Shown: positions 1 to 64,000 of the stretch, piece after piece
How the letters are laid out: every line of letters starts with the position of its first letter
Numbering within the stretch: the first letter of the stretch is position 1
Assembly (NCBI RefSeq): GCF_001570605.1
Contig: NZ_BBXG01000001.1
Coordinates: forward strand, 62,001-126,000
Length of the DNA: 64,000 bases
Reading direction: 5' to 3'
Origin: Herbidospora cretacea
Lineage (GTDB): Bacteria > Actinomycetota > Actinomycetes > Streptosporangiales > Streptosporangiaceae
Translations under genes and position numbers: made by a program
Notes under the pieces: model-generated
What the model was told of the DNA's origin: nothing
The model's input: the letters and a program-made list of their open reading frames with translations, nothing else
Database searches by the model: none

Positions 1-59
1 GTAACATCCTGGGTTACCTAACTAGGCATAAGGGAACGAAACGGACAAGGAGGTTCCGC

Positions 60-1067
60 ATGAACGCTGAGATCGATGGAGACGTTCGCCCGGAATACCC
101 TTTGAGCTGGCAGGCCATCGCGGCGAACGGGCTGATGATGGGCACGATGAAGCCCATCTCCGCCGTGCTTCTCCGCACGACCACGAGCATGGTCCTGACC
201 AACCGGTTGATCCAGCTGAGCGGACGCCTGCCCAGCATGGTCCCGGCCACCGTTTCGATCGAACAGGAGTCCTTCGGCGCCTGCTCGGGCGAGTGGGTCC
301 GGGGATCCGGGCACCCCGACTCTGACCTGAGCGAGCTCGACGAGGACAAGGTGGTGCTCTACCTCCACGGGGGCGGCTACTTCTTCTGCTCCCCGGTCAC
401 CCACCGGCCGATCACCTGGCGTCTGTCGGCCGTGACCGGGCGGCCCGTGCTGGCGCTCGACTACCGGCAGGGGCCCCAGCACAAGCTGGCCGAGTCGCTC
501 GCCGACGCCATGGACGCCTACCGGGCGCTGCTCGACCGGGGATACCCGCCGGAGGGGATCATCTTGGCGGGTGACTCAGCCGGCGGACATCTCACGCTGG
601 CCACGCTGCTCTCCCTGCGGGACAACGGGCTGCCGCTTCCGGCGGCGGCCATTGTTCTGTCTCCGTGGGCCGATCTGAGCGACGAGCGCAAGAAGGCCAA
701 CCGCTGGGCCGACCCGATGCTGTCGGCCGGCCGGGTGGAGTGGCTGTCGCGGCGCTGGACCGAGGGCCTGGACAACCGCGACCCGCTGGTGTCGCCGGTC
801 TTCGGCGACTACACGGGCCTGCCGCCGCTGATGATCGTCACCAGCACGACCGAGGTGCTCCGCGAGGAGGCCCACCGGGTCGCCGAACGGGCCCGTGCCG
901 ACGGAGTGCCCGTACGGTATGAAGAGTGGCGGAAGATGCCCCACGTCTTCGCCATCCTGGCCGACATCGTCCCGGAGGCCCGGGAGGTCTTCCCGCACAT
1001 GGGGACCTTCGTCGAGGCGGTCGAGGCGGCGGCCAAGGAACGCAGCGGCGACACCGCCGCCGCGTGA
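60..1067 (+). CDS. Alpha/beta hydrolase, hormone-sensitive lipase type
   Basis: A 335-residue cytoplasmic esterase or lipase of the HSL (family IV) group. The oxyanion-hole motif HGGG lies at residues 103-106 and the nucleophile elbow GDSAGG at 171-176, which makes Ser173 the nucleophile. His295 (in MPHVF) and Glu265 (in TTEVL) sit where the other triad members are expected. The ATG follows an AAGGAGG ribosome site by 6 bases, so the start is well supported. No signal peptide is seen. It stands alone, with a kinase gene on the same strand 159 bases downstream. The family hydrolyses short acyl esters; the physiological substrate cannot be read from sequence. Confidence 0.9.
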   Translation: MNAEIDGDVRPEYPLSWQAIAANGLMMGTMKPISAVLLRTTTSMVLTNRLIQLSGRLPSMVPATVSIEQESFGACSGEWVRGSGHPDSDLSELDEDKVVLYLHGGGYFFCSPVTHRPITWRLSAVTGRPVLALDYRQGPQHKLAESLADAMDAYRALLDRGYPPEGIILAGDSAGGHLTLATLLSLRDNGLPLPAAAIVLSPWADLSDERKKANRWADPMLSAGRVEWLSRRWTEGLDNRDPLVSPVFGDYTGLPPLMIVTSTTEVLREEAHRVAERARADGVPVRYEEWRKMPHVFAILADIVPEAREVFPHMGTFVEAVEAAAKERSGDTAAA

Positions 1068-1226
1068 CGGTGGTGACTGTTGATACCGCTGTGACCTGCG
1101 GATAGTTACCCCCGGGTCCCATTGAGCTAACCCGTTATGCCGCTTCTGTTCAGTTGGAGGCGCGGACCGTTCCATCCGGCCACAGTGTCCTGTGCGTACT
1201 TCTTTGATCGGAGAGGTAACTTCCGG

Positions 1227-2768
1227 ATGGCACGAGGCGGAACGGGCCCCCAGAACGGCATGCCCCCCGGCGTGCGGCCGCTGACGGTGGGAGACCCGGT
1301 CATCATTGGCCGATATCTGCTGCTCGGCCGTCTCGGCACCGGCGGCATGGGCGTGGTCTATCTCGCGGAGCCGCCCGAGGGCGGCCTGGTGGCGTTGAAG
1401 ACCCCCCACCCGATGCACCTCTCCGACGCGACCTTACGCGCCCGGTTCACCGAGGAGATCGAGTTCTCCCGCCGCGTGGTCCCCTTCTGCACCGCCGCCG
1501 TGATCGAGGACGGCAGCGACCACGACCGCCCCTACCTGGTCACCGAGTACATCGCCGGGCCCGGCCTCGCGCAGGTCGTGTCCGCGCGCGGCCCCCTGAC
1601 CCCCGATCTGGCCTACGGCGTCGCCCTCGGCACGGCCGCCGCGCTGGTGGCCACCCACGACGCCGGGCTCGTCCACCGCGATCTGAAGCCGGGGAACGTG
1701 CTGCTCTCCCCGAGCGGCCCGTTCGTGATCGACTTCGGCATCGCCCGCGACCTCGACACGCTGGTCGCGCACACCCAGGCGGGGCAGATCATGGGCAGCC
1801 CCGGCTGGGTCGCGCCCGAGCGGCTGACCGGCGGCCCGGCGATCCCCGCCTCCGACGTGTTCGCCTGGGGCTGCCTGGTGGCCTTCGCCTCGACCGGCTA
1901 CCACCCGTTCGGCGCGGGCGAGGCCGAGGTCGTGATGCGCCGCATCCTGCTGGAGGAGCCCCGGATCGCGGCCGTCCCCAAACTGCTCTGGGACACCGTC
2001 AACGCCGCCCTGCGCAAGGAGCCCGCCGAACGCCCCGACGCCGCCGAGCTGCTCTCGGCGCTGCTGGCCGCCGGAGGGGTCGGCCTCCCGCCGGACGCGC
2101 GGGTCGCGGTCGCGGAGGTCATGGACGAGATCTGGCAGCCGGTGCCCTATCCGAAGGGCCGGGTCAAGGAGGTCTCCAAGGCCGTCGCGGTCGCCGAGAC
2201 CGGCGCGAGGGGCCGCCGCCGCCGGTCCGGCTCGGCCACCCAGCACGCCGGATACGCCGCCCTGGCCACGGTCACCATCGCGGCCTTCACGGTCGTGGCG
2301 GCCACCAGCTCCCCGGCCGGGGGAGTCCAGACCGCCGAGCCGCCGCCGGCGGTGCCGATGGTCGTGCTGCCCAACGAGGAGGGCGCCTCCCCGGAGGTGC
2401 TCGGCACGTCCCGGCCGCCGATCGAGGGCGAGGTCCCGCCGGGCGGCGAGACCAGCCCGGAGGTCACGGTGACCACGACCCGGACGATCACCCCGTCGTG
2501 GCCGGTCGGCGAGGACCCGTGGGGCACGTCCTTCCCCTCGCCCCCGCCGGGCGGGGGCTGGACCCAGGGCCCGCCGGACAACCCGGGCCCGACGACCACG
2601 CCGACCCGGACCCAGCGGCCGCCGACCCAGCGCCCGACTCCGACCGGCGGCATCACGACGGAACCGCAGTGGGGCGACGAGGAGTCCCCGCAGCCGTCGG
2701 AGAGCCCCTCGCCGTCCCCGTCGCCGAGCCCGTCGCCGAGCCCGTCCCCCTCGCCGTCCGGCGCGTGA
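1227..2768 (+). CDS. Membrane-anchored Ser/Thr protein kinase (PknB-like, Pro/Ser-rich tail)
   Basis: A Hanks-type kinase of 513 residues. The Gly-rich loop (GRLGTGGMG) is near residue 36, the ATP-binding lysine at 58, the catalytic loop HRDLKPGN has Asp152, and DFG has Asp169. One hydrophobic segment at about residues 342-360 follows the kinase domain. After it comes an outside tail of about 150 residues rich in Pro, Thr and Ser, ending in a Ser-Pro dipeptide run. No PASTA or other sensor domain is visible, so the tail may be a wall spacer. The frame is open 30 codons further up to position 1137, but the ATG at 1227 has a GGAGAGG site 10 bases upstream and begins just before the kinase fold. 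The gene converges on isocitrate lyase with only 10 bases between the stops. Confidence 0.9.
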   Translation: MARGGTGPQNGMPPGVRPLTVGDPVIIGRYLLLGRLGTGGMGVVYLAEPPEGGLVALKTPHPMHLSDATLRARFTEEIEFSRRVVPFCTAAVIEDGSDHDRPYLVTEYIAGPGLAQVVSARGPLTPDLAYGVALGTAAALVATHDAGLVHRDLKPGNVLLSPSGPFVIDFGIARDLDTLVAHTQAGQIMGSPGWVAPERLTGGPAIPASDVFAWGCLVAFASTGYHPFGAGEAEVVMRRILLEEPRIAAVPKLLWDTVNAALRKEPAERPDAAELLSALLAAGGVGLPPDARVAVAEVMDEIWQPVPYPKGRVKEVSKAVAVAETGARGRRRRSGSATQHAGYAALATVTIAAFTVVAATSSPAGGVQTAEPPPAVPMVVLPNEEGASPEVLGTSRPPIEGEVPPGGETSPEVTVTTTRTITPSWPVGEDPWGTSFPSPPPGGGWTQGPPDNPGPTTTPTRTQRPPTQRPTPTGGITTEPQWGDEESPQPSESPSPSPSPSPSPSPSPSPSGA

Positions 2769-2778
2769 TCGCGGGGTC

Positions 2779-4065
<1,287 letters not shown>

Positions 4066-4299
4066 CTTCCCGTCACTCCCTTGTTGCGTTGGGTCGTCAC
4101 CTGGGGGTGCTTGTTTCGAGTTTGTGTTGATGTCAAGAGACACGACAAGCCGATATGTCTAGAAATATGGCCAATTCTTCGCGGGAGCGGAATCTGGTGC
4201 CCAGATTGACGTGAGAAGAAACATCGAATTTTCTGTTTGGACTAGACCAATCGATGTGAGCTGAGTCACTGGCCCTGGAAGATGTCCCGAAATTTCGCA

Positions 4300-4305
4300 T
4301 ACGCT
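4300..4305 (+). promoter_or_regulatory. Putative -10 hexamer for a leaderless ramB transcript
   Basis: TACGCT fits the actinobacterial TANNNT pattern and lies 6 bases before the ATG at 4312. Transcription starting 6-7 bases downstream would place +1 at the start codon. No good -35 hexamer is visible, so this is a suggestion only. Confidence 0.35.
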
Positions 4306-4311
4306 GACAAG

Positions 4312-5781
4312 ATGCCCTCCGTACTCAGCGAAGAACCGCTGTCTTTGACGCAGGAGATCGACCTGCTCGCGTTCGGGCAGCGCCTCAAGCACCTCCGCCG
4401 TCAGCGCGGGCTGACCCTCTCCGACCTCGGCGAACGGGTCGGCCGGGCGCCCAGCCAGCTCTCCCTGCTGGAGAACGGCAAGCGGGAACCCAAACTGTCG
4501 TTGCTGAAGTCACTCGCCGCGGCGCTGGGCGTCCCGGTCGAGGAACTGCTCCGCCGGCAGGCCCCCAACCGCCGCGCCCAGCTGGAGATCGCCCTGGAGG
4601 AGGCCCAGCGCGACCCCATCTACACCTCGCTCGGCCTGGCCAAGCTGAAGGTCTCCGCACGCGTCCCCAACGACGTGCTCGAACACATCCTCGGGCTGTA
4701 CGACGAACTCAAGGCCCGCCAGGCCAAGGGCACCGCCACCCCGGAGGAGGCCCGCGCCGCCAACGCCGAGCTGCGCCGCAAGCAGCGCGAGGCCGGGAAC
4801 TACTTCGAGGACATCGAGCGCGCCGCCGCCGAGGCCCTGCTGGCGGTCGGCTACCGCTCCGGCGCCCTGTCGCAGAGCACCATCCAGGCCTTGGTCGCCT
4901 ACTACGGCTTCACCGTCCACTCCGCCCCCGACCTGCCCCGGTCGGCCCGCTCGGTGACCGACCTGCGCAACCACCGCATCTACCTCAAGCACGAGCAGCT
5001 CGGCATGCACACCCCGCGCACCGTCCTGCTCCAGACCATCGGCCACATCGCGCTGGGCCACCACAAGCCGCGCGACTTCGCCGACTTCCTCCGCCAGCGC
5101 GTGGAGGCCAACTACTTCGCCGCGGCCGTCCTGGTCCCCGAGGCCGCCGCCGCCCCCTTCCTCCAGGAGGCCAAGCGCGACCGCGCCCTGTCGGTCGAGG
5201 ACCTGCGGGACGTCTTCGCCGTCTCCTACGAGATGGCCGCCCACCGCTTCACCAACCTGGCCACCCACCACCTCGACCTGGTCTGCCACTTCGTCCGCAA
5301 CGACGCCGGGGGGATCATCTACAAGGCGTACGAGAACGACGGGATCATCTTCCCGGCCGACGAGCAGGGCGCGATCGAGGGCCAGCGGCTGTGCCAGCAG
5401 TGGTCGGGCCGCCAGGTGTTCCGCTCGCCCGACCGCTACTCGGTCTACCACCAGTACAGCGACGGGCCCACCGGCACCCACTTCTGTGTCGCCCACGTCG
5501 ACCCCTCCCACGAGAAGGACTTCGCGATCACCCTGGGCGTGCCGTTCCGCGAGTCGCGCTGGTTCCGGGGCCGCGAGACCACCCGGCGGACCAAGTCGAA
5601 CTGCCCCAACGGCGACTGCTGCCGGCGTCCCCCGGCCGAGCTGGTGCAGCGCTGGGAGGGGTTCGCCTTCCCCTCGGCCCGCGCGAACTCCCACGTCCTG
5701 GCCGCGCTCCCGCCCGGTTCGTTCCCCGGTGTCGACGAGGTCGACGTGTACGCGTTCCTGGAACGCCACGCCGCCGATTAG
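4312..5781 (+). CDS. ramB: RamB-type XRE regulator of isocitrate lyase
   Basis: A 489-residue regulator with an N-terminal XRE helix-turn-helix (about residues 20-75), an ImmA/IrrE-like middle domain around IGHIALGHH in which the usual HExxH zinc motif is not intact, and a C-terminal domain typical of short-chain acyl-CoA regulators with a cysteine cluster (NCPNGDCC). RamB proteins bind near aceA and adjust acetate metabolism; divergence from aceA supports the same role. Two starts are possible: ATG 4282 and ATG 4312. I prefer 4312 because a -10-like TACGCT (4300-4305) ends 6 bases before it, which would give a leaderless transcript, while neither ATG has a convincing ribosome site. Confidence 0.88.
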   Translation: MPSVLSEEPLSLTQEIDLLAFGQRLKHLRRQRGLTLSDLGERVGRAPSQLSLLENGKREPKLSLLKSLAAALGVPVEELLRRQAPNRRAQLEIALEEAQRDPIYTSLGLAKLKVSARVPNDVLEHILGLYDELKARQAKGTATPEEARAANAELRRKQREAGNYFEDIERAAAEALLAVGYRSGALSQSTIQALVAYYGFTVHSAPDLPRSARSVTDLRNHRIYLKHEQLGMHTPRTVLLQTIGHIALGHHKPRDFADFLRQRVEANYFAAAVLVPEAAAAPFLQEAKRDRALSVEDLRDVFAVSYEMAAHRFTNLATHHLDLVCHFVRNDAGGIIYKAYENDGIIFPADEQGAIEGQRLCQQWSGRQVFRSPDRYSVYHQYSDGPTGTHFCVAHVDPSHEKDFAITLGVPFRESRWFRGRETTRRTKSNCPNGDCCRRPPAELVQRWEGFAFPSARANSHVLAALPPGSFPGVDEVDVYAFLERHAAD

Positions 5782-5836
5782 AACGGTCACGCCACCCCAT
5801 AAGGTGTGTCCGTGACGTTCAGGGGGGAGGGCGGGC

Positions 5837-6751
5837 GTGCTGCCTGAGGTGCTGGCGTGGTCGGGCAGCCGATCGTCGTCGGCGTCCGACTGGCCCCTGT
5901 CCACGGTGCTCGCCGCCAAGGGGGCCACGACGATCAGCGTCGTCCTCCCGGCCAGGAACGAGCGCGAGACGGTCGGCGAGATCGTCGCGGCGATCCGGCG
6001 CGACCTGCCCGGCCTGGTCGACGAGCTCGTGGTGATCGACTCCCGCTCGACCGACGACACGGCCGCCGTGGCGTCGCGGGCGGGCGCGCGGGTGATCGCC
6101 CAGGACGAGATCCTGCCCGACCTGAAGCCGCTCGACGGCAAGGGCGAGGCCCTCTGGAAGTCGCTCGCGGTCACCACCGGTGACCTGCTGGTCTTCATCG
6201 ACTCCGACCTGCGCGAGTTCGAGACCTCCTTCGTGACCGGCCTGCTGGGGCCCCTGCTGGCCGACCCGACGGTGGCGTACGTGAAGGGCTGCTACGACCG
6301 CCCGTTCGGCGCCGAGCAGACCGGCGGCGGCCGGGTGACCGAGCTGGTCGCCCGCCCCCTCATCAACCTCCACTGGCCCGAGCTGGCCGGCTTCGTCCAG
6401 CCGCTGTCGGGGGAGTACGCCGGCCGCCGGACCGCCCTCGAACGGGTCCCGTTCGTGACCGGCTACGGCGTGGAGCTGGGCCTGCTCATCGACCTGCTGG
6501 ACCTGTGCGGCCTCGACGCGCTCGCCCAGGTCGACCTCGGCCGCCGGGTCCACTCCCACCAGTCGACCGAGGCCCTCGGCGGGATGGCCGCGCAGATCAT
6601 GCAGACCGCCTGGTCCCGCCTGACCGGGGTGCCGCTGGGGCGCAGCCAGCTGCGGCTGACCCAGTTCCGGCGCTCGGCCTCGGGGCACGAACCGGTCGAA
6701 CACGATGTCTCCGTGGCCCAGCGACCTCCGATGGCGAGCGTTCTATCCTGA
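5837..6751 (+). CDS. gpgS: Glucosyl-3-phosphoglycerate synthase
   Basis: A GT81-family glycosyltransferase of 304 residues that transfers glucose from an NDP-glucose to 3-phosphoglycerate. The product feeds glucosylglycerate or methylglucose-lipopolysaccharide synthesis. Visible family marks are the GT-A opening (SVVLPARNERETV), the metal/nucleotide region DSDLREFE, and the GYGVELGLLIDL block. The GTG start at 5837 follows a GGGGGGAGG run. The downstream Uma2 gene begins inside this gene, 47 bases before its stop. No methyltransferase or phosphatase of the glucosylglycerate pathway is adjacent. Confidence 0.92.
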   Translation: MLPEVLAWSGSRSSSASDWPLSTVLAAKGATTISVVLPARNERETVGEIVAAIRRDLPGLVDELVVIDSRSTDDTAAVASRAGARVIAQDEILPDLKPLDGKGEALWKSLAVTTGDLLVFIDSDLREFETSFVTGLLGPLLADPTVAYVKGCYDRPFGAEQTGGGRVTELVARPLINLHWPELAGFVQPLSGEYAGRRTALERVPFVTGYGVELGLLIDLLDLCGLDALAQVDLGRRVHSHQSTEALGGMAAQIMQTAWSRLTGVPLGRSQLRLTQFRRSASGHEPVEHDVSVAQRPPMASVLS

Positions 6752-7376
6752 GCTGGTGCCAGCTGACTGGTTCCACACGATCACGCCGCAGCCTCACCCC
6801 CTGACGCTGGACGAATACCGCCTGCTGCCCGGCGACCTGCGGATCGAGATCATCGACGGCTACGTCGCCCACCGGCCCGACCCCTCGCCCGGCCACCAGG
6901 CCGCCGCCCGGGGACTGGCCGACCTGCTGGAGAAGCACGCCCGCGAGGCGATGAACCGGGGCTACGGCTGCCTGACCGTCAACACCTCCGTCGACCTGTG
7001 GCTGCGCGATCTGCCGCTGCACGTCCGGCGGCCCGACGTCGCGCTGTTCCGCTGCCTGAACGGCGACGGCACACTGCGCCCCGTCGACGTGGTGCTCGTC
7101 GCGGAGATCGTCGAGGCCGGGTCGGAGACCACTGACACCTGCGACAAACACACCGAATACGCACGGGCCGGGATCCTGCACTACTGGATCGTGCGGCTCG
7201 ACTCGGGCGGGATCGCCCTGATCGAGCGTTATCGGCTGGATCCGGCGACGATGGCGTACCGGCACATCGGCACGCTCATGCGCGACGAGGGCGGCTCGCC
7301 CGAGATCAGCGCGCCGATCGCGATGGTCATCGACTGGCCGGAGCTCCCAGGGTCGACGCCAGCTGGGCCGGGCTGA
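6705..7376 (+). CDS. Uma2-family putative restriction endonuclease-fold protein
   Basis: A protein of up to 223 residues with the Uma2 (DUF820) nuclease fold. The family core is seen as RIEIIDGYV near residue 45, followed by the RRPDVALFR and VLVAEIVE strands and the EYARAGILHYWIV block; these acidic and basic residues make the PD-(D/E)xK-like site. Uma2 genes are abundant in actinomycetes and their role is unsettled. The ATG at 6705 overlaps gpgS; a GTG at 6756 would give a shorter protein that still holds the whole domain. The 3' end overlaps the convergent potassium channel gene by 50 bases. Confidence 0.8.
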   Translation: MSPWPSDLRWRAFYPELVPADWFHTITPQPHPLTLDEYRLLPGDLRIEIIDGYVAHRPDPSPGHQAAARGLADLLEKHAREAMNRGYGCLTVNTSVDLWLRDLPLHVRRPDVALFRCLNGDGTLRPVDVVLVAEIVEAGSETTDTCDKHTEYARAGILHYWIVRLDSGGIALIERYRLDPATMAYRHIGTLMRDEGGSPEISAPIAMVIDWPELPGSTPAGPG

Positions 7377-8358
7377 GCCGGGCCGAGCCCATGTAGTACA
7401 GGACCGTTCCCCGCGCCAGTTCGGCGTCCCAGGGCGGGTTGACCAGCAGCGTCGCGCCGTCACGGGCGGCCAGCAGGGTCGCGCCGTGGTGGCGGCCCAA
7501 AGCGGTCTGGCAGTGTTCGACCGTCACCGGGCCGACGGTGAGCCGGACCGAGTAGGTGTCGGCGCCGCCGTGGGTCATGAGCTGGGCGTAGAGGTCGCTG
7601 ATCCCCGGATCCTTGAGCTCCTCGGTGATCATGTGCGGGGTGTGCCACTGCACGCAGCGGACCTGGTCGCTGACGTACCGGACGTGCCTGACCCGCGACA
7701 GGTCGCGCAGCGCCACCACCAGATGGGCGGCGGTGATGACGTGGTCGGCGGTCAGCGCGACGGCGAGCGCCTCGTTGTCGTCCCGCGCGTCGACCAGGAC
7801 GCTGTGCGCCTTGTGGACGCCCGCTCTTCGCAGGGTCCCCTCGTCGGCCAGGTCGCCCCGGACGAAGTCCACGTCCTTCTCGGGCATCGGGTGGGTCCGG
7901 GTCTCGTCCCAGGCGCAGACGACCACCTTCGTCCCGTCGGCCGACAGTTCGTCGACCATCGTCTCGGTACGCCCCGGGCTGTAGCCCAGCAGCACGACGT
8001 GCCCGGACAGGTGGACGGTGACCGAGCCGTGCATGCGGCGTCCCCTCGTTCGTTCGATCCGGGTGGCGAGGCGGGTGAACAGCGTCGTCAGCGCGGCGAT
8101 GCCGCCGACGATCACGTAGACGCCCACGGCGTGGCCCGCCGGCGACTTGGGGAACAGGTCGCCGTAGCCCACGGTCGAGGTGGTCACGACGAACCACCAC
8201 CAGAAATTGCCCGGCGAGGTGATGTCGGCGCCTGGTTCGGCCATCGTCATCAGGGGCCAGCTCGTCAGGAACACCACGGCCAGCACGAGCACGGGTGTCC
8301 ACCAGGTGCTGATCCGGGCCAGCAGCCGCGCGATGAAGATCGGCATATGAAACCCCAT
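7327..8358 (-). CDS. Two-TM potassium channel with RCK (TrkA-N) domain
   Basis: An ion channel subunit with one N-terminal membrane helix, a pore loop with the K+ selectivity filter TVGYGD, a second membrane helix, and a cytoplasmic Rossmann-type RCK domain (HVVLLGYSPGRTETMV) followed by a TrkA-C-like end. This is the MthK-like layout; a tetramer is expected, gated by a ligand on the RCK ring. The frame runs up to a TTG at 8388; ATG 8358 (343 residues) or ATG 8346 is more likely, with an AAGGTGA-type site upstream of the former. The C-terminal codons overlap the end of the Uma2 gene on the other strand. Confidence 0.88.
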   Translation of the reverse strand: MGFHMPIFIARLLARISTWWTPVLVLAVVFLTSWPLMTMAEPGADITSPGNFWWWFVVTTSTVGYGDLFPKSPAGHAVGVYVIVGGIAALTTLFTRLATRIERTRGRRMHGSVTVHLSGHVVLLGYSPGRTETMVDELSADGTKVVVCAWDETRTHPMPEKDVDFVRGDLADEGTLRRAGVHKAHSVLVDARDDNEALAVALTADHVITAAHLVVALRDLSRVRHVRYVSDQVRCVQWHTPHMITEELKDPGISDLYAQLMTHGGADTYSVRLTVGPVTVEHCQTALGRHHGATLLAARDGATLLVNPPWDAELARGTVLYYMGSARLSPAQLASTLGAPASR

Positions 8359-8401
8359 TCCGGTGCAGGTCACCTTATATGGGGACAAGCCGAAAATGGA
8401 G

Positions 8402-8443
8402 GAGCCGCGGGCCTTCCGGCGGCGCCCGGAAGACCCACGGCTC
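8402..8443 (-). terminator. Hairpin terminator of the discoidin/beta-helix gene
   Basis: A long imperfect inverted repeat starts with GAGCCGCGGGCCTTCCGG and returns as CCCGGAAGACCCACGGCTC. It lies 22 bases past the stop of the upstream minus-strand gene. There is no U-run, as is common for high-GC terminators. Confidence 0.6.
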
Positions 8444-8464
8444 AGATCGTGGTGGTGCGGTCGG

Positions 8465-11041
8465 CTACGGGTACGAGACCACCTTCGCGGGGATGGTCGC
8501 CGTGCCCTGCGCGGGGCCGCCGGTGGTGTTGATGACGTGGTTGATGATGCCGTTGCCGCCGAGCGAGACGCCCAGGAGGCTGTGGAACTTCACCGTGGAC
8601 CTGATCGGCACCTCGAAGACCCGGTCGACCTGGATGGTCGGGTCGACGTTGAAGTAGACGTAGGAGCCCATGCCCCAGCCCTCGTGGACCTGGACGTTGT
8701 CGCCCACCTTGTAGGCGGCCCAGCCCTTGACGGTGCCGTTCATGTAGGCGGCCTGGTTCGGCGGGTCGTAGGCCTTCTCGTTCTGGAAGAAGATCGTCCG
8801 GCCGCGCTCGCCGTACCACTCGACGTCGTACTTGCGGTAGTGCTCGACGAACAAGCCGGTGGCCAGCACGTCGTCACCGTTCACGATCAGGCCGGTCTCG
8901 GCCGTGTTGACGTTCCAGCCGATGCCCTCGCCGTGGTCGCCGCGCCACAGCCAGGTGTGGTCGATGATCACGTCGTCGCTGTTGACGATCACGCTGGTCT
9001 CGGCGTTGCCCGCGAAGGCGCCGCCGATGCGGACGAACACGTCCTGCAGCGTGGTCGGGTTGGCGGCGTGGTCGGCCGAGGAGCCGGTCGGGCCGACCTC
9101 GATGAGGACGGGGGACTTCTGCGGACCGGCGTCGATCAGGAAGCCCGCGAGGCGGACGCCGTCCACATCGGCGACCTTGACGGCCACCGAGGCGTTCTCC
9201 GGGATGATCGTCGCCAGGCCGAGGCCCAGGACGACGGTGTTGGCCCGGGTGATGTTGATGGGCGCGCTGATCCGGTAGATGCCGGGGGTGATCAGCAGGT
9301 TCAGGCCCTGGGCGAGGGCGGCGTTGATGCGGGCCGCCGAGTCGCCGGGCTTGGCGACGTAGAACTGCGACAGCGGCAGCGAGGTGCCGGGGGTCGCGCC
9401 GTTCGCCCAGCTCTGGCCGCGGGCGTTGGTCCGCAGCGAGGGCAGGAAGACCCGGTAGGCGCCCGAGCCGTCGACGTACAGATACGGCTTCTCACGGCTG
9501 ATCGGGGTGTTCTGCAGCGTCGTGTAGACCGGCTCGGGGAAGCCGTTGGCGGGAGCTCCTGCCACGCCCGAGAAGACCATGTTCCACACGCCGTTGGTCC
9601 AGCCGCCGATGGTGGAGTCGCGGGTGTACCACTGCTGCTGCGAGTAGGGCCCGACGGTGCCGTCGACGCGCGAGTCGGCGATGTAGCCGCCGGACGCCCA
9701 GCCGTAGCCGGTGGGGGCGAGGTTCAGGCCGCCCTTGATCCACATGCGCCGGAACGGCGCCGCCTGCGACACGGCCCACTGGTTGGTGCCGCCGGTCGGC
9801 TGCACCGACAGGTTCTCGGTGGAGCGCCAGAAGTTCTGGGTGGCGTTGCCGCCGAACCAGCCGGCGTCGACGGTGATGCCGCCGTTGATCGTCACGTCGC
9901 CGGGGTTCTGGCCCAGGCCGTAGATCGAGGTGTAGAACCCGACCCTGGCGTTGACGTTGTAGGTGCCCGGCTTGAACAGGAAGGCGTGCCGGCCGGTGCC
10001 GAACTGCGCCGACTCCTGCTGCGTGAACACCGAGTCGAGCTGGCTCTGGATGGTGGCCGTCGGCGTCGAGGGGTCGTAGACGTGGACGTTCGATCCAAGG
10101 TCCCCGCCGCCCTGGATCGGGCCGCCCGGGTCACCCGGGTCCACGGGACCGCTTCCGGTGTAGACGGCGACCTCCCAGAGTGAGTAGCCATAGCCGGTGG
10201 CGCGGGCTGTGCCGTTCACTCTGACGTAGCGGCCGTTGCCCGTCACGGTGTGCGACTGCACGCCGCCGGTCGAGCCGGTCACCGACTTGAGGGTGGTCCA
10301 GGTCGTGCCGTTGGTCGACGACTGGAGCTGGAACGCGGAGGCGTACGCGCCCTCCCAGCGCAGGTCGATCTTGCAGATGTCGACGGCGGAGCCGAGGTCC
10401 ACCTGCACCCACTGCGGGTCGGCCGCCTGGCTCGACCAGCGGGTGGCGTTGTTGCCGTCGAACGCGGCCGAGGCCGGGAACCCGGCGCCCTGCAGCGAGG
10501 AGGCGGTGGCGGGCTTGTTCAGCGCCGCGTTGGTCGTCCCGCAGGTCCCGCCGCTGGAGCCGTCCGGCCCGAAGACCTGGAACTCCCACAGCGAGTATCC
10601 CCACCCGGTGGCCCGGGTGACGCCCTGCATCCGGACATAGCGGTAGGTCCCGCTCACCGCGTAGGTGTCGGTCCCGCCGTCACCTCCGGTGACGTTCTGG
10701 ACATCGGTCCAGGTGGTCCCGTTGGTGGAACCCTGGATCTTGTACGCGCTCCCGTACGCGCCCTCCCACAGGAGGGTCACCCGGTTGATCGCCTGCGCCG
10801 ATCCGAGGTCGACCTGGAGCCATTGGTCGTTGGTGTAGAGGCTGGACCAGCGGGTGGCGGTGTTGCCGTCGACGGCCGCCGAGGCCGGCGTCCCGCCGTT
10901 CTCGGCGGATGATGACGTCGCGGTTTTGCCCTGCGAGAGCAGGACGTCGGCGAAGGCTGGGCCGGCCGGTAAGGCGACCAGCGTGGCGGCCACGACCGCC
11001 GCCGCCGTGCCCCAGGCGGCCAGCCTGGACAGACCTCTCAT
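8465..11041 (-). CDS. Secreted protein with two discoidin (F5/8C) domains and a beta-helix region
   Basis: An 858-residue exported protein. A signal peptide ends near residue 31 (GPAFA). Two discoidin/CBM32-like domains follow at about residues 32-160 and 165-295, each with the NTATRWSS-type core and the WGYSLWE or YGYSLWE ending. After a Gly/Pro linker, about 540 residues look like a right-handed beta-helix of the GH55/pectate-lyase-like superfamily (FLFKPGTYNV, LGLGLATIIPEN, VIIDHTWLWRGDHG). The start ATG has a GGAG site 7 bases upstream. The discoidin domains suggest binding to a polysaccharide or cell surface; the enzyme activity, if any, is not identifiable. It is a single-gene unit closed by a hairpin. 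Confidence 0.85.
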   Translation of the reverse strand: MRGLSRLAAWGTAAAVVAATLVALPAGPAFADVLLSQGKTATSSSAENGGTPASAAVDGNTATRWSSLYTNDQWLQVDLGSAQAINRVTLLWEGAYGSAYKIQGSTNGTTWTDVQNVTGGDGGTDTYAVSGTYRYVRMQGVTRATGWGYSLWEFQVFGPDGSSGGTCGTTNAALNKPATASSLQGAGFPASAAFDGNNATRWSSQAADPQWVQVDLGSAVDICKIDLRWEGAYASAFQLQSSTNGTTWTTLKSVTGSTGGVQSHTVTGNGRYVRVNGTARATGYGYSLWEVAVYTGSGPVDPGDPGGPIQGGGDLGSNVHVYDPSTPTATIQSQLDSVFTQQESAQFGTGRHAFLFKPGTYNVNARVGFYTSIYGLGQNPGDVTINGGITVDAGWFGGNATQNFWRSTENLSVQPTGGTNQWAVSQAAPFRRMWIKGGLNLAPTGYGWASGGYIADSRVDGTVGPYSQQQWYTRDSTIGGWTNGVWNMVFSGVAGAPANGFPEPVYTTLQNTPISREKPYLYVDGSGAYRVFLPSLRTNARGQSWANGATPGTSLPLSQFYVAKPGDSAARINAALAQGLNLLITPGIYRISAPINITRANTVVLGLGLATIIPENASVAVKVADVDGVRLAGFLIDAGPQKSPVLIEVGPTGSSADHAANPTTLQDVFVRIGGAFAGNAETSVIVNSDDVIIDHTWLWRGDHGEGIGWNVNTAETGLIVNGDDVLATGLFVEHYRKYDVEWYGERGRTIFFQNEKAYDPPNQAAYMNGTVKGWAAYKVGDNVQVHEGWGMGSYVYFNVDPTIQVDRVFEVPIRSTVKFHSLLGVSLGGNGIINHVINTTGGPAQGTATIPAKVVSYP

Positions 11042-11148
11042 GCGTGTTCTCCACGTGAAGGGGGGTGTGAAGGGTCTTTCTCAATGCCTTATTTCGATCC
11101 TTGATTTAACTTAACGGGAACATGGACGTCAAGGGGTAGCCTGTGGCG

Positions 11149-12360
11149 ATGACGACCTTCAACCCTGAATTGCCCGCCGAGATCCGAGACGTCCGGGAGT
11201 GGGTCCACGCGTTCGCCCGGGACGTCGTCCGCCCAGCTGGGACGGTGTGGGACGAACGCGAGGAGACCCCGTGGCCGGTGCTCCAGGAGGCGGCCAAGAT
11301 CGGCCTCTATTCGATGGATTTCTTCGCCACGCAGTGGTTCGAGGAGAGCGGCCTCGGCCTGCCGGTCGCCTTCGAGGAGCTGTTCTGGGGCGACGCGGGG
11401 ATCGGGCTTTCCCTCACCGCCACCGGCCTGGCCGCCGCCGCCCTTTCGGCGAACGGGACCGACGAACAGGTGGGAACCTGGCTGCCGGTGATGTTCGGGA
11501 CACCTGACGACGTGGCCGTCGGCGCCTTCTGCGCCTCCGAGCCGGACGCCGGATCGGACATCGGGGCCATCCGGACCCGGGCCGAGCTGCTCCCCTCCGG
11601 TGACTTCCGCCTGAACGGGACCAAGACGTGGGTGTCGAACGGCGGCATCGCGGCGGTCCACATCGTCGTGGCGACCGTGGACCCGTCACTGGGGGCGCGC
11701 GGGCAGGTGACGTTCGTCGTACCGCCGGGAACCCCCGGGTTCTCGCAGGGTCAGAAGTTCAGGAAGCACGGCATCCGCGCGTCGCACACCGCAGAAGTCG
11801 TCCTGGACGACGTGGTGCTGCCCGCCTCCTGCCTGCTGGGCGGGGTCGACAAGATGGAGGAACGCCTGGCGCGGGCCCGGTCGGGTCAGAGGTCGGGCGG
11901 ACAGGCCGCGCTGCGGACCTTCGAGGCGACCCGGCCCGTGGTCGCGTCGATGGCGGTCGGGATCGCGCGGGCCGCCTTCGAATACGCGCGCGACTACGCG
12001 GGGGAGCGGCGGCAGTTCGGCCGGGCCATCGGGGAGAACCAGGCGGTGGCGTTCCTGCTCGCCGACATGGCCACCCGGATCGAGATGGCGCGGCTGATGA
12101 CGTGGAAGGCGGCCTGGATGGGGCGGCAGGGGGCCGGGTTCTCCCTGGCCGAGGGGTCGATGTCGAAGCTGGTGGCGGGCGAGACGGCGGTGTGGGTGAC
12201 CGAGCAGGCCATCCAGGTGCTCGGCGGGGCCGGGTACACGCGCGACCATCCGGTGGAGCGGTTCCACCGGGACGCCAAGATCTTCACCATCTTCGAAGGG
12301 ACGTCGGAGATCCAGCGGCTGATCATCTCGCGCGCGGTGACGGGCCTGGCGGTCCGCTAG
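11149..12360 (+). CDS. Acyl-CoA dehydrogenase
   Basis: An FAD-dependent acyl-CoA dehydrogenase of about 403 residues. Seen are the substrate/flavin segment [13 protein letters not shown] and the C-terminal signature [23 protein letters not shown] followed by FEGTSEIQR, whose Glu occupies the catalytic-base position of the short/medium-chain group. A TAGCCT (11137-11142) ends 6 bases before ATG 11149, so a leaderless transcript is plausible; a GTG lies two codons earlier. No other beta-oxidation gene is beside it, so the substrate is open. The last four bases, CTAG, are shared with the convergent lipoprotein gene. Confidence 0.92.
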
Positions 12361-12827
12361 CCGTTGCCGGAGTCGTAGATCAGCCACCGCTCGGCCGGGT
12401 CGTCGCGGCCCAGCCAGTAACTCCGGCCCTTTGGGCCGCTCGGCGTGTCCGGGGTCTCGTGCTGCCGTCGCAGGTCGAACAGGACGCCGACGTTGACGAC
12501 GTCCCGGAACCTTCCCCGGGGATCGCGATCCTCGCTCACGCCGACGATCGTGACGTTGTCCACGGTCCAGTCGCAGCGGATGCTTCTGGTGAGTTCCGCG
12601 AATTCCGGCGTCGAGAGGTCTTCCATCCGCTCGGCGTCATGGGCGTTGACGGCGGCCAGGTAGGCGGTGACGGTCCGGTCGGGCGGGTCGGCCGGTGAGG
12701 GGATCGCGATGGGGGACGCCGTCTGCGGACAGTTCTCGGCGCATCCGGTGACCCCCAGAACGGACCCGAGAACCAGCGCCAGACCGATGCGGACGGGTCG
12801 GTCTGTTCGCCTTCCGCCGGCCCTCAC
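12357..12827 (-). CDS. Small putative lipoprotein
   Basis: A 156-residue protein with an N-terminal basic stretch, a hydrophobic segment and a lipobox ending at Cys29 (GVTGC), so it is probably a membrane-anchored lipoprotein outside the cell. The mature part has the feel of an NTF2/SnoaL-like small domain ([20 protein letters not shown]), but the match is weak. Its start overlaps the stop of the HTH gene upstream by ATGA, which implies translational coupling. Function unknown. Confidence 0.7.
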
Positions 12828-13192
12828 GCGGCGACGCGGCCCGCGAGGCGTTCGTAACGCTGTTTGGCGGCCTGGGGGGAGCCCAGGCCAAGGGCGTCGG
12901 CGATCGCCTGCCAGGTCAGCCCGCGCCCGCGCGCGACCAGCAGGAGGCTGGCCTCCAGTTGGTCCATTTCGCCTCTGACCAGGGGCATCAGGGTGAGCGC
13001 CGCGGTGAGGTCGGAGGCGTCGACCTCCGGTTCGCCGGGGTCGGGGGCCGCCGTGCCGGCGGCCAGCATGGTGACGAGGCGGACCGCTTCGTGGGGGCCG
13101 AGGACCGAGGGGTGGACCTGGCGGGAGCGCTGGGTATCGGTGGCGGCGTGGCGGGTGGCGATGTGGAAGAGAGAGTCGTACACGTCTGCCAT
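12824..13192 (-). CDS. Small HTH DNA-binding protein, probably autoregulatory
   Basis: A 122-residue protein with a C-terminal helix-turn-helix resembling sigma-region-4/XRE types (GLTWQAIADALGLGSPQAAKQRYERL). The N-terminal part is helical and has no recognised ligand domain. It starts at ATG 13192, just below a tandem inverted repeat that overlaps a TTGACA hexamer, so control of its own promoter is likely. It forms a two-gene unit with the lipoprotein downstream (4-base overlap). A link between the DNA-binding protein and the lipoprotein is suggested only by the coupling. Confidence 0.75.
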   Translation of the reverse strand: MADVYDSLFHIATRHAATDTQRSRQVHPSVLGPHEAVRLVTMLAAGTAAPDPGEPEVDASDLTAALTLMPLVRGEMDQLEASLLLVARGRGLTWQAIADALGLGSPQAAKQRYERLAGRVAA

Positions 13193-13203
13193 CTTGGGCT
13201 ATT

Positions 13204-13230
13204 CAACGGAATGTTGTCAACAGAATGTTG
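13204..13230 (-). promoter_or_regulatory. Tandem operator over a -35 box
   Basis: On the minus strand two 13-base copies, CAACATTCTGTTG and CAACATTCCGTTG, follow each other with one base between them. Each copy has CAAC and GTTG arms around 5 bases. Their junction creates TTGACA, a perfect -35 hexamer, immediately upstream of the HTH gene. A protein bound to either copy would cover the promoter. Confidence 0.6.
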
Positions 13231-13280
13231 AAGATCGGTGAGGAGGTGTACGACCTCACTTGTCGGGCACCCGGGTGGTT

Positions 13281-13493
13281 ATGGGTGAGAACCGTGGCAT
13301 CAACGGCGAGAGCGAGATCGTGGCCGAGAGATCGGGCGCGGAGACGGAGACCCCCGAGCACCCCATTCCCCGGGACCTCGAACCGTTGACCGACCCGGAG
13401 ACCGACCCGGACACGGACGAGGAAGCTGGCGAGGAGGCTGGCGAGGACTCCGACATGCCCGAACCCGAGCCCGAGGTCGGCCCCGCCTCCTGA
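13281..13493 (+). CDS. Small acidic Pro/Glu-rich protein
   Basis: A possible 70-residue protein, very acidic, with repeated DPETDPD and AGEEAGED units and no hydrophobic stretch. Third codon positions are strongly G/C, like real genes here, which is the main support. ATG 13281 is the first good start (a TTG lies 7 codons before); no clear ribosome site is seen. Not recognised; it would be intrinsically disordered. Confidence 0.4.
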   Translation: MGENRGINGESEIVAERSGAETETPEHPIPRDLEPLTDPETDPDTDEEAGEEAGEDSDMPEPEPEVGPAS

Positions 13494-13702
13494 CCGATCG
13501 TGGAACACGGGATGTTCCAGCTATGAGCTCAGTGACTGGCCGTCGGCGACGTGCGAGCAAATGAGGTCCCCGTCGTGCATCGCTGACCGACCTCGGAAAA
13601 CGGCGCCCCCGTTCGCCGATACGAACGGGCACGACTGTCATCCCCAGACCCATGGCTGCGGTCCGAGCCCGAGTAGCGCGGCCTTCCGAAGCGGTGTCGT
13701 GG

Positions 13703-14512
13703 TCAGGCCACGACGGCCAGCAGGGTGGTCGCGGCCTCGGTGAGTTCCGGGTCGCCGCTCGTCGTGGCTCTGCGGCGTGCCTCCTCAACGGGGATCCCAC
13801 GGGTGGCCAGACGCCAGAAAGTGTCCTGGTCCATGGTGACCTCGGCCGCCGGTTCACCGGCTCCCATCCGCCACCGGCCGTCCCGCCGCACCGCCGACCA
13901 CGCGCGTGCGCCGACCTTCAGCGCGACGGAGGCGCCGTCGGGTCGTGCGAGATCCCTGAGGGTGAAGGGCAGCGCCCGGGCGAAGGTGTCGACGACCGGG
14001 TCGGTGAGCTCCCGCGCCCCCGGGCGGCCCACCGCGTCGCGGATCTGCTGCTGGTGCACCCAGAACTCGGTGAACTCCCGGGCCACGTCCAGCCACGCCG
14101 GGCTCGGCACGTCCGTCGCCGCCCACGAGACGTCCAGGTCGGCGGGGGTGTCGAGGTCTTTCCGGTGCCAGTACGCGTCCAGCTGGACCCCCAGGTGCCG
14201 GATCAGATCCGTCACGACCGCCGACGAGAAGGCGCGGGCCGCTTGCACGAATTCGTCGTTCACCCGCGCAAGAAACGTCGGCAGGGTCTCACCCTCACGA
14301 AAGCCGCTTCCATGATGGCCGTCGCGGCTGCCCGACAGGCGGCGGCCGTAGTCGTGGAGGACATGGGCCGCGATGTCATGGACCGTCCATCCCGGGCAGA
14401 CGGTCGGGCGGGTCCAATCGGCGGGGGACAGCCCTTCGAGCAGGTCCAGCAGCAGCCGTCGCTCGACGGGGAACAGGTGGCGAACGTCGATGGGGTCCCC
14501 GAAGATCGTCAT
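13703..14512 (-). CDS. Maleylpyruvate isomerase family mycothiol-dependent enzyme
   Basis: A 269-residue protein of the DinB/MDMPI superfamily. The N-terminal four-helix domain carries the family motif CPGWTVHDIAAHV, whose His is a metal ligand, and EFWVHQQQIRD, which supplies the others. The C-terminal MDMPI domain follows (about residues 170-269). Such proteins use mycothiol, the actinobacterial thiol, as cofactor or act as thiol transferases; only a few have known substrates. It stands alone between a small acidic gene and the CocE-type hydrolase. The ATG at 14512 is the only sensible start. Confidence 0.85.
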   Translation of the reverse strand: MTIFGDPIDVRHLFPVERRLLLDLLEGLSPADWTRPTVCPGWTVHDIAAHVLHDYGRRLSGSRDGHHGSGFREGETLPTFLARVNDEFVQAARAFSSAVVTDLIRHLGVQLDAYWHRKDLDTPADLDVSWAATDVPSPAWLDVAREFTEFWVHQQQIRDAVGRPGARELTDPVVDTFARALPFTLRDLARPDGASVALKVGARAWSAVRRDGRWRMGAGEPAAEVTMDQDTFWRLATRGIPVEEARRRATTSGDPELTEAATTLLAVVA

Positions 14513-14766
14513 GTGCCCAGCTTAGGACGGCCTGCTCTGTCGACTCGGGGACGGACCCGTGCTCCGGCCGAAGGAGTTCGCGCTCTATCCCGACGGGCCC
14601 GGCTCGGTTCTCCTGCGGCTGATGCGCAACCGGAACCTGGGCGGACCGGTACGGCCCAGACCTTCCAGGTGTGCACCGGGCGGTGCCTGGCCGCCTCCAC
14701 CTACGGCGGCGTGGGACGTGCGCCGGCTCACGGCGGCCCAGCTCGGCCGCGTCAGCGCCTTCGCCG

Positions 14767-16335
14767 CTACGGCTTCGCCCGGACCGGCAGGATGACGGCC
14801 GAAGGACGCCGGGGATCGTGGAAGACCTGCTGGTCGGCGGCTCTGAGGGTGGTCGCGGTGGCGCGGGGCTCGCCGGTGCCCGGGTTGCGGTTGTAGCGGG
14901 GGAACGCCCCGCTGGAGACCTGGACGCGGATGCGGTGCCCCCGCCTGAACAGGTACGCGGTCGGCCAGAGGTCCACCGAGGCGGCGGTGACCTCGTCGGC
15001 GCCGTTCAGGCTGATCAGGCCGTCGCACACGTTGAACGAGCGGCCCTTCTCGTCGACGTCGCACAGCCGGGCGAACACGTCGGCGTGCGGCAGGCTCGAC
15101 CGGAAGAAGATCTCGGCTCTGATCTCACCGATGACCTCGACGTCTTCGGTGAGTGGCGGGGTCGTGTAGGTCAGCACGTCGCCGCGCGCTTCGAGGGCCG
15201 CGTTGTCGACCCGGCCCGCCTTCTGGCCGAAGACCATCCGGACACCGCCCACGGCGGGGGTGGGGTCGGCGGGGTCGTACCGATAGCCGTCGGGTGGGGA
15301 CTCGGCGGGTTCCTCGGGGGACAGGCCCGCGCCGGGCTGGAGGTGGAACCTCGTCGGTTCGTATCCCGGTGGCGGCCAAGACGGGAAGTCGCGCCAGCGC
15401 TCCTCGCCCATGACGTAGAGGCGGACCGGGGCGCGTTCGGGCGGGGTCTCCCCCCGGGCCAGGGCCAGTCCGAAGGTGAGGGTCTCCTCGATGAGCGTCT
15501 CGCCGACGCCGGGGGAGGAGTGGGTCCAGGGGCCGACGGTGAGGCGGGCGCCGGTGAGGGCGCGGAAGTCGCGGAGCTGGCCGGGCAGGAAGATGTCGTA
15601 CCAGCCGCCGACGGTGCTGACCGGCACCCGGATGTCGGCGACGCGGTGCCGGTGGTCGAGTTTCTCCCAGAAGGGGTCGTCGGCGTCGTACACGAGGATG
15701 TTCTGGATGTAGTCGCTCGGGTGGGAGCGGTTCAGGGGGAGGGTGCGGAGGGCGCGCTGCGTCTTCCGGGAGCCGAGCAGCATGCGCAGCAGGGCGAAGC
15801 GCCGCTCCTGGCCGTCGACCATGACGCCCCACGAGAACGGCGTCTCCAGCGAGAACCCGTCGGCGCGCAGGAACTCCCGGGTCAACGCCGACTCGGAGAC
15901 GCCCGGGATCATGGCCTTGACCTGGGGCGGCAGCGAATCGGCCACCGACCACTGGGTGAATCCGAGGTAGCTCATGCCGTACAGGACCATCGCATCTCCG
16001 AACCACGGCTGCGCGACGACCCACTCCAGCGTGTCGAGGCCGTCGTCGCGCTCGCGCCGCAGCGGGTCGAACGGGCCGTCCGACCCGAAGGTCCCCCGCG
16101 TGCTCTGTACGAGAACCTGGAAACCGCCCTTGACCAGTGGTCCGGCCATCATGCGGGCGGTGAGGGCCCGGCCGTAGGGCGACCGCATCAGCACGGTCGG
16201 CAGGCCGTCGCCGCCGGTCGTGGGCGTCCACCGGTCGGCCAGCAGCACCGCTCCGTCGCGCATCGGGATGCGCAGGTCACGCTCGATCCTGTGATTCGCC
16301 ACGTCAATTCCCGCATTCTCTGGTTCGCGGGCCAT
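14767..16335 (-). CDS. CocE/NonD family hydrolase (X-Pro dipeptidyl-peptidase S15 fold)
   Basis: A 522-residue alpha/beta hydrolase. The S15 core opens with IPMRDGAVLLADRW. The nucleophile lies in GMSYLGFTQW, and a C-terminal jelly-roll domain typical of cocaine esterase, glutaryl acylase and X-Pro peptidases fills the last 230 residues. Members cleave esters or amides; the substrate is not predictable. The ATG at 16335 lies inside a perfect palindrome, GGCCATAAATGGCC, and has no ribosome site. A TACAAT hexamer 15 bases upstream would give a very short leader. Confidence 0.88.
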   Translation of the reverse strand: MAREPENAGIDVANHRIERDLRIPMRDGAVLLADRWTPTTGGDGLPTVLMRSPYGRALTARMMAGPLVKGGFQVLVQSTRGTFGSDGPFDPLRRERDDGLDTLEWVVAQPWFGDAMVLYGMSYLGFTQWSVADSLPPQVKAMIPGVSESALTREFLRADGFSLETPFSWGVMVDGQERRFALLRMLLGSRKTQRALRTLPLNRSHPSDYIQNILVYDADDPFWEKLDHRHRVADIRVPVSTVGGWYDIFLPGQLRDFRALTGARLTVGPWTHSSPGVGETLIEETLTFGLALARGETPPERAPVRLYVMGEERWRDFPSWPPPGYEPTRFHLQPGAGLSPEEPAESPPDGYRYDPADPTPAVGGVRMVFGQKAGRVDNAALEARGDVLTYTTPPLTEDVEVIGEIRAEIFFRSSLPHADVFARLCDVDEKGRSFNVCDGLISLNGADEVTAASVDLWPTAYLFRRGHRIRVQVSSGAFPRYNRNPGTGEPRATATTLRAADQQVFHDPRRPSAVILPVRAKP

Positions 16336-16343
16336 AAATGGCC
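16330..16343. promoter_or_regulatory. Palindrome over the start codon of the CocE-type gene
   Basis: GGCCATAAATGGCC has perfect 6-base arms around two bases and contains the start codon. It sits about where transcription from the upstream TACAAT would begin, so it could be an operator. No matching regulator is adjacent. Confidence 0.3.
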
Positions 16344-16460
16344 GGAATTGATTGTAACTTTCATCGACATATTTGACGGTGGTTGGGGCTGATCGTAGCG
16401 TTCGGTCATCGCCTGTGCGCGCCTCTTGGAAATGCGCGCACTTCCTGACAGGAGAGGCCC

Positions 16461-16877
16461 ATGACAGAACGACGTGCCCGTCGGCGCCTGACCGCGTTTC
16501 TGCTGGCCGCCCTATTCGGTGCGCTCACCTTCACGCCCCCCGCCCATGCGGCCACCAGCTGCGAGCTGTCGTTCAAGGCCAACTGGCGGGGGATGGTCGG
16601 CACGCAGCACCTGTGGCAGGTCGACACGAAGTTCCACAACATCGGCACGGCCGCGTCGACCAACTGGGACGCGGTCATCGGCTTCGCCTATTCCCAGGGC
16701 GCGACCCTTCAGCGCTTCTGGAACATCAAGAGGTTGTCGACGTATCAGTGGGTTCCCGCGTCGTGGAACAAAGTCATCCCCGCGGGCCAGAGCGCGACCT
16801 TCGGGTTTGAAATCCTCGTGCCGAATGAGACTCTCTCGCCGCTGCCCACCGCCGTCGGGTGTTCCATCACCTATTAG
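16461..16877 (+). CDS. Secreted stand-alone CBM2 cellulose-binding protein
   Basis: A 138-residue exported protein. A signal peptide ends at about residue 30 (AHAATS). The rest is one family 2 carbohydrate-binding module: the conserved disulfide cysteines flank the domain (CELSF near the start, VGCSITY at the end), with surface tryptophans and the GQSATFGFEI strand. No catalytic domain is attached, which is unusual because CBM2 is normally part of cellulases, chitinases or LPMOs. The ATG follows an AGGAGAGG site. The stop overlaps the stop of the convergent kinase-like gene by four bases. Confidence 0.8.
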   Translation: MTERRARRRLTAFLLAALFGALTFTPPAHAATSCELSFKANWRGMVGTQHLWQVDTKFHNIGTAASTNWDAVIGFAYSQGATLQRFWNIKRLSTYQWVPASWNKVIPAGQSATFGFEILVPNETLSPLPTAVGCSITY

Positions 16878-17671
16878 TTCCGCCGCGCTTTTCTCCAGGC
16901 GGCGCAGAATTCGGGCAGCGAGTTGTGGCGTTCGGCCGGGTCGGGGTGGCAGGCGCGGGTGACCACCTCCCGCAGAGGGCCTCGGAGGTGCTCGCTGAAG
17001 AAGATCTGGGCGGTGCGGCCCATGGTGAACACGCTGGTGCGCTGGTCGATGAGGGCGCCCCGGATGAACTCCTCCGGGGCCATGAAGCGGGAGGAGCCGA
17101 ACATGCGGCCCATCTCGTTGCGGGAGGGCCCGGGGCGGTAGTGGTCCAGGTCGATCAGGGACAGCCGGTGGGTGGTGAAGTCGTACAGCAGACAGCCGTC
17201 GTAGAAGTCCCCGGCCACCTCTCCTGCCCCGCCGAGCAGGTCGTGGACGTCGACGATCGTGTCCAGAGCGGCTAGGAGGCGGTCGCTGCGCAGGCTCCGG
17301 AAGCGCTGGAACGAGGAGGCCGGGTCGTCGCGCTGGCCGCGGGGGACTCCGACCAGTTCTCCGGCGGCCCAGTCGTAGACGAGCATCGGGCCGTGGGCGG
17401 AGTCGATGACGGCACGGAGGGCCGGCAGAGCGGGGTGCCGGTGGGTCCGGGCGAGGCGGACCGCGTTGTGGAGCAGGTCGACGCGCTGCGCGTGGTCGAG
17501 GAAGGGGGTGTGGTCGGGGTGTCCGGCGGTCTTCACGAAGTAGCGCTCGCCGCCGACGGCGACGCCGTAGGAGACGTTGCCGGAGTCCTGCCGGTCGAAG
17601 CGGGCGAAGATCGTTCCCAGCCGGTCGAGGTGGTTTTCCGGAGGCTCATCGGTGAGAGCGGGCGTCCACAC
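16874..17671 (-). CDS. Atypical protein-kinase-like protein
   Basis: A 265-residue protein with a kinase-like fold but a non-standard active site. A Lys in YFVKTAG could be the ATP-binding lysine. The catalytic-loop region reads GDFYDGCLLYDF instead of HRDxKxxN. The metal-binding region reads LIDLDHY instead of DFG, and FMAPEEF matches the APE element. It lacks a membrane segment. It may be a small-molecule phosphotransferase or a pseudokinase. It lies convergent to the CBM2 gene. Confidence 0.7.
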   Translation of the reverse strand: MWTPALTDEPPENHLDRLGTIFARFDRQDSGNVSYGVAVGGERYFVKTAGHPDHTPFLDHAQRVDLLHNAVRLARTHRHPALPALRAVIDSAHGPMLVYDWAAGELVGVPRGQRDDPASSFQRFRSLRSDRLLAALDTIVDVHDLLGGAGEVAGDFYDGCLLYDFTTHRLSLIDLDHYRPGPSRNEMGRMFGSSRFMAPEEFIRGALIDQRTSVFTMGRTAQIFFSEHLRGPLREVVTRACHPDPAERHNSLPEFCAAWRKARRN

Positions 17672-17756
17672 GGGACCATTGTGATCGGCATGAACGGTGG
17701 CCGGCCGGCGAGGCGCTGCCCTCCTTGATCGGCCGGGCCGAACGGGTGATCACGGA

Positions 17757-17792
17757 GGCACGTGAAGCGCTCTCGATGGCGCCTCACGTGCC
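17757..17792. terminator. Strong hairpin downstream of the IS3 remnant
   Basis: GGCACGTGA and TCACGTGCC form perfect 9-base arms around an 18-base loop that can itself pair (AGCGC/GCGCC). It lies 39 bases beyond the end of the transposase remnant and before the kinase-like gene, both on the minus strand. It could stop read-through, or be a relic of the insertion. Confidence 0.45.
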
Positions 17793-17830
17793 CTCAGCGG
17801 CAGCCATGAGGGACGAGGTGAGGCCGACCC

Positions 17831-18472
17831 TCACACCTCCCTTTCCGGATGGCCGCCTGGGATCGGTCCCGCCCCCTCGTCGCGGCCGGCGAACTCGCGC
17901 AGCCCTTTGGGGGAGTGGGCGCCCCGCAGGCCGGCCTCGCGCATGAGGCGTTCGATGCGCTTGTGGTTGACCTTCTCGCCGAGCCTGAGCCGTAAATACG
18001 CGTGGACGCGCGGTGAGCCGTAGCTTCCGCGCGAGTCGGCATGTATCTGACGGATCAGCTCCATGAGGTGTCCGTCGCGCAGTTCGCGCGGTGACTCCGG
18101 CCGTTTGAGCCATTCGTAATAGCCCGATGTCGATACCCGGAGCACCCGGCAGGCCGTCGCCACCGGAACGTGGTCGGCGGCGAGTGCGCGGATCAGCCCG
18201 TAGATCACTCCGGCTGGACGCTTGCCCAGAGCGAGATGCGCCGCGCGCTGGAGAATGTCGTTGTCCCTCCGCAACTGCCTGATGCCGCGGCGGAGTTCGG
18301 CCAGTTGGCCGGCGGTGCCGGGTCGCGGGTCGGCGCCGTCCTCCTGCAGCCATTTCTGCAGGCACGATCGGCTGATGCCCAGGTCTTCGGCGAGCCGGAC
18401 GAGTGGTTTGTCGCCCTGGCGCGCGAGCTCGACCGCGTGGCGGCGGAACTCGGGAGGATGCGGGGAGGGCAT
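17831..18472 (-). pseudogene. IS3-family transposase remnant, OrfA joined to truncated OrfB
   Basis: 213 codons hold an OrfA-type helix-turn-helix (FRRHAVELARQGDKPLVRLA) and coiled region, then continue in the same frame into the N-terminal HTH_21 part of OrfB (YGLIRALAADHVPVATACRV through VNHKRIERLMREAGLRG). The frame then runs into unrelated sequence. The whole DDE catalytic domain is missing. In intact IS3 elements OrfA and OrfB are in different frames, so the single-frame join itself signals decay. I could not identify terminal repeats with confidence. Confidence 0.8.
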
Positions 18473-18550
18473 GCGGGACGTACCTCTCTGGTGATCAAAG
18501 CTTCAGGTCACGTGTCCGGAGGACGGGGAAGAACCCCCGCTCCCGTCGCC

Positions 18551-19408
18551 TCATGGCGCCGCCGGGAAGGCCGTGCCGGGTGATCCAAGAGCGGCGTCCG
18601 GCCGCCAGAGCCAGTTCTGCCGGGTGTACAGCGGCCGCAACCCGGCCCTGATCATGTTGTTCAGCGACGGGTTGACCCCGCCCGTCGCCGGTTGGCCGGT
18701 CTCGGCGACCAGCCAGCGGCAGCCGGCGTTCGCGGCCTCTTTGGCGCGGATCGCCAGCAGAGCCGACTGAGCCCCGCGGTTGCGGTACTCGGGCAGGGTC
18801 GAGCCGCTGTTCAGAGAGCCGACCTCGCCGTGCACGAACAGATTGGCGCCGGCCACCATACGATCGCCGTCCCAGACGGCGAAGGGCCGGGTGTCCGGGT
18901 GCTCCACCCCGGCCGCGAGCATCTCCGCGATGCCCTTCTCCGGCATGTCGAAGCCGCGGGTCACGACAGACGCCCACTCCTGGGCGTCGCCGGGGGCGAC
19001 GGGTCCGACGCGCAGGCCGGTCGCGCCGGGGCTGAAGTCGTCGATCGGGCACCACAGTTTGACTATCCGGCCGCCCTCCCGCAGCTGGTGCGTGGCACGG
19101 ATGTCGTCCCAGTCGGACGGCAGGACAGACGGGGCGAACTGGAGAGTCGCGCCGGTGCTGCCCTCGCCGCGGTAGAAGTCCAGGATCCGATCGACGAGTG
19201 CGGCGGTCACCGGCTCCTCGAAGCCGAACCCCAGGGCCTTGCTCCAGAAGTCCGTCGGGTCCTCGCGCATCGACAGGGCGACGCCTCCGCCGATACGCGT
19301 GGTCGTGATGCCGAGTTCGGTCCGCACGGACAGCGGAGCGTTCGCCTGATAGAGGTACATGAACTCCGCCTCGGTGCCTTCGGCCAGGGCGGTCTGCTTC
19401 AGAGACAA
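18551..19408 (-). CDS. GNAT-family N-acetyltransferase
   Basis: A 285-residue protein whose C-terminal half has the GNAT acetyl-CoA site: a strand STLPEYRNRG followed by AQSALLAIRAKEA, matching the Q/RxxGxG/A pyrophosphate loop and helix. The N-terminal half looks like a second, degenerate GNAT-like domain. The start at ATG 19408 gives the full protein. It lies downstream of the ECF sigma gene on the same strand with an 82-base gap, so co-transcription is possible. The substrate is unknown. Confidence 0.78.
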   Translation of the reverse strand: MSLKQTALAEGTEAEFMYLYQANAPLSVRTELGITTTRIGGGVALSMREDPTDFWSKALGFGFEEPVTAALVDRILDFYRGEGSTGATLQFAPSVLPSDWDDIRATHQLREGGRIVKLWCPIDDFSPGATGLRVGPVAPGDAQEWASVVTRGFDMPEKGIAEMLAAGVEHPDTRPFAVWDGDRMVAGANLFVHGEVGSLNSGSTLPEYRNRGAQSALLAIRAKEAANAGCRWLVAETGQPATGGVNPSLNNMIRAGLRPLYTRQNWLWRPDAALGSPGTAFPAAP

Positions 19409-19490
19409 CGTGATCTTCCCCGTTGGATGTGCGTTGTGGAACCTGACGGAAGCAAGACGCGACGACCGAGGCGGAAAGTTCGATTTCCGG

Positions 19491-20441
19491 CTACCCGGGT
19501 TCCGGGGCTTTCCGGCGGGGCAGCGGATGGAACAGCCGAAGCTTGTGGACGCGGCCTCCCACCAGGTGGTTCACCCAGACGACCGTGGGCGGGCAGTGGA
19601 AGGGGTCGTCGGGCGGGCTGATGAGCTGGTTCTCCCAGATGACCACGTCACGGCCGATCACGACGTCGGCGACGCGCTGTCGCACGCCGATGTTCAGGTC
19701 GCGGTTCATCGCCCCCACCAGGTAGTCGAAGCCTGTCGTGACCAGGCCCTTCATCATGGTGATCTCCACGTCGGGCAGGCAGAGGTCGGCCAGCGCCTGT
19801 CCGAACGAGCCTTCGCGGGCGGCCCGCATCGTCTCCTCGGCCTGTCTGCGGGACCGCTGGATCGGGGCCGTCATGTCGTCGTGGGGCAGGTCCGCCGTGG
19901 CCAGCAGTGCTTCCGACAGCTTGGTCCGCGCCTGGCTGAGCCGGCTGCGCACCGTGCCGACGGGGATGCCGCACACCTGCGCGATGTCCTCGTAGGAGGT
20001 GATGTCGGTGAAGTAGCGCAGCATCGTCACCAGACGCAGGCGCGGTGACAGCTCGTCCAGGGCGTGCCAGACCCAGTCCCGCTGGGCGCAGTGGTTCAGC
20101 AGTCCCTCAGGGTCGCGATCAAGGCGAGTAAGGAGCAACGGCTCGACTTCCTCGACGGGTACGGGCCTCGTCGTGCGCATCTGTGTCAGGCAGGCCGTGC
20201 GGACGATCGCCCGCAGCCATGGCTTCAGGGCAGCGGGATCGCGCAGATCTCCGATGCGGCGCAACGCGATCAGGACGGCTTCCTGGACGGCGTCCTCGGC
20301 GTCAGGACAGTATCCGAGGATGTTGAACGCCACCGCCCGCATGTCCGCCTGATGTGTGGCCAGCAACAGACCGAGCGCGTGCACATCGCCGGATTGGGCC
20401 TCGCGGACGAGGTCTGTCTCGGCGGGTGAGGCGTTCTTCAT
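19491..20441 (-). CDS. ECF sigma factor with NTF2/SnoaL-like C-terminal domain
   Basis: A 316-residue SigJ-type extracytoplasmic sigma factor. Region 2 is near residues 10-80 (YCPDAEDAVQEAVLIALRR) and region 4 near 125-185 (ITSYEDIAQVCGIPVGTVRSRLSQAR). A C-terminal domain of about 110 residues resembles SnoaL/NTF2, as in ECF41-like factors where it controls activity without an anti-sigma factor. No anti-sigma gene is adjacent. A perfect palindrome, TCACACCGTGTGA, lies 13 bases above the start. ECF41 factors often sit beside COE or carboxymuconolactone-type genes; none is present here. Confidence 0.87.
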   Translation of the reverse strand: MKNASPAETDLVREAQSGDVHALGLLLATHQADMRAVAFNILGYCPDAEDAVQEAVLIALRRIGDLRDPAALKPWLRAIVRTACLTQMRTTRPVPVEEVEPLLLTRLDRDPEGLLNHCAQRDWVWHALDELSPRLRLVTMLRYFTDITSYEDIAQVCGIPVGTVRSRLSQARTKLSEALLATADLPHDDMTAPIQRSRRQAEETMRAAREGSFGQALADLCLPDVEITMMKGLVTTGFDYLVGAMNRDLNIGVRQRVADVVIGRDVVIWENQLISPPDDPFHCPPTVVWVNHLVGGRVHKLRLFHPLPRRKAPEPG

Positions 20442-20454
20442 GCTTTCAGGCTAT

Positions 20455-20467
20455 TCACACCGTGTGA
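20455..20467. promoter_or_regulatory. Perfect palindrome upstream of the ECF sigma gene
   Basis: TCACACCGTGTGA (6-base arms, one central base) lies just above the sigma factor start at 20441. Its position suits a repressor site near the transcription start. No binding protein is evident. Confidence 0.4.
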
Positions 20468-20584
20468 CTACGTTCGACGCCTGCCTGTCATCATCGCAGG
20501 TCGTGGGCGGTGTGTGAGTAAAAGTACACACTCGCGGTGGTCCGCCGTCCGCTACGCGGGTTCAGGCGGCTTGCGGCGGCACGG

Positions 20585-20618
20585 CCGGGGCACCTCGACT
20601 TCCGGTGAAGTGCCCCGG
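20585..20618 (-). terminator. Hairpin terminator of the CHRD gene
   Basis: CCGGGGCAC at 20585-20593 pairs with GTGCCCCGG at 20610-20618 across 16 bases. It starts 11 bases after the CHRD gene stop and is the right orientation and distance for an intrinsic terminator, though it lacks a U-run. Confidence 0.6.
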
Positions 20619-20629
20619 CGCTGCACGAT

Positions 20630-21181
20630 CTACCAGCGAGGGCCGGAATGGAGCTGGCCGCGGACCGCTCCGTCGGGGAACTGGGCGGTGTGCAGGTTGG
20701 CGTACCAGTTCTTCGGCTTGCTCTTGATCTGCTTGAGCAGGCTGCTCTTGACGCTGACCGAACCCGTGGCGGTGTTGCCGTGGATGTGGCCGTTGGACAG
20801 CAGGTCGATGACGACGGGACCGTTCACGCCCGCCTTGCCCTTGTGGATGTGGAAGGCGGTGGGCTTGGCGGTCTTCTTCCACCGCACGATGAAGTAGAGA
20901 CGGCTGCCGCTGATCCGGAACTTGGCGACGGCCAGGCCGTCCCGGTCGTTGACCTTCTTGCCGGGTTCGCGCACCTCGTTCCGGCCGAGGAGGGTGGCGG
21001 AGTAGTAGTGACTGCCGCCCGAGCTGACCGTAGAGGAGACGGTGAGGCTCCGGGTGGCAGCGGTCGAGGGCGTCGCGGTCACCGCGCCGATGGTCACCGC
21101 CGCGACCGTTGCCGCCGTTACCGCGCTACCGACCGCGCGCCACGACATCCGTCCGCCACGCACCGGCTTACCTGAATTCAT
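20630..21181 (-). CDS. Secreted CHRD-domain protein
   Basis: A 183-residue exported protein. The N-terminus has basic residues and a hydrophobic run ending near STAAT, a likely signal peptide. The remainder is a CHRD domain: it starts YYSATLLGRNEV, has the AFHIHKGKAG strand and ends FPDGAVRGQL, the typical CHRD closing motif. Bacterial CHRD domains are cell-surface or secreted beta-proteins of uncertain role. Two ATG codons are adjacent (21184 and 21181); an AGAGG site supports the second. The frame is open up to 21346, but those codons lack the local composition of coding DNA. Confidence 0.8.
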   Translation of the reverse strand: MNSGKPVRGGRMSWRAVGSAVTAATVAAVTIGAVTATPSTAATRSLTVSSTVSSGGSHYYSATLLGRNEVREPGKKVNDRDGLAVAKFRISGSRLYFIVRWKKTAKPTAFHIHKGKAGVNGPVVIDLLSNGHIHGNTATGSVSVKSSLLKQIKSKPKNWYANLHTAQFPDGAVRGQLHSGPRW

Positions 21182-21184
21182 CAT

Positions 21185-21816
21185 GGCCTCTCTTCGCTGT
21201 TCCGTCGAATCTGTTTGACGCTGCCGACAGCAAGGATGACGATAGCGGTATTGGTGTCGATGAATTGACCAAAAGCGTGTGATCAATGCCATTCGGCTTG
21301 CGTGGATGATTGCGTATTCGCAGCTCAGGGCCCATGAGAAGCTCACCTGTGCGGTTGGGGAAAAGAGTGTCGGAAGATGCGATGATCATCGGATTCCGAT
21401 GTTCGGAAAGCCATTCTTCCCCCCTTTCTCCGGACACCTTTCCTGAGGTCACTCGAAGGCGAGTTCTCGCGGGAAAGGGTAAATGCCGATGTCGGCACAA
21501 GGGCTTTGAACACGTGCTGCGCCCTCACTGCGGGCATTCGGTGTCCGGCACGTGCCGGCTGCGCCGGTTCCCGCGTGAAGAAGGCCGGGAATCTCACCAG
21601 GTGCTCGTGTCGGTCTGTCGTGACACTCCGACGCCGCGAGGGATGCGTGGAGGGAGATCGAGCCCCATGGATACCCGGGTTCGGCCCGCCGACTGCACGA
21701 GGTCTTTCATCGCTGTCCAGGGTGAAGGCATGCCGGGAGGCCCGGCGCCGTTCACGCGCCGGGCCACCGGGTGTCGCTTCGCCCGCCGGATCGCGGGGCG
21801 CGGTAGGCCGCCTGGT
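21185..21816. other. Intergenic stretch without a recognisable gene
   Basis: About 630 bases, visibly poorer in GC than the flanks in its first 300 bases. Reading frames on both strands are short, lack third-position G/C bias and match no family I know. The part next to the CHRD gene presumably holds its promoter. Nothing else is supported. Confidence 0.6.
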
Positions 21817-22026
21817 TCAGGCGAGGGCGATGGTGTCGCCGTCGACCTTCTGGTCAGGGATGTCGGAGGTCTTGGCGAGGACGACGCCGGGCTTCGCACC
21901 GGCGGAAACCGTGGGGGCACCGGTGGCCGTGGAGGTGTGGCCGCCGCAGGCTGCCAGCGCGGTCATCCGGCCGGCGCCTCCCGTACCCAGGAGAACGGCC
22001 CGTCGTGAGGCCGGACGCTGCGCGTG
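21817..22026 (-). pseudogene. Remnant of a Rieske-type Fe-S lipoprotein/Tat protein
   Basis: Read on the minus strand, the codons give DHAQRPASRRAVLLGTGGAG, then an AACGG lipobox-like segment, then VLAKTSDIPDQKVDGDTIALA and a stop. This is the N-terminal leader and the last few residues of the small actinobacterial Rieske [2Fe-2S] proteins, with the cluster-binding middle (CTH and CxxH motifs) deleted. The expected start codon is also lost: CCC precedes the ACG codon where ATG would stand. It lies just past the hemerythrin stop, in the same frame. Confidence 0.6.
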
Positions 22027-22044
22027 ATCTCCCGTGGGCCCGCC

Positions 22045-22719
22045 TCAGTGTCGGCCGACACGAGCGGGGGTGGCTGTGCCGTGGACGCGCTTGGCGTGCG
22101 AGGCGTACAGGCGAGGAGCCACCAGCGGCATGACCAGCCGGGCCAGGAGCGGTGCGTGGGAGAGGACTGCCCTGACCACTTCGGGGTCGCCCTCGTACAT
22201 GGTCATGCCGAGGACGAGCGGAAGATCCTTCTTGGAGCTCTTCGAAAGGCTGTGCTCGCCGAGTTGAGCCCATTCGGCGGCGGTGACGACCTTCTCGGCG
22301 AGCGGAAGGATCTCGTTCTCCTCCGTGGACATGTGTTCCAGCAGCCGGTCGAACAGCACCTGGAAGGCCCCGGCGAGGGCTTCGCCGTTCCGGGTCGTGG
22401 ACTTCCAGGCCGGCAGCAGCATGTTCACCAGTTCGAGGGCGGCCTCGATCCCGTGGTGCTGTTCCTCCATCGTCGGCACGATGGCCAAGGCCTGGGCGCC
22501 GCCGCGATCGAGGAGGAGCGGCCACAGAATGACGTCCTCACCCTCATGGTGCAGATGCAGGACGTGACAGAGCCGCTCGGCATGTCTCGCGACGACCGCG
22601 GAGCGTGCGGTGTCACCTGACGCCACGTCCCGGACGAGCCGGGGGAGGAGCTCGAACTCCCGGTGCATCATCGTGTGCACCATGTACATGTCTCGTACGT
22701 CGGCCATGGGCTCGTTCAC
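22045..22719 (-). CDS. Hemerythrin HHE-domain protein
   Basis: A 224-residue protein with a hemerythrin four-helix domain in its first 150 residues. The iron ligands are visible as MMHREF, HLHHEGEDVILWP, MEEQHHGIE and EHMSTEENEILP. The extra C-terminal 70 residues are helical and of unknown role. Such proteins bind a di-iron centre and are linked to oxygen, NO or peroxide sensing and stress. A Rieske remnant lies directly downstream, perhaps the relic of a redox partner. The start ATG at 22719 is the most likely of several closely spaced Met codons. Confidence 0.88.
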   Translation of the reverse strand: MNEPMADVRDMYMVHTMMHREFELLPRLVRDVASGDTARSAVVARHAERLCHVLHLHHEGEDVILWPLLLDRGGAQALAIVPTMEEQHHGIEAALELVNMLLPAWKSTTRNGEALAGAFQVLFDRLLEHMSTEENEILPLAEKVVTAAEWAQLGEHSLSKSSKKDLPLVLGMTMYEGDPEVVRAVLSHAPLLARLVMPLVAPRLYASHAKRVHGTATPARVGRH

Positions 22720-22726
22720 TGCGACC

Positions 22727-23037
22727 TCATCGAATCGTTCTTGTGGACATTCCTGGCCGGCCGCAGAAGACCAGGCACAGGATCTGGAATTTCTCGTACT
22801 TCCCGACGGACGTCGCGCGCGCCCGGAGCATGGCGTAACCGTCGCCTGAATAATTCAGTTCGGCGGACGCGTACTTCTTGTTGGCCAGGGACCTGATGGT
22901 GCAGTTGAAGCCGTCCGTCGCGCACGAGACGTCGAATGAACGGCAGACCTCTCGCGCTTGCCGAGGGAGTCATGCTCAGCACGAGCGCCCCGGCCGCCAT
23001 CGTCGTGACGAGTGCGAAGGAAATCCCTGGTTTTCAT
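22727..23037 (-). pseudogene. Frameshifted secreted small protein (fascin/beta-trefoil-like)
   Basis: Parts of one gene appear in different frames of the minus strand. ATG 23037 begins MKTR. A second frame gives SFALVTTMAAGALVLSM and then TPSASA, a clear signal peptide. A third frame gives SFDVSCATDGFNCTIRSL followed by ANKKYASAELNYSGDGYAM and LRARATSVGKYEKFQIL, ending at 22729. The last part resembles fascin-like or beta-trefoil units found in small secreted actinomycete proteins. At least two frameshifts would be needed to restore it, so it is probably inactive unless the sequence contains errors. Confidence 0.6.
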
Positions 23038-23465
23038 GTCCCTGCTTCCGTGGTCTCCGTGTTCCGCTCCTGCCGGAGCGGGCCTCGCCACGCTGGTGGG
23101 CGAGGGGAGCCAGTTCCCGGGCATCAAGATGCAGCCGTCACAGCGAAAAGTTCGATATCCCGGAGACGAGTTCCGGAGAGCTGTCACCAGCGCGGGGAAG
23201 CCCGTCACGGTCGAGGCATCGGGCTGGACCGCCTGTTCAGCGCCAGCACCGATCCCGGGTGGTGACGTGGCTGGGCGGCGACTCCTCCACCTACGACGCC
23301 GGAGAGCGACTGGCGACGCGGATGGTTGGCGGCAAGGCCGGGACGGTCAGTGGTGAGCCGACCAAGGCGACAGCCGACAGGTACACCACGATGGTGTGCG
23401 ACGGAGGACGAGTCGCCCCGGCTGGATCGTCGGGTGACGGCTACATGGAAATGCCCCGGCTATGA
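23012..23465 (+). pseudogene. Possible degraded coding remnant
   Basis: Two plus-strand frames show gene-like codon bias: one to about 23260 (FPGIKMQPSQRK and VTSAGKPVTVEASGWTACSA) and another from there to the stop at 23465 (VTWLGGDSSTYDAGERLA and RYTTMVCDGG). Together they would make one protein with a frameshift near 23260. The family is not recognised and the call rests on codon composition only. Confidence 0.25.
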
Positions 23466-23701
23466 GATGTCACGACTGAGGAATCCCGGGTGTTCAGATG
23501 GTTCATGGCGGAGAGGGCATCAGGAAAAACCTCGCTGACATGGCGCGGGCAGGTTCCTCGTCTACACATCTGATCGATTGGCTGAGGAATCTGTGAATGG
23601 CTCGATGAGGGCGGAGGACGATCTTTGACGTGGGAACTCTCAGGCTGAACTGCTGAGGTCGTCGACGCAGCGGCTGCCCATAACCGACGGAGAGAGACTA
23701 G

Positions 23702-23974
23702 GTGGATACAGAGACAGAGCGCATCCTGGCCCGTGCCGGATGGAAGCCGGGTCGCCAGGTCGACACGTCGGCCTGGCTGAGTCGCCTGGAGGCGGACGGC
23801 TTCGTCATGCACGACGCGGCAGAAAGGTTCCTCCGGGAGTTCGGCGGCCTCGTCGTGCCGCATGGCGGACCGGGGATTTCCCCGGGTTCGGGAGGAAGCG
23901 GCCGAATCGGAAAGGCTCTCCGTCGCGTGCGCGCCGTCCACGAAGGTGGGCGGGTCGACGAAAGTGTGGCCTGA
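23702..23974 (+). pseudogene. Truncated SUKH-3-like immunity protein
   Basis: The first 55 codons read like the start of a SUKH-3 immunity protein: an N-terminal ILARAGWKPGRQVDTSAW helix, then GFVMHDAAERFLREFGGLVV. After that the frame continues into sequence that does not match (GSGGSGRIG), so the rest of the domain is missing. SUKH proteins protect against polymorphic nuclease toxins in contact-dependent or secreted toxin systems. No toxin gene is near. The GTG at 23702 is the likely original start. Confidence 0.6.
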
Positions 23975-24011
23975 GGTCGCCCAAGAGGATCGCAGACCCG
24001 ATGACAGGAAA

Positions 24012-24040
24012 CAGCGCCCCGGCCGGTGGCGAGGGCGCTG
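24012..24040 (-). terminator. Hairpin terminator of the GH31/ABC operon
   Basis: CAGCGCCC (24012-24019) and GGGCGCTG (24033-24040) form perfect 8-base arms around 13 bases. The hairpin begins 12 bases after the last operon gene's stop. Confidence 0.6.
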
Positions 24041-24052
24041 TGACCTGAAACG

Positions 24053-26881
24053 TCAGAACGATCCCGAGGTCGTCCCTCCCGATCCGCTCACCGGTGCGGT
24101 GAACACCGTGTTCCCGCCCGGTTCCCAGGCGTCAGCCGTGTCCGGGAACCCGGCCTCCTGCCGTTTCACGCACTTCCACTCGACGGACACCCCAGGCGGC
24201 AGCTTGGAGACGGTCCCCGTCCACGTCGGATAAGCGGTAGGCGACAGCTTCACCGCGCTAGCCACCGACCAGGAACCGAGCTGCGGCACGTTCCCCACCG
24301 CGTACACCGACTGCCCGGAGACAGTCGTCCCGGCAGCGCAACTGAACGTCATGGAAGACGGCGTCTGCCCGATGGTGAACGCAAACGTCTTGGCAGTCCC
24401 GACAGCCACAGACGCCGACTTGGCGACGATGACCCCACCGCCGGCGTTGTACCACCCGCTGGAAGCGGCGTCGAACGCGGCTTTGGACGAGTACTGAGTC
24501 AAAGCAGACCCGTTCAACGTCACGGCGCTGGCCTGCGTGTCCGCCACCAGTTCCACCACGTTCGACCGCGACGCCACAGCTCCCGTATACGTCCCGGAAG
24601 AGGCCGCAACCGTTACGGTCGCCACCGACCCGGAAAGCGACTGACTCAGAGAAGTGGTCCGCACCGAACCGGTCTTGTAGCCCGTCGTAGCCCCGTCATC
24701 CTCGTAAAGGGTGAAAGAACTTGCGCTCGGCGAAGCGTAGACCCGCGCGATCAGCTCGTTCCGGGAAGAGGCGTCGGTCCGCTTCCCGAGGACGTTCATG
24801 GTCTTGTCGTCCACGAACATCTTGGGAATGATCGCCCCGGCCCGCGCAAATGTCGGCAGCCGGAATTCACCGTTCACCCACAACGGCCGGTCGTTGAACC
24901 ACTGCCCGGTCGACACGAGCTTCTCGCCGGTCGCGTAGTCATACCAGGTCCCCGCAGGCAGGTACATGTTCCGCGACCGCTCGTCCTCCCCGGCCACCAC
25001 CCCCACCAGCAGGTCCTTGCCGATCATCTTCTGGTGGCCCATCTCCCGGACGGCGGCGTCGTTCTGGTAGTGGTAGACCAGCGGCGGGACGACGGGCTCC
25101 CCGGTCAGGTAGGCCCGATGCGCAAGCGAGTAGTAATAGGGCGTCAGTTCATACCGCCGCCGCAGGTTCCCGAGGTTGCTCGCCACGTCCCCGATCGAGT
25201 CGGGCGAGGTCGCCGCGCAGTTGCACAGGTTCTCCGTGTGCGGGCGCAGCGGCACGTCGAACCACGCCCCGTTGGCGAACCACTGGGTGTAGAGCTCGTC
25301 CAGGTCGGAGTCCAGCATCTCCCGCCGGAACCCGCCGATGTCGGAGCCGTAGTAGTCGATGCCGGACATCGACATGTGCATCTGGGCGTTCTGCTGCTGC
25401 GCCAGCGCCGTCAGCTTCGACCCGATGTCGGCCGACCACATGGCCACGCCGTGCCGTTGCATGCCGCCTGCGCCCGACCGCGCGAGCATGAACGGCCGCT
25501 TGCTTCCGGACGAGGTGTAGTTCCGCGCGATGCTCTCGGCCCACTTCAGGTTGTAGACGTTGTGGTAGTCCGCGTGCGCGTGCTTCCCGGGCAGCACGCC
25601 GGACGTCCAGTCGGCGGCGTCGTACATCTCCGGTTCGCCCAGGTCCAGCCAGTGGCCCAGGATGCCCTGGGTGCTGAGGGCGGCGCGCTTGAGGCCGTGC
25701 CAGTAGTCGCCGGCCGCGTTCTGCGTCCAGTCGATCATCCCGCCGCGGCCCCACCAGTCGTTGGTGGTCAGGTACGTCGGCGCGCACGAGGAACAGCCCG
25801 CCCGCACCAGGTAGCCCCGCGAGGCCATGTCGGCGTGCTCGGGGCGGTTCTTGCCGATGTACGACTCCTCGATCGTCATCAGCCCGACGCCCTGGTTCGT
25901 GGCGTAGTCGGCGATCTTGGTGGAAGGTGAAGGGAAATCACCGGTGTCCCACGTCAGCGACCCCATCAAGGTGTTGTCCGACCCGGCGGTCACCCCGCCG
26001 AACCACGGCAGGTCGAGCACGAACCCGTCCACCGGGAACTTGGCCGTCCGCAGGCCGGCGAGGCGGGTGTCGATCTCGGCCCAGTTGTCGTAGCCGAACT
26101 CCGACACCCACAGGCCGAACGCCTTCTTCGGCGGCACCGGCGGCCTGCCGGTCAGCTCCAGGTAGTCCTTGCGCAGGTCGGGGAGGTCGGGGCCGGTCAT
26201 CGTGTACCAGCGGATCTGGTCGCCCCAGGTGTCGATGGTCCACGGGTCGCCGCCCAGGTTCCACTCCTGCTTGTAGACGTGGTCGAGGAACAGGCCGTAG
26301 TTCAGGTTGGACGCCCCCACCGCGAACAGCACCGGGATCTGGGTGTTCCCGACCGGGCCGTTGTCGGGGTCCCAGACCATGGCGTTGCCGTAGGCGCCGC
26401 CGGGGGAGCGGGTGCGGCCGACCCAGTCGCCGTCGGCGCTGCCGCCGGTGAAGAACTGCTGGCCGAGCCCGTACGCGTGCTGGACGGAGCTCTTCGTCAC
26501 CGAGAGCCCCTTCCACGCTTGCGCAAGATTTCTCGGGCAGGCCTCGTACAGCAGCCGGGTGGGGTCGGAGACTTTCACGCACAGCGTGCCGGAGGTGACC
26601 TCCACTTTCATGGACGCCGTCGTGATGACGTTCCCGACCTGACTGAAGCTCGACGGGCCGGTGTAGTCGGTCTTGAGCACCTGCGGCGTCGTGAAGATCG
26701 GCGACCCCGTGCCGGGGCTGGTGCCCTGGGCCAGTTCGAAGTGGACCAGGTCGTCGTCGAGGAACTCGGCGATCAGGTAGGTCGACCCGCTGGTGAACTG
26801 CACCCGCTGCACGGCGGCCTGCGCGGGCAGGGCGACGAGGAAACTGCCGATCAACACCGCCAGGAACACGAGACGTCTCAT
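24053..26881 (-). CDS. Secreted GH31 enzyme with CBM20, isomaltosyltransferase/cycloalternan-forming type
   Basis: A 942-residue exported enzyme: signal peptide to about residue 22, GH31 N-terminal beta-domain, (beta/alpha)8 barrel, C-terminal beta-domains and a starch-binding CBM20 at about 843-942. The nucleophile is Asp413 in WLDLGEPE and the acid/base Asp485 in MWSADIGS. As I recall, these motifs and GIDYYGSDIGGF are typical of 3-alpha-isomaltosyltransferases (CtsZ) and cycloalternan-forming enzymes rather than of plain alpha-glucosidases. It is the last gene of the operon; its ATG overlaps the stop of the upstream GH31 gene (ATGA). Inferred role: transfer or cyclisation of isomaltosyl units made from starch by its neighbour. 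An ordinary secreted alpha-glucosidase remains possible. The same frame is open to 27745, but that part is antisense-like noise within the neighbour gene. Confidence 0.85.
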   Translation of the reverse strand: MRRLVFLAVLIGSFLVALPAQAAVQRVQFTSGSTYLIAEFLDDDLVHFELAQGTSPGTGSPIFTTPQVLKTDYTGPSSFSQVGNVITTASMKVEVTSGTLCVKVSDPTRLLYEACPRNLAQAWKGLSVTKSSVQHAYGLGQQFFTGGSADGDWVGRTRSPGGAYGNAMVWDPDNGPVGNTQIPVLFAVGASNLNYGLFLDHVYKQEWNLGGDPWTIDTWGDQIRWYTMTGPDLPDLRKDYLELTGRPPVPPKKAFGLWVSEFGYDNWAEIDTRLAGLRTAKFPVDGFVLDLPWFGGVTAGSDNTLMGSLTWDTGDFPSPSTKIADYATNQGVGLMTIEESYIGKNRPEHADMASRGYLVRAGCSSCAPTYLTTNDWWGRGGMIDWTQNAAGDYWHGLKRAALSTQGILGHWLDLGEPEMYDAADWTSGVLPGKHAHADYHNVYNLKWAESIARNYTSSGSKRPFMLARSGAGGMQRHGVAMWSADIGSKLTALAQQQNAQMHMSMSGIDYYGSDIGGFRREMLDSDLDELYTQWFANGAWFDVPLRPHTENLCNCAATSPDSIGDVASNLGNLRRRYELTPYYYSLAHRAYLTGEPVVPPLVYHYQNDAAVREMGHQKMIGKDLLVGVVAGEDERSRNMYLPAGTWYDYATGEKLVSTGQWFNDRPLWVNGEFRLPTFARAGAIIPKMFVDDKTMNVLGKRTDASSRNELIARVYASPSASSFTLYEDDGATTGYKTGSVRTTSLSQSLSGSVATVTVAASSGTYTGAVASRSNVVELVADTQASAVTLNGSALTQYSSKAAFDAASSGWYNAGGGVIVAKSASVAVGTAKTFAFTIGQTPSSMTFSCAAGTTVSGQSVYAVGNVPQLGSWSVASAVKLSPTAYPTWTGTVSKLPPGVSVEWKCVKRQEAGFPDTADAWEPGGNTVFTAPVSGSGGTTSGSF

Positions 26882-29800
26882 GGCCGCGCCACCACCAGGT
26901 TGTCGAGGTTGATGCCGTTCGACGCGTATTCGATCTTCACCGACCGAGCTCCGGCCGTGAGGTTCGTGGTCAGCGTCGCCGTGCCCCAGGTGTCCCAGTT
27001 CGCCAGGGCCGGCAGGTTGAGCGTTCCCGCCGACACCCCGTCTACGTAGACGGTCCGCGTCGAGGCGACGGTGGTCGAGTAGCGGAACTTGAGCTGGTGG
27101 CTGCCGGTCGCGTCGGCCCGCACCGCGAACGTCACCGAGTCGCCCGATGAGGCGAACCCGTCGACGAACCCGGTCCCGGTGTACCCGGTGTGGTTGGTGT
27201 TGGTCGAGACGCCTGCCCCGGCGGCGAACTCCGCCTCGTAGGCGGCCTTGTCCACCCCGTTCAGGGTGACCGACCGCGCCGACGCGCTGGAGGCCAGCTT
27301 CACGTACGTGAGCTGCTGCACCGGATCCCACCACCAGCCCTCCGAGGCCGACTGGAGCGCGGCCAGCGAGGCCCGCGCGGTCGCGCCGGTCACCGACGAC
27401 GGCTGGGTGGAGGCCACCTGAAGCGTCGACGTGGTGGTCAGCGCCGGCACCGAGACGCCGACGGTGTGGGAGGCCCAGTTCTCCGCCACAGAGAGGGTCC
27501 GGGACAGCCCGGCCGAGTCCTCGAAGTACGAGTACGACGAGTTGCCCGACGGATAGACGCGGAACACCAGGTTCGCGTACGAGGAGACGCTGTTGGAGAT
27601 GTTCCCGCCCAGCTCGTAGGCGGCGTTCAGGTTGAGCGGGATGATCGCCCCGGCGCGGGCGTACACGGGGATGGTGTCCAGTCCGGCGTTGTAGGTCTTC
27701 GTCCCGGGCCCGGTGAACCGGCCGCCGTTCCACAGGTCGTACCACTCACCCGCGGGCAGGTACACGTTCTTGGACGTCGCCCCCGCCGTGGTGATCGGCG
27801 CGACCAGCAACTGGGGGCCGAACATGTACTGCTGGTCGAGCGCGGCGGCCGTCGCGTCGGCGGGATAGGCGTAGCTCATCGCCCGCATCATCGGCGCGCC
27901 CGTCAGCGACGACGACTTCGCCTCGGTGTACAGGTAGGGGATCAGGTTCATCCGCACGTTCGCGAACTTGCGGAAATAGGGGATCACGTTCGTGTTCCCG
28001 GTCCGCGCCTGCACGTTCCACGGCGTCCGCGCCTCGGAGACGCCGGGGTTGGCCGTCTCCGAGTGATACTGCATGACCGGCGAGAACGCCGCCTGGGCGG
28101 CCGAGCGGAGGTAGAGCTCCGCGCTCGGGAAGCCGCCCGTGAAACCGGCCAGGTCCCACGCGGTGTACGGCACCCCCGACTGCCCGGCCGACAGCTGCGC
28201 CCTGACCGCCTCCTGGAAGGCGGGGAACGAGGAGTTCTGGTCGCCGGCCCAGAAGATCGAGGTCGACTGCGCCCCGGCGGTGCCGGCCCGGCTGAAGATC
28301 GTCGAGTCGGGCTTCTTGCCCTTCACGTACGTGTTGTAGGCCGACAGGTAGGAGTTCGGGTAGGCGTTGTGCATCTCGTCGCCCTTGCGGCCGTCGGCGA
28401 AGCCGACCCCGCGTCCGAAGATCGCCTCAGAGCCGTCGGTCTTGAAGCCGTCGATGCCGACGTCGTCCATCAGGTAGTCGCGCTTGCTCATCCACCAGGT
28501 CCGCGCGGCGGCCGAGGTGAAGTCGGGCACCATGCTGTCGCCGAACCACTGCCCGGTCGGCACCCGGTAGGGCGAGCCGCCCGGCTGGGTGGCGACGTAG
28601 CCCTGCGCCTGCGCGTAGGCCTTGTCGTTGAGGTGCTGCTGCGGCGCGGTCGACGGGTTGGTGTCGAAGTTCTCCTTGAACACCGGGATCTGCCAGAGGA
28701 TGACCTTGATGCCCTTGGAGTGGGCGTCGTCCACCATCGCCTTGGGGTTGCTCCACGCCGTCCCGGCCGGGAACGTCAGATCGCTCAGCGCGAGTTTCCC
28801 GCTGCCCGGTTTGGGGGTGTACGTCGCCCCGTGCCAGACGTAGAACGTCGCCTCGTCGCTCCACTGCTCCAGCACGATCGCCGAATGCGGGATGTCGTTG
28901 GTCCCCGGCTTGGCCAGCTCGGCCGTGACCTCCGCCTGGGTGTTCCACTCGTTGGCCGACATCCACAGCCCGAACGCCCACTTCGGCGGCAGCTGCGGGC
29001 GGCCGGTCACCGCCGTGTAGTCGTCGACGATGTCGGCGGGCGTGCCCGCGAAGAAGTGGTAGTCGAGCGTCGAGTTCAGCGCCCCGCCGGTGTCGACGGA
29101 GAAACCGGCCAGGTCGCTCAGGTGGGTGTTCAGGTTGAAGATGGAATAGCGCGTCGAGGGGATGTAGACGCCGTAACCGGCGGAGTTCAGGAAGAACGGC
29201 GTCGACAGGTAGGTGCGCCGCCACGACCCCTGGTCGCGATACTGGTTGTAGACGTAGTTGTGCACGTCGGTGCCGCGCTGGTCGAGCCGGTCGTACCGTT
29301 CGCCGAAGCCCTCGAACCGCTCTCCGGCGGGGGAGAGGAAGTGGTCTTCGATCTTCGTGACCGTGGAGACGCCGTCGCTGGCCCACCCGATGTTCCGGAA
29401 CACCGCCGGGTCGTACTGCCGCGTGATCAGCGTCGTCCCGTCGCCCTTGTAGACCGACAGGCGGTAGGGCGTCTTCTGGATCTTCAGCACCAGCGAGGAC
29501 GTCGAGATCTGCAACGTCGACGCCGAGTTGGTGACCGTGTAACCGGACACGCCGGTGATGTTCAGCCCGCTGCCGGAGGGCGCGATCTGGGTCCGGAACC
29601 GGTCGAGGGCGGGGAACGCGAAGCGGATCTTCGGGGTGAACGACCCCGCCGAGTCGCCGGTCGTCACGTCGACCGAGGTCCCGTTGTTCACGTAGGAGAC
29701 GACGTTCGTGACGGTCGACCACGACGTCACCTTGAACGTGAACGGGCCCACGCTGCGCTGCCCCGAGCCGTTGACGTCGGCGTTGATCGTGTACGAGATG

Positions 29801-30144
29801 GCGTCGCCCCGCGCGAACGAGCCCATCGGGATGCGCCAGTAGGTGTTGTTGCCCTGGTTGTAGTCCCAGGCCGCCCCGATCGGGGTCTGGGCGACGCCGT
29901 TCTTGGTCCAGGTGATCCAGACGGTCTGCCCCGGCTCGATCGGCCAGGTCGTGGCCTTGAGGGTGACGGCCTCCCCGGCCATCGGGTCGCGGGGAGAGCG
30001 CTCGGTCGGCTCGGTGGAGTAGAGGTCGTCGATGCCGGTCGGGTTGTGGTGGACGCCGTCGAGAGCGGCTGCGGGAAGGGCGTGGAACATCGTGGCGAGC
30101 AGAGCCAGGACCACGACGGTGACGCCCGAGCGTAACCGGATCAC
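26878..30144 (-). CDS. Secreted GH31 enzyme with CBM35, possible 6-alpha-glucosyltransferase
   Basis: A 1088-residue exported enzyme. The signal peptide ends near residue 28 (LPAAALDG). A beta-rich N-terminal region follows, then the GH31 barrel with nucleophile Asp570 (DGFKTDGSE) and acid/base Asp635 (FWAGDQNSS), and a C-terminal CBM35 at about 965-1088 (YEAEFAAGAG to GINLDNLVVARP). The GTG start at 30144 overlaps the stop of the cytoplasmic GH31 gene and has an AGAGGAG site 8 bases upstream. In cyclic-tetrasaccharide systems a secreted GH31 with CBM35 modules adds alpha-1,6-glucosyl ends to malto-oligosaccharides; that role is inferred here from domain layout and operon context. Confidence 0.85.
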   Translation of the reverse strand: MIRLRSGVTVVVLALLATMFHALPAAALDGVHHNPTGIDDLYSTEPTERSPRDPMAGEAVTLKATTWPIEPGQTVWITWTKNGVAQTPIGAAWDYNQGNNTYWRIPMGSFARGDAISYTINADVNGSGQRSVGPFTFKVTSWSTVTNVVSYVNNGTSVDVTTGDSAGSFTPKIRFAFPALDRFRTQIAPSGSGLNITGVSGYTVTNSASTLQISTSSLVLKIQKTPYRLSVYKGDGTTLITRQYDPAVFRNIGWASDGVSTVTKIEDHFLSPAGERFEGFGERYDRLDQRGTDVHNYVYNQYRDQGSWRRTYLSTPFFLNSAGYGVYIPSTRYSIFNLNTHLSDLAGFSVDTGGALNSTLDYHFFAGTPADIVDDYTAVTGRPQLPPKWAFGLWMSANEWNTQAEVTAELAKPGTNDIPHSAIVLEQWSDEATFYVWHGATYTPKPGSGKLALSDLTFPAGTAWSNPKAMVDDAHSKGIKVILWQIPVFKENFDTNPSTAPQQHLNDKAYAQAQGYVATQPGGSPYRVPTGQWFGDSMVPDFTSAAARTWWMSKRDYLMDDVGIDGFKTDGSEAIFGRGVGFADGRKGDEMHNAYPNSYLSAYNTYVKGKKPDSTIFSRAGTAGAQSTSIFWAGDQNSSFPAFQEAVRAQLSAGQSGVPYTAWDLAGFTGGFPSAELYLRSAAQAAFSPVMQYHSETANPGVSEARTPWNVQARTGNTNVIPYFRKFANVRMNLIPYLYTEAKSSSLTGAPMMRAMSYAYPADATAAALDQQYMFGPQLLVAPITTAGATSKNVYLPAGEWYDLWNGGRFTGPGTKTYNAGLDTIPVYARAGAIIPLNLNAAYELGGNISNSVSSYANLVFRVYPSGNSSYSYFEDSAGLSRTLSVAENWASHTVGVSVPALTTTSTLQVASTQPSSVTGATARASLAALQSASEGWWWDPVQQLTYVKLASSASARSVTLNGVDKAAYEAEFAAGAGVSTNTNHTGYTGTGFVDGFASSGDSVTFAVRADATGSHQLKFRYSTTVASTRTVYVDGVSAGTLNLPALANWDTWGTATLTTNLTAGARSVKIEYASNGINLDNLVVARP

Positions 30145-32285
30145 AGGAACACTCCTCTCAAACGCGGCCAGTGCTCGGAGGCACAGAGCACCGGAGGACG
30201 CTCGATGGGCGCGGGAAGGGTGACCTCCCGCCCACCGGGCAGCACCTCGCCGGTCCACACGTCCACCCACTCACCGGAAGGCAGGTAGGCGGCGATCTCG
30301 GTGGCGCCGGGGGTGGTGACGGGGACGACGAGCAGCGCGTCGCCCAGCTTGAACTGCAGGGGGTGGGACCACAACTCGCGTTCCATGTGGTCGAAGAACA
30401 GACCCCGCATGAGGGGCTTGCCGCCGCTCACCGCCACCGCCGCCTGCTCGGTCAGGTAGGGCACCAGACGCTCCCTGAGCTGCGCGAACTCGCGGAAGAT
30501 CGGGATGACCGCCGGATCGCCGGTCTGTTCGGCGATGTTCCAGGGCGTGCGGTCGCGGATGGGGGTGCGGTGGTGGTTGAACTCGGAGTGGTACTGCATG
30601 ATCGGCATGAACGCCGAGGTCCCGGCCGCGCGCAGGTAGAGCTCGGCGGTGGGCAGGTCGCCGGAGAAGCCGGCCAGGTCCCAGCCCCAGTAGACGATCC
30701 CGCACGCCGAGGCGGTGATCCCGGCGCGGATCGAGGCCTCGAAGGCCGTCCACGTCGAGTCCTCGTCGCCGGCCCAGAACGCGCCGTGCGGCTGCGAACC
30801 GGTGAAACCGGCCCGGCTGAAGGTGACCGGAGCCTTGCCGTGACGGCGCAGCAGGTCGCCGAAGGCACGGGCGTAGTGCACGGGGAACAGGCCGTTGCCG
30901 TCGTCGCCGCGCCTGCCGTCGGCGTAGCGGAGGTCGTGGCCCCAGGCGTGTTCGCCGCCGTCGGTCTTGAAGCCGTCGACGCCCAGCTCGGAGACGAGGT
31001 AGGCCCGTTTGGCGGTCCACCAGTCGCGGACCTCCGGCGAGGACAGGTCGGGCATCAGCGCCAGCGGGAACCACCAGCCTCGGTTCCGGTAGGGCCTGCC
31101 GTCCGCCTCGCGGACGCCGTAACCCTTGTCGACGAGCTGTTTCGCGTCGACGGCGGCCTGGTGGCGCGGGTGGGGGCGCATTTTCTGGAGCGGGATCTGC
31201 CAGAGCAGGACCTTGACGTCCCGGGAGTGCAGCTCGTCGATCATGCCCTTGGGGTCGGGCCACGGCCCGTCGGCGGGGAAGGTGTAGTCGGCCAGCGTGT
31301 GCGGCTCCTCGGAGGGTTCGTAGACCGCGCCCCGGAAGGCGGTGAAGGTCGACTCGTCCGACCAGGCCTCGATGACCAGCGCGCCCACGGGGATGTCGTG
31401 CTCGCGGTGCTTGTCCATCTCGTGGAGCACCCGGGCCTGGGTGTTCCACTCGTTGCCGCTGGCCCACAGCCGGAACACCCACGACGGCAGCTCGGTGGGA
31501 CGCCCCACTTCGTCAAGGAACTGCGTCAGCACTGCGGCGGGTTCGCCGTCGTAGAAGGCGATCTCCAGGTGGTCGCCGGAGATCTCGGCCTCGATGGTCA
31601 GCAGGTCGCCTTCGCTGGAATACCAGGTGCGCCGTGACGTGCGCACATGAAAACCCCACGACGAGTCGCCCACGACGAAGGCGAAGGGCATCGGCAGGTA
31701 CGTCCGGTTCGCCGCCCCCTGCCCCTTGTACTGCTCGAACACGACGGCGTCGAGGTCGTTGCCCCGCTGGTCGACCGCGTTGAACCGCTCCCCGAACCCG
31801 ACCAGATGATCGTCAGGGGACAGCCGGACCGCGAACCGGGCGCGGAGTGGCCCGTCCGCGTCGACCAGCCACTCGACCGATCCGGGCACCACCCGGTCGG
31901 TCCCGCTGACGCCGATCTTCCCGGGGACCCACCGCGCCGCCGACACCTCGAACCACCGGGTGGTACGCCCCGGCTCCCGGAACCGGTAGCGGTAGCGCTC
32001 CCCGAACGCCAGCGGGCCCGTCGTCACCGTCCACGACCCGGTGGCGGCGCGGGCCGCCTTGGCCTGGGCGGCGGCCAGGTGCCCGCCGTCGGTGACGACC
32101 AGTCCCTCATTCGCGTACAGGGGCGTCATGGGCAGCTCGGCGCCGTCCCACTCGCAGACGACCTCGGTGGCCGACGACCTCACCCGCAGCTCGACGGCCT
32201 CACCGTCGAGGGGGACCAGGGGAACCCGCTGGTCCTCGGAGACGGCGTAGGGGTGGCCCGAACCGAAGGGACGATGACGGATCAA
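30141..32285 (-). CDS. Cytoplasmic GH31 alpha-glucosidase
   Basis: A 714-residue GH31 enzyme without a signal peptide. The N-terminal beta-domain is followed by the barrel with nucleophile Asp442 (DGFKTDGGE) and acid/base Asp507 (FWAGDEDS). It is clearly related in sequence to the CBM35-bearing secreted neighbour, so the pair may have arisen by duplication. The TTG at 32285 is the best start: it overlaps the stop of the GH15-like gene (TTGA), has GGGAG 7-8 bases upstream, and begins MIRHRPFG. An upstream frame to 32363 exists but lacks support. Likely job: hydrolyse the imported alpha-1,6/1,3-linked oligosaccharide to glucose. Confidence 0.88.
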   Translation of the reverse strand: MIRHRPFGSGHPYAVSEDQRVPLVPLDGEAVELRVRSSATEVVCEWDGAELPMTPLYANEGLVVTDGGHLAAAQAKAARAATGSWTVTTGPLAFGERYRYRFREPGRTTRWFEVSAARWVPGKIGVSGTDRVVPGSVEWLVDADGPLRARFAVRLSPDDHLVGFGERFNAVDQRGNDLDAVVFEQYKGQGAANRTYLPMPFAFVVGDSSWGFHVRTSRRTWYSSEGDLLTIEAEISGDHLEIAFYDGEPAAVLTQFLDEVGRPTELPSWVFRLWASGNEWNTQARVLHEMDKHREHDIPVGALVIEAWSDESTFTAFRGAVYEPSEEPHTLADYTFPADGPWPDPKGMIDELHSRDVKVLLWQIPLQKMRPHPRHQAAVDAKQLVDKGYGVREADGRPYRNRGWWFPLALMPDLSSPEVRDWWTAKRAYLVSELGVDGFKTDGGEHAWGHDLRYADGRRGDDGNGLFPVHYARAFGDLLRRHGKAPVTFSRAGFTGSQPHGAFWAGDEDSTWTAFEASIRAGITASACGIVYWGWDLAGFSGDLPTAELYLRAAGTSAFMPIMQYHSEFNHHRTPIRDRTPWNIAEQTGDPAVIPIFREFAQLRERLVPYLTEQAAVAVSGGKPLMRGLFFDHMERELWSHPLQFKLGDALLVVPVTTPGATEIAAYLPSGEWVDVWTGEVLPGGREVTLPAPIERPPVLCASEHWPRLRGVFL

Positions 32286-33334
32286 AGTTCGGCTCCCAGC
32301 ATCAGGTACATGCCGTGCGACCACAGCAGGGGGGTGGCGACCGGCCCCCAGCGGCGCAGCCACTCGTCATGGCGGTCGGGGAAGAGCAGCACGTCGGAGA
32401 CCTGCTCGGGGAGGTCGCCGTTGGGCAGCGCCTGGGCGGCCATCCAGTCGAGGTAGCGGCGGGCCTCCTCGGGCCGCCCGGCCGCCGCGTGGTTCAGCCC
32501 GAGGAACCCGGCCAGCAGCACCCACCGGCCGCCGCCGTAGAAGGTGTCGGCGCGGTAGCGGTACACGCCGCCGTCGACGGAGAGCTGCCGCTCGACCTCG
32601 GCGACGGTCGCGACGGCCACCGGGTGGTCGGGGGCGTACAGACCGAAGGGGGCGACGCACGCCAGCAGGCTGCCGTCGACCTCGTCGGACCCCAGCCATT
32701 TGCGCAGGTGGCCCCGGTCGGAGACGCCCTCGGCGGCGATCAGCGCCTCGATGCCGCCGATCGCCTCCTTCACCTCGGCGTCGGCGACCCCGAGCGAGAC
32801 GGCGGCCCGCAGCCCGGCGTGGACCGCGCCGAGCGTGGCCACGTGGCGCTGCTCGACGTGCTCCTCCCACCAGTCGTAGCAGGGGCTGTCCCAGAACGCC
32901 GCCAGGTAGCGCGACGTCACCCGGACGGCCTCCATCGGGACGTCCAGGGAGTGGCGCCGGGCGTGCTCGGCGAGCTGCCACAGCCACGTGCCGTAGCCGT
33001 CGAGCTGGTGGTCCCACCACTCGTCGGTGCCGTCGGCGCCGTCCAGGGTGAACCGGGTCGGCAGCATCTCCCCAGGTGAGAGAGGCCCGTGGCGGCGGGA
33101 GATCAGGTCGTCGACCTGCGCGGTGCGCGCGGTGACGACCCGCGCGCACCACTCGTGGAAGGCGGTGACCGAGGCCTCCTCGCCCGCCCGGGACATGCCC
33201 TCGGCGATGAACGCGCCATCGCGAAGCCAGGCATATCCGGCATAGGCCGAGAAGGTCGGGCACGCCGGGTAGGCCCCCGAGGGCGACTGATTCTCGCGGA
33301 TCACCTGGACACTGCGAGACATCAAGTCGATCAT
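32282..33334 (-). CDS. GH15-like glycosidase (glucoamylase/glucodextranase type, barrel only)
   Basis: A 350-residue cytoplasmic protein with the GH15 (alpha/alpha)6 pattern. The substrate-site motif YAWLRDGAF is near residue 33. A candidate general acid lies in DWWEEHVEQRH, and a candidate general base Glu in LPEQVSD near residue 310. It lacks the N-terminal beta-sandwich of most bacterial GH15 enzymes (usually 600 or more residues). An AGGAGAG site precedes the ATG, 12 bases after the binding-protein stop. With the cytoplasmic GH31 it would complete intracellular breakdown to glucose. An exo-acting alpha-1,6 or alpha-1,4 enzyme is equally possible. Confidence 0.8.
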   Translation of the reverse strand: MIDLMSRSVQVIRENQSPSGAYPACPTFSAYAGYAWLRDGAFIAEGMSRAGEEASVTAFHEWCARVVTARTAQVDDLISRRHGPLSPGEMLPTRFTLDGADGTDEWWDHQLDGYGTWLWQLAEHARRHSLDVPMEAVRVTSRYLAAFWDSPCYDWWEEHVEQRHVATLGAVHAGLRAAVSLGVADAEVKEAIGGIEALIAAEGVSDRGHLRKWLGSDEVDGSLLACVAPFGLYAPDHPVAVATVAEVERQLSVDGGVYRYRADTFYGGGRWVLLAGFLGLNHAAAGRPEEARRYLDWMAAQALPNGDLPEQVSDVLLFPDRHDEWLRRWGPVATPLLWSHGMYLMLGAEL

Positions 33335-33346
33335 GCTGGTTCTCTC

Positions 33347-34600
33347 CTAGCCGAGAAGGGCGTCGACCTTGGACGCGGCTTCGGTCAGGGCCTCTTCGAC
33401 CGACTTGCGGCCGGCCGCGGCCTCGGTGAGCTCCTGGGTGACGGCGTCCTGCATCTCCTGCTGGCGGGCGATGACCGGCGGCAGCGCGATGCTCTTGAGC
33501 GAGTCGAAGACCGCCTGGCGGTTGGCCGGGACCGGGTCCTTCAGGTAGCCCGCCAGCACCGACTGGTCGGAGACCGGCGGGAGCTCCCACGAGCTGGCGA
33601 TCCGGGTGGTCGCCGCGACGTTCGAGCCGCTAAGGAACTTGGCCCAGGCGTACGCCTCACGCGGGTGCTTCGTCGTGGCCGAGGCGGCGACCGAGTTGTG
33701 GAAGACGGCGCTGGCCTTCTGGGTGTCGCCGGGCTCGACGACGACGTCCCACTGGAACGGCACGTCCTTCAGCCCGGCGAACTGCCAGATGCCGTTGTGC
33801 CACATCGCGAGCTTGCCCGACTTGAAAAGGTTGGTGTCGTAGTCGGCGGTGCCGCCGATCTCGGCCTCGGTCGGCATGGTCTTGCCGACCTTGTCGACCA
33901 GCCACTTCGCCGCCTTGACGCCCTCGGGGCTGTTGAAGGTCGACTTGCCGCCGCCCATGAACTCGCCGCCGGCCTGCTTGAGCGCCTTGTAGAACTCGAA
34001 GAAGGTGACCGGCTGGAAGTCGCCGAAGACGCCCTTCGCGGTCAGCTTCTCGGCCGCGGCCTTCTCGTCCTCCCAGGTCCAGTCGGCGGTGGGCAGCGGG
34101 ACGCCGGCCTTCTCGAACAGGTCCTTGTTGTAGAGCAGGACGACGGTGGAGAACGATGCCGGGAGCGCGAACTGCTTGCCCTCGTGCTTGAAGGCGTTCA
34201 GCGACTCGGGGGCGTAACCGGAGGTGTCGGTGTCGCCGCCCGCCGTGCCCAGGTCGAGCAGGCTGCCCGCGCCGGCGTAGGTGACGAAGTTCTCGTAGTT
34301 GAGCTCGAAGGTGTCGGGGGCGGTCTGGCCCGCGATGCTGGTCTGGAGCTTGGTGAAGTACTGGTCGTAGGGGGCCGTCTCGACCTGCACGTCCACCGTG
34401 GGGTTCTCCTTCTCGAACGCCGCCACGATCGTGTCGAGGTCCTTCACGTGGTCGGGGGCGGCGGAGAAGGTGAAGTAGCGGAGGGTGACCTTGCCGCCTG
34501 CGGCGGGCTCTTCCGTACGGGTCGCCGACCCCTGCGAGCAGGCGGTGGCGAGCAGGGCGGTGATCAGGGCCGCCGCGGCGACCCGGGCTGATCCGGCCAT
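33347..34600 (-). CDS. Sugar ABC transporter substrate-binding lipoprotein
   Basis: A 417-residue family 1 solute-binding protein. The lipobox ends at Cys21 (LLATACS), so it is anchored outside the membrane. The fold signature is seen in LRYFTFSAAPDHVK, FELNYENFVTY, and VVLLYNKDLFEKAGVPLPTADWTW, the standard extracellular-sugar-binding motif. An AAAGGAAC site lies upstream of ATG 34600. It follows the two permeases and precedes the glycosidases, so the ligand is probably the alpha-glucan oligosaccharide made by the two secreted GH31 enzymes. Confidence 0.93.
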   Translation of the reverse strand: MAGSARVAAAALITALLATACSQGSATRTEEPAAGGKVTLRYFTFSAAPDHVKDLDTIVAAFEKENPTVDVQVETAPYDQYFTKLQTSIAGQTAPDTFELNYENFVTYAGAGSLLDLGTAGGDTDTSGYAPESLNAFKHEGKQFALPASFSTVVLLYNKDLFEKAGVPLPTADWTWEDEKAAAEKLTAKGVFGDFQPVTFFEFYKALKQAGGEFMGGGKSTFNSPEGVKAAKWLVDKVGKTMPTEAEIGGTADYDTNLFKSGKLAMWHNGIWQFAGLKDVPFQWDVVVEPGDTQKASAVFHNSVAASATTKHPREAYAWAKFLSGSNVAATTRIASSWELPPVSDQSVLAGYLKDPVPANRQAVFDSLKSIALPPVIARQQEMQDAVTQELTEAAAGRKSVEEALTEAASKVDALLG

Positions 34601-34623
34601 GGTTGTTCCTTTGTTTCGGGGGG

Positions 34624-35430
34624 TTATTTGAGGCCTGACTGGGCCACGGAGGCGATGACGTGCTTCTGGGCGAACAGGTAGAGGATGAGGATCGGGACGA
34701 CGCTGACCACCGACCCGGCCATCACGACGTTCCACTCGGTGGTGAACTGGCCGTGCAGGTTGGCCAGCCCGAGGGGGAGCGTCATGAACTCGGGCGACCT
34801 GATGATCACCAGCGGCCACAGGTAGCTGTTCCAGCTCGCCATGAAGCCGAAGATCGCGAATGTGGCGAGGGCGGGCCTGATCAGCGGCAGCACGACCAGC
34901 GCGAAGATCCGGAAGTGCCCGGCGCCGTCGAGCACGGCCGCCTCGTCGAACTCCTTGGGCACCTGCTGGACGGCCTGGCGCAGCAGGAACACCCCGAACG
35001 CCGAGGCGATCGTGGGGGCCAGGACCGCGAAGTAGGTGTCGGTCAGGTTGAACGTGCGCATCTCGATGAACAGCGGCACGACCAGCACCTGGAGCGGCAC
35101 CATCAGCGTGGCCAGGTAGACCGCGAACAGCGCGCCCCGGCCGGGGAAGGGCAGCCGGGCGAAGGCGTAGGCGGCCATCGAGCTGGTGACCAGCTGGAAC
35201 ACGGTCGAGGCGACGGCGATCCAGAGGCTGTTGAACATGATCCGCCAGAACGGCATGGTCTCCAGCAGCCGCGCGTAGCCGTCGAGGGTGGCGTTGTCGG
35301 GCGTGAAGTCGGGCGGCGTCTGCAGGACGGTCCCCGCCGGGGTCAGCGAGGTGATCACCGCCCAGGCGAACGGGAACAGCATGACCAGGGCGCCCAGCCC
35401 CACCAGCAGGTATTTCAGCGACCTAGCCAT
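34624..35430 (-). CDS. Carbohydrate ABC transporter permease (MalG-type)
   Basis: A 268-residue inner-membrane permease of the CUT1 family with about six membrane helices. The EAA loop that contacts the ATPase is visible as EFDEAAVLDGAGHFRIFALVVLP. Its start overlaps the end of the MalF-type partner gene by 8 bases. No ATPase gene is in the operon; actinomycetes often use a shared MsiK-type ATPase encoded elsewhere, which is the likely arrangement. Confidence 0.93.
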   Translation of the reverse strand: MARSLKYLLVGLGALVMLFPFAWAVITSLTPAGTVLQTPPDFTPDNATLDGYARLLETMPFWRIMFNSLWIAVASTVFQLVTSSMAAYAFARLPFPGRGALFAVYLATLMVPLQVLVVPLFIEMRTFNLTDTYFAVLAPTIASAFGVFLLRQAVQQVPKEFDEAAVLDGAGHFRIFALVVLPLIRPALATFAIFGFMASWNSYLWPLVIIRSPEFMTLPLGLANLHGQFTTEWNVVMAGSVVSVVPILILYLFAQKHVIASVAQSGLK

Positions 35431-36352
35431 AGTTCACCCACCGGCGCTGGCCCCGGACCTGGACGAGCGTGACCACCAGCACGACCGCGAACAGCAGCCA
35501 CGACAGGGCGGACGCCTCACCGGCGCGGCCGTATTTGAAGGTCAGGTTGTAGACCTGCTCGACGACGACCTGGGTCGCGCCGGCCGGTCCGCCGCCGGTC
35601 ATGACATGGACCTGGTCGAAGACCTGGAACCCGTTGATCAGCGAGATGACGACGACGAAGAACGTGCTGGGGGACAGCAGCGGCAGCGTGATCCGGCGGA
35701 ACCGCTGCCAGGCGTTCGCGCCGTCGACCCGGGCGGCCTCGATGTACTCCTTCGGGATGGCCTGGAGCCCGGCCAGCAGGATGATCATCACGAAGCCGAG
35801 GTCCTTCCAGGCCGAGGCGAGGATGATCGAGGGCATCGCCCAGTCGGGGTCGGTCCACCACCCCGGCCCTTGGAGGCCGACCAGGCCGATCGCCCAGTTG
35901 ACGATCCCCGACGCCGGGTTGAGCAGCCACTTCCACAGCAGCGCCACGACCACCCACGACGTGACGACCGGCAGGAAGTAGATCGCCCGGAAGATGTCGC
36001 GGCCCTTCATGGCCCGGTTGAGCAGCATCGCCAGGCCGAGGCCCCCGGCGTAGACGAGGGGGAGGTATCCGGCGATGAAGTAGAGGGTGTGGCCGAACGC
36101 GGCGCGGGTCTCCTCGCTGCCGAGAAGATAGGCGTAGTTGTCCAGGCCGACCCACTTCATCGGCGTGATGAGGTTCCACTCGTGCAGCGACGTCCAGAGC
36201 GAACCGGCCATCGGGATCAGGGTGAAGAGCAGGAGCGGGACCGCGCTGGGGAGCAGGAAGACGGCGACCGTGAGGGCGTAGCGGAGGCGCTTCCTCGGCG
36301 GGCGGACCGGCTGCTTGGCGGCGGTCTGCGGAGGGGCCTCGGTGAGGGTCAC
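35423..36352 (-). CDS. Sugar ABC transporter permease (MalF-type)
   Basis: A 309-residue CUT1 permease, six membrane helices after a basic N-terminal tail. The EAA loop reads EYIEAARVDGANAWQRFRRITLPLL. The GTG at 36352 has a GGGGAGG site 6 bases upstream. It lies 49 bases after the ROK regulator gene on the same strand with no terminator between, so the regulator heads the operon. Confidence 0.93.
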   Translation of the reverse strand: MTLTEAPPQTAAKQPVRPPRKRLRYALTVAVFLLPSAVPLLLFTLIPMAGSLWTSLHEWNLITPMKWVGLDNYAYLLGSEETRAAFGHTLYFIAGYLPLVYAGGLGLAMLLNRAMKGRDIFRAIYFLPVVTSWVVVALLWKWLLNPASGIVNWAIGLVGLQGPGWWTDPDWAMPSIILASAWKDLGFVMIILLAGLQAIPKEYIEAARVDGANAWQRFRRITLPLLSPSTFFVVVISLINGFQVFDQVHVMTGGGPAGATQVVVEQVYNLTFKYGRAGEASALSWLLFAVVLVVTLVQVRGQRRWVNYG

Positions 36353-36401
36353 CGGACACCTCCCCGCCGGGCTGCGGCCCGGGACATCGTCTTTTCGTGC
36401 G

Positions 36402-37583
36402 TCATGAGCTCGCCCCGATCAGCCGGGCGCGCACCATCCGGCCCTGCTCCCCGGCCGCGCCCTCGGTGTCGAAGGGGGTCGCGAGCACCAGCGCCGCCGC
36501 GCCCTGGGCCCAGGAGGTGTCGTCCCAGCTCTCGACCTCGATCTCGATGTCGCGGCGGCCCGGCATGAGCTGGCGGCGGACCGCTTTGTCGAAGCCGTCG
36601 CGCCAGTAGGGCCAGTGGGCCGTGCCCTCGCCGAGGACCACGACCACCTCGGGGTCGACGACGTTTATCAAGCCCGCCGTCGCCCGGCCGAGGATCGTAC
36701 CGGCCTCGGCGAAGACCTCGCGGGCGCGGGGATCGGACCCGGCCAGGGCGCCCAGTTCGTCGACCGTCATCACGTCGAGGCCGCGTTCGCGGGCCGAGGT
36801 CACCAGGCCGGCCGCGCCGACGACGGCCTCCAGGCACCCGTACGCCCCGCAGCCGCACAGCGGTCCGTCCACAGCGACCGGGACGTGCCCGAACTCGCCG
36901 GCGCCGCCGCGCGCGCCCCGGTAGACCCGGCCGTCGGCGACGATCGCGGCGCCGACGCCGCGCCCTATGGTCAGAACGAGGAAGTCGCGGTGGGTGCGGC
37001 CCCGGCCGTAGAGGCGCTCGGCCACGGCCAGCGCGTTGACGTCGTTCTCCAGCAGGACGGGAAGCTTGAGGCGGCGGCGGAGGCGGTCGCCGACCGGCAT
37101 GGCCTGCCAGCCGAGAGTGGGGGCGTTGCAGGTTCCGACGGCCTGGTCGTCGACGCTGCCGGGGACGCAGACCCCGACGCCGAGCAGGGGAGGGACCTGG
37201 TCCAGCACGCCGGCGACGGCCTCGGCCAGCTCGCCGAGCGCGTCGGGGGAGGAGGGGTCGAAGGGGCTCTCCCAGGAGCCGAGGACCTCGCCGTCGAGGC
37301 GGACCTCGACGATGACCAGGTGCTCGGCGGTCACCTTCACGCCGAGCGCGCGCCCGGCCGAGCCGACGAGGCCGAGGCGCTGGGCGGGGCGTCCGCCCCG
37401 GGACGGCTGGAGGTCGAGTTCCTCCAGCATGCCCGCCGCCATGAGGGCCTTGGTGAGCTGGGTGACGGTCGCGGGGGAGAGGTCGAGCTCCTTGGCCAGC
37501 TCGGTGCGGCTGAGCGGCCCGACCGTGCCGAGCAGGGCGAGGATCGCCGTCCGGGTGAGGTCACCTCGATCGGTCGCAGCCAT
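36402..37583 (-). CDS. ROK-family transcriptional regulator of the alpha-glucan operon
   Basis: A 393-residue repressor-type ROK protein. An N-terminal winged helix-turn-helix (LSRTELAKELDLSPATVTQLTKALMAAG) is followed by the sugar-kinase-like ROK domain, with the ENDVNALAVAE motif and the zinc site around CGCGAYGCLE. It is therefore a regulator, not a bare kinase. ATG 37583 has an AAAGTGAG site; the frame is open 18 codons further up. The palindrome CTTTATTGGTAAAG just upstream is a good operator. An incoming or derived sugar would presumably release it. Confidence 0.9.
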   Translation of the reverse strand: MAATDRGDLTRTAILALLGTVGPLSRTELAKELDLSPATVTQLTKALMAAGMLEELDLQPSRGGRPAQRLGLVGSAGRALGVKVTAEHLVIVEVRLDGEVLGSWESPFDPSSPDALGELAEAVAGVLDQVPPLLGVGVCVPGSVDDQAVGTCNAPTLGWQAMPVGDRLRRRLKLPVLLENDVNALAVAERLYGRGRTHRDFLVLTIGRGVGAAIVADGRVYRGARGGAGEFGHVPVAVDGPLCGCGAYGCLEAVVGAAGLVTSARERGLDVMTVDELGALAGSDPRAREVFAEAGTILGRATAGLINVVDPEVVVVLGEGTAHWPYWRDGFDKAVRRQLMPGRRDIEIEVESWDDTSWAQGAAALVLATPFDTEGAAGEQGRMVRARLIGASS

Positions 37584-37595
37584 CGGGCTCACTTT

Positions 37596-37609
37596 CTTTA
37601 TTGGTAAAG
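37596..37609. promoter_or_regulatory. Probable ROK operator at the head of the operon
   Basis: CTTTATTGGTAAAG has perfect 5-base arms around TTGG and lies 12 bases above the ROK gene start. Such AT-rich palindromes in a GC-rich genome are typical ROK/NagC/XylR targets. Confidence 0.5.
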
Positions 37610-37674
37610 TTAGTCCCGAAATATGGCTGCTCAGCAAGGTACTGTCAAGACTCCGAAACCAGATCGAAACCTGT

Positions 37675-38529
37675 TCAGTGGCGGGTGCAGGGACGCACGA
37701 CGGCGATCGGGCAGCGGGCGTGCCGGAGCACCCGGCGGCTGACCGACCCCATGACGGTCGACCCGGCCCGGCCTCGGCCGTGGGAGCCCACCACGACCAG
37801 GTCGGCCTCGCGGGAGGCGTCGACCAGCGCCTCGACCGGGTGCGCGGTGCGCAGGTCGTCGAAGACCGGCAGGGCCGGATAGCGCGTGCGGTGCCGGGCG
37901 AGCTGGTGGGTGGCCACCGCCCGCTGGCCCGCGCGGACGGCGTCGACGTCGATCGTGATCTCCGGGGCGTAGCCGTGCGACGGGAGGGTCCAGGCGTTCA
38001 GGGCGCGGATCCCGGCGTTGTACCGGCTGGCGTGCTCGAAGGCGTAGGAGATCGGGTCCTGGCAGTCGGCCGCCTCGTCCAGGCCGATCACGACCTCGCC
38101 GACGCGGCGGCGGGGCCGGTCGCGGACGATCACGACCGGGCCGGCGGCGTGCCCGGCGAGCTGCATGCTGACCGATCCCAGAATGCTCCCGGCGGTCCTG
38201 GCCATGCCCCGGCTGCCGAGCACCAGCGCGGCCGACTCGTCGGCCATCCTGCGCAGCACGTCGGCCGGCCGGCCCTCGGCGTTCTCCAGCCGCATCCCGA
38301 GCCCGGGGCTCCGGTCGCGCGCGGTCTTCTCGGCCTCGGTCAGGATCCGGGAGGCCAGGTCCGCGAACTGGTCGTCGAGCGCGGAGGCGTCGACGAGCCG
38401 GTACGGGTACCGGTCGATCACGTGGACGATGCGCAGCATCGCCCCCCGGCGGGCCGCGTCGTCGGCGGCCCACTCGACGGCGGCCAGCGACGGCGGCGAG
38501 CCGTCGACACCGACTGTTACATCCCTCAT
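37675..38529 (-). CDS. Universal stress protein, two tandem Usp domains
   Basis: A 284-residue protein of two UspA domains (about residues 1-140 and 145-284). Each has the ATP-binding end motif: VLGSRGMARTAGSILGSVS and VVVGSHGRGRAGSTVMGSVS, matching G-2x-G-9x-G-S/T. ATG 38529 has a GGGGGAG site; the frame extends up to 38655 through the regulatory region and is not used. Tandem Usp genes are classic members of the mycobacterial DosR dormancy regulon, and this one diverges from a DevR-type regulator with DevR-like boxes between. Confidence 0.9.
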   Translation of the reverse strand: MRDVTVGVDGSPPSLAAVEWAADDAARRGAMLRIVHVIDRYPYRLVDASALDDQFADLASRILTEAEKTARDRSPGLGMRLENAEGRPADVLRRMADESAALVLGSRGMARTAGSILGSVSMQLAGHAAGPVVIVRDRPRRRVGEVVIGLDEAADCQDPISYAFEHASRYNAGIRALNAWTLPSHGYAPEITIDVDAVRAGQRAVATHQLARHRTRYPALPVFDDLRTAHPVEALVDASREADLVVVGSHGRGRAGSTVMGSVSRRVLRHARCPIAVVRPCTRH

Positions 38530-38588
38530 GACTCCCCCTTGGGTTTCGCCCTGTCCTCCATGACAACGCTTGAGCTGGGCAAATACCC

Positions 38589-38604
38589 AGGGTCGAAAGT
38601 CCCT
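38589..38604. promoter_or_regulatory. DevR/DosR-like box, distal copy
   Basis: AGGGTCGAAAGTCCCT closely follows the known DosR consensus core (GGGACTNNNGTCCC), with one arm imperfect. It lies between the divergent usp and response regulator genes, centred 28 bases from a second copy. Confidence 0.55.
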
Positions 38605-38616
38605 AATAGGACAAAG

Positions 38617-38632
38617 AGGGACTTTGGTCCCT
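38617..38632. promoter_or_regulatory. DevR/DosR-like box, proximal copy
   Basis: AGGGACTTTGGTCCCT has perfect 6-base arms (AGGGAC/GTCCCT) and matches the DosR consensus core. It lies 35 bases above the response regulator start and would allow autoregulation as well as control of usp. Confidence 0.65.
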
Positions 38633-38666
38633 ACCTGGCCAGAAAAGGGATGCATAGGTTGAAGAC

Positions 38667-39305
38667 ATGATTCGTGTCTTCCTTGTGGACGATCATGAAG
38701 TCGTGCGGCGCGGTGTGGCGGCCCTGCTGGAGGCCGAGGACGACATCCGCGTCGTGGGCGAGGCCGGATCGGTCGCGGCGGCGATCACGCGCATCCCCGC
38801 GCTCCGGCCCGACGTGGCGGTCCTGGACGTCCGCCTGCCCGACGGCAACGGCGTGGACGTCTGCCGCGAGGTCCGCAGCGCCGTCCCCGAGCTGCCGTGC
38901 CTGATGCTGACCTCCTATGCCGACGACGACGCCCTGTTCCAGGCCGTGATGGCCGGGGCCTCGGGCTACGTCCTGAAGCAGATCCACGGATCCGACCTGG
39001 TGGGCGCGGTGCGCGCGGTGGCGGGCGGCCGGTCGCTGCTCGACCCGAAGGCGACCACGACCATGCTGCGGCGGCTGCGGGAGGGGACCGCCCGCCGCGA
39101 CCCGCTCGCGGCCCTGACCGACCAGGAGCGCCGGATCCTGGAGCACATCGGCGAGGGCATGACGAACCGGCAGATCGGCGACCAGATGTTCCTGGCCGAG
39201 AAGACGGTCAAGAACCACGTCTCCCGGCTGCTGGGCAAACTCGGCATGCAGCGCCGGACCCAGGTGGCCGTCTACGCCGCCCGGATGCAGTCGGACGGTG
39301 TCTAG
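38667..39305 (+). CDS. DevR/DosR-type response regulator (NarL family)
   Basis: A 212-residue regulator. The receiver domain has the acidic pair DD at 8-9, phospho-acceptor Asp54 (VLDVRLPDG) and the GYVLKQ lysine. The LuxR-type helix-turn-helix is at about 148-205 ([20 protein letters not shown], ending [20 protein letters not shown]). This is the layout and length of mycobacterial DevR, which induces the hypoxia/NO dormancy genes. The partner kinase is convergent, sharing the four bases CTAG at the stops. Confidence 0.9.
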
Positions 39306-40975
39306 CTGAGGGGGACCTGCCACAGCAGGTGGGTCCCGCAGCCCTCGCGGGGGGCGGCCTCGAAACGGCCGCCGAGCATCTTCGCGCGCTGCTCCAGATT
39401 CCGCAGTCCGCTGCGCCGCCCGTGGGCCGGCAGGCCGACGCCGTCGTCGTCGACGGTCAGGACCACCTCGTCGCCCGCCTCCAGTGACACCTCGACCCGG
39501 TTGGCCGCGGCGTGCCGGACCACGTTCGACAGCGCCTCGCGCAGGACCGCCAGCACCTGGTCGCCGATCTCCTCGGGCACGCCGTAGTCGAGCTGCCCGT
39601 CCAGCCGCAGCACCGGCCGGAACCCCAGGTCCCCGTACGTCTTGTCGATCAGCTCCGCCACCCGGGAGCGCAGCCCCGACTCGTCCGGCCCCAGCGGGCC
39701 CTGGAGGGCGAAGATCGTCGCCCGGATCTGCCGGATGGTCGCGTCGAGCTCGTCCACCGAATGGCGCACCCGGGCCGCCGCCTCGGGGTGCTCCACCAGC
39801 CGGACCGTGCTCATCAGGGTCATCGCCACCGCGAACAGCCGCTGGATCACCACGTCGTGCAGGTCCTTGGCGATGCGGTCGCGGTCCTCCAGCAGGTTGA
39901 TCCGCTCGGCGTCGCGCCGCGTCTCGGCCAGTTCCAGGGCCACGGTGGCCTGGGCCGCGAAGGACGTGAGCATCTCCATCGACGACGCGCCGAACGGGAT
40001 CCGGCCCGGCCGCTTCCCCAGGCCGAGGACGCCGCGCACCGATCCGGCCGAGCCCAGGGGGATGGCGGCGGCCGGCCCGATGGGCAGGCCCCGGATGGTC
40101 TCGTACCCGGCGGCGGTCATGTCGGTGACGAAAAGGGCCTCTCCGGTCTTGTAGGCCTTGCCCGCCAGGGACGTGTCGAGTCCGACCTCGCCGCCGATCA
40201 GCTCGCCGATCCCTTCGGCGACCAGCGCCCGGAGCGAGGTGCCGCCCTCGACCGGGAAGAACACCAGGGCGGTGTCGGAGTCGGCCATCTCCTTGATCCG
40301 CTTGGCCACCTGGGCCAGGACGTCTCCGGGCCCGGCTCCGGAGAGCAGGCTCGTGGTCACGTCGGCGGTGGCCTGCAGCCAGAGTTCCCGGCGGCGGGTC
40401 TCCTCGTACAGGCGGGCGTTCTCGATCGCCACGCCCGCCGCGGTGGCCAGGGCGACGACGACGGCCTCGTCCTCCTCGTCGAACTCGCCGCCGCCGCGCT
40501 TCTCGGTCAGGTAGAGGTTGCCGAAGACCTCGTCGCGGACCCGCAGCGGCACGCCCAGGAAGGATCCCATCGGGGGGTGCCCGTCGGGGAAGCCTTGGGA
40601 CTCGTCGTGGTCGGCGATCCGCGACAGCCGCAGCGGTCTCGGCTCCTTGATGAGCTGGCCCAGCACGCCCAGGCCGTGGGGCCAGTGCTCGATCCGGGCG
40701 ATCTCCTGCTCGCTGAGGCCGACGGGGAGGAACTCCACCAGCGTGTGTTCGTCGCCGATCACGCCGAGGGCGCCGTAACTGGCGTCCACGAGGCGGGTGG
40801 CGGTCTCGACGATGCGCCGCAGCACCGTCTCCAGTTCGAGGTCGCCGCCGATGAGGACCACGGCCTCCAGCAGGGTGTGGACCCGGTCGCGGGTGGCGAG
40901 CACGGCGTCGAGTCTCGTCTGGAGCTCCGAGAGGAGTTCGTCCAGCCGCATGCTTGGAATCAATGGACGGGACAT
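39302..40975 (-). CDS. DevS/DosT-type double-GAF sensor histidine kinase
   Basis: A 557-residue soluble histidine kinase. GAF-A (about 45-190) contains [18 protein letters not shown], with His133 in the position of the proximal haem ligand of DevS (His149). GAF-B is at about 205-350. The HisKA_3 dimerisation helix has [16 protein letters not shown] with phospho-acceptor His373, and a HATPase domain ends the protein ([12 protein letters not shown]). Haem-based sensing of O2, NO or CO is inferred from this histidine and the family. It is convergent with the response regulator rather than in the devR-devS operon order of mycobacteria. Confidence 0.9.
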
Positions 40976-41162
40976 AATCCCATCCTGCTTCCCTTATATG
41001 GACATATCGCCCAATCTTGGGTCAGTAGATCCATTGAACCGAGGGGCCCAGCCGATGGGCGGTCCAACCGACCGTCAAGCCACGTCGAGGTCCGATCTTG
41101 CGCCGCCGCCCCCGGGGAGGGATCTTGCTGGGGTAACCCGATCTTCCTGAGGAGACCCCACG

Positions 41163-42326
41163 ATGCTGCCTCTCCACCTGCGCCGCCAGGGATTCGAGCC
41201 CGATCCCGAGCTGACCGCCGTCCGCGAGCAGGAGGGCCTGACGCGGGTGCCCACCCCCTACGGCCGCGACGCCTGGCTGGTCACCCGCTACGACGACGTG
41301 CGTGACGTGCTCAGGAACGCCGAGCTGTTCAGTTACGGCCACGGGATCAACATCCCGCCGATGAACGAGGAGCAGACCAGACGCCTGAAGGCGGGCGCGC
41401 TGCTGATGATGGACCCGCCCGACCACACCCGCTTACGCCGCATGCTCACCCCCGAGTTCACCATGCGCCGCATCCGCCGCCTGGAACCCCGGGTCCGCGA
41501 GATCGTGGCCGCCCACCTCGACGAGATGGAGCGCACCGGTCCTCCCGCCGACCTGGTCGCCGGGTTCGCCACCCCGATCCCGTCGCTGGTCATCTGCGAG
41601 CTCCTCGGCGTCCCCTACGCCGACCGCGACGGCTTCCAGGCCCGCAGCCGCGCGGCCCTCGACTTCAACCTGGCCCCGGAGGCGCGCGGCCGGGCGCAGG
41701 TGGAGTCGTCCGCCTACATGGGCGAACTGGTCGCCCGCGCCCGCGTCGAACCGGGCGACGACCTGCTCGGCATGCTGGTCAGGGAGCAGGGCGACGACGT
41801 GACCGACGTCGAGCTGATCGGCCTGGGCGGCCTGCTGCTGCTCGCCGGGCACGAGACCACCGCCAGCATGATCGGCCTGGGCACCCTGGCCCTGCTCCGC
41901 CACCCCGACCAGCTCGCCACGTTCCGCGAGGACCCCGCCAGGGTCGACGGCATGGTCGAGGAACTGCTCCGCTGGCTCACGATCATCCACGCGGGCGCCG
42001 TCAAGGTCGCCACCGCCGACACCGAGCTCGCCGGGGTGAAGATCGCCAAGGGCGACGCGGTCGTGGTCTCCCTCCCCGCCGCCAACCGCGACCCCGCCCT
42101 CACCGAGAACCCCGACGTCTTCGACGTCACCCGCCCCGAGGTGGCCCACGTGGCCTTCGGCTACGGCGCCCACCACTGCATCGGCGCGCCGCTGGCCCGT
42201 ATGGAGATGCGCATCGCCTTCCCCGCCCTCTTCGACCGCTTCCCGGACCTGCGCGAGGCGGGCGAGCCGGAATTCCGCTCCTTCAACGCGGTCTACGGCC
42301 TCACGAAGTTCCCGGTGGCGTGGTAA
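41163..42326 (+). CDS. Cytochrome P450
   Basis: A 387-residue soluble bacterial P450. The I-helix oxygen-activation motif AGHETTA starts near residue 229, the ExxR motif is in EELLRW near 266, and the haem loop FGYGAHHCIGAP has the thiolate ligand Cys339. An upstream GAGGAG-like site supports ATG 41163. No ferredoxin or reductase gene is adjacent, and no biosynthetic cluster surrounds it, so the substrate cannot be inferred. Confidence 0.92.
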   Translation: MLPLHLRRQGFEPDPELTAVREQEGLTRVPTPYGRDAWLVTRYDDVRDVLRNAELFSYGHGINIPPMNEEQTRRLKAGALLMMDPPDHTRLRRMLTPEFTMRRIRRLEPRVREIVAAHLDEMERTGPPADLVAGFATPIPSLVICELLGVPYADRDGFQARSRAALDFNLAPEARGRAQVESSAYMGELVARARVEPGDDLLGMLVREQGDDVTDVELIGLGGLLLLAGHETTASMIGLGTLALLRHPDQLATFREDPARVDGMVEELLRWLTIIHAGAVKVATADTELAGVKIAKGDAVVVSLPAANRDPALTENPDVFDVTRPEVAHVAFGYGAHHCIGAPLARMEMRIAFPALFDRFPDLREAGEPEFRSFNAVYGLTKFPVAW

Positions 42327-42364
42327 AAGCCTCTTTCTCCGTTACGGCTCCGCCCACCACGGCC

Positions 42365-42390
42365 CCGCCCGCCGTCGCCGGCGCGGGCGG
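42365..42390. terminator. Bidirectional hairpin between P450 and VWA genes
   Basis: CCGCCCGC (42365-42372) and GCGGGCGG (42383-42390) form perfect 8-base arms. It lies between two convergent genes and can serve both. Confidence 0.5.
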
Positions 42391-42426
42391 CGGCCCGGCG
42401 CTCCTCAGCCGCTCGGGCGGGCGCCG

Positions 42427-43584
42427 TCACCGGGGGACGCGGGCCGTCTCGACCCAGACGGGCGGCGGCGGGGCGTCCAGGCCGATCAGGGCGGCGATCA
42501 GGCGGCAGGACTCCGGCTCGGCCGGCCACGGCGTGTGCCCGTCCGTCAGGACGATCACCACGTTGGGCCGGTCGGGCCCGGCCAGGGCGGCGGCGATGCC
42601 CACCCGCATGTCGGTGCCTCCGCCGCCCGCCAGCGTCACCTGGTCGGCGGAGGTCACCCGCGAGACGGCGTGGACGTCGGCGTCGCAGGCCAGCACCGTC
42701 ACCCGGTTGCCGTGCACGCCGACCTCCCGGAGCACCCCGGTCACCTCGGCCAGCGCCGCCGCCAGCTCGTCGTCGCCCATCGACCCCGACGTGTCGACCA
42801 CGATCGCCACCCGGGGCAGCGGACGCCGCAGGCTCGGCAGCACCACCCCGCGCATGGCCGCCGACCGGCGCGAGGGGCGGCGGTAGGTGTAGTCGACCGC
42901 GCCGCCCGCCCAGGCGACCGCCTCCCGGACCGCCCCGGTCAGCACCTGCCGCCAGTCGACGACCGGTTCGAGCACCTGCTCGGCCCAGCGCCGCCACCCC
43001 TCCGGCAGGGTGCCCCGGCCGCGCCGGTGGGCCCGCATCGCCTCGGCGGTGTGCCGCCGCAACGACTCGGCCTCGACCGGCCCCACCACGGGCGCGCCCC
43101 CGGCGACCTCCCACGGCGAGGGCCTGCCGTGGGCCCCGGAGCCGCAGTCGAGAAGGTGGTCGTGCGGCGGCAGGGCCGGCACGTACTCCTCGAACAGCCG
43201 CCCCGGCTCCAGGCCGAACAGGCGCGGCTCCATCCGCCCGGCGGGCAGCGGGAGCCGGTCGGCGAGGAGGTCGTCGTTGATCTCGCAGTCCTGGGCGATG
43301 TTCACCCTGGCCCGGTCCCGCTGGTCGGCCGGGGGCAGCCGCCCGGCCCGGCCGTGGTGGTCGCGCAGCAGGTGGGCGACCTCGTGGATCCAGACGGCGG
43401 CCAGCTCGCCGACGGGCGTGGCGTCGACGAAGGCGGGGGAGACGTAGCAGCGCCAGTGCCGGTCGACCCCCATGGTGGGCACCTGCGCGCTGGGGACGAT
43501 CGAGAGGGCGTACAGGGCGGTGGCGAAATAGGGCCGGTCGGTGGCCGCCCGGTACCGGGCGGCCAGCAGCTTCACCCGGTCCAC
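42427..43584 (-). CDS. Metallopeptidase-like plus VWA protein, partner of MoxR
   Basis: A 385-residue protein of the DUF2201 type. The N-terminal domain has the zinc-peptidase motif HEVAH (His67, Glu68, His71) and a downstream acidic stretch. The C-terminal VWA-like domain has the metal-adhesion motif DTSGSMG. Such VWA proteins act with MoxR AAA+ ATPases as substrate adaptors or assembly factors. The GTG at 43584 lies 7 bases after the MoxR stop. It is the last gene of a five-gene operon and is followed by a hairpin. Confidence 0.87.
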   Translation of the reverse strand: MDRVKLLAARYRAATDRPYFATALYALSIVPSAQVPTMGVDRHWRCYVSPAFVDATPVGELAAVWIHEVAHLLRDHHGRAGRLPPADQRDRARVNIAQDCEINDDLLADRLPLPAGRMEPRLFGLEPGRLFEEYVPALPPHDHLLDCGSGAHGRPSPWEVAGGAPVVGPVEAESLRRHTAEAMRAHRRGRGTLPEGWRRWAEQVLEPVVDWRQVLTGAVREAVAWAGGAVDYTYRRPSRRSAAMRGVVLPSLRRPLPRVAIVVDTSGSMGDDELAAALAEVTGVLREVGVHGNRVTVLACDADVHAVSRVTSADQVTLAGGGGTDMRVGIAAALAGPDRPNVVIVLTDGHTPWPAEPESCRLIAALIGLDAPPPPVWVETARVPR

Positions 43585-43591
43585 GGCCGGC

Positions 43592-44758
43592 TCACAGCGC
43601 GCCCGACAACTGGAGCAGGTCGATGAAGGCGTCGATGCCCGGCGGCACCGGCCACGACAGGTCGCGCATCGCGGCCAGGTCCATCGCGGCCCGCGCCGCC
43701 ACGTCGGGGACGCCCGCGTCCACCGCCTTGGCCAGCACCGTCCACCCGGCCTCCCAGCGGCGCTGGGTCAGGTCGCCCTGGACGGCCGCCACGACGGCGG
43801 TCAGGAAGGCCAGCTGGCGGTCGCCCCGGTCGGGCAGCCGGAAGGCGTCGGGATCGGCGAGCACCCGGTTGGGGTCGGGGAGGTCGAGTTCCTCCAGGTA
43901 GGAGATGAGTTCGACGCCCGCGCCGTCGCCCACCGCGCCGACCAGCGCCGCCGCCAGCGCCTCCCGCCCGGTCCCGGCCGCGTAGGCGACGGCGAGGAGC
44001 TTGAGGGCCATCTCCCACGTGCGCGGCGACGGCCACGCCCCGCCCCGGCTCTCCGCGTCGGCGGGCAGGTGGTGCACCAGCCCGGGGCGGGCGGTGAGGA
44101 AGCCCGACACCGCGCCCCGCGCCCGCGCCACCGCGCCCGAGACCCGGGCCGGGTCGACAGCCGGGACGCGCGCCGCCGGCCACGTCCCGGCCAGGCCACG
44201 GGCGACCGTCGCGGGGTGGTGGGTCCAGCGGAGATGGACGAAGCGGTTGGCCAGCGGCGGGCTCAGGTGCCAGCCGTCGGCCGCGCTCGACGGCGGGTTC
44301 GCGGCGGCCACGATCCTGACCGGCTCCGGCAGCGTCAGGCTGCCGACCCGCCGCTCCAGCACCACCCGCAGCAGCGCGGCCTGCACGGCGGGCGGCGCGG
44401 ACGACAGCTCGTCGAAGAAGACCAGCCCGCGCCCGGCCGCGCTCATCCGGACGGCCCAGTCGGGCGGCGCCATCGGCACGCCCGTCACCGCCGGGTCGTC
44501 GCCGACGATCGGCAGCCCGGCGAAGTCGGACGGCTCGTGCACGCTCGCGATCACCGTCTCCAGCGGCAGCCCGAGCCCGCCCGCGAGCTGCTCCAGCCCG
44601 GCCGACTTGCCGATGCCCGGCTCACCCCACAGCAGCACCGGCAGGTTCGCCGACACCGCCAGCGCGAGCGCCTCCAGCTGGGCGCTGGCGGCCGGTTCGG
44701 TCCGGAAGACCCGCAGCCGCCGGTTCAGCTCGTCGGCCGCGGCCAGATCGTCGGTCAT
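43592..44758 (-). CDS. MoxR-type AAA+ ATPase
   Basis: A 388-residue ATPase with Walker A GEPGIGKS near residue 45, Walker B LVFFDELSSA near 115 and the sensor-1 region RIVAAANPP. The C-terminal part (about 200-388) is longer than in simple MoxR proteins. MoxR ATPases remodel or insert cofactors into client proteins, often through a VWA partner, which here is the next gene. Its ATG overlaps the stop of the ankyrin gene (ATGA). The same frame is open far upstream, but only the ATG at 44758 begins the domain. Confidence 0.88.
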   Translation of the reverse strand: MTDDLAAADELNRRLRVFRTEPAASAQLEALALAVSANLPVLLWGEPGIGKSAGLEQLAGGLGLPLETVIASVHEPSDFAGLPIVGDDPAVTGVPMAPPDWAVRMSAAGRGLVFFDELSSAPPAVQAALLRVVLERRVGSLTLPEPVRIVAAANPPSSAADGWHLSPPLANRFVHLRWTHHPATVARGLAGTWPAARVPAVDPARVSGAVARARGAVSGFLTARPGLVHHLPADAESRGGAWPSPRTWEMALKLLAVAYAAGTGREALAAALVGAVGDGAGVELISYLEELDLPDPNRVLADPDAFRLPDRGDRQLAFLTAVVAAVQGDLTQRRWEAGWTVLAKAVDAGVPDVAARAAMDLAAMRDLSWPVPPGIDAFIDLLQLSGAL

Positions 44759-46344
44759 GCCTCGTCGTCTTCCTCGTCCTCGTCGTCGTAGCTCTCGTAG
44801 TCGAGGCCGATGCCCGGGTGGTCGCGGTCGATCTCCGCGCGGAGGGCGGCCAGGTCCCTGCGCCTGCGGCGGCGGATCAGGTCGGCCAGGGACCAGCCCT
44901 CCCAGTCGGTCACGTCGATCCTGGCTCCGGCGGCGCGCAGGGCGTCCACCAGCGCGGGGGTGCCGTAGGCGGCGACCGCGTGGTGCAGCGGGGTGCGCTC
45001 CCGGTAGTCCTCGGCGTTCACGTCGAGGCCCGCCGCAAGGAGGCGGGGGAGCAGGCGCTCCCAGTCGACCAGGTGCAGGACGTGGAGGAGGGTGCGCTGC
45101 CGCCCGTCGCGGACGTGGGGGTCGACGCCCGCGTCCAGGAGGCGGAGCACGGCCTCGGTGTCGCCGTGCTGGGCGTGCGTGAACAGGGCGCGCCGCTGGA
45201 AGCGGAGCTTCCTGGGCAGCCTGCCCAGGCCGGTGGTCCAGGACTGCTGCACGGCGAAACACCCGGCCACCGCCCCGCCCAGGGCGCGCATGGCGCGTTC
45301 GCGGCGCTGCTCGTCCTCGTCGTGGGGGAGCTGGAGGGCGCCGCCGCCGGAGACGACCTCGTGCCAGCCGCCGCCACACCGCACCCGCACCGGGACGGGC
45401 GGCTTCGGTCCCCGCGGGCCGGACGCGACCGGCGGCAGATCGGGGAAGAGGGCCGCGCGGACCAGCGGGTGGAGCTCGTCGGGGGTGAGCAGACCGGCGC
45501 GCAGCAGGTCGAGATCGGGCAGTCGGCGCCAGTAGACCTCGGTCAGTTCGATGTGGGGGCTGTCGGCCCGCTCGCCGACGACCCGCACGGTCAGGCCCGC
45601 CGAGTCAGGTTCGAGCAGGATCGTGTACGGCCACTCGGGGCACTCGACGCAGAACCCCTCCTTCACGCCGAGCGCGGTCAGCCGGGCGACCTCCGCGCCC
45701 AGCCGCGCCACGTCCAGCGGCATCCTGGCCAGCATCTCCACGTGGCCGTCCTGGCGGGAGCGCCCCGGGACGAGTTCCAGCTTCAGCCCGGCCGCCGTGA
45801 ACGCCTCCTCGATCCTGCCCGCGAGGTAGAGGGCGGTCGCGTCGCCGCCGCTGCCGCCCCGCTCTCGGAGTTCGGCCGTGCGCCGGGCGTCCCAGAGGTG
45901 GCGGGCGGCCGACCAGTCGGCGTGTTCGCCGGCGGAGTCGTCGTCGTAGGGGTCGCCGAGGCGCAGCGTCAGGCGTTGCGGGGCCTCGCTCAGGGAGGGC
46001 GTGGTGACGTGGAGCTCCTGGCCGGACCTGTAGCGGGCCAGGGTGATGTGCAGGCGGGTGGCCATGGTCCCGGCGCTGTGGGTGCCCCGGGGCACATGCC
46101 AGCGGAGCAGATCCGGCACGAGATGGCGCATGTCCTCGGCCAGTTCGGAAGGCCCGTCGGCCGGGTCAAGGGCGGTGTCGAAGCCGGTGTCGAAGGCGAT
46201 GTCCACGCCCGCGACGGCGCACGCGCCCCGCCAGTCGCCGGCCAGGCGGCGCTCGGTGGCCTGGGCGATCATCCAGCGGGGGACGGCGTGGCGGCGGGCC
46301 TGGTGCCAGCGGCGCAGTTCCTCGCGGGCCGCGTCGACGGTCAT
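44755..46344 (-). CDS. Ankyrin-repeat protein of unknown function
   Basis: A 529-residue protein. The first 380 residues match nothing I recognise; they are soluble, with a segment CVECPEWPYTILLEP and no membrane helix. The C-terminal 150 residues hold about three ankyrin repeats (DTEAVLRLLDAGVDPHVRD, RTPLHHAVAAYG, ALVDALRAAGARIDVTDWEG), followed by a basic stretch and a very acidic tail. Ankyrin repeats bind other proteins. The ATG at 46344 overlaps the stop of the LRR gene (ATGA) and its own stop overlaps the MoxR start, so it is made in step with both. Confidence 0.8.
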   Translation of the reverse strand: MTVDAAREELRRWHQARRHAVPRWMIAQATERRLAGDWRGACAVAGVDIAFDTGFDTALDPADGPSELAEDMRHLVPDLLRWHVPRGTHSAGTMATRLHITLARYRSGQELHVTTPSLSEAPQRLTLRLGDPYDDDSAGEHADWSAARHLWDARRTAELRERGGSGGDATALYLAGRIEEAFTAAGLKLELVPGRSRQDGHVEMLARMPLDVARLGAEVARLTALGVKEGFCVECPEWPYTILLEPDSAGLTVRVVGERADSPHIELTEVYWRRLPDLDLLRAGLLTPDELHPLVRAALFPDLPPVASGPRGPKPPVPVRVRCGGGWHEVVSGGGALQLPHDEDEQRRERAMRALGGAVAGCFAVQQSWTTGLGRLPRKLRFQRRALFTHAQHGDTEAVLRLLDAGVDPHVRDGRQRTLLHVLHLVDWERLLPRLLAAGLDVNAEDYRERTPLHHAVAAYGTPALVDALRAAGARIDVTDWEGWSLADLIRRRRRRDLAALRAEIDRDHPGIGLDYESYDDEDEEDDEA

Positions 46345-47471
46345 CGGTAGAGGCTTCCGATCGCCACCAGGTCGGGGTGGCCGGGACCGGCCGGGCGCAG
46401 GCGCGCGGTGAACGACCGCTTGACCTTGCGCGGCAGGCCGGGGCCGAGCCCGACGTACTCCAGGCGGGTGTCCTCGGGGACCCGCGTCAGCAGCGCCTTC
46501 GCGCCCCGGCCGGTGAGGCCGGTGTGGCGGAGCTCCAGGCGGCGCAGCGGGCTGCCCGGCAGGGCGGCGGCCAGGGCGTCCGCGCCGTCGTCGCCGGTGG
46601 TGTTGGGGGGCGCGCCGAGGCTGCGCTCCGACGGGGGCCGTCCGAGATCGAGGGACTCGATGCCCGCCAGCGCGGCGGCCAGAGCCGTCGCGCCGCGCGG
46701 GCCGACGCCGTTGCCGCCGAGGCCGAGCCGCACCGTCCTGGCCGGGTCGACGGCGGCGGCGAGCGCCGCCGCGCCGTCGTCGCCCAGGTGGTTGGCCGGA
46801 AGGTAGAGCTCCCGCACGCCCGCCTCGGTGATCAGCGCGGCCAGCAGCGGCGCGGCGTCGGGGCCGAGGCCGTTGCCGCCGAGGAACAGCCGCTCCAGCG
46901 GCGTCTCCCTGTTGGTGAGCGCGGTGACCAGCACGTCGAGGGAGTCCAGGGACAGGCCGGTGTTGACCAGGTCGAGGGTGCGCAGTGTGGTGTTGCGGCC
47001 GAGCATCGCGGCCAGCGCCCGCACGCCCTCCGCGCCGATCGGGTTGCGCTTGAGCCACAGCGCCCGCACGGTGCCGTCGGCGCTCAGCCGCTCGGCGAGC
47101 GCCGCCGTGCCCTCGGGCCCGATGCGGTTGCAGCCGAGGTAGATCGTGCGCAGGCGGTGCCCGCCGGCGAGGGCGTCCGCGACGGCGCGCGCCCCCTCGT
47201 CGCCGATCGCGTTGGTGCCCAGCAGCAGGTGGACGGCGTGCGGCGAGGCCGTCGCCACCGGCAGCAACCTGGCCGCTCCCGGCGCGCCGAGCCCCTGCTT
47301 GCAGAGGTCCACCCGGCCGTCGGGGCGCAGCGCGCCGAGCGGGAACACCTCGTCGGCCTCGACCGCCTGACCGTCGGCCAGCCGGGTGAGCAGCGGGAGG
47401 AGGTCCGCCGCGCTGGCCGGGGGGACGTCGGGGTGCTCGATGGCCGGGCAGCGTACGGGCACAGGCTTCAC
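46341..47471 (-). CDS. Leucine-rich repeat (RNI-like) protein
   Basis: A 376-residue protein with about eight leucine-rich repeats of the ribonuclease-inhibitor kind, each near 25-30 residues. Examples are LRTIYLGCNRIGPEGTAALA, VRALWLKRNPIGAEGVRALA and LERLFLGGNGLGPDAAPLLA. No signal peptide. Two in-frame GTG starts are possible (47477, overlapping the SDR stop, and 47471); a GGTGGAG site fits 47471 better. RNI-type repeats form a curved protein-binding surface. Its place between the SDR and ankyrin genes in an overlapped operon suggests a scaffold or recognition role. Confidence 0.83.
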   Translation of the reverse strand: MKPVPVRCPAIEHPDVPPASAADLLPLLTRLADGQAVEADEVFPLGALRPDGRVDLCKQGLGAPGAARLLPVATASPHAVHLLLGTNAIGDEGARAVADALAGGHRLRTIYLGCNRIGPEGTAALAERLSADGTVRALWLKRNPIGAEGVRALAAMLGRNTTLRTLDLVNTGLSLDSLDVLVTALTNRETPLERLFLGGNGLGPDAAPLLAALITEAGVRELYLPANHLGDDGAAALAAAVDPARTVRLGLGGNGVGPRGATALAAALAGIESLDLGRPPSERSLGAPPNTTGDDGADALAAALPGSPLRRLELRHTGLTGRGAKALLTRVPEDTRLEYVGLGPGLPRKVKRSFTARLRPAGPGHPDLVAIGSLYR

Positions 47472-47473
47472 GG

Positions 47474-48871
47474 TCACCACTCCACCGGTCGGAAGTCCTT
47501 CAGGAAATGTCCGGACAGGGGATGGCCGCCGACCCCCCGGACGATCGGGTCGTACACCCGCGCCGCCCCGTCGACGACGTCGAGCGGCGGCCGGAACCTG
47601 CTGTTCGCCTTCTCCGGGTGAGGCCGCTCGTCGGTGCACCACCCGGTGTCCACGCTGTTCATGTGGATCCCGCTCGCGGCGTAGTCGGCGGCGGAGGTCC
47701 GGGTGAGCATGTTCAGCGCGGCCTTGGCCATGTTCGTGTGCGGATGCCGGACGGTCTTGTTCTCCCGGGAGAAACTGCCCTCCATCGCCGAGACCTGCAC
47801 GACGTACCGATCGGGATGCGGCGAGGCCTCCAGCAGTTCCCGCAGCCGCGAGGTCAGCAGGAACGGCGCGAACGAGTTCACCAGCTGCACCTCCAGCCAC
47901 TCGGCCGCGTCGACCTCGTGCAGCCGCAGACTCCAGCTGTTCCGCTCCCGCAGATCGAGCGGCTGCCCACTCTCGTCGAGCAGTCCAGCGGGAAACAGCG
48001 CCTCGACCTCCTCGGCCGAAGGTGACGCGGCCGGCGGGAAGGCGGCCGTGGCGATCGCATCGTCGCTTCGGGCGGCGATTTCGGATCGTGGCTTCGGCGT
48101 AGGGCCGACTTGCCGGTCGGTGCTGGTCGTGAGGTGGATGGTCGCGGCCAGGCCCTCCAGGGGAAGGGTCTCGGCCGCCAGGACCTCGCGGTGGTAGGCC
48201 GCTGGGCGGCGGATCGTCTGGGCGGCGTTGTTGATCAGGATGTCGAGGTGGTCGAAGCGCTGGTGGACGGTCTCCAGCAGGGCCGCCACCCCCGGCAGGT
48301 CGAGCAGGTCGACGCCGTGGACGTGGAGCCGGTCGAGCCACTCGCCCGCGTCCGGGACCGCTGCGAAACGGCGTGCCGCGTCGGCGGGGAAGCGGGTGGT
48401 CACCAGGACCTCGGCGCCGTCGCGCAGCAGCTTCAGCGCGGTGTGGAACCCGATCTTCACCCGCCCGCCGGTGATGAGGGCGCGGCGTCCGCGCAGGTCG
48501 CAGCGGGCGGTCCGGCGGGTCAGGTTCTCCTCGGCGCACTCGGGACAGAGCAGGTGGTAGACCGGGTGGACCATCCCGTAGACGGCCTTGCAGGTGTAGC
48601 AGCGCCGGGTCCCGGCCAGCGGGCGCGGCCCCGCCGGGGAGACCGTCTCGGGTGCGGGCCCGGGGTTCTGGCTGCGGTGCCGTTCGGTCGCGGCGGAGAC
48701 CAGGTCGTCGTGCTGCCTGCGGTCGGCGTGGCGGGCCGCTTTGCGGGCCTTCTTGCCCGCGCGGTAGACCTGCGCGACGGCTTCCCGGACCGGCGCCCAG
48801 CGCGGGTCGTCGGGGTCGGCGGCGCGGGCTTCCGCGAGCACCCGCAGGCAGGTCTCCACGTCAGAACCCAC
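47474..48871 (-). CDS. Zinc-ribbon SDR-family protein with altered active site
   Basis: A 465-residue protein. An N-terminal basic/helical region (about 1-90) is followed by a zinc ribbon with CYTCKAVYGM and LLCPECAEEN, then a Rossmann domain starting ALITGGRVKIG, with the NNAA strand (ILINNAAQ). In the catalytic segment a Ser is present (VQVSAMEGS), but the YxxxK tyrosine position is Thr (TNMAK). It may bind NAD(P) without classical dehydrogenase activity. The GTG at 48871 has a GGAGGGGG site. It is the first gene of the SDR-LRR-ankyrin-MoxR-VWA operon and lies 27 bases below a tRNA-like element on the same strand. Confidence 0.82.
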   Translation of the reverse strand: MGSDVETCLRVLAEARAADPDDPRWAPVREAVAQVYRAGKKARKAARHADRRQHDDLVSAATERHRSQNPGPAPETVSPAGPRPLAGTRRCYTCKAVYGMVHPVYHLLCPECAEENLTRRTARCDLRGRRALITGGRVKIGFHTALKLLRDGAEVLVTTRFPADAARRFAAVPDAGEWLDRLHVHGVDLLDLPGVAALLETVHQRFDHLDILINNAAQTIRRPAAYHREVLAAETLPLEGLAATIHLTTSTDRQVGPTPKPRSEIAARSDDAIATAAFPPAASPSAEEVEALFPAGLLDESGQPLDLRERNSWSLRLHEVDAAEWLEVQLVNSFAPFLLTSRLRELLEASPHPDRYVVQVSAMEGSFSRENKTVRHPHTNMAKAALNMLTRTSAADYAASGIHMNSVDTGWCTDERPHPEKANSRFRPPLDVVDGAARVYDPIVRGVGGHPLSGHFLKDFRPVEW

Positions 48872-48898
48872 GCGTCCCCCTCCGGCGAAGAAAAATGA

Positions 48899-48970
48899 CA
48901 CGGCCGACCGGATTCGAACCGGCGTCCTCCGCATCGCATTGGGGCGCGACGACCTCTGCGCTACGACCGT
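48899..48970 (-). tRNA. tRNA-like element with intact acceptor, D and T arms but no foldable anticodon arm
   Basis: On the minus strand the 7-base acceptor strand ACGGTCG pairs with CGGCCGT (one G-U). TA occupies positions 8-9, and the D stem is GCGC/GCGC. The T arm has GCCGG, loop TTCGAAT, and CCGGT. Between the D and T stems only about 20 bases remain (about 23 expected), and they do not form a 5-pair anticodon stem with U33. No CCA is encoded. It is either a decayed tRNA or a tRNA-like RNA with another role. No anticodon can be assigned. Confidence 0.6.
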
Positions 48971-49167
48971 GCCGCCGGAAAGGCTAGCGCACCTGACCGA
49001 CAATCCGGATCTTGTTCGCGTATCCGGAAAGACGCGACCGGCCTGCTTCCTCCTCCTTCGCGGGAGACGCGTCGACCGGCCGCGGCGCCCCATGCGTGTC
49101 CTTCCGGAGATGCCGGACACATGCTGCTTAACCTGGGAAAACAGTTCGGTATTCAGGGGGAAGACCC

Positions 49168-50208
49168 ATGCGCAAATCGCCTCACATCACGTCGCTGGCG
49201 AAGGTACGGCCCATGTTCGAGAACGAGCTCGGGTCGATCACCATGGTCGACGAGAAGGTGATGCCGATCCTGGAGCGGCTCTCGCTCAAGCGGCTGGTGC
49301 TGGAGCCGGGCGCGATCCGCGAACCGCAGTGGAACGTCAACGCCAACCAGCTCGGCTACTGCGTCTCCGGCACGGTGCTGGTCTCGATCCTGGGCAACGT
49401 CGACACCTTCGCGACGTTCGTCGTGGAGGCCGGGCAGATGTACCACGTCGAGTCGGGCGCGGTTTACCACATCGAGAACATCGGCCCCGACCGGGCGGAA
49501 CTGGTGCTGGCCCTGCGGAACGAGCGCCCGCAGCACTTCTCGGTCCGCGACAGCTTCAACGCGATGACCGACGCGGTGCTCGGCAACACCTTCGAGCTCC
49601 AGGCCTCGGCGTTCGCCGCGTTCGACCGGACGCCGGCCCAGCAGATCGTGCGGCGGAACGGGTCGGTCGACGTCCCGGTCAACGCCAGGATGACCAACGC
49701 CCGGCTGTTCGACATCGAGAGCCAGGCGCCGGTGCTGACCTACCCCTACGGCGACGCGCGGATGGCGCGCTCACAGTTCTGGGCCGCGCTCGACGACATC
49801 TCCATGTACTCGCTGCGCGTCAAGGAGAGCGGGATGCGGGAGCCGCACTGGCATCCGGTCACCGCCGAGATGGGCTACGTCGCCAAGGGCCACGCCCGGA
49901 TGCGGGTGCTCGACCCCGACCTCGGCCTCGACGAATACCTGCTCGGCCCCGGCGACCTCTATTTCGTGCCGCGCGCCTACCCGCACCACATCGAGGTCAT
50001 CGGCGACGAGGAGATCCAGTTCCTCATCTTCTTCGACCAGCCGATGCCCGCCGACATCGGCTATCGCGCCACCGCGACGGCCTTCTCACGCGAGGTCCTC
50101 GCCGCGAGTTTCGCCATTCCCGAAAGGGAGCTGCCGGAATTCCCCTTCACCCCGGTCGACCCGCTCTTCGTGCCGCGCGTCAATCCGAGCGACCCCGTGA
50201 GCAAATAG
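49168..50208 (+). CDS. Bicupin protein, oxalate decarboxylase-like
   Basis: A 346-residue protein of two cupin domains. The C-terminal cupin keeps metal ligands (EPHWHPVTAEMGYV: HxH and Glu, with the later PHH region for the last His). In the N-terminal cupin the same site reads EPQWNVNANQLGYC, so the histidines are lost and only one metal centre is likely. This resembles oxalate decarboxylase/oxidase-like bicupins, whose Mn site turns oxalate into formate and CO2, but the substrate is not certain. An AGGGGGA site precedes ATG 49168. It lacks a signal peptide. Confidence 0.82.
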   Translation: MRKSPHITSLAKVRPMFENELGSITMVDEKVMPILERLSLKRLVLEPGAIREPQWNVNANQLGYCVSGTVLVSILGNVDTFATFVVEAGQMYHVESGAVYHIENIGPDRAELVLALRNERPQHFSVRDSFNAMTDAVLGNTFELQASAFAAFDRTPAQQIVRRNGSVDVPVNARMTNARLFDIESQAPVLTYPYGDARMARSQFWAALDDISMYSLRVKESGMREPHWHPVTAEMGYVAKGHARMRVLDPDLGLDEYLLGPGDLYFVPRAYPHHIEVIGDEEIQFLIFFDQPMPADIGYRATATAFSREVLAASFAIPERELPEFPFTPVDPLFVPRVNPSDPVSK

Positions 50209-50310
50209 GGCCAGCAGAAACAGCACCACGGTGAGCCGGAGGTCGGCGTCCAGGAGGAGACAGACGGCGGCCAGCACCACGCAGATCCGCAGTTTCGCCC
50301 GGACGGTCAT
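50086..50310 (-). CDS. Possible small membrane protein after mntH
   Basis: A possible 74-residue protein whose ATG overlaps the NRAMP gene stop (ATGA). The first 40 residues contain one or two hydrophobic segments (CVVLAAVCLLLDADL and TVVLFLLALFAHG) with strong third-position G/C bias; the remaining charged tail lies antisense to the end of the bicupin gene. The overlap signature and codon bias support it; no family is recognised. Confidence 0.4.
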   Translation of the reverse strand: MTVRAKLRICVVLAAVCLLLDADLRLTVVLFLLALFAHGVARIDARHEERVDRGEGEFRQLPFGNGETRGEDLA

Positions 50311-51575
50311 CACAGCAGCATCGTGATCGGCAGCGAGCAGCCCAGCAGGGCGACGACCGCGGCGGCGACGCCGGCGATCCACGTCGTGAGGGGCGCGTTC
50401 ACCAGCGGGCCCATCAGCGCGCGGTCGCGGCAGAAGTACACGAGCAGGAACAGCACCACCGGAACGCCGAGCGAGATGACCACCTGGCTCAGCACCAGCA
50501 GGTCGGTGAGCGGGACCCCGGACAGCAGCGCCAGCACGGCCGGGGTCATCGTCACGATCCGGCGCAGGTGGACGGGCACCCGCACGTCGAGGAACCCGCG
50601 CATCACGACGTCACCGGCGAGCGTCCCGATGCCGGAGGACGACAGCCCCGACGACAGCAGCGCCACCGCGAACGCCAGCGCCGCCAGCCCCCCGGCCCGC
50701 GCGGCCAGTTCGGCGTGGGCGGCCGGCAGGTCGCCGGTCCAGGCGCCGCCGCTCGCCACCCCGAGCCCCGCGCCGAGGGCGATCATCGACACGTTGACGA
50801 CCGTGGCCACGCCGAGGGCGAGCGAGCAGTCCCACCGCAGGATCCGCCGGACCAGCCCCGGCTGGGCGCGGGCCGCCTCGGTCGTCATCCCGCGCCCCTG
50901 CACCAGCGCGGAGTGGAGGTAGACCGCGTGGGGCATGACGGTCGCCCCGACGATGCCCATGGCCAGCAGCAGCGCGCCCGCACCACCCAGGTTGGGCACC
51001 AGCCCCGCTGCCAGCCCGGCCGCCGACTGATGGCCGGTCGCGATGATGTCGTAGCCGACCCCCGCGCCGACGAACATCAGCGCCGCCGCGCTCATCAGCT
51101 CGAACGGGCGGGTTCGCCCCTTGCGCCGCATCTCCAGCATGGCCAGGGAGATCACCGCCGTGGTGATCGCCGACAGCCAGACGGGCATGCCGAACAGCAG
51201 CTGCATCCCGATGGCCGCCCCGACGAACTCGGCCAGGTCGGTGGCGAGCACGACGATCTCCGCCTGCGCCCACAGCAGGAGGCTGCCGCGCCTGCTGAAC
51301 CGCCTCCGGCACAGCTCCGGCAGGCTCAGCCCGGTCGCCATGCCCAGTTTGGCCGCCTGGAACTGCACCAGGATCGCCACGAGGCTGGCGACCACGACGA
51401 CCCAGACGAGCAGGTAGCCGAGGGTCGCCCCGGCGGTCAGGTTGGTGGCCACGTTCCCGGGGTCGACGTAGGCGATGGCCGCCACGAACGCCGGGCCCAA
51501 CATGGAGGTCAGCGCGGGAATTTTCCGTGATGATTGATGTATGCCGGATTTAGTGGGATTGGGGCGAGCAATCAT
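50310..51575 (-). CDS. mntH: NRAMP-family divalent metal (Mn2+/Fe2+) transporter
   Basis: A 421-residue inner-membrane protein with about 11 helices. The first-helix metal site DPGN is at residues 38-41 and the sixth-helix site is MPHAVYLHS; both are the hallmark of NRAMP proton-coupled Mn2+/Fe2+ importers. ATG 51575 follows an AGGGAAATCACC leader. I see no clear MntR or DtxR box upstream. It diverges from the benzoylformate decarboxylase-like gene. Confidence 0.92.
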   Translation of the reverse strand: MIARPNPTKSGIHQSSRKIPALTSMLGPAFVAAIAYVDPGNVATNLTAGATLGYLLVWVVVVASLVAILVQFQAAKLGMATGLSLPELCRRRFSRRGSLLLWAQAEIVVLATDLAEFVGAAIGMQLLFGMPVWLSAITTAVISLAMLEMRRKGRTRPFELMSAAALMFVGAGVGYDIIATGHQSAAGLAAGLVPNLGGAGALLLAMGIVGATVMPHAVYLHSALVQGRGMTTEAARAQPGLVRRILRWDCSLALGVATVVNVSMIALGAGLGVASGGAWTGDLPAAHAELAARAGGLAALAFAVALLSSGLSSSGIGTLAGDVVMRGFLDVRVPVHLRRIVTMTPAVLALLSGVPLTDLLVLSQVVISLGVPVVLFLLVYFCRDRALMGPLVNAPLTTWIAGVAAAVVALLGCSLPITMLL

Positions 51576-51692
51576 GGTGATTTCCCTAATTGTCGGGTAG
51601 TTGAAATCGCCACACCGAGTCAAATGTTCCCGCGTCGTGTAAGTAATGAAACGCGAGGTAATAAGGCCCGCAATTCCGGATATATGTAGAAA

Positions 51693-53246
51693 ATGGCTGA
51701 TGTGCGGGAGGCCTTCTACCGGGTGCTGCGCCACCACGGCGTGAAGGCGGTCTTCGGCAACCCGGGATCCAACGAGCTGTCCTTCCTGACCGGGCTGCCC
51801 GGCGACCTGCCGTACTACCTGGCTCTCCAGGAGGGCGCCGCCATCGCGATGGCCGACGGGTTCGCCCAGGCCAGCGGCACGACCGGCTTCCTGAACGTGC
51901 ACGCCGCCGCCGGCACCGGCAACGCCATGGGCTGCCTCACCAACGCGGCCGCGAGCCACACGCCGATGGTCGTGCTGGCCGGGCAGCAGGCCCGCCGCTA
52001 CGTCCCCGTCGAGAGCATGCTCACCAACGTCGACCCGACGAGACTGACCGATCCGCTGGTCAAGTGGTCGGGTGAGCCGCTGCGCCCGCAGGACGGCCCC
52101 GCTCTGCTCTCCAAGGCGCTGATGCTCGCGCGGAGCTCACCGCGAGGTGTGGTCTATCTGTCGATCCCGCTGGACGATTGGAGCCGGCCCGCCGACGAAC
52201 CGGCGCTGACCCACCTCATGGCCCGGTCGGTCGAGGGCACCCCGGTCGTCCGGTCGCTCGACGAGGTGGTCGAGGCGCTCGACCACGCCGAGACGCCCGT
52301 GCTGGTCCTCGGCCCCGGCGCCGACACCGACGAGGGGTTCGAGGCGGCCGTCGCGCTGGCCGACAAGATCGGCATCCCGGTCTGGACCGCCCCCAGCGCC
52401 CCGAGAGCGCCGTTCCCCACCCGCCACCCCTGCTACCAGGGCATTCTCCCGTCGGCGGCCGGCGCGCTGGCGGCCCGGCTCCGGGGCCACGACGTCGTGC
52501 TCTGCGTCGGCGCGCCCGTCTTCCGCTACCACGCCCCCAGTCAGGCCGACTTCCTGCCGAGCGGGACCCGCCTGTACGCCATCACCGACGACCCCGGCGA
52601 GGCCGCCCGCGCCCCCATGGGCCGCATCCTCGTCGGCGACCCCGGCGACGCCCTGGTCAGACTGGTCGGGCTGTGCGAGAGGAGCGACCGCCCGCTGCCC
52701 GGGAGCCGCCTGTTCGCCGAACCCGAGCCGTTCACCGCCGAGGCCATCCTCGACGCCGTCGACCAGGGCAAACCCGCCAACGCGATGATCGCCTTCGAGT
52801 GGACGTCCGCCGACCTCATCAGGGACCGGCTCACCCTCACGCGCCCGAAGTCGCTGTTCTACCCGGCGGCGGGCGGCCTCGGCTGGGGCCTGCCGGCCGC
52901 GATCGGCCTGTCGCTGGCCCGCCCCGACCGCCCGGTCATCGCCCTGATCGGCGACGGCGCGATGCACTACACGCCCTCGGCCCTGTGGACCGCCGCCCGC
53001 CACCACGTCCCGGTCACCTTCGTGATCTGCGACAACCACCGCTACCGGGCGCTGGAGCAGTTCGCCGACCTGCTGGGGGTGCCCCGGGGCGACTACCTCG
53101 ACCTCGGCGGCATCGACCCGCTGGCCGTCGCCGGGGGCTACGGCATCGAGACCCGCCACGCCGAGACGCTCAAGGACCTCACCGAGTTCGTCCACGAGGG
53201 CATCCACGCGGAGGAACCCCGCCTGGTGCTCGTCGACCAGCGCTGA
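51693..53246 (+). CDS. mdlC: Benzoylformate decarboxylase-like ThDP enzyme
   Basis: A 517-residue thiamine diphosphate enzyme. The catalytic residues known for Pseudomonas benzoylformate decarboxylase are conserved: Ser26 (FGNPGSNEL), Glu47 (LQEG), His70 (VHAAAGTGNAMG) and His280 (FRYH, the counterpart of His281). The ThDP/Mg motif GDGAMHYTPSALWTAARH is present with a CDN end. It would convert benzoylformate, or a related 2-keto acid, to an aldehyde and CO2. No mandelate dehydrogenase or benzaldehyde dehydrogenase is adjacent. The ATG at 51693 has no clear ribosome site. Confidence 0.87.
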   Translation: MADVREAFYRVLRHHGVKAVFGNPGSNELSFLTGLPGDLPYYLALQEGAAIAMADGFAQASGTTGFLNVHAAAGTGNAMGCLTNAAASHTPMVVLAGQQARRYVPVESMLTNVDPTRLTDPLVKWSGEPLRPQDGPALLSKALMLARSSPRGVVYLSIPLDDWSRPADEPALTHLMARSVEGTPVVRSLDEVVEALDHAETPVLVLGPGADTDEGFEAAVALADKIGIPVWTAPSAPRAPFPTRHPCYQGILPSAAGALAARLRGHDVVLCVGAPVFRYHAPSQADFLPSGTRLYAITDDPGEAARAPMGRILVGDPGDALVRLVGLCERSDRPLPGSRLFAEPEPFTAEAILDAVDQGKPANAMIAFEWTSADLIRDRLTLTRPKSLFYPAAGGLGWGLPAAIGLSLARPDRPVIALIGDGAMHYTPSALWTAARHHVPVTFVICDNHRYRALEQFADLLGVPRGDYLDLGGIDPLAVAGGYGIETRHAETLKDLTEFVHEGIHAEEPRLVLVDQR

Positions 53247-53259
53247 CCCTGGGGGAGAA

Positions 53260-54039
53260 GTGCCGAAAACGATCCTGGCTCTCGCGATGATCCTGACCAC
53301 CACGAACGCCGTCCCGGCCGAGGCCGCGCAGCAGCGGGTCTGCCCGGTCAAACCCACCGTCGTCCTGATCCACGGCGCCTGGGCCGACACGTCCAGCTGG
53401 AACGGCGAGGTCCGGGCGCTCCAGAAGGCCGGATACGACGCCCGCGCCATCGGCAACCCGCTCCGCGGCCTGACGAGCGACGCCGAGACCGTGCGCGACT
53501 TCCTGAACACGGTCAAGGGCCCGGTCGTCCTGGTCGGCCACTCCTACGGCGGCTCGGTCATCACCAACGCCGCCACCGGCGACCGCGACGTCAAGGCGCT
53601 CGTGTACGTCGACGCCGCCGCCCCCGACATGGGCGAGACCACCGGGCAGCTCAGCGGCAAGGGCTCGGCCCTCGGCGGGGAGCCCGCGACCCTCTACGAT
53701 CAGGTCGGCACCGACCTCTACCTGAAGAAGGACGTCTTCCAGAACTCCTTCGGCCAGGACCTGCCGAAGACCGAGTCGGCCCTGCTCTGGGCCGGTCAGC
53801 GGGCCGCCGCGATGGCCGCGTTCACGACCCCGTCGCAGGAGCCCGCCTGGCGGTCCATCCCGTCGTGGTACTTCATCGCGACCGGCGACAAGATCATCGT
53901 GCCGGAGTCGCAGCGGGCCATGGCCAAACGGGCCAAGTCGAAGGTCACCGAGTTCAACGGGGGGTCGCATCTGGCCCTGGTCTCCCACCCGGAGGCGGTG
54001 ACCCGCGTGATCGAAGACGCGATCTGCTCGCTTCGCTGA
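53260..54039 (+). CDS. Secreted alpha/beta hydrolase
   Basis: A 259-residue exported hydrolase. A signal peptide ends near residue 23 (VPAEAAQQ). The oxyanion region is VVLIHGAWADTSSW, the nucleophile elbow GHSYGGS, the acid in the FIATGDKII segment and the His in GGSHLALV. This pattern is that of the methylesterase-like/EstC group. The GTG at 53260 comes 14 bases after the decarboxylase stop, so the two are probably co-transcribed. Its last 86 bases overlap the DUF3147 gene on the other strand. Confidence 0.87.
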   Translation: MPKTILALAMILTTTNAVPAEAAQQRVCPVKPTVVLIHGAWADTSSWNGEVRALQKAGYDARAIGNPLRGLTSDAETVRDFLNTVKGPVVLVGHSYGGSVITNAATGDRDVKALVYVDAAAPDMGETTGQLSGKGSALGGEPATLYDQVGTDLYLKKDVFQNSFGQDLPKTESALLWAGQRAAAMAAFTTPSQEPAWRSIPSWYFIATGDKIIVPESQRAMAKRAKSKVTEFNGGSHLALVSHPEAVTRVIEDAICSLR

Positions 54040-54415
54040 GGTCGTACAGGAGCGTGGACACCGCGGCCCACACGGCCAGGGCGACGATCAGCAGCAGCCA
54101 CGCCGGGAGCCGGGTCGCGAACATCCACACGCACACCGCGAACGCGGTCAGGCCGCACGCCCCGAGGATGGCGCCCATGGCGTCCTTCGCGGCCGGGCCG
54201 CGTCTGTGCTCCTCCTCCTCGATGAGGGTGAGCGTCGCGCCGAGGATGGCGGGGAAGCCCAGCCAGACGCCGCCGGCGGCCCTTCCCCAGCGCTGGCCGA
54301 CCAGCCCCGCGATCACCGAGATGGCCGCGCCGAAGACGAACCGGATCGCGAGGTCGCGGAAGCGGGTGTTCCGCAGCCGCGAGGCCTTGAAGCGGACCCG
54401 CTTGTGACTCGTCAC
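53954..54415 (-). CDS. DUF3147-like membrane protein, second of a pair
   Basis: A 153-residue protein with about four membrane helices (FVFGAAISVIAGLVG, VWLGFPAILGATLTLI, AILGACGLTAFAVCVWM, LLLIVALAVWAAVSTLL), a basic N-terminus and a Pro/Arg-rich tail. The GTG overlaps the stop of the upstream partner (GTGA). The tail lies antisense to the hydrolase gene end. Function unknown; the family usually comes as two adjacent small membrane proteins, as here. Confidence 0.7.
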   Translation of the reverse strand: MTSHKRVRFKASRLRNTRFRDLAIRFVFGAAISVIAGLVGQRWGRAAGGVWLGFPAILGATLTLIEEEEHRRGPAAKDAMGAILGACGLTAFAVCVWMFATRLPAWLLLIVALAVWAAVSTLLYDLSEASRSRLRSRGSPPPGGRPGPDATPR

Positions 54416-54753
54416 GAGACCACCATCCAGCCCAGCCAGGCCACCGCCGCCCACAGGATCAGCGACCACGCCGATCCCGCGAGCGCGCCGAACCGCCTGA
54501 CCAGCGGGACCGCCAGGGCGCAGTAGGCCACCAGCGCCACCGCCCCGGCGATCATGCCCAGCCCCGACCGCTGGAGCGCCTCGCCGCCCCCGTCGACGGC
54601 GGTGATGGTCATCCCGCCGATCGCCACCGCCGGGGCAGCGGCGAAGATCCCGGCGAAGCGCTTCGGCGAGGTCGCCTCCCCGAGGAGGGCGAAGCACATC
54701 ACCAGCACGCCCCCCAGCACCCCCCGCGCCACGAGCAGCCACACGTCGTCCAT
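54412..54753 (-). CDS. DUF3147-like membrane protein, first of a pair
   Basis: A 113-residue membrane protein of about four helices (LLVARGVLGGVLVMCFALLG, FAAAPAVAIGGMTITAV, MIAGAVALVAYCALAV, WSLILWAAVAWLGWMVV). Homologous in pattern to its downstream partner: both carry an AAPAVAIGG or GFPAILGAT loop. Probably forms a heteromeric membrane complex; substrate unknown. Confidence 0.75.
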   Translation of the reverse strand: MDDVWLLVARGVLGGVLVMCFALLGEATSPKRFAGIFAAAPAVAIGGMTITAVDGGGEALQRSGLGMIAGAVALVAYCALAVPLVRRFGALAGSAWSLILWAAVAWLGWMVVS

Positions 54754-54810
54754 GGGAGATCGTTGCCCGCTGGGGCACTGTGATCAGGTCATGGGCGGGG
54801 TAATTCGGGT

Positions 54811-55833
54811 TTACCGGCGGCTGGTCGACTCCCTCACGACCAGTTCCGGTTCGACCGTGCGGCGCTCGGTGGTGCCGAGGCCCACCATCCGGTCGAGCAG
54901 AAGCTGGAACGCCTGGCGGCCGAGGGTGGCGAAGTTCTGCCGGACGGTGGTCAGCGGCGGCCAGAAGTGGGCCGCCTCCGGCACGTCGTCGTAGCCGACC
55001 ACGCTGACGTCCTCGGGCACCCTGCGCCCGCTCTCGCGGAAGGCCCTGATCAGGCCCAGCGCCATCGGGTCGTTGGCCACGAACACCGCCGTCACCGACG
55101 GGTCGCGGCACAGCCGTTTGCCCTGTTCGTAGCCGCTGTTGGCGGACCAGTCGCCGACCAGCGGCGGCGGGGCCTCACGGTCGCGCAGGGCGTGGCGCCA
55201 GCCCTGGATGCGGTGGTAGCCGTCGATCCAGTTGACCGGTCCGCTCAGGTGGTGGACGGTCTCGTGGCCCAGGTCGAGCAGGTGCCGGGTGGCCCGGAAC
55301 GCTCCCGAGTGGTGGTCGACGGCGACCGCCGGGATGGCCAGCCGCTCGCCGCCGCCGACGTCGACCACGGGCAGGTCGGGCGGCAGGTCGCGCAGGCCCT
55401 CGACGGCCGACTCGTGGGGGGCGATCACGATCACCCCGTCGACCGACTGCTGGCGCAGCCGGTCGACGCCCTCGGCGATCGACTTGCGGGTCATCGTGGC
55501 GAGACTGGCGATGTTGACCAGGTAGTCGTGCTCCCTGGCGGCGCGTTCGATGGCGTAGAGGGTGGAGGCGGGGCCGTACAGAGTGGTGTCGAAACTGACC
55601 ACTCCGAGCACGCCCGAGCGGCCCGTCACCAGAGAACGGGCCGCGAAGTTGGGCCGGTAGCCGAGCTCCTGGACGGCCGCCAGCACCCGCGCGCGGGTCT
55701 CCGGACGCACCTTCTCAGGAGCGTTGAGCACACGCGAGACCGTCATGGCGGACACGCCCGCGAGGCCGGCGACGTCTTCGAGGACGGCCGCTTTGCTGCG
55801 CTCGGCCGGCCCGCCGCCGGAAGTTGTCGTCAT
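54811..55833 (-). CDS. LacI-family repressor of the ChvE-type ABC operon
   Basis: A 340-residue regulator. The LacI helix-turn-helix and hinge are at about residues 17-70 (LEDVAGLAGVSAMTVSRVLN). The periplasmic-binding-like sensor domain follows, with the VAVDHHSGAFRATRHLLDLGHETVHH and VGYDDVPEA family motifs. ATG 55833 is preferred; a TTG three codons earlier is open. It is the last gene of the operon, 18 bases after the permease, and probably binds the TGTTATCGCTAACA site upstream of the binding-protein gene. Confidence 0.9.
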   Translation of the reverse strand: MTTTSGGGPAERSKAAVLEDVAGLAGVSAMTVSRVLNAPEKVRPETRARVLAAVQELGYRPNFAARSLVTGRSGVLGVVSFDTTLYGPASTLYAIERAAREHDYLVNIASLATMTRKSIAEGVDRLRQQSVDGVIVIAPHESAVEGLRDLPPDLPVVDVGGGERLAIPAVAVDHHSGAFRATRHLLDLGHETVHHLSGPVNWIDGYHRIQGWRHALRDREAPPPLVGDWSANSGYEQGKRLCRDPSVTAVFVANDPMALGLIRAFRESGRRVPEDVSVVGYDDVPEAAHFWPPLTTVRQNFATLGRQAFQLLLDRMVGLGTTERRTVEPELVVRESTSRR

Positions 55834-55851
55834 AACATCCAAGCGTAGGAC

Positions 55852-57099
55852 CTATTGAGCGGCACGCCGCTTCGCCCATACATCGAAGGCGACCGCGGCC
55901 AGCAGCACGACACCCTTCACGAGCATCACGCGCTCGCTCGGGGAGCCGATGAGGGACATTCCGTTGTTGATCACACCCATGATCAGGCCGCCGGTGATCG
56001 CTCCCACGACCTTCCCGACGCCGCCCTGCACCGCCGCGCCGCCGATGAAGGCCGCCGCGATGGCGTCGAGCTCGAAGGTGTTGCCGGCGGTCGGCCCGGC
56101 CTGGTTCAGCCGGCCCGCGAAGATCACACCGGCCAGCGCGGCCAGCACGCCCATGTTCACGAACAGCCAGAACACGACCTGCTTGACCTTGATGCCGGAC
56201 AGCACCGCCGCCTGCAGGTTGCCGCCGATCGCGTAGATCTGCCGCCCGAACACCGCCCGGGTCGTGACCAGCGAGTACGCCAGCACGAGCAGCGTCAGCA
56301 GCACCAGCACCCACGGCAGGTTCCGGAACCGGGCGAGCTGGACCACCACGAACAGGATCACCGCCGCCGCCGCGACGATCTTCAGCAGGAAGACCGGCAG
56401 CGGGTCGACGGCCTGGCGGTAGCCGAGCCGGGCGGTCCTGGTCCGCCACTGCGACAGCGCCATGCCCCCGACGGCGACGACCCCGATGATCAGCGAGAAC
56501 AGGTCGGCCCCGCCGAGCGCGCCGAGGCCGATGTTGCCGATGTAGCCGTCGGTGAACCCGTTCGACAGCGTCCTGACGGGGTCGGGGAAGGGCCCGATGC
56601 CCTGGTTCCCCAGGACGGTCAGCGTCAGCGCCCGGAACAGCAGCATCCCGGCCAGCGTGACGATGAAGGCCGGGATCCCGAAATAGGCGATCCAGTAGCC
56701 CTGCCAGGCCCCGATGACCCCGCCCGCGACGAGGGTGATCAGCAGCGCCACCGGCCACGGAATGCCGTAGTCGACCATGAGCACGGCGGCGATCGCCCCG
56801 GTGACCGCGACCACCGAGCCGACCGACAGGTCGATGTGCCCGGCGATGATGATCAGGATCATCCCGATCGACAGGATGAGGATGTAGGAGTTCTGCACGA
56901 TGAGGTTGGAGATGTTCTGCGGCTGCAGCAACGCCCCATCGGTGAGAACCGCGAACAGCACCACGATCAGCGCGAACGCGATGTAGATGCCGCTCTGCCG
57001 GATGTTCAGCGAGACCCCGAAGACTCTGGTCCGCGCGGGACCCGCCGGCGGCGGTCCGGCGGGGGCGGTCGGGACGTCGGTGGGGGAGATGCTGCTCAT
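55852..57099 (-). CDS. Sugar ABC transporter permease (MmsB/GguB/XylH type)
   Basis: A 415-residue inner-membrane permease of the CUT2 family with about ten helices. The family pattern is seen in [21 protein letters not shown] and [21 protein letters not shown]. It is longer than RbsC, as usual for XylH/MmsB proteins. The ATG at 57099 overlaps the stop of the ATPase gene (ATGA). Confidence 0.93.
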
Positions 57100-58640
57100 C
57101 GGGCCGGGTCCTTGCTGTTCAACGTGGTCATCAGTGTCATCAGGCGTTCCTGGGTGGCCTCGTGCCGGGACAGTTCGCCGGTGATCCGACCGGCGGACAA
57201 CGTGTAGATGCGGTCGCACAGGCCGAGCAGCTCGGGGAGTTCCGACGAGATGACCAGCACGGCCTTCCCCGCGTCGGCCAGCCGGTTGATGATCGAGTAG
57301 ATCTCGTACTTGGCGCCGACGTCGATGCCCCGGGTGGGTTCGTCGAGGATCAGGACGTCGGCGTCGGTGAAGATCCACTTCGACAGCACGACCTTCTGCT
57401 GGTTGCCGCCGCTCAGCTTCCCCGTGACGCTCAGCACGCTCGGGGCCTTGATGTTCATGTCGCGCCGGTATTCCTCGGCGACGCGGAACTCCTCGTTGTC
57501 GTCGACCCAGCCCCGTTTCGCGAGTCTCCCCAGGTCGGCGGCGGAGATGTTGCGCTTGATGTCCTCGATCAGGTTCAGGCCGTAGCGCTTGCGGTCCTCG
57601 GTGGCGTAGGCGATGCCGTGGGTGATCGCGTCGCGGACGGTCCTGATCTCCACGGGACGGCCGTCGCGCAGGACGCGTCCCGAGATGCCGACCCCGTAGG
57701 AGCGGCCGAACACGCTCATCGCGAGTTCGGTGCGGCCCGCGCCCATGAGCCCGGCCAGGCCGACGATCTCGCCGTGGCGTACCGACAGATTGGCCTTGGA
57801 GACGACCACCCGGTCCCGCTGGGTGGGGGAGTGGACGGTCCAGTCCTCGATGCGGAAGGCCTCCTCGCCGATCGACGGCTCGTGCGGCGGGAAGCGGTGT
57901 TCCAGGTCGCGGCCGACCATGCCGGAGATGATGCGGTCCTCCGTCACGTCGTCGGCGCGCATGTCGAGGGTCTCGATCGACCGTCCGTCGCGCAGGATCG
58001 TGACCCGGTCGGCGACGGCGGCGATCTCGTTGAGCTTGTGGGAGATGATCACGCAGGTGATGCCCTCGGCCCGCAGGCCGCGCAGCAGGTCGAGCAGGTG
58101 CGCCGAGTCCTCGTCGTTGAGGGCCGCCGTGGGCTCGTCGAGGATGAGCAGGCGCACCTCCTTGGCCAGGGCCTTGGCGATCTCGACGAGCTGCTGCTTG
58201 CCGACCCCGATGTCCGAGACCGTGGTGACCGGGTGTTCCCGCAGGCCCACCCGTTCGAGCAGCCGGGCCGCCTCGTGGTTGGTGCGGTTCCAGTCGATCA
58301 GGCCGCGCCGGGACCGCTCGTTGCCGAGGAAGATGTTCTCCGCGATCGAGAGCTGCGGGCAGAGCGCCAGTTCCTGGTGGATGATGACGACGCCGCGCTG
58401 CTCGCTGTCGCGGATGCCGCCGAAGCGGCACTCCTCGCCGTCGAAGGTGATCTCGCCGTCGTAGGAGCCGTGCGGGTAGACCCCCGACAGGACCTTCATC
58501 AGCGTCGACTTCCCGGCGCCGTTCTCACCGCAGATCGCGTGGATCTCGCCCCGGCGCACGGACAGGTTCACGTCCTGGAGCGCCCGTACGCCGGGGAAGG
58601 TCTTGGTGATCTCCCGCATCCGAAGGATGTGGTCGCTCAT
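57096..58640 (-). CDS. Sugar ABC transporter ATP-binding protein (MmsA/GguA/XylG type)
   Basis: A 514-residue double ATPase of the CUT2 family. The first half has Walker [10 protein letters not shown] and Walker [12 protein letters not shown]; its ABC signature is shortened to [13 protein letters not shown]. The second half has the altered Walker [11 protein letters not shown], signature [10 protein letters not shown] and Walker [13 protein letters not shown]. This halves-unequal design is normal for RbsA/XylG proteins. Its ATG overlaps the stop of the binding-protein gene. Confidence 0.94.
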
Positions 58641-59752
58641 TGCAACTCGGAGGCCTCGTAGTAGCCGGAGTCGACGAGGGTCTGGGTGTTGGACTTGTCG
58701 ACGATCACCGGGTCGAGCAGGTACGACGGCACGACCTTGTTGCCGTTGTCGTAGTCCTTGGTGTTGTTGACCTCGGGGGTCGAGCCTTTGAGCAGGGCGT
58801 CGGTCATCTTCACGGTCACCTCGGCGAGCTGGCGGGTGTCCTTGTAGATGGTCGAGTACTGCTCGTCGGCGAGGATCGACTTCACCGAGGCCAGCTCGGC
58901 GTCCTGCCCGGTCACGATCGGGTAGGGCTGGTCGGAGGTGCCGTAGCCGTTCGACTTCAGCGCCGACAGGATCCCGATCGACAGTCCGTCGTAGGGGGAC
59001 AGCACGCCGTCGACGTGGTCACCGCCGCTGTAGGTCTTGGTGAGGATGTCCTCCATCCGCTTCTGGGCGGTGGCCGGGTCCCAGCGCAGGATGGCGACCG
59101 TCTTGAAGTCGAGCTGGCCGCTCTTGACGTTCAGGACCTTCTTGTCGATGTACGGCTGGAGCACCGACATCGCGCCGTTGAAGAAGAAGGTCGCGTTGTT
59201 GTCGTCGGGCGATCCGGCGAACAGCTCGACGTTCAGCGGCCCCTTGGTCGACTCGTCCACCTTCAGGCCCTTGAGCAGCGAGGTCGCCTGCTGCACACCG
59301 ACCTTGAAGTTGTCGAACGTCGCGTAGTAGTCGACGTTGGGCGAGTTGCGGATCAGCCGGTCGTAGGCGATGACCGGAATCTTCTTGTCCGCCGCCTCCT
59401 GGAGCTGGGTGGTGATGGCGGTCCCGTCGATCGAGGCGATGATCAGGAGCTTGGCGCCCTTGGTGATCTGGTTCTCGATCTGGTTGATCTGGGTCGGGAT
59501 GTCGTTCTCGGCATATTGGAGGTCGACCTGGTAGCCGAGCTTCTCCAGCCCGGCCTTGACGTTGTCGCCGTCGGAGATCCAACGCTCCGACGACTTGGTG
59601 GGCATCGTCACTCCGACCAGGGTGCCGGCACTGCCGGCGGCGGCCGGCTGGGAGGCCTCCACGTCGACGGTCTTCTGGGTTGATCCGCACGCGGTCAGCG
59701 CAAAAGCCAGGACGAGGATGGCGGTGATTCGGGGGAATCTCACGTCCGTCAT
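58637..59752 (-). CDS. chvE: ChvE-type multiple sugar-binding lipoprotein
   Basis: A 371-residue sugar-binding protein of the ChvE/XylF group. The lipobox ends at Cys22 (ALTACG). Family motifs are [17 protein letters not shown] near the start, [15 protein letters not shown], and [19 protein letters not shown]. Substrates of the family are monosaccharides such as xylose, arabinose, glucose or galactose. ATG 59752 fits a leaderless transcript from the promoter described upstream; GTG 59743, with GGGGA before it, is the alternative. It begins a four-gene operon with its ATPase, permease and LacI repressor. Confidence 0.92.
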
Positions 59753-59759
59753 CCCCGTA

Positions 59760-59787
59760 CTGTTATCGCTAACACTGATCATGTCAA
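59760..59787 (-). promoter_or_regulatory. Promoter with embedded LacI operator upstream of chvE
   Basis: Read on the minus strand: TTGACA (59787-59782), a 16-base spacer and TAACAG (59765-59760). The palindrome TGTTATCGCTAACA (59761-59774, perfect 5-base arms) covers the -10. The -10 ends 7 bases before ATG 59752, so the mRNA would be leaderless. A LacI protein on this site would block RNA polymerase; the operon's own LacI gene is the obvious candidate. Confidence 0.65.
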
Positions 59788-59961
59788 CCGGTTCAGTTAA
59801 ATCCGATGACCCTTGATCGCCGGAGCCGCGCCGCCGCTGTCTCCGAAGAGTTACGCGTGGGTGTCGCCCGAGAGGCTCACGACGTCGCGTTCCTGCGGCG
59901 CAGGGGGCTTGATCGTCGTGGCCGCCCCTGTTAGAACCGGCGGAACCCCCTGAGAAATGCG

Positions 59962-60861
59962 GTGTTCCGCTTGCAACAGTCGATTCTCACCACCGTCGCC
60001 CTCCCCGCCGCCCTCGGTCTGATCATGTTCGGCCTGGGCCTCTCGCTGACCTGGCAGGACTTCGCCGGTGTCGCCCGCCGCCCCAAAGCCGTCGTGATCG
60101 CGCTGGTCGCGCAGGTGCTGATCCTGCCCGCGATCTGCTTCGGGCTGGTCGTCCTGTTCGGCCTCGAACCGCTGCTCGCGGTCGGCATGATGCTGCTGGC
60201 CGCCTCGCCCGGCGGCACCACCGCCAACCTCTACAGCCACCTGTTCGGCGGCGACGTCGCGCTGAACGTGACGCTGACGGCGGTCAACTCGGTGCTGGCC
60301 GCCTTCACCCTCCCACTCGTGGTCAACCTCTCGATCGCCCACTTCGTCGACGGCGGCGAGGCGCTCGGGCTGCAGGCCGACAAGGTCGTCCAGGTCTTCG
60401 CGCTGGTCCTGATCCCGGTCGTGCTCGGCATGCTGGTCCGCCGCTGGAAAGAAGGCTTCGCCGACCGGGCCGACAGGCCGGTCAGGATCGCGTCGGCCCT
60501 GGTCCTGGCCGCGGTCATCGTCGGCGCGATCGTCCAGGAACGGGAGCGGCTGCTCGACCACCTGGCCTCCGTCGGCGCCGTGGCCGTGCTGTTCTCCGCG
60601 CTCAGCCTGACGATCGGCTACTGGCTGCCGAGGCTGTTCCAGGTGGAGCGCCGCCAGGCCATCGCCTCGGGCATGGAGATCGGCATCCACAACAGCACCC
60701 TGGCGATCACCATCGCCCTCAGCCCGACACTGCTGAACAACTCGACGATGGCGATCCCCCCGGCGGTGTACGGAGTGCTGATGTTCGCGACAACATTGAT
60801 CTTCGGTTACGCGGTCAGGGATTCGTCCAAATCCGTGCCAGCGTCGCCGGGAACGGGATGA
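59962..60861 (+). CDS. Bile acid:sodium symporter (BASS) family transporter
   Basis: A 299-residue membrane protein with about nine or ten helices. The BASS signature is seen as [25 protein letters not shown] and, in the second half, [13 protein letters not shown]; these form the sodium and substrate sites. Bacterial members carry organic anions (for example pantoate or keto acids) and rarely bile acids. The GTG at 59962 is favoured, with a TTG three codons later as alternative. The last 47 bases overlap the convergent methyltransferase gene. Confidence 0.87.
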
Positions 60862-61555
60862 CCTCCGGCTCCGACAGCAGTTCGCGCAGCCGCCGGTCGA
60901 ACTCCGGGAGCCGGGCGCCGAAGCGGTGGCGGGTGGAGCTCGACATCGAGTAGACCTCGGCGACCCGCGTCTCCGGGTCGCGGGTCAGGGTCCCCTCGGT
61001 GCGGACGGTCAGCCGTCGCGGGCCCCGCCAGCCCGCCGCCGCCAGCACCTCCTCCTCGTCGTCGAGCTTCGGCCGCCGGTATTCACCCAGGAATTCGGCG
61101 ATCAGCTCCTTGACCTGCGGCGGGATGCGGCCGGGCCGGTGCATCTCGGAGACCAGCGCCAGATGGCCGCCCGGCCGGACGAACGCGCGGAGCCGGGCGG
61201 CCATCAGCGGCCGGTCGGTCCAGTGGAAGGAGCGGCCGAAGACGACCGCGTCGAGCTCGCCCGCCTCGAAGGCCAGGTCCTCGGCGCGGGCCCGCAGCCA
61301 GGTGACCGACGCGTCGCGGCGGCGGCCCCGGGCCAGCATGTCGGGGTCGGGGTCGACGCCGATCACCCGGCCGCAGTAGGGGGCCAGCGCGATCGCGAGC
61401 GGACCCGGCCCGCAGCCGATGTCGGCCACCACCGACTCGGGGCCGAGACCGATCTCCTCGGCCAGCACCTCGGGAAGCCGCGCGGCGTAGGGCAGGCGGC
61501 CGAGTTCGTAGTATTCGGCCGCGCCTTTGAACAGGTCGTCGTCTCTCGGGGCCAC
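60815..61555 (-). CDS. Class I SAM-dependent methyltransferase
   Basis: A 246-residue soluble methyltransferase. Motif I is VVADIGCGPGPLAIAL near residue 45, with the acidic loop VIGVDPDPDML and motif WLRARAEDL following. The post-core region (SFHWTDRPLMAARLRAFVRPGG) resembles the UbiE/TAM-like group. The GTG at 61555 has a perfect AAGGAG site 6 bases upstream and starts just before the fold; the frame is open to 61807 but that part lies in the TnpB element. Substrate unknown. Confidence 0.85.
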   Translation of the reverse strand: MAPRDDDLFKGAAEYYELGRLPYAARLPEVLAEEIGLGPESVVADIGCGPGPLAIALAPYCGRVIGVDPDPDMLARGRRRDASVTWLRARAEDLAFEAGELDAVVFGRSFHWTDRPLMAARLRAFVRPGGHLALVSEMHRPGRIPPQVKELIAEFLGEYRRPKLDDEEEVLAAAGWRGPRRLTVRTEGTLTRDPETRVAEVYSMSSSTRHRFGARLPEFDRRLRELLSEPEVIPFPATLARIWTNP

Positions 61556-61621
61556 CTCGCGCTCCTTCCCGTCGGAGATCCAGTCCACCACGGAAGCCTG
61601 CTCACCCGGCGATCTGTCTCC

Positions 61622-62814
61622 GTGTCCCGCTATCGGATCCAGCCGACGCCCGCTCAGGCGGCGCTTCTGTTGGAGTATTGCGGACATGCGCGTTTCGTCT
61701 GGAACCTCGCGGTGGAGCAGCACGGTTTCTGGAACCGGGCCGGAAATCCTCACCAGGGTTCGCCGAACAGTGCCGTCAGCTGACCGAGGCCCGAGCTGAA
61801 TTCGCATGGCTGCGAGCCGGTTCGGTCGTCGTTCAGCAGCAGTCGCTCAGGGATTTCGCCCAGGCCATGGCGAACTTCGTCGCCGGGACTCACGGAAGGC
61901 CGGGTTTTCGCAAGCGCGGGAAGCATGAAGGTTTCCGGATCATCGCGGTCAAAGCGACCGATATTCGGCGTCTGTCCCGCAACGTCGGCGAGGTCAGGAT
62001 TCCCAAAGCAGGTTGGATCCGCTTTCGGTGGTCGAGACCTGTCCCCGATGGCGTGAAGTCCTTCCGCGTCACCCGTGACCGGGCCGGACGTTGGTTCATC
62101 GCTTTCGCCGCCATTCCTCAACCGATCGCCGCGCCGAGGACCGGTGAGGTCGCCGGTGTAGATCGCGGAGTGACCGTCAGCGCGGCGTTGTCCACCGGTG
62201 AACTGCTCATCGTCCCGGCGCTGCGGGACTCTGAGAAAGCCCGGCTCCTGCGGCTGGTCCGCAAACTGGCGCGGGCGATGCGGAGGTCGAAGCGCCGCTG
62301 CGCGGTCAAGGCGGCTATTGCCAGGCTGAAGGCCCGTGAGACCGACAGGAGAAAGGACTGGGTCGAGAAGACGAGCACTCAATTAGCGCAGCGTTTCGAC
62401 GTGATAGGCGTCGAAAATTTGAAGATACGGAACATGACCCGGTCAGCGCGGGGGACGAAGGACGCGCCGGGGAAGAACGTCCGCCAGAAAGCTGGACTCA
62501 ATCGGGCTGTTCTCGCCGCTGGCTGGGGTGGTCTCGTCACCCTGCTGGAGCACAAAGCCCCAGGCCGGGTCGTAAAGGTCGATCCCGCGTTCACCAGCCG
62601 GCGTTGTTCAGCATGTGGAATCGTGGATCGGAGGGCGCGCGAGAGCCAAGCCGTCTTCCGATGCCGATCCTGCGGATTCACCGGCAACGCCGATGTGAAC
62701 GCAACCAGGAACATCCGAGACATCGCCGCAGGGCATGCGGTGAATGCGCGGGGAGGCGACCGGGATGCCGGGCCTGTGAACCGCGAACCTCGACTCGTCC
62801 CGCCGCTGGCATGA
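61622..62814 (+). pseudogene. tnpB: TnpB (IS200/IS605-type RNA-guided nuclease), frameshifted near the N-terminus
   Basis: Two frames together encode a TnpB of about 395 residues. The first frame (GTG 61622 to about 61750) gives YRIQPTPAQAALLLEYCGHARF and a WNRAGNP segment; the second, from about 61745, gives GFAEQCRQLTEARAEFAWLR and continues to the stop. Downstream all RuvC residues are present: Asp in AGVDRG, Glu in GVENLK and Asp in NADVNA. The zinc finger is also present (CSACG, CRSCGF). One frameshift therefore separates a complete nuclease core from its N-terminal domain. It may be inactive, or rescued by frameshifting. No TnpA transposase is beside it. Confidence 0.82.
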
Positions 62815-62827
62815 GACGAGTCGGAAT

Positions 62828-62848
62828 CCCGCTCGGTAGCCGAGGGGG
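62828..62848 (+). ncRNA. Right-end hairpin, probable 3' part of the omega RNA
   Basis: CCC-G-CTCGG-TAG-CCGAG-G-GGG forms a tight hairpin 13 bases after the tnpB stop. In TnpB systems the guide RNA scaffold covers the end of tnpB and the right end, and the guide is read from flanking DNA. Here the flank after GATGTCAA runs into the mscR start. Confidence 0.5.
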
Positions 62849-62867
62849 AGGATGTCAAAATCGCCTT

Positions 62868-63956
62868 ATGACACACGAAGTACGCGGAGTGGTGGCCCGG
62901 GCCAAAGGCGCCCCGGTGACGTTGGAGACGATCTTGGTGCCCGATCCGGGCCCGGGTGAGGCGCTGGTGCGGGTGGAGGCGTGCGGCGTCTGCCACACCG
63001 ACCTCCACTACCGCGAGGGCGCGATCAACGACGACTTCCCGTTCCTGCTCGGCCACGAGGCCGCCGGCATCGTCGAGGCCGTCGGCGAGGGGGTCACCGA
63101 GGTCGCGCCGGGCGACTTCGTCATCCTGAACTGGCGCGCCGTCTGCGGGCAGTGCCGGGCCTGCCTGCGGGGACGTCCCTGGTACTGCTTCAACACCCAC
63201 AACGCCACGCAGAAGATGACCCTGGCCGACGGGACGCCGCTGTCCCCGGCCCTGGGCATCGGCGCGTTCGCCGACAAGACCCTCGTCGCCGCCGGGCAGT
63301 GCACCAAGGTCGACCCGGCCGCCGGCGCGGCCGTCGCGGGCCTGCTGGGCTGCGGCGTCATGGCGGGCTTCGGCGCGGCCATGAACACCGGCGGCGTCGG
63401 CCGGGGCGACTCGGTCGCCGTCATCGGCTGCGGCGGGGTCGGCATCGCGTCGGTCATGGGCGCCCGGCTGGCCGGGGCCGCCAAGGTCATCGCGGTCGAC
63501 ATCGACGGGCGCAAGCTCGAATGGGCGAAGAACCTGGGCGCGACGCACACGGTCGACTCCTCCGCCACCGACCCGGTCGAGGCGATCCGCGAACTCACCG
63601 GCGGCCACGGCGCCGACGTCGTGATCGACGCGGTCGGCATCCCGAAGACGTACGAGCAGGCCTTCTACGCCCGTGACCTGGCCGGGACGGTCGTGCTGGT
63701 CGGCGTGCCGTCGCCGGAGATGAAGCTGGAGCTGCCGCTGCTCGACGTGTTCGGGCGGGGCGGCGCGCTGAAGTCGTCGTGGTACGGCGACTGCCTGCCC
63801 TCCCGCGACTTCCCGATGCTGATCGACCTGCACCTCCAGGGCCGCATCGACCTGGCGGCGTTCGTCTCGGAGACGATCCCGCTCGACGGCGTGGAGGCCG
63901 CGTTCGAGAAGATGCACCACGGCGAGGTGCTGCGCTCCGTGGTGGTGTGGAAGTGA
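62868..63956 (+). CDS. mscR: S-(hydroxymethyl)mycothiol dehydrogenase
   Basis: A 362-residue zinc alcohol dehydrogenase that oxidises the formaldehyde-mycothiol adduct (and can reduce S-nitrosomycothiol) with NAD. Catalytic zinc ligands are in GVCHTD (Cys42) and GHEAAG, with a further Cys in the GCGVMAG segment. The structural zinc site is the CGQCRAC cluster with a later Cys. The NAD site is [14 protein letters not shown]. The match to the mycobacterial enzyme runs along the whole length, including the C-terminal [12 protein letters not shown] end. ATG 62868 has no ribosome site nearby, and the TnpB element ends about 9 bases upstream. The next gene overlaps by GTGA. Confidence 0.93.
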
Positions 63957-64000
63957 CCGCCCGGATCGACCACGCGGTGACGTCGGGGACCTTCAGCCTC
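63953..64000 (+). CDS. MBL-fold metallohydrolase, start only
   Basis: GTG 63953 overlaps the mscR stop (GTGA) and opens a frame to the window edge that reads [16 protein letters not shown]. In mycobacteria a metallo-beta-lactamase-fold hydrolase gene directly follows mscR and begins similarly, and would release formate from the oxidised mycothiol adduct. Only 16 codons are visible, so the call rests mainly on synteny. Confidence 0.55.

Follow-up and report, generated by a model that had tools for sequence, protein, structure and literature searches.

A predicted single operon for starch utilization through cycloalternan in Herbidospora cretacea

Introduction

Cycloalternan, or cyclobis-(1->6)-alpha-nigerosyl (CNN), is presumably made from starch by Kribbella. 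A CNN pathway of starch utilization in Kribbella flavida was reportedly described by Tagami and co-workers (J Biol Chem 2016, 291:16438), with one gene cluster for synthesis and a separate one for catabolism, and the isomaltosidase and the isomaltose glucohydrolase are said to have been named in that work. Listeria and Trueperella possess a cycloalternan pathway that comprises the cycloalternan-forming enzyme Lmo2446, Lmo0181 and a cycloalternan-degrading GH31 enzyme. The structure of the binding protein Lmo0181 has been solved in complex with CNN (5F7V; PMC7676653). A parallel pathway for another cyclic tetrasaccharide, cyclic maltosyl-maltose (Cmm), operates in Arthrobacter globiformis M6, where the ring is made outside the cell, imported and cut inside by way of GH13 enzymes and a binding protein about 20-25% like Lmo0181 (PMC7676653).

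Here we analyze a locus of Herbidospora cretacea for which a cycloalternan-type operon of starch remodelling and uptake had been predicted from the DNA alone. This core claim is backed by synteny and by the orthology of the isomaltosyltransferase (IMT), the isomaltosidase, the GH15 enzyme and the binding protein, and we propose that the operon very probably runs starch utilization via CNN.

Results

Layout and predicted control of the operon

The window, a stretch of 64,000 nucleotides in a genome of 8.28 Mb, holds eight minus-strand genes between positions 24053 and 37583 (Table 1). Their order, an operator at the head and a hairpin at the end had all been anticipated, and all were confirmed. 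Stop/start overlaps of 4 bases link the four enzyme genes, the two permease genes overlap by 8 bases and the remaining intergenic gaps span 12-70 bases. The mechanically called open reading frames 24053-27745 and 26878-30270 are over-extended at their 5' ends; starts that fit the signal peptides and the orthologues are likely 26881 for the CBM20 enzyme and 30144 for the CBM35 enzyme. Dozens of further genomes hold this gene set as well, so its arrangement is not due to chance. The central gene of the window is 93-95% identical to its counterpart in six named Herbidospora species. No ATPase gene is present among the eight genes of the operon, a point on which the original prediction was silent, and candidates for a MalK-type ATPase sit elsewhere in the genome.

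Table 1 Features of the H. cretacea operon, with two natural gene fusions from other actinomycetes. Positions are those of the window except for the fusions, which are numbered within their own loci.
Feature	Position	Strand	Evidence or remark
ROK-family transcriptional regulator, N-terminal winged helix	36402..37583	-	Pfam PF00480 2e-51 and HTH matches
MalF-type ABC permease	35423..36352	-	Pfam PF00528 5e-22; kept in synteny
MalG-type ABC permease	34624..35430	-	Pfam PF00528 5e-20; kept in synteny
Lipoprotein substrate-binding protein, Lmo0181 orthologue	33347..34600	-	5F7V, E 1.9e-93
GH15 isomaltose glucohydrolase (by orthology)	32282..33334	-	KfIG 5Z3A, E 2.6e-119
Cytoplasmic GH31 (no signal peptide), 1,3-alpha-isomaltosidase / cycloalternan-degrading enzyme (by orthology)	30141..32285	-	5X3I; AIMA-like_N domain; tree
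Secreted GH31, Lmo2446-like N-terminal domain and C-terminal CBM35, 3-alpha-isomaltosyltransferase / cycloalternan-forming enzyme (by orthology)	26878..30144	-	5F7U/4KMQ; Pfam; tree
Secreted GH31, signal peptide, DUF5110 and C-terminal CBM20, presumed 6-alpha-glucosyltransferase	24053..26881	-	Pfam; synteny; fusions
-35 box TTGACA	37643..37648	-	17-base spacer to CATATT; like layout 5' of ROK in related loci
-10 box CATATT	37620..37625	-	Sequence reading
Operator ACTAACTTTACCAATAAAGAAAGT, presumed site of the ROK regulator	37591..37614	-	Unique in window; conserved in relatives
Terminator-like hairpin ACAGCGCCC...GGGGCGCTGT, then TTT	about 24011..24041	-	Computed fold
IMT-CBM20 enzyme fusion, L037	9983-15706		1908 aa
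IMT-CBM20 enzyme fusion, L034	9974-14647		At least 1558 aa; contig end cuts the ORF

The two promoter boxes form a near-consensus promoter (TTGACA-17-CATATT) 5' of the ROK gene, and the operator lies just downstream of it. On a weight matrix the operator scores 41 bits, and no other independent site in the window exceeds 8.8 bits; as the matrix was seeded with the window site along with those of relatives, the 41-bit score is partly circular, which leaves the uniqueness of the site unaffected. An element of the ACTAACTTTACCAATAAAGAAAGT type precedes the ROK gene in most relatives. Where the gene set is split, operator sites lie between genes, 5' of the ROK gene, and in some cases they fall between this gene and that of the isomaltosyltransferase; one such locus (L030) has a second site approximately 90 bases before the isomaltosyltransferase match. 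The ROK protein presumably binds the putative operator. Palindromes upstream of the ROK gene in Listeria and in a Thermotogota MAG, ACTTACTT...AAGTAAGT (ACTTAC...GTAAGT), resemble the actinobacterial operator by eye, and their sequences suggest that the pairing of regulator and operator is old. The hairpin after the last gene is strong, but its U-tract is weak, with three T only.

Two other regions of the window were noted. Upstream of the operon, positions 37675-40975 encode a universal stress protein, a LuxR-type response regulator and a GAF/HisKA_3 kinase, which resemble a dormancy module of the DevR/DevS type and have no connection with the operon. The gene at 8465-11041 encodes a secreted protein of 858 aa that has two F5/8 type C domains and no recognized catalytic domain.

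Orthology of the binding protein and three of the enzymes

The CBM35 enzyme aligns at full length (residues 25-1086) with the cycloalternan-forming enzyme of Listeria and Trueperella (5F7U/4KMQ) with about 1126-1130 bits, and the next kind of match reaches only 467 bits. It bears the Pfam domain named after Lmo2446 in addition to its CBM35. In the tree, the IMT and the isomaltosidase each fall inside their own named clade with support of 98-100. The CBM35 enzyme clusters with the Listeria enzyme and not among plain alpha-glucosidases or alpha-xylosidases, the grouping that the original prediction had named as incompatible with it. Judged by sequence, it is an orthologue of the cycloalternan-forming enzyme, a secreted 3-alpha-isomaltosyltransferase.

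The cytoplasmic GH31 enzyme matches 5X3I over its whole length (965 bits, E 1.7e-289). Because the orthologue from K. catacumbae scores 1407 bits against it, 5X3I can be taken as a Kribbella protein. The 5X3I chain has an alanine in place of D442 of the window enzyme, which fits a nucleophile mutant; D442 is the presumed nucleophile and D507 the presumed acid/base. Together with the AIMA-like_N domain detected by Pfam, the alignment identifies this enzyme as an orthologue of the Kribbella 1,3-alpha-isomaltosidase.

E157 and E310 of the GH15 protein align with E178 and E335 of KfIG from K. flavida, which we take to be its catalytic residues, and both catalytic glutamates are retained. The third-position GC of the GH15 gene is normal for the genome. 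KfIG (5Z3A) is the isomaltose glucohydrolase of K. flavida (PMC12446779), and its match to the GH15 protein (Table 1) makes the latter, by alignment, its orthologue. The enzyme had been regarded as an addition to this operon; it is instead of a kind known from K. flavida.

The match of the binding protein to Lmo0181 (Table 1) is 66 orders of magnitude better than that to the next solved protein (E 3.2e-27), and by this measure it is an orthologue of the cycloalternan-binding protein. Its gene is adjoined by those of the ABC permeases. The identities of the CBM35 enzyme, the isomaltosidase, the GH15 enzyme and the binding protein point with high confidence to CNN as the substrate.

The CBM20 enzyme

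The original interpretation thus holds for seven of the genes and probably for the eighth, that of the CBM20 enzyme. A 6-alpha-glucosyltransferase role had been proposed for it; genomic context supports this role, but clear orthology to the Bacilli enzyme was not borne out. The CBM20 enzyme shares 27-29% identity with the large 6-alpha-glucosyltransferase of Bacilli, a protein clearly of the Ps6TG31A type with 1456 bits to 5X7O, whose record is titled alpha-1,6-glucosyltransferase. In the tree it forms a separate deep GH31 clade with full support, apart from the Bacilli enzyme, and this placement speaks neither for nor against the grouping with plain alpha-glucosidases or alpha-xylosidases that had been singled out as a check. 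A forced grouping of this clade with the Bacilli enzyme was not rejected (AU p 0.244). Its presumed catalytic residues D413 and D485 are invariant.

An AlphaFold model built from 40 broader GH31 sequences (pLDDT 81.8) shows an ordinary GH31 fold; one built from 16 close orthologues was poor (pLDDT 55.5) and was set aside. The structural neighbors of the model, namely lysosomal alpha-glucosidase, alpha-xylosidases, FjDex31A and Agd31B, all have Z values of about 35-40 and do not single out any one function or closest relative. Foldseek also listed 5X7O, which superposed poorly, and the rows of a second structural comparison do not include it.

These observations leave room for another reading, in which the CBM20 enzyme is some other starch-active GH31, such as an alpha-glucosidase, an Agd31B-like 4-alpha-glucosyltransferase or an endo-acting enzyme, and the IMT receives its 6-linked donor from dextran, isomaltooligosaccharides or alternan. 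The depth and separateness of the clade are consistent with it, as are the closest solved sequence matches, the dextranase FjDex31A (6JR6) and Agd31B, and the existence of relatives in genomes without an IMT. However, the gene lies directly 3' of the IMT gene in all 47 actinobacterial loci, and in two separate actinomycete MAGs the two enzymes are encoded in one ORF (Table 1). These fusions are 79% identical to each other and have lost the CBM35 and the second signal peptide at the joint. Within the 150 genomes sampled from the family of the window, every one of the ten with an IMT also has a CBM20-type enzyme. The CBM20 itself is a starch-binding module, Kribbella, the presumed CNN maker, has a CBM20-type enzyme beside its IMT (L017, L020), and the one other unassigned GH31 of the genome lies on another contig with no link to the operon. 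We consider the other reading unlikely, and genomic context predicts that the CBM20 enzyme is probably the 6-alpha-glucosyltransferase partner of the IMT.

The clade varies in its surroundings and its domains. A strict tie between the CBM20-type enzyme and the IMT was considered and is weakened by two genomes of one genus, in which a CBM20-less relative (67%; L113:9049-11577 and L114:7614-10136) occurs near a different ABC sugar transporter, with no IMT in the genome; the clade is therefore not confined to the pathway. In two further loci (L032:13280-15799 and L117:14109-16580) the presumed 6-alpha-glucosyltransferase lacks the CBM20 and the rest of the operon is retained. Herbidospora mongoliensis has a second, partial copy of the CBM20 enzyme, its C-terminal half, a few kb from the first (L002:22408-23262; G426:C9:157314-158762). 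Two long actinobacterial GH31 proteins (L076, L080) were tried as Bacilli-type 6-alpha-glucosyltransferases and rejected, as their scores to that enzyme hardly exceed those to others and they fall elsewhere in the tree.

Proposed pathway

We propose that the CBM20 enzyme would bind starch or maltodextrin outside the cell and move terminal glucose to O-6, giving isomaltosyl-capped chains. By orthology, the CBM35 enzyme would then transfer isomaltosyl units to O-3 and close two of them into the four-glucose ring, which would enter the cell through the two permeases with the help of the lipoprotein binding protein. A shared ATPase of the MalK type, encoded at another place in the genome, presumably powers this import. 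Inside, the cytoplasmic GH31 is expected to cut the alpha-1,3 bonds to yield isomaltose and the GH15 enzyme to cut isomaltose to glucose, both as orthologues of characterized Kribbella enzymes. Presumably, the ROK protein keeps the single promoter repressed by way of the operator ACTAACTTT...AAAGAAAGT and releases it once the sugar or one of its breakdown products appears.

It could be argued that the operon serves a different cycle of alpha-glucans, in which cyclic maltosyl-maltose or nigerooligosaccharides, for instance, would be taken up, and that the specificity of its enzymes has drifted. Orthology does not prove specificity, and the pathway of A. globiformis is a parallel case (PMC7676653). 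The CBM35 enzyme, the isomaltosidase, the GH15 enzyme and the binding protein of the window nevertheless all match the CNN set and not the GH13 enzymes and the distant binding protein of that organism, and we regard this alternative as very improbable. A decaying or silent cluster is hardly credible at all, given intact frames in all operon genes, conserved overlaps and operator, retained catalytic residues and 89-97% identity to the genes of other Herbidospora.

Distribution and uptake-only genomes

Of the 47 actinobacterial loci found, 30 resemble the window in having all genes of the set in one direction, 14 (among them those of Kribbella, Kibdelosporangium, Microbacterium and Arthrobacter) have it split into two divergent halves and three are otherwise arranged or cut. 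Seven Chloroflexota MAGs hold loci with the ROK gene, permeases, binding protein, GH15 and an isomaltosidase-like GH31. No IMT was found in these seven genomes, which may be incomplete as MAGs; the best match (42-47%) is the isomaltosidase-like frame. These MAGs are candidate scavengers of cycloalternan. In the family sample, the isomaltosidase is present in 21 genomes and the IMT in ten of them. Two of the 11 IMT-less carriers were inspected, and both have the whole uptake half in order.

Such organisms may feed on the rings of their neighbors. Genomes that have the uptake and degradation half alone are common. This speaks against a store of sugar that is strictly private, and it weakens the earlier idea that starch locked into the ring is closed to competitors.

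Discussion

Taken together, the data allow a broader proposal that we offer tentatively. The CBM20 enzyme may be an independently recruited 6-alpha-glucosyltransferase that is not of Bacilli descent and that has been fused with the IMT in some actinomycetes into a one-chain cycloalternan synthase. The ring would then be a shared currency, with the uptake-only genomes (11 of the 21 carriers in the family and the seven Chloroflexota MAGs) living on rings made by neighbors. Two questions become testable with the comparative data. One is whether the 6-alpha-glucosyltransferase evolved a second time, separately, in the CBM20 clade; the other is whether cycloalternan is stored privately by its maker or is a public good. 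For one-step production of the cyclic tetrasaccharide from starch, the one-chain fusion of L037 offers a ready candidate enzyme. As far as a partial check of the literature goes, four points may be new: the deep clade formed by the CBM20 enzyme, the naturally occurring fusions, the conservation of the operator and how often genomes have uptake alone.

The original prediction took Bacillus and Listeria as its model, but the nearest known system is actinobacterial, that of K. flavida. The two Kribbella loci (L017, L020) contain the six genes for uptake and degradation that the window has (ROK, two permeases, binding protein, GH15 and GH31) along with the same pair of IMT and CBM20 enzyme, and the GH15 and GH31 of the window are orthologues of the solved Kribbella proteins 5Z3A and 5X3I. 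In Kribbella the two halves are divergent, each behind a ROK-type gene, whereas Herbidospora and its close relatives have both halves in one co-directional operon with a single operator.

The Listeria and Trueperella pathway shares with the window an orthologous IMT, binding protein and isomaltosidase as well as a ROK protein; the IMT of the window is 48% identical to that of L. costaricensis. The gene after the IMT in L. costaricensis encodes a 1313-aa protein that scores 1456 bits against 5X7O and belongs to the Ps6TG31A type instead of the CBM20 type, and no GH15 isomaltose glucohydrolase was seen within the examined part of the Listeria locus. Bacillus (Sporosarcina) globisporus shares the IMT class through what we take to be its member CtsY; its CtsZ differs from the CBM20 enzyme in that it presumably belongs with the large Bacilli 6-alpha-glucosyltransferases. 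With the Cmm pathway of A. globiformis M6 the window shares the logic of making a ring outside, importing it and cutting it inside, but the enzymes there are of GH13, the ring linkages differ and the binding protein is distantly related. The pathway itself is already known from Kribbella and Listeria, and the operon of the window is well supported as the version of another actinomycete, with both halves merged in one operon.

Follow-up and report, generated by a model that had tools for sequence, protein, structure and literature searches.

A tRNA-like RNA linked to an SDR-LRR-Ank-MoxR-VWA operon of Herbidospora cretacea: a candidate RNA-protein sensing system

Which function could unite an SDR-fold protein, an LRR protein, an ankyrin-repeat (Ank) protein, a MoxR-type ATPase and a metallopeptidase-VWA protein in a single operon, and what is the role of the tRNA-like RNA gene that directly precedes them? 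The operon lies in a window of 64,000 nt, the whole stretch of DNA analysed here, from the 8.28 Mb genome of Herbidospora cretacea (GCF_001570605.1, contig NZ_BBXG01000001.1, positions 62,001-126,000). The original prediction described five minus-strand genes that overlap or lie at most 7 bases apart, and this description holds: the five frames read through without stops, three of the four junctions overlap by start and stop codons (GTGA or ATGA), and a gap of 7 bases separates the MoxR and VWA genes (Table 1). Pfam likewise agrees with the domain types assigned at that time (DUF2201_N plus DUF2201/VWA, an AAA_5-type ATPase, ankyrin, LRR_6 and adh_short). The predicted span, which ended at 48970, correctly took in the five genes but left unmentioned the tRNA-like gene inside it, whose 3' end is 25 bases from the SDR start codon on the same strand (ARAGORN, Rfam).

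Table 1. Components of the operon, in window positions, with the evidence for each
Feature	Position	Strand	Evidence
tRNA-like RNA gene	48897..48971	-	ARAGORN tRNA-???, Rfam tRNA 40.3 bits, R1 81.9 bits, covariation
SDR-fold protein with N-terminal helical region and C4 zinc ribbon	47474..48871	-	Pfam adh_short, motifs, AlphaFold2, Foldseek
LRR protein, ribonuclease-inhibitor type	46341..47477	-	Pfam LRR_6, PDB relative, alignment A3
Ank protein	44755..46344	-	Pfam Ank_2/4/5, A2/A6 alignments, expansions
MoxR-type AAA+ ATPase	43592..44758	-	Pfam AAA_5, motifs in 39/39 homologues
DUF2201 protein: zincin-like metallopeptidase domain (HExxH) and VWA domain	42427..43584	-	Pfam PF13203 and PF09967

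Distribution of the operon and its linkage to the RNA

The five genes form a fixed neighbourhood, as had been proposed. The possibility raised with that proposal, that they would not be found together elsewhere, was checked and does not apply, since the order SDR-LRR-Ank (one or more copies)-MoxR-VWA is kept in 36 sampled loci (a count in which a few loci are copies of the same genome), and the arrangement is thus not due to chance. The expected patchy distribution is likewise observed. A search with an LRR profile found carriers in 56 of 299 genomes and 18 of 68 genera of the window's GTDB family, in two of 396 genomes of a phylum-wide sample, one of them the window's own, and in two of 292 genomes of a cyanobacterial sample, both already known. 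The system is conserved where present, patchy between genera, and chromosomal. A link to phages, which had also been named as a point to check, did not emerge: the SDR has no match in the phages searched and the LRR protein none in the plasmids searched, and a location on mobile elements was rejected on this ground. Herbidospora galbida contributes one of the homologous loci, L013, whose contig is also that of the same-genus genome G003.

When genome contigs were scanned with the SDR alignment, at least 589 relatives were returned, from many phyla. Among the best 80 of these at least 589, which were kept, an LRR gene follows the SDR gene in Actinomycetota, Cyanobacteria (L018, L045), Armatimonadota (L022) and Chitinophaga (L044), and tRNA-likes precede the SDR gene in all of these groups with the exception of the Chitinophaga locus. 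For sixty flanking regions, annotation relied first on ARAGORN and the five proteins of the window, and later on a covariance model of the RNA family (R1); the first gene is immediately preceded by one to six tRNA-likes in the same orientation.

The linkage follows the SDR-LRR pair. Of the 12 homologous loci looked at first, ten have a tRNA or tRNA-like gene, with differing apparent identity, at the equivalent site. Of the 127 SDRs in a tree, 51 are accompanied by both a tRNA-like and an LRR gene, four by a tRNA-like only, three by an LRR gene only, and 69 by neither. By ARAGORN and R1 a tRNA-like is thus present upstream on the same strand at 51 of 54 SDR-LRR loci, or at 52 when L157 is included, which belongs to the three "LRR only" loci and has a tRNA-like according to R1 (82.3 bits). 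The remaining two are L181, where only about 0.7 kb of contig is available upstream, and L044. SDR loci without an adjacent LRR gene possess a tRNA-like in only 4 of 73 cases, namely Parabeggiatoa (L020), SAR324 (L043), one Streptomyces (L071) and G010 (L193). An ordinary tRNA-Leu(GAG) near three solo SDRs of Mycobacteriales (L027, L039, L078), 285-804 bases upstream and with 33-36 bits in R1, was not counted as tRNA-like.

The linked SDRs are spread over three regions of this tree, and at least about six changes are needed for the linkage label, which implies that the linked state does not stem from one recent duplication. The RNA is co-inherited with the pair, always upstream and co-directional, often 20-130 bases ahead of the start codon. 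Plain chance or hitchhiking as an explanation for the presence of these genes was rejected on account of their position, strand and recurrence. The earlier five-protein reading therefore captured the gene neighbourhood and overlooked the RNA, which among the novel features of the locus is the most conserved. With the RNA included, the likely role of the SDR shifts from a client, as previously considered, to a partner of the RNA.

Departures from the standard layout provide insight into how the system is assembled. In one genus and two further genomes the tRNA-likes lie directly before the LRR gene, with the SDR gene elsewhere (L166, L174-L177, L179, L192), and an SDR was detected in each of the 17 genomes tested, whether or not it adjoins the LRR gene. 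One locus (L151) has tRNA-likes within the operon, two ahead of the Ank gene and one ahead of MoxR, and another genome (G1005) carries about nine tandem Ank genes between LRR and MoxR. The tRNA-like-SDR-LRR set also occurs across phyla without Ank-MoxR-VWA, and a sister Ank-MoxR-VWA trio is found at four other places without tRNA-like, SDR or LRR (L234-L237). The system accordingly looks like two modules, tRNA-like-SDR-LRR and Ank-MoxR-VWA, which were joined in actinobacteria. Orphan cassettes of a tRNA-like and an Ank gene are found twice at a distance from the operon, in the window's own genome (L199; tRNA-like at 9629-9704, Ank at 8324-9588 with a frameshift) and in G837 (L233; tRNA-like at 8337-8411, intact Ank at 6553-8313).

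Fold and variation of the tRNA-like RNA

Our cloverleaf alignment (A4) takes in 94 distinct tRNA-like sequences, in which 90.4% of the cells of the named cloverleaf are paired and 18 of the 21 pairs display double changes. The covariation score is 0.46; sliding the partner strand lowers it to 0.06-0.16, and none of 500 shuffles scored as high. A fold into a cloverleaf with acceptor, D, anticodon and T arms is strongly supported by this pattern. The D stem is one pair short, with positions 13 and 22 unpaired in 83 of the 94 sequences, and CCA is encoded in only seven.

Variation is unevenly distributed over this fold. Among the actinobacterial rows the D stem, D loop, variable loop and T arm have mean entropies of 0.02-0.34 bits, while the anticodon stem and loop reach the highest values (1.1-1.3 bits); the acceptor stem is variable too (0.9 bits), yet 98% paired. 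In seven genomes of the window's genus the cloverleaf varies at two adjacent bases of the anticodon loop only. An orthologous copy in a second genus switches its anticodon from CUC to GGC on a nearly unchanged body, and in a third GUC and GGC alternate. Since other sets of orthologues show variation at different positions or none, the clustering of changes in the anticodon loop of close relatives is a tendency and no rule.

The anticodon arms are of two kinds. A canonical arm of 5 bp and 7 nt is found in 42 of the 94 sequences, and of these 31 have U33 and 33 a purine at position 37. In the five-gene clade, the copies nearest the SDR gene mostly carry an atypical arm of 16-17 nt, of the CC-NN-AGC-WGCR-AGCUGG type or shorter. 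The window copy likewise has an arm of 16 nt, with a 6-nt loop (AUGCGA) that lacks U33; a 7-nt loop with U33 on a 5-bp stem is absent from it, and it has no assignable identity.

The relation to ordinary tRNAs needs several lines of evidence. Rfam matches the window RNA with its generic tRNA model only, and ARAGORN at low threshold was unusable owing to false matches everywhere. With R1, the two tRNA-likes of the window's genome score 89.1 and 81.9 bits and the next match 69.0 bits; elsewhere, ordinary tRNAs reach up to 77 bits, and R1 alone therefore does not separate the two classes. Matches of about 73-77 bits in G025, G028 and G008, genomes not known as carriers, were rejected as ordinary tRNA-Ala or tRNA-Pro. 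A reading of the tRNA-likes themselves as ordinary tRNAs was also discarded: ten places inspected in the window's genome, taken from the top R1 matches that rank below the two tRNA-likes, are of ordinary types and have another D arm and variable loop.

The proteins and their known relatives

In the SDR-fold protein the tyrosine of the YxxxK motif is replaced by threonine (TNMAK within HxHTNMAK) in 34 of 34 homologues, the glycine motif TGxxxGIG reads TGGRxKIG in the same 34 apart from one change of Ile to Leu, and the C4 zinc ribbon is invariant. The original prediction of a changed active site is thereby confirmed. An AlphaFold2 model (pLDDT 89.5) has a Rossmann SDR fold, and Foldseek matches it to SDR enzymes of the PDB (TM by target about 0.6-0.8); the standard catalytic and cofactor motifs are absent. 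The protein shares its fold and an NNAA-type motif with classical short-chain dehydrogenases, but differs from them in the threonine, the altered glycine motif and the N-terminal zinc ribbon. We interpret these substitutions as an indication that it is probably not a classical dehydrogenase and has lost the classical chemistry. Binding of tRNA by an SDR fold is known, human mitochondrial RNase P being one case. In its solo form the SDR family is widespread without an RNA neighbour, so that the basic function of the SDR may be unrelated to RNA.

The best PDB relative of the LRR protein is ribonuclease inhibitor (RNI; 3.7e-61), and RNI-type proteins are its closest solved relatives and have the same repeat type. 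It differs from them in family-specific motifs (DLCKQ, YLGCN and KRNP in alignment A3) and in its placement in an operon with a tRNA-like RNA, and it has no known RNase partner. The Ank protein combines a conserved N-terminal region without Pfam match with C-terminal ankyrin repeats, and its genes are tandemly expanded in relatives. Its model was poor (pLDDT 59 from four eligible sequences) and was set aside as too low in confidence to reveal an RNA-binding fold. Sequence searches of the PDB with SDR, Ank and MoxR returned generic fold relatives only. MoxR retains Walker A and B, sensor 1 and the NRF motif in 39 of 39 homologues, and the VWA protein retains HExxH in 39 of 39 and MIDAS in 37 of 39. 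This pair thus keeps its functional motifs, which makes an ATP-driven and possibly proteolytic output plausible.

MoxR-vWA ternary systems resemble the operon in the MoxR AAA+ gene beside a vWA gene, in the further proteins encoded with them, and in the occurrence of carriers among actinobacteria and cyanobacteria. The described systems need a VMAP, iSTAND, FtsH or beta-propeller component (Kaur et al. 2020, PMC7159879). None of these was found by Pfam in the five proteins (bpMoxR 18.6 bits, cut-off 27), nor do the described systems include an SDR, LRR or Ank protein or a tRNA-like RNA. The VWA protein also differs in its DUF2201 metallopeptidase and in the lack of variable C-terminal effectors, as it ends with DUF2201; the same VWA family stands behind MoxR across the loci, and exchanged effector domains behind the vWA were not found.

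Two other systems are comparable on the side of the RNA. RNA-repair operons (rtcBA with YrlA) likewise link a tRNA-like noncoding RNA to a protein operon, and the Band-7-linked tRNA-like RNA is another such case. The window operon differs from RNA-repair operons in lacking an RNA ligase (RtcB or ATP-grasp), end-healing enzyme, cyclase, TROVE and Band-7, and its RNA type differs in the variable anticodon arm and in the formation of arrays. Phage tRNA arrays change in the anticodon loops and thereby escape host anticodon nucleases (PMC10264068). They share with the present system runs of several tRNA genes, changes that cluster in anticodon loops and a context of conflict over tRNA, a parallel that is suggestive. 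Here, by contrast, the genes are chromosomal, have one common body, are linked to an operon in fixed manner, and often have non-decoding arms. PADLOC-DB 2.0.0 gave weak partial ankyrin and AAA matches only and no known defence system. Among the four described MoxR-vWA ternary systems there is hence no match for the locus, nor is there one in Rfam beyond generic tRNA or in PADLOC.

A possible RNA-protein sensor and its alternatives

We tentatively favour, without considering it probable, a reading of the locus as an RNA-protein sensing system. The tRNA-likes would be displayed as non-decoding tRNA mimics, in which a fixed L-shaped body carries a diversified anticodon arm as a bait or identity tag. 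The zinc-ribbon SDR-fold protein and the RNI-type LRR protein would bind the body of the RNA, and the Ank protein or proteins may read a particular anticodon arm or a damaged form of it. An agent that targets anticodons, be it an anticodon nuclease, a toxin or some other enzyme recognising the arm, would act on the mimic and thereby change the state of the ribonucleoprotein, upon which the MoxR ATPase would power remodelling or cleavage of a target by the metallopeptidase-VWA protein, resulting in growth arrest, repair or the release of a response. The specific version, in which SDR-fold, LRR and ankyrin proteins read a variable RNA part, monitor attack on anticodons and fire a MoxR-driven metallopeptidase, we regard as possible but doubtful.

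The sensing reading is consistent with the linkage to the RNA, the covariation of the cloverleaf, the entropy of the anticodon arm, the loop and triplet changes within genera, the orphan cassettes, the presence of the SDR in every tested genome and the rarity of CCA, and likewise with the non-standard SDR motifs, the invariant zinc ribbon and the intact MoxR and VWA motifs. A precedent is given by anticodon loops as a battleground of tRNA-targeting defences (PMC10264068). Several observations point in the other direction. U33 and the purine at position 37 are frequent in the canonical-arm copies, as in decoding tRNAs; the numbers of tRNA-like and Ank genes are not 1:1; the PADLOC, phage and plasmid searches gave no direct tie to nucleases, toxins or phages; and the sister trio indicates that Ank-MoxR-VWA can act without a tRNA-like.

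The resemblance to decoding tRNAs leads to an alternative that we consider unlikely, namely that the RNAs are working tRNAs with one body and many anticodons, and that the proteins control a device for regulated mistranslation. Its premise is a single synthetase that charges the common body whatever the anticodon, such that one amino acid would be placed at many codons. Canonical arms with U33 and the switching of triplets among close relatives on an unchanged body would agree with this, but the short D stem, the rarity of encoded CCA and the atypical arms without U33 in most SDR-proximal copies of the five-gene clade, including that of the window, do not. The invariable upstream and co-directional position close to the start codon, together with the tRNA-likes inside the operon of L151, might instead indicate a cis-acting element of the operon. 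Such a module for processing, stability or attenuation would respond to tRNA-maturation enzymes and regulate the expression of the downstream genes. Tandem arrays of up to six copies and a fast change confined to the anticodon loop of a fixed body are left unexplained by such an element, to which we give an equally small probability.

The tRNA-binding SDR fold of mitochondrial RNase P would fit a role of the proteins in maturing, modifying or repairing tRNAs or a tRNA-bound cofactor, with the tRNA-like as guide or reference substrate. tRNA-like RNAs, like Y RNA-like ones, are also known as partners of RNA-repair operons (PMC7790460). Since none of the five proteins is a ligase, cyclase, kinase or nucleotidyltransferase by Pfam, such a role appears improbable, to about the same degree as the two preceding explanations. 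The earlier proposal of a MoxR-vWA conflict or maturation chaperone, if extended by a view of the tRNA-likes as hitchhiking ordinary tRNAs or integration sites, draws on the intact MoxR and VWA motifs and on the fact that MoxR-vWA pairs form the core of described ternary conflict systems (PMC7159879). We consider it very improbable given the same-strand upstream tRNA-like at nearly all SDR-LRR loci of several phyla, the distinction of the tRNA-like sequence family from the inspected ordinary tRNAs of its own genome, and the two stand-alone cassettes of tRNA-like and Ank.

The locus looks like an undescribed RNA-plus-protein sensing system that acts outside normal protein synthesis and extends from actinomycetes to cyanobacteria. 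No description of a tRNA-like/SDR/LRR/MoxR system was found in the open-licence literature, and judged against this literature the system is new in kind. Its fast-changing RNA segment is the anticodon loop, the part recognised by many tRNA-cutting toxins and defences. If the sensor reading is true, bacteria would guard translation by RNA baits and not by protein receptors. Even if it is false, genes annotated as tRNA in carrier genomes may be non-translational, a highly conserved orphan family of SDR-fold proteins gains a partner RNA, and a MoxR-vWA system is added of a type undescribed in open-licence papers.

Tandem arrays and an orphan cassette

An incomplete tRNA-like copy in one relative (L003), consisting of the acceptor 5' side and the D arm only, lies upstream of a complete one, which suggests that tRNA-likes are born and decay inside the array. 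The giant version of the locus comprises several tRNA-likes, LRR, about nine tandem ankyrin (Ank) genes, MoxR and VWA.

The second tRNA-like in the Herbidospora cretacea genome (L199) scores 89.1 bits with R1, the covariance model of the family, and contains GCA in its loop. An orphan Ank paralogue, which carries a frameshift, follows immediately downstream, and none of SDR, LRR, MoxR or VWA adjoins this cassette in the L199 neighbourhood.

Positions of the giant locus and of the tRNA-like + Ank cassette
Feature	Locus	Genome and contig	Position	Remark
Giant version of locus	L231 + L179	G1005:C1	about 494-522 kb	spans roughly 27 kb
tRNA-like + Ank cassette	L199:8324-9704	G000:C14	about 168.3-169.7 kb	own genome

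Ank-MoxR-VWA trio

Four further genomes of actinobacteria (L234-L237) carry a sister trio of Ank, MoxR and VWA that lacks the tRNA-like, the SDR and the LRR; this trio may represent a separate, simpler MoxR system.

Reach of the SDR family

Across many bacterial phyla, the SDR-fold protein with its zinc ribbon forms an orphan family of high conservation, and most of the loci L021-L092 have neither the tRNA-like nor the LRR. Upstream of solo SDR genes of Mycobacteriales (L027, L039, L078), at distances of 285-804 bases, lies an ordinary tRNA-Leu(GAG), which is probably a lineage-specific neighbour. Matches to SDR were also found in BFVD among giant viruses, namely Harvfovirus, Homavirus and Klosneuvirus (A0A3G5A578, A0A3G5A6W1, A0A1V0SKJ3), with 24-30% identity across most of the SDR length. 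These matches are an unexpected reach of the SDR family.
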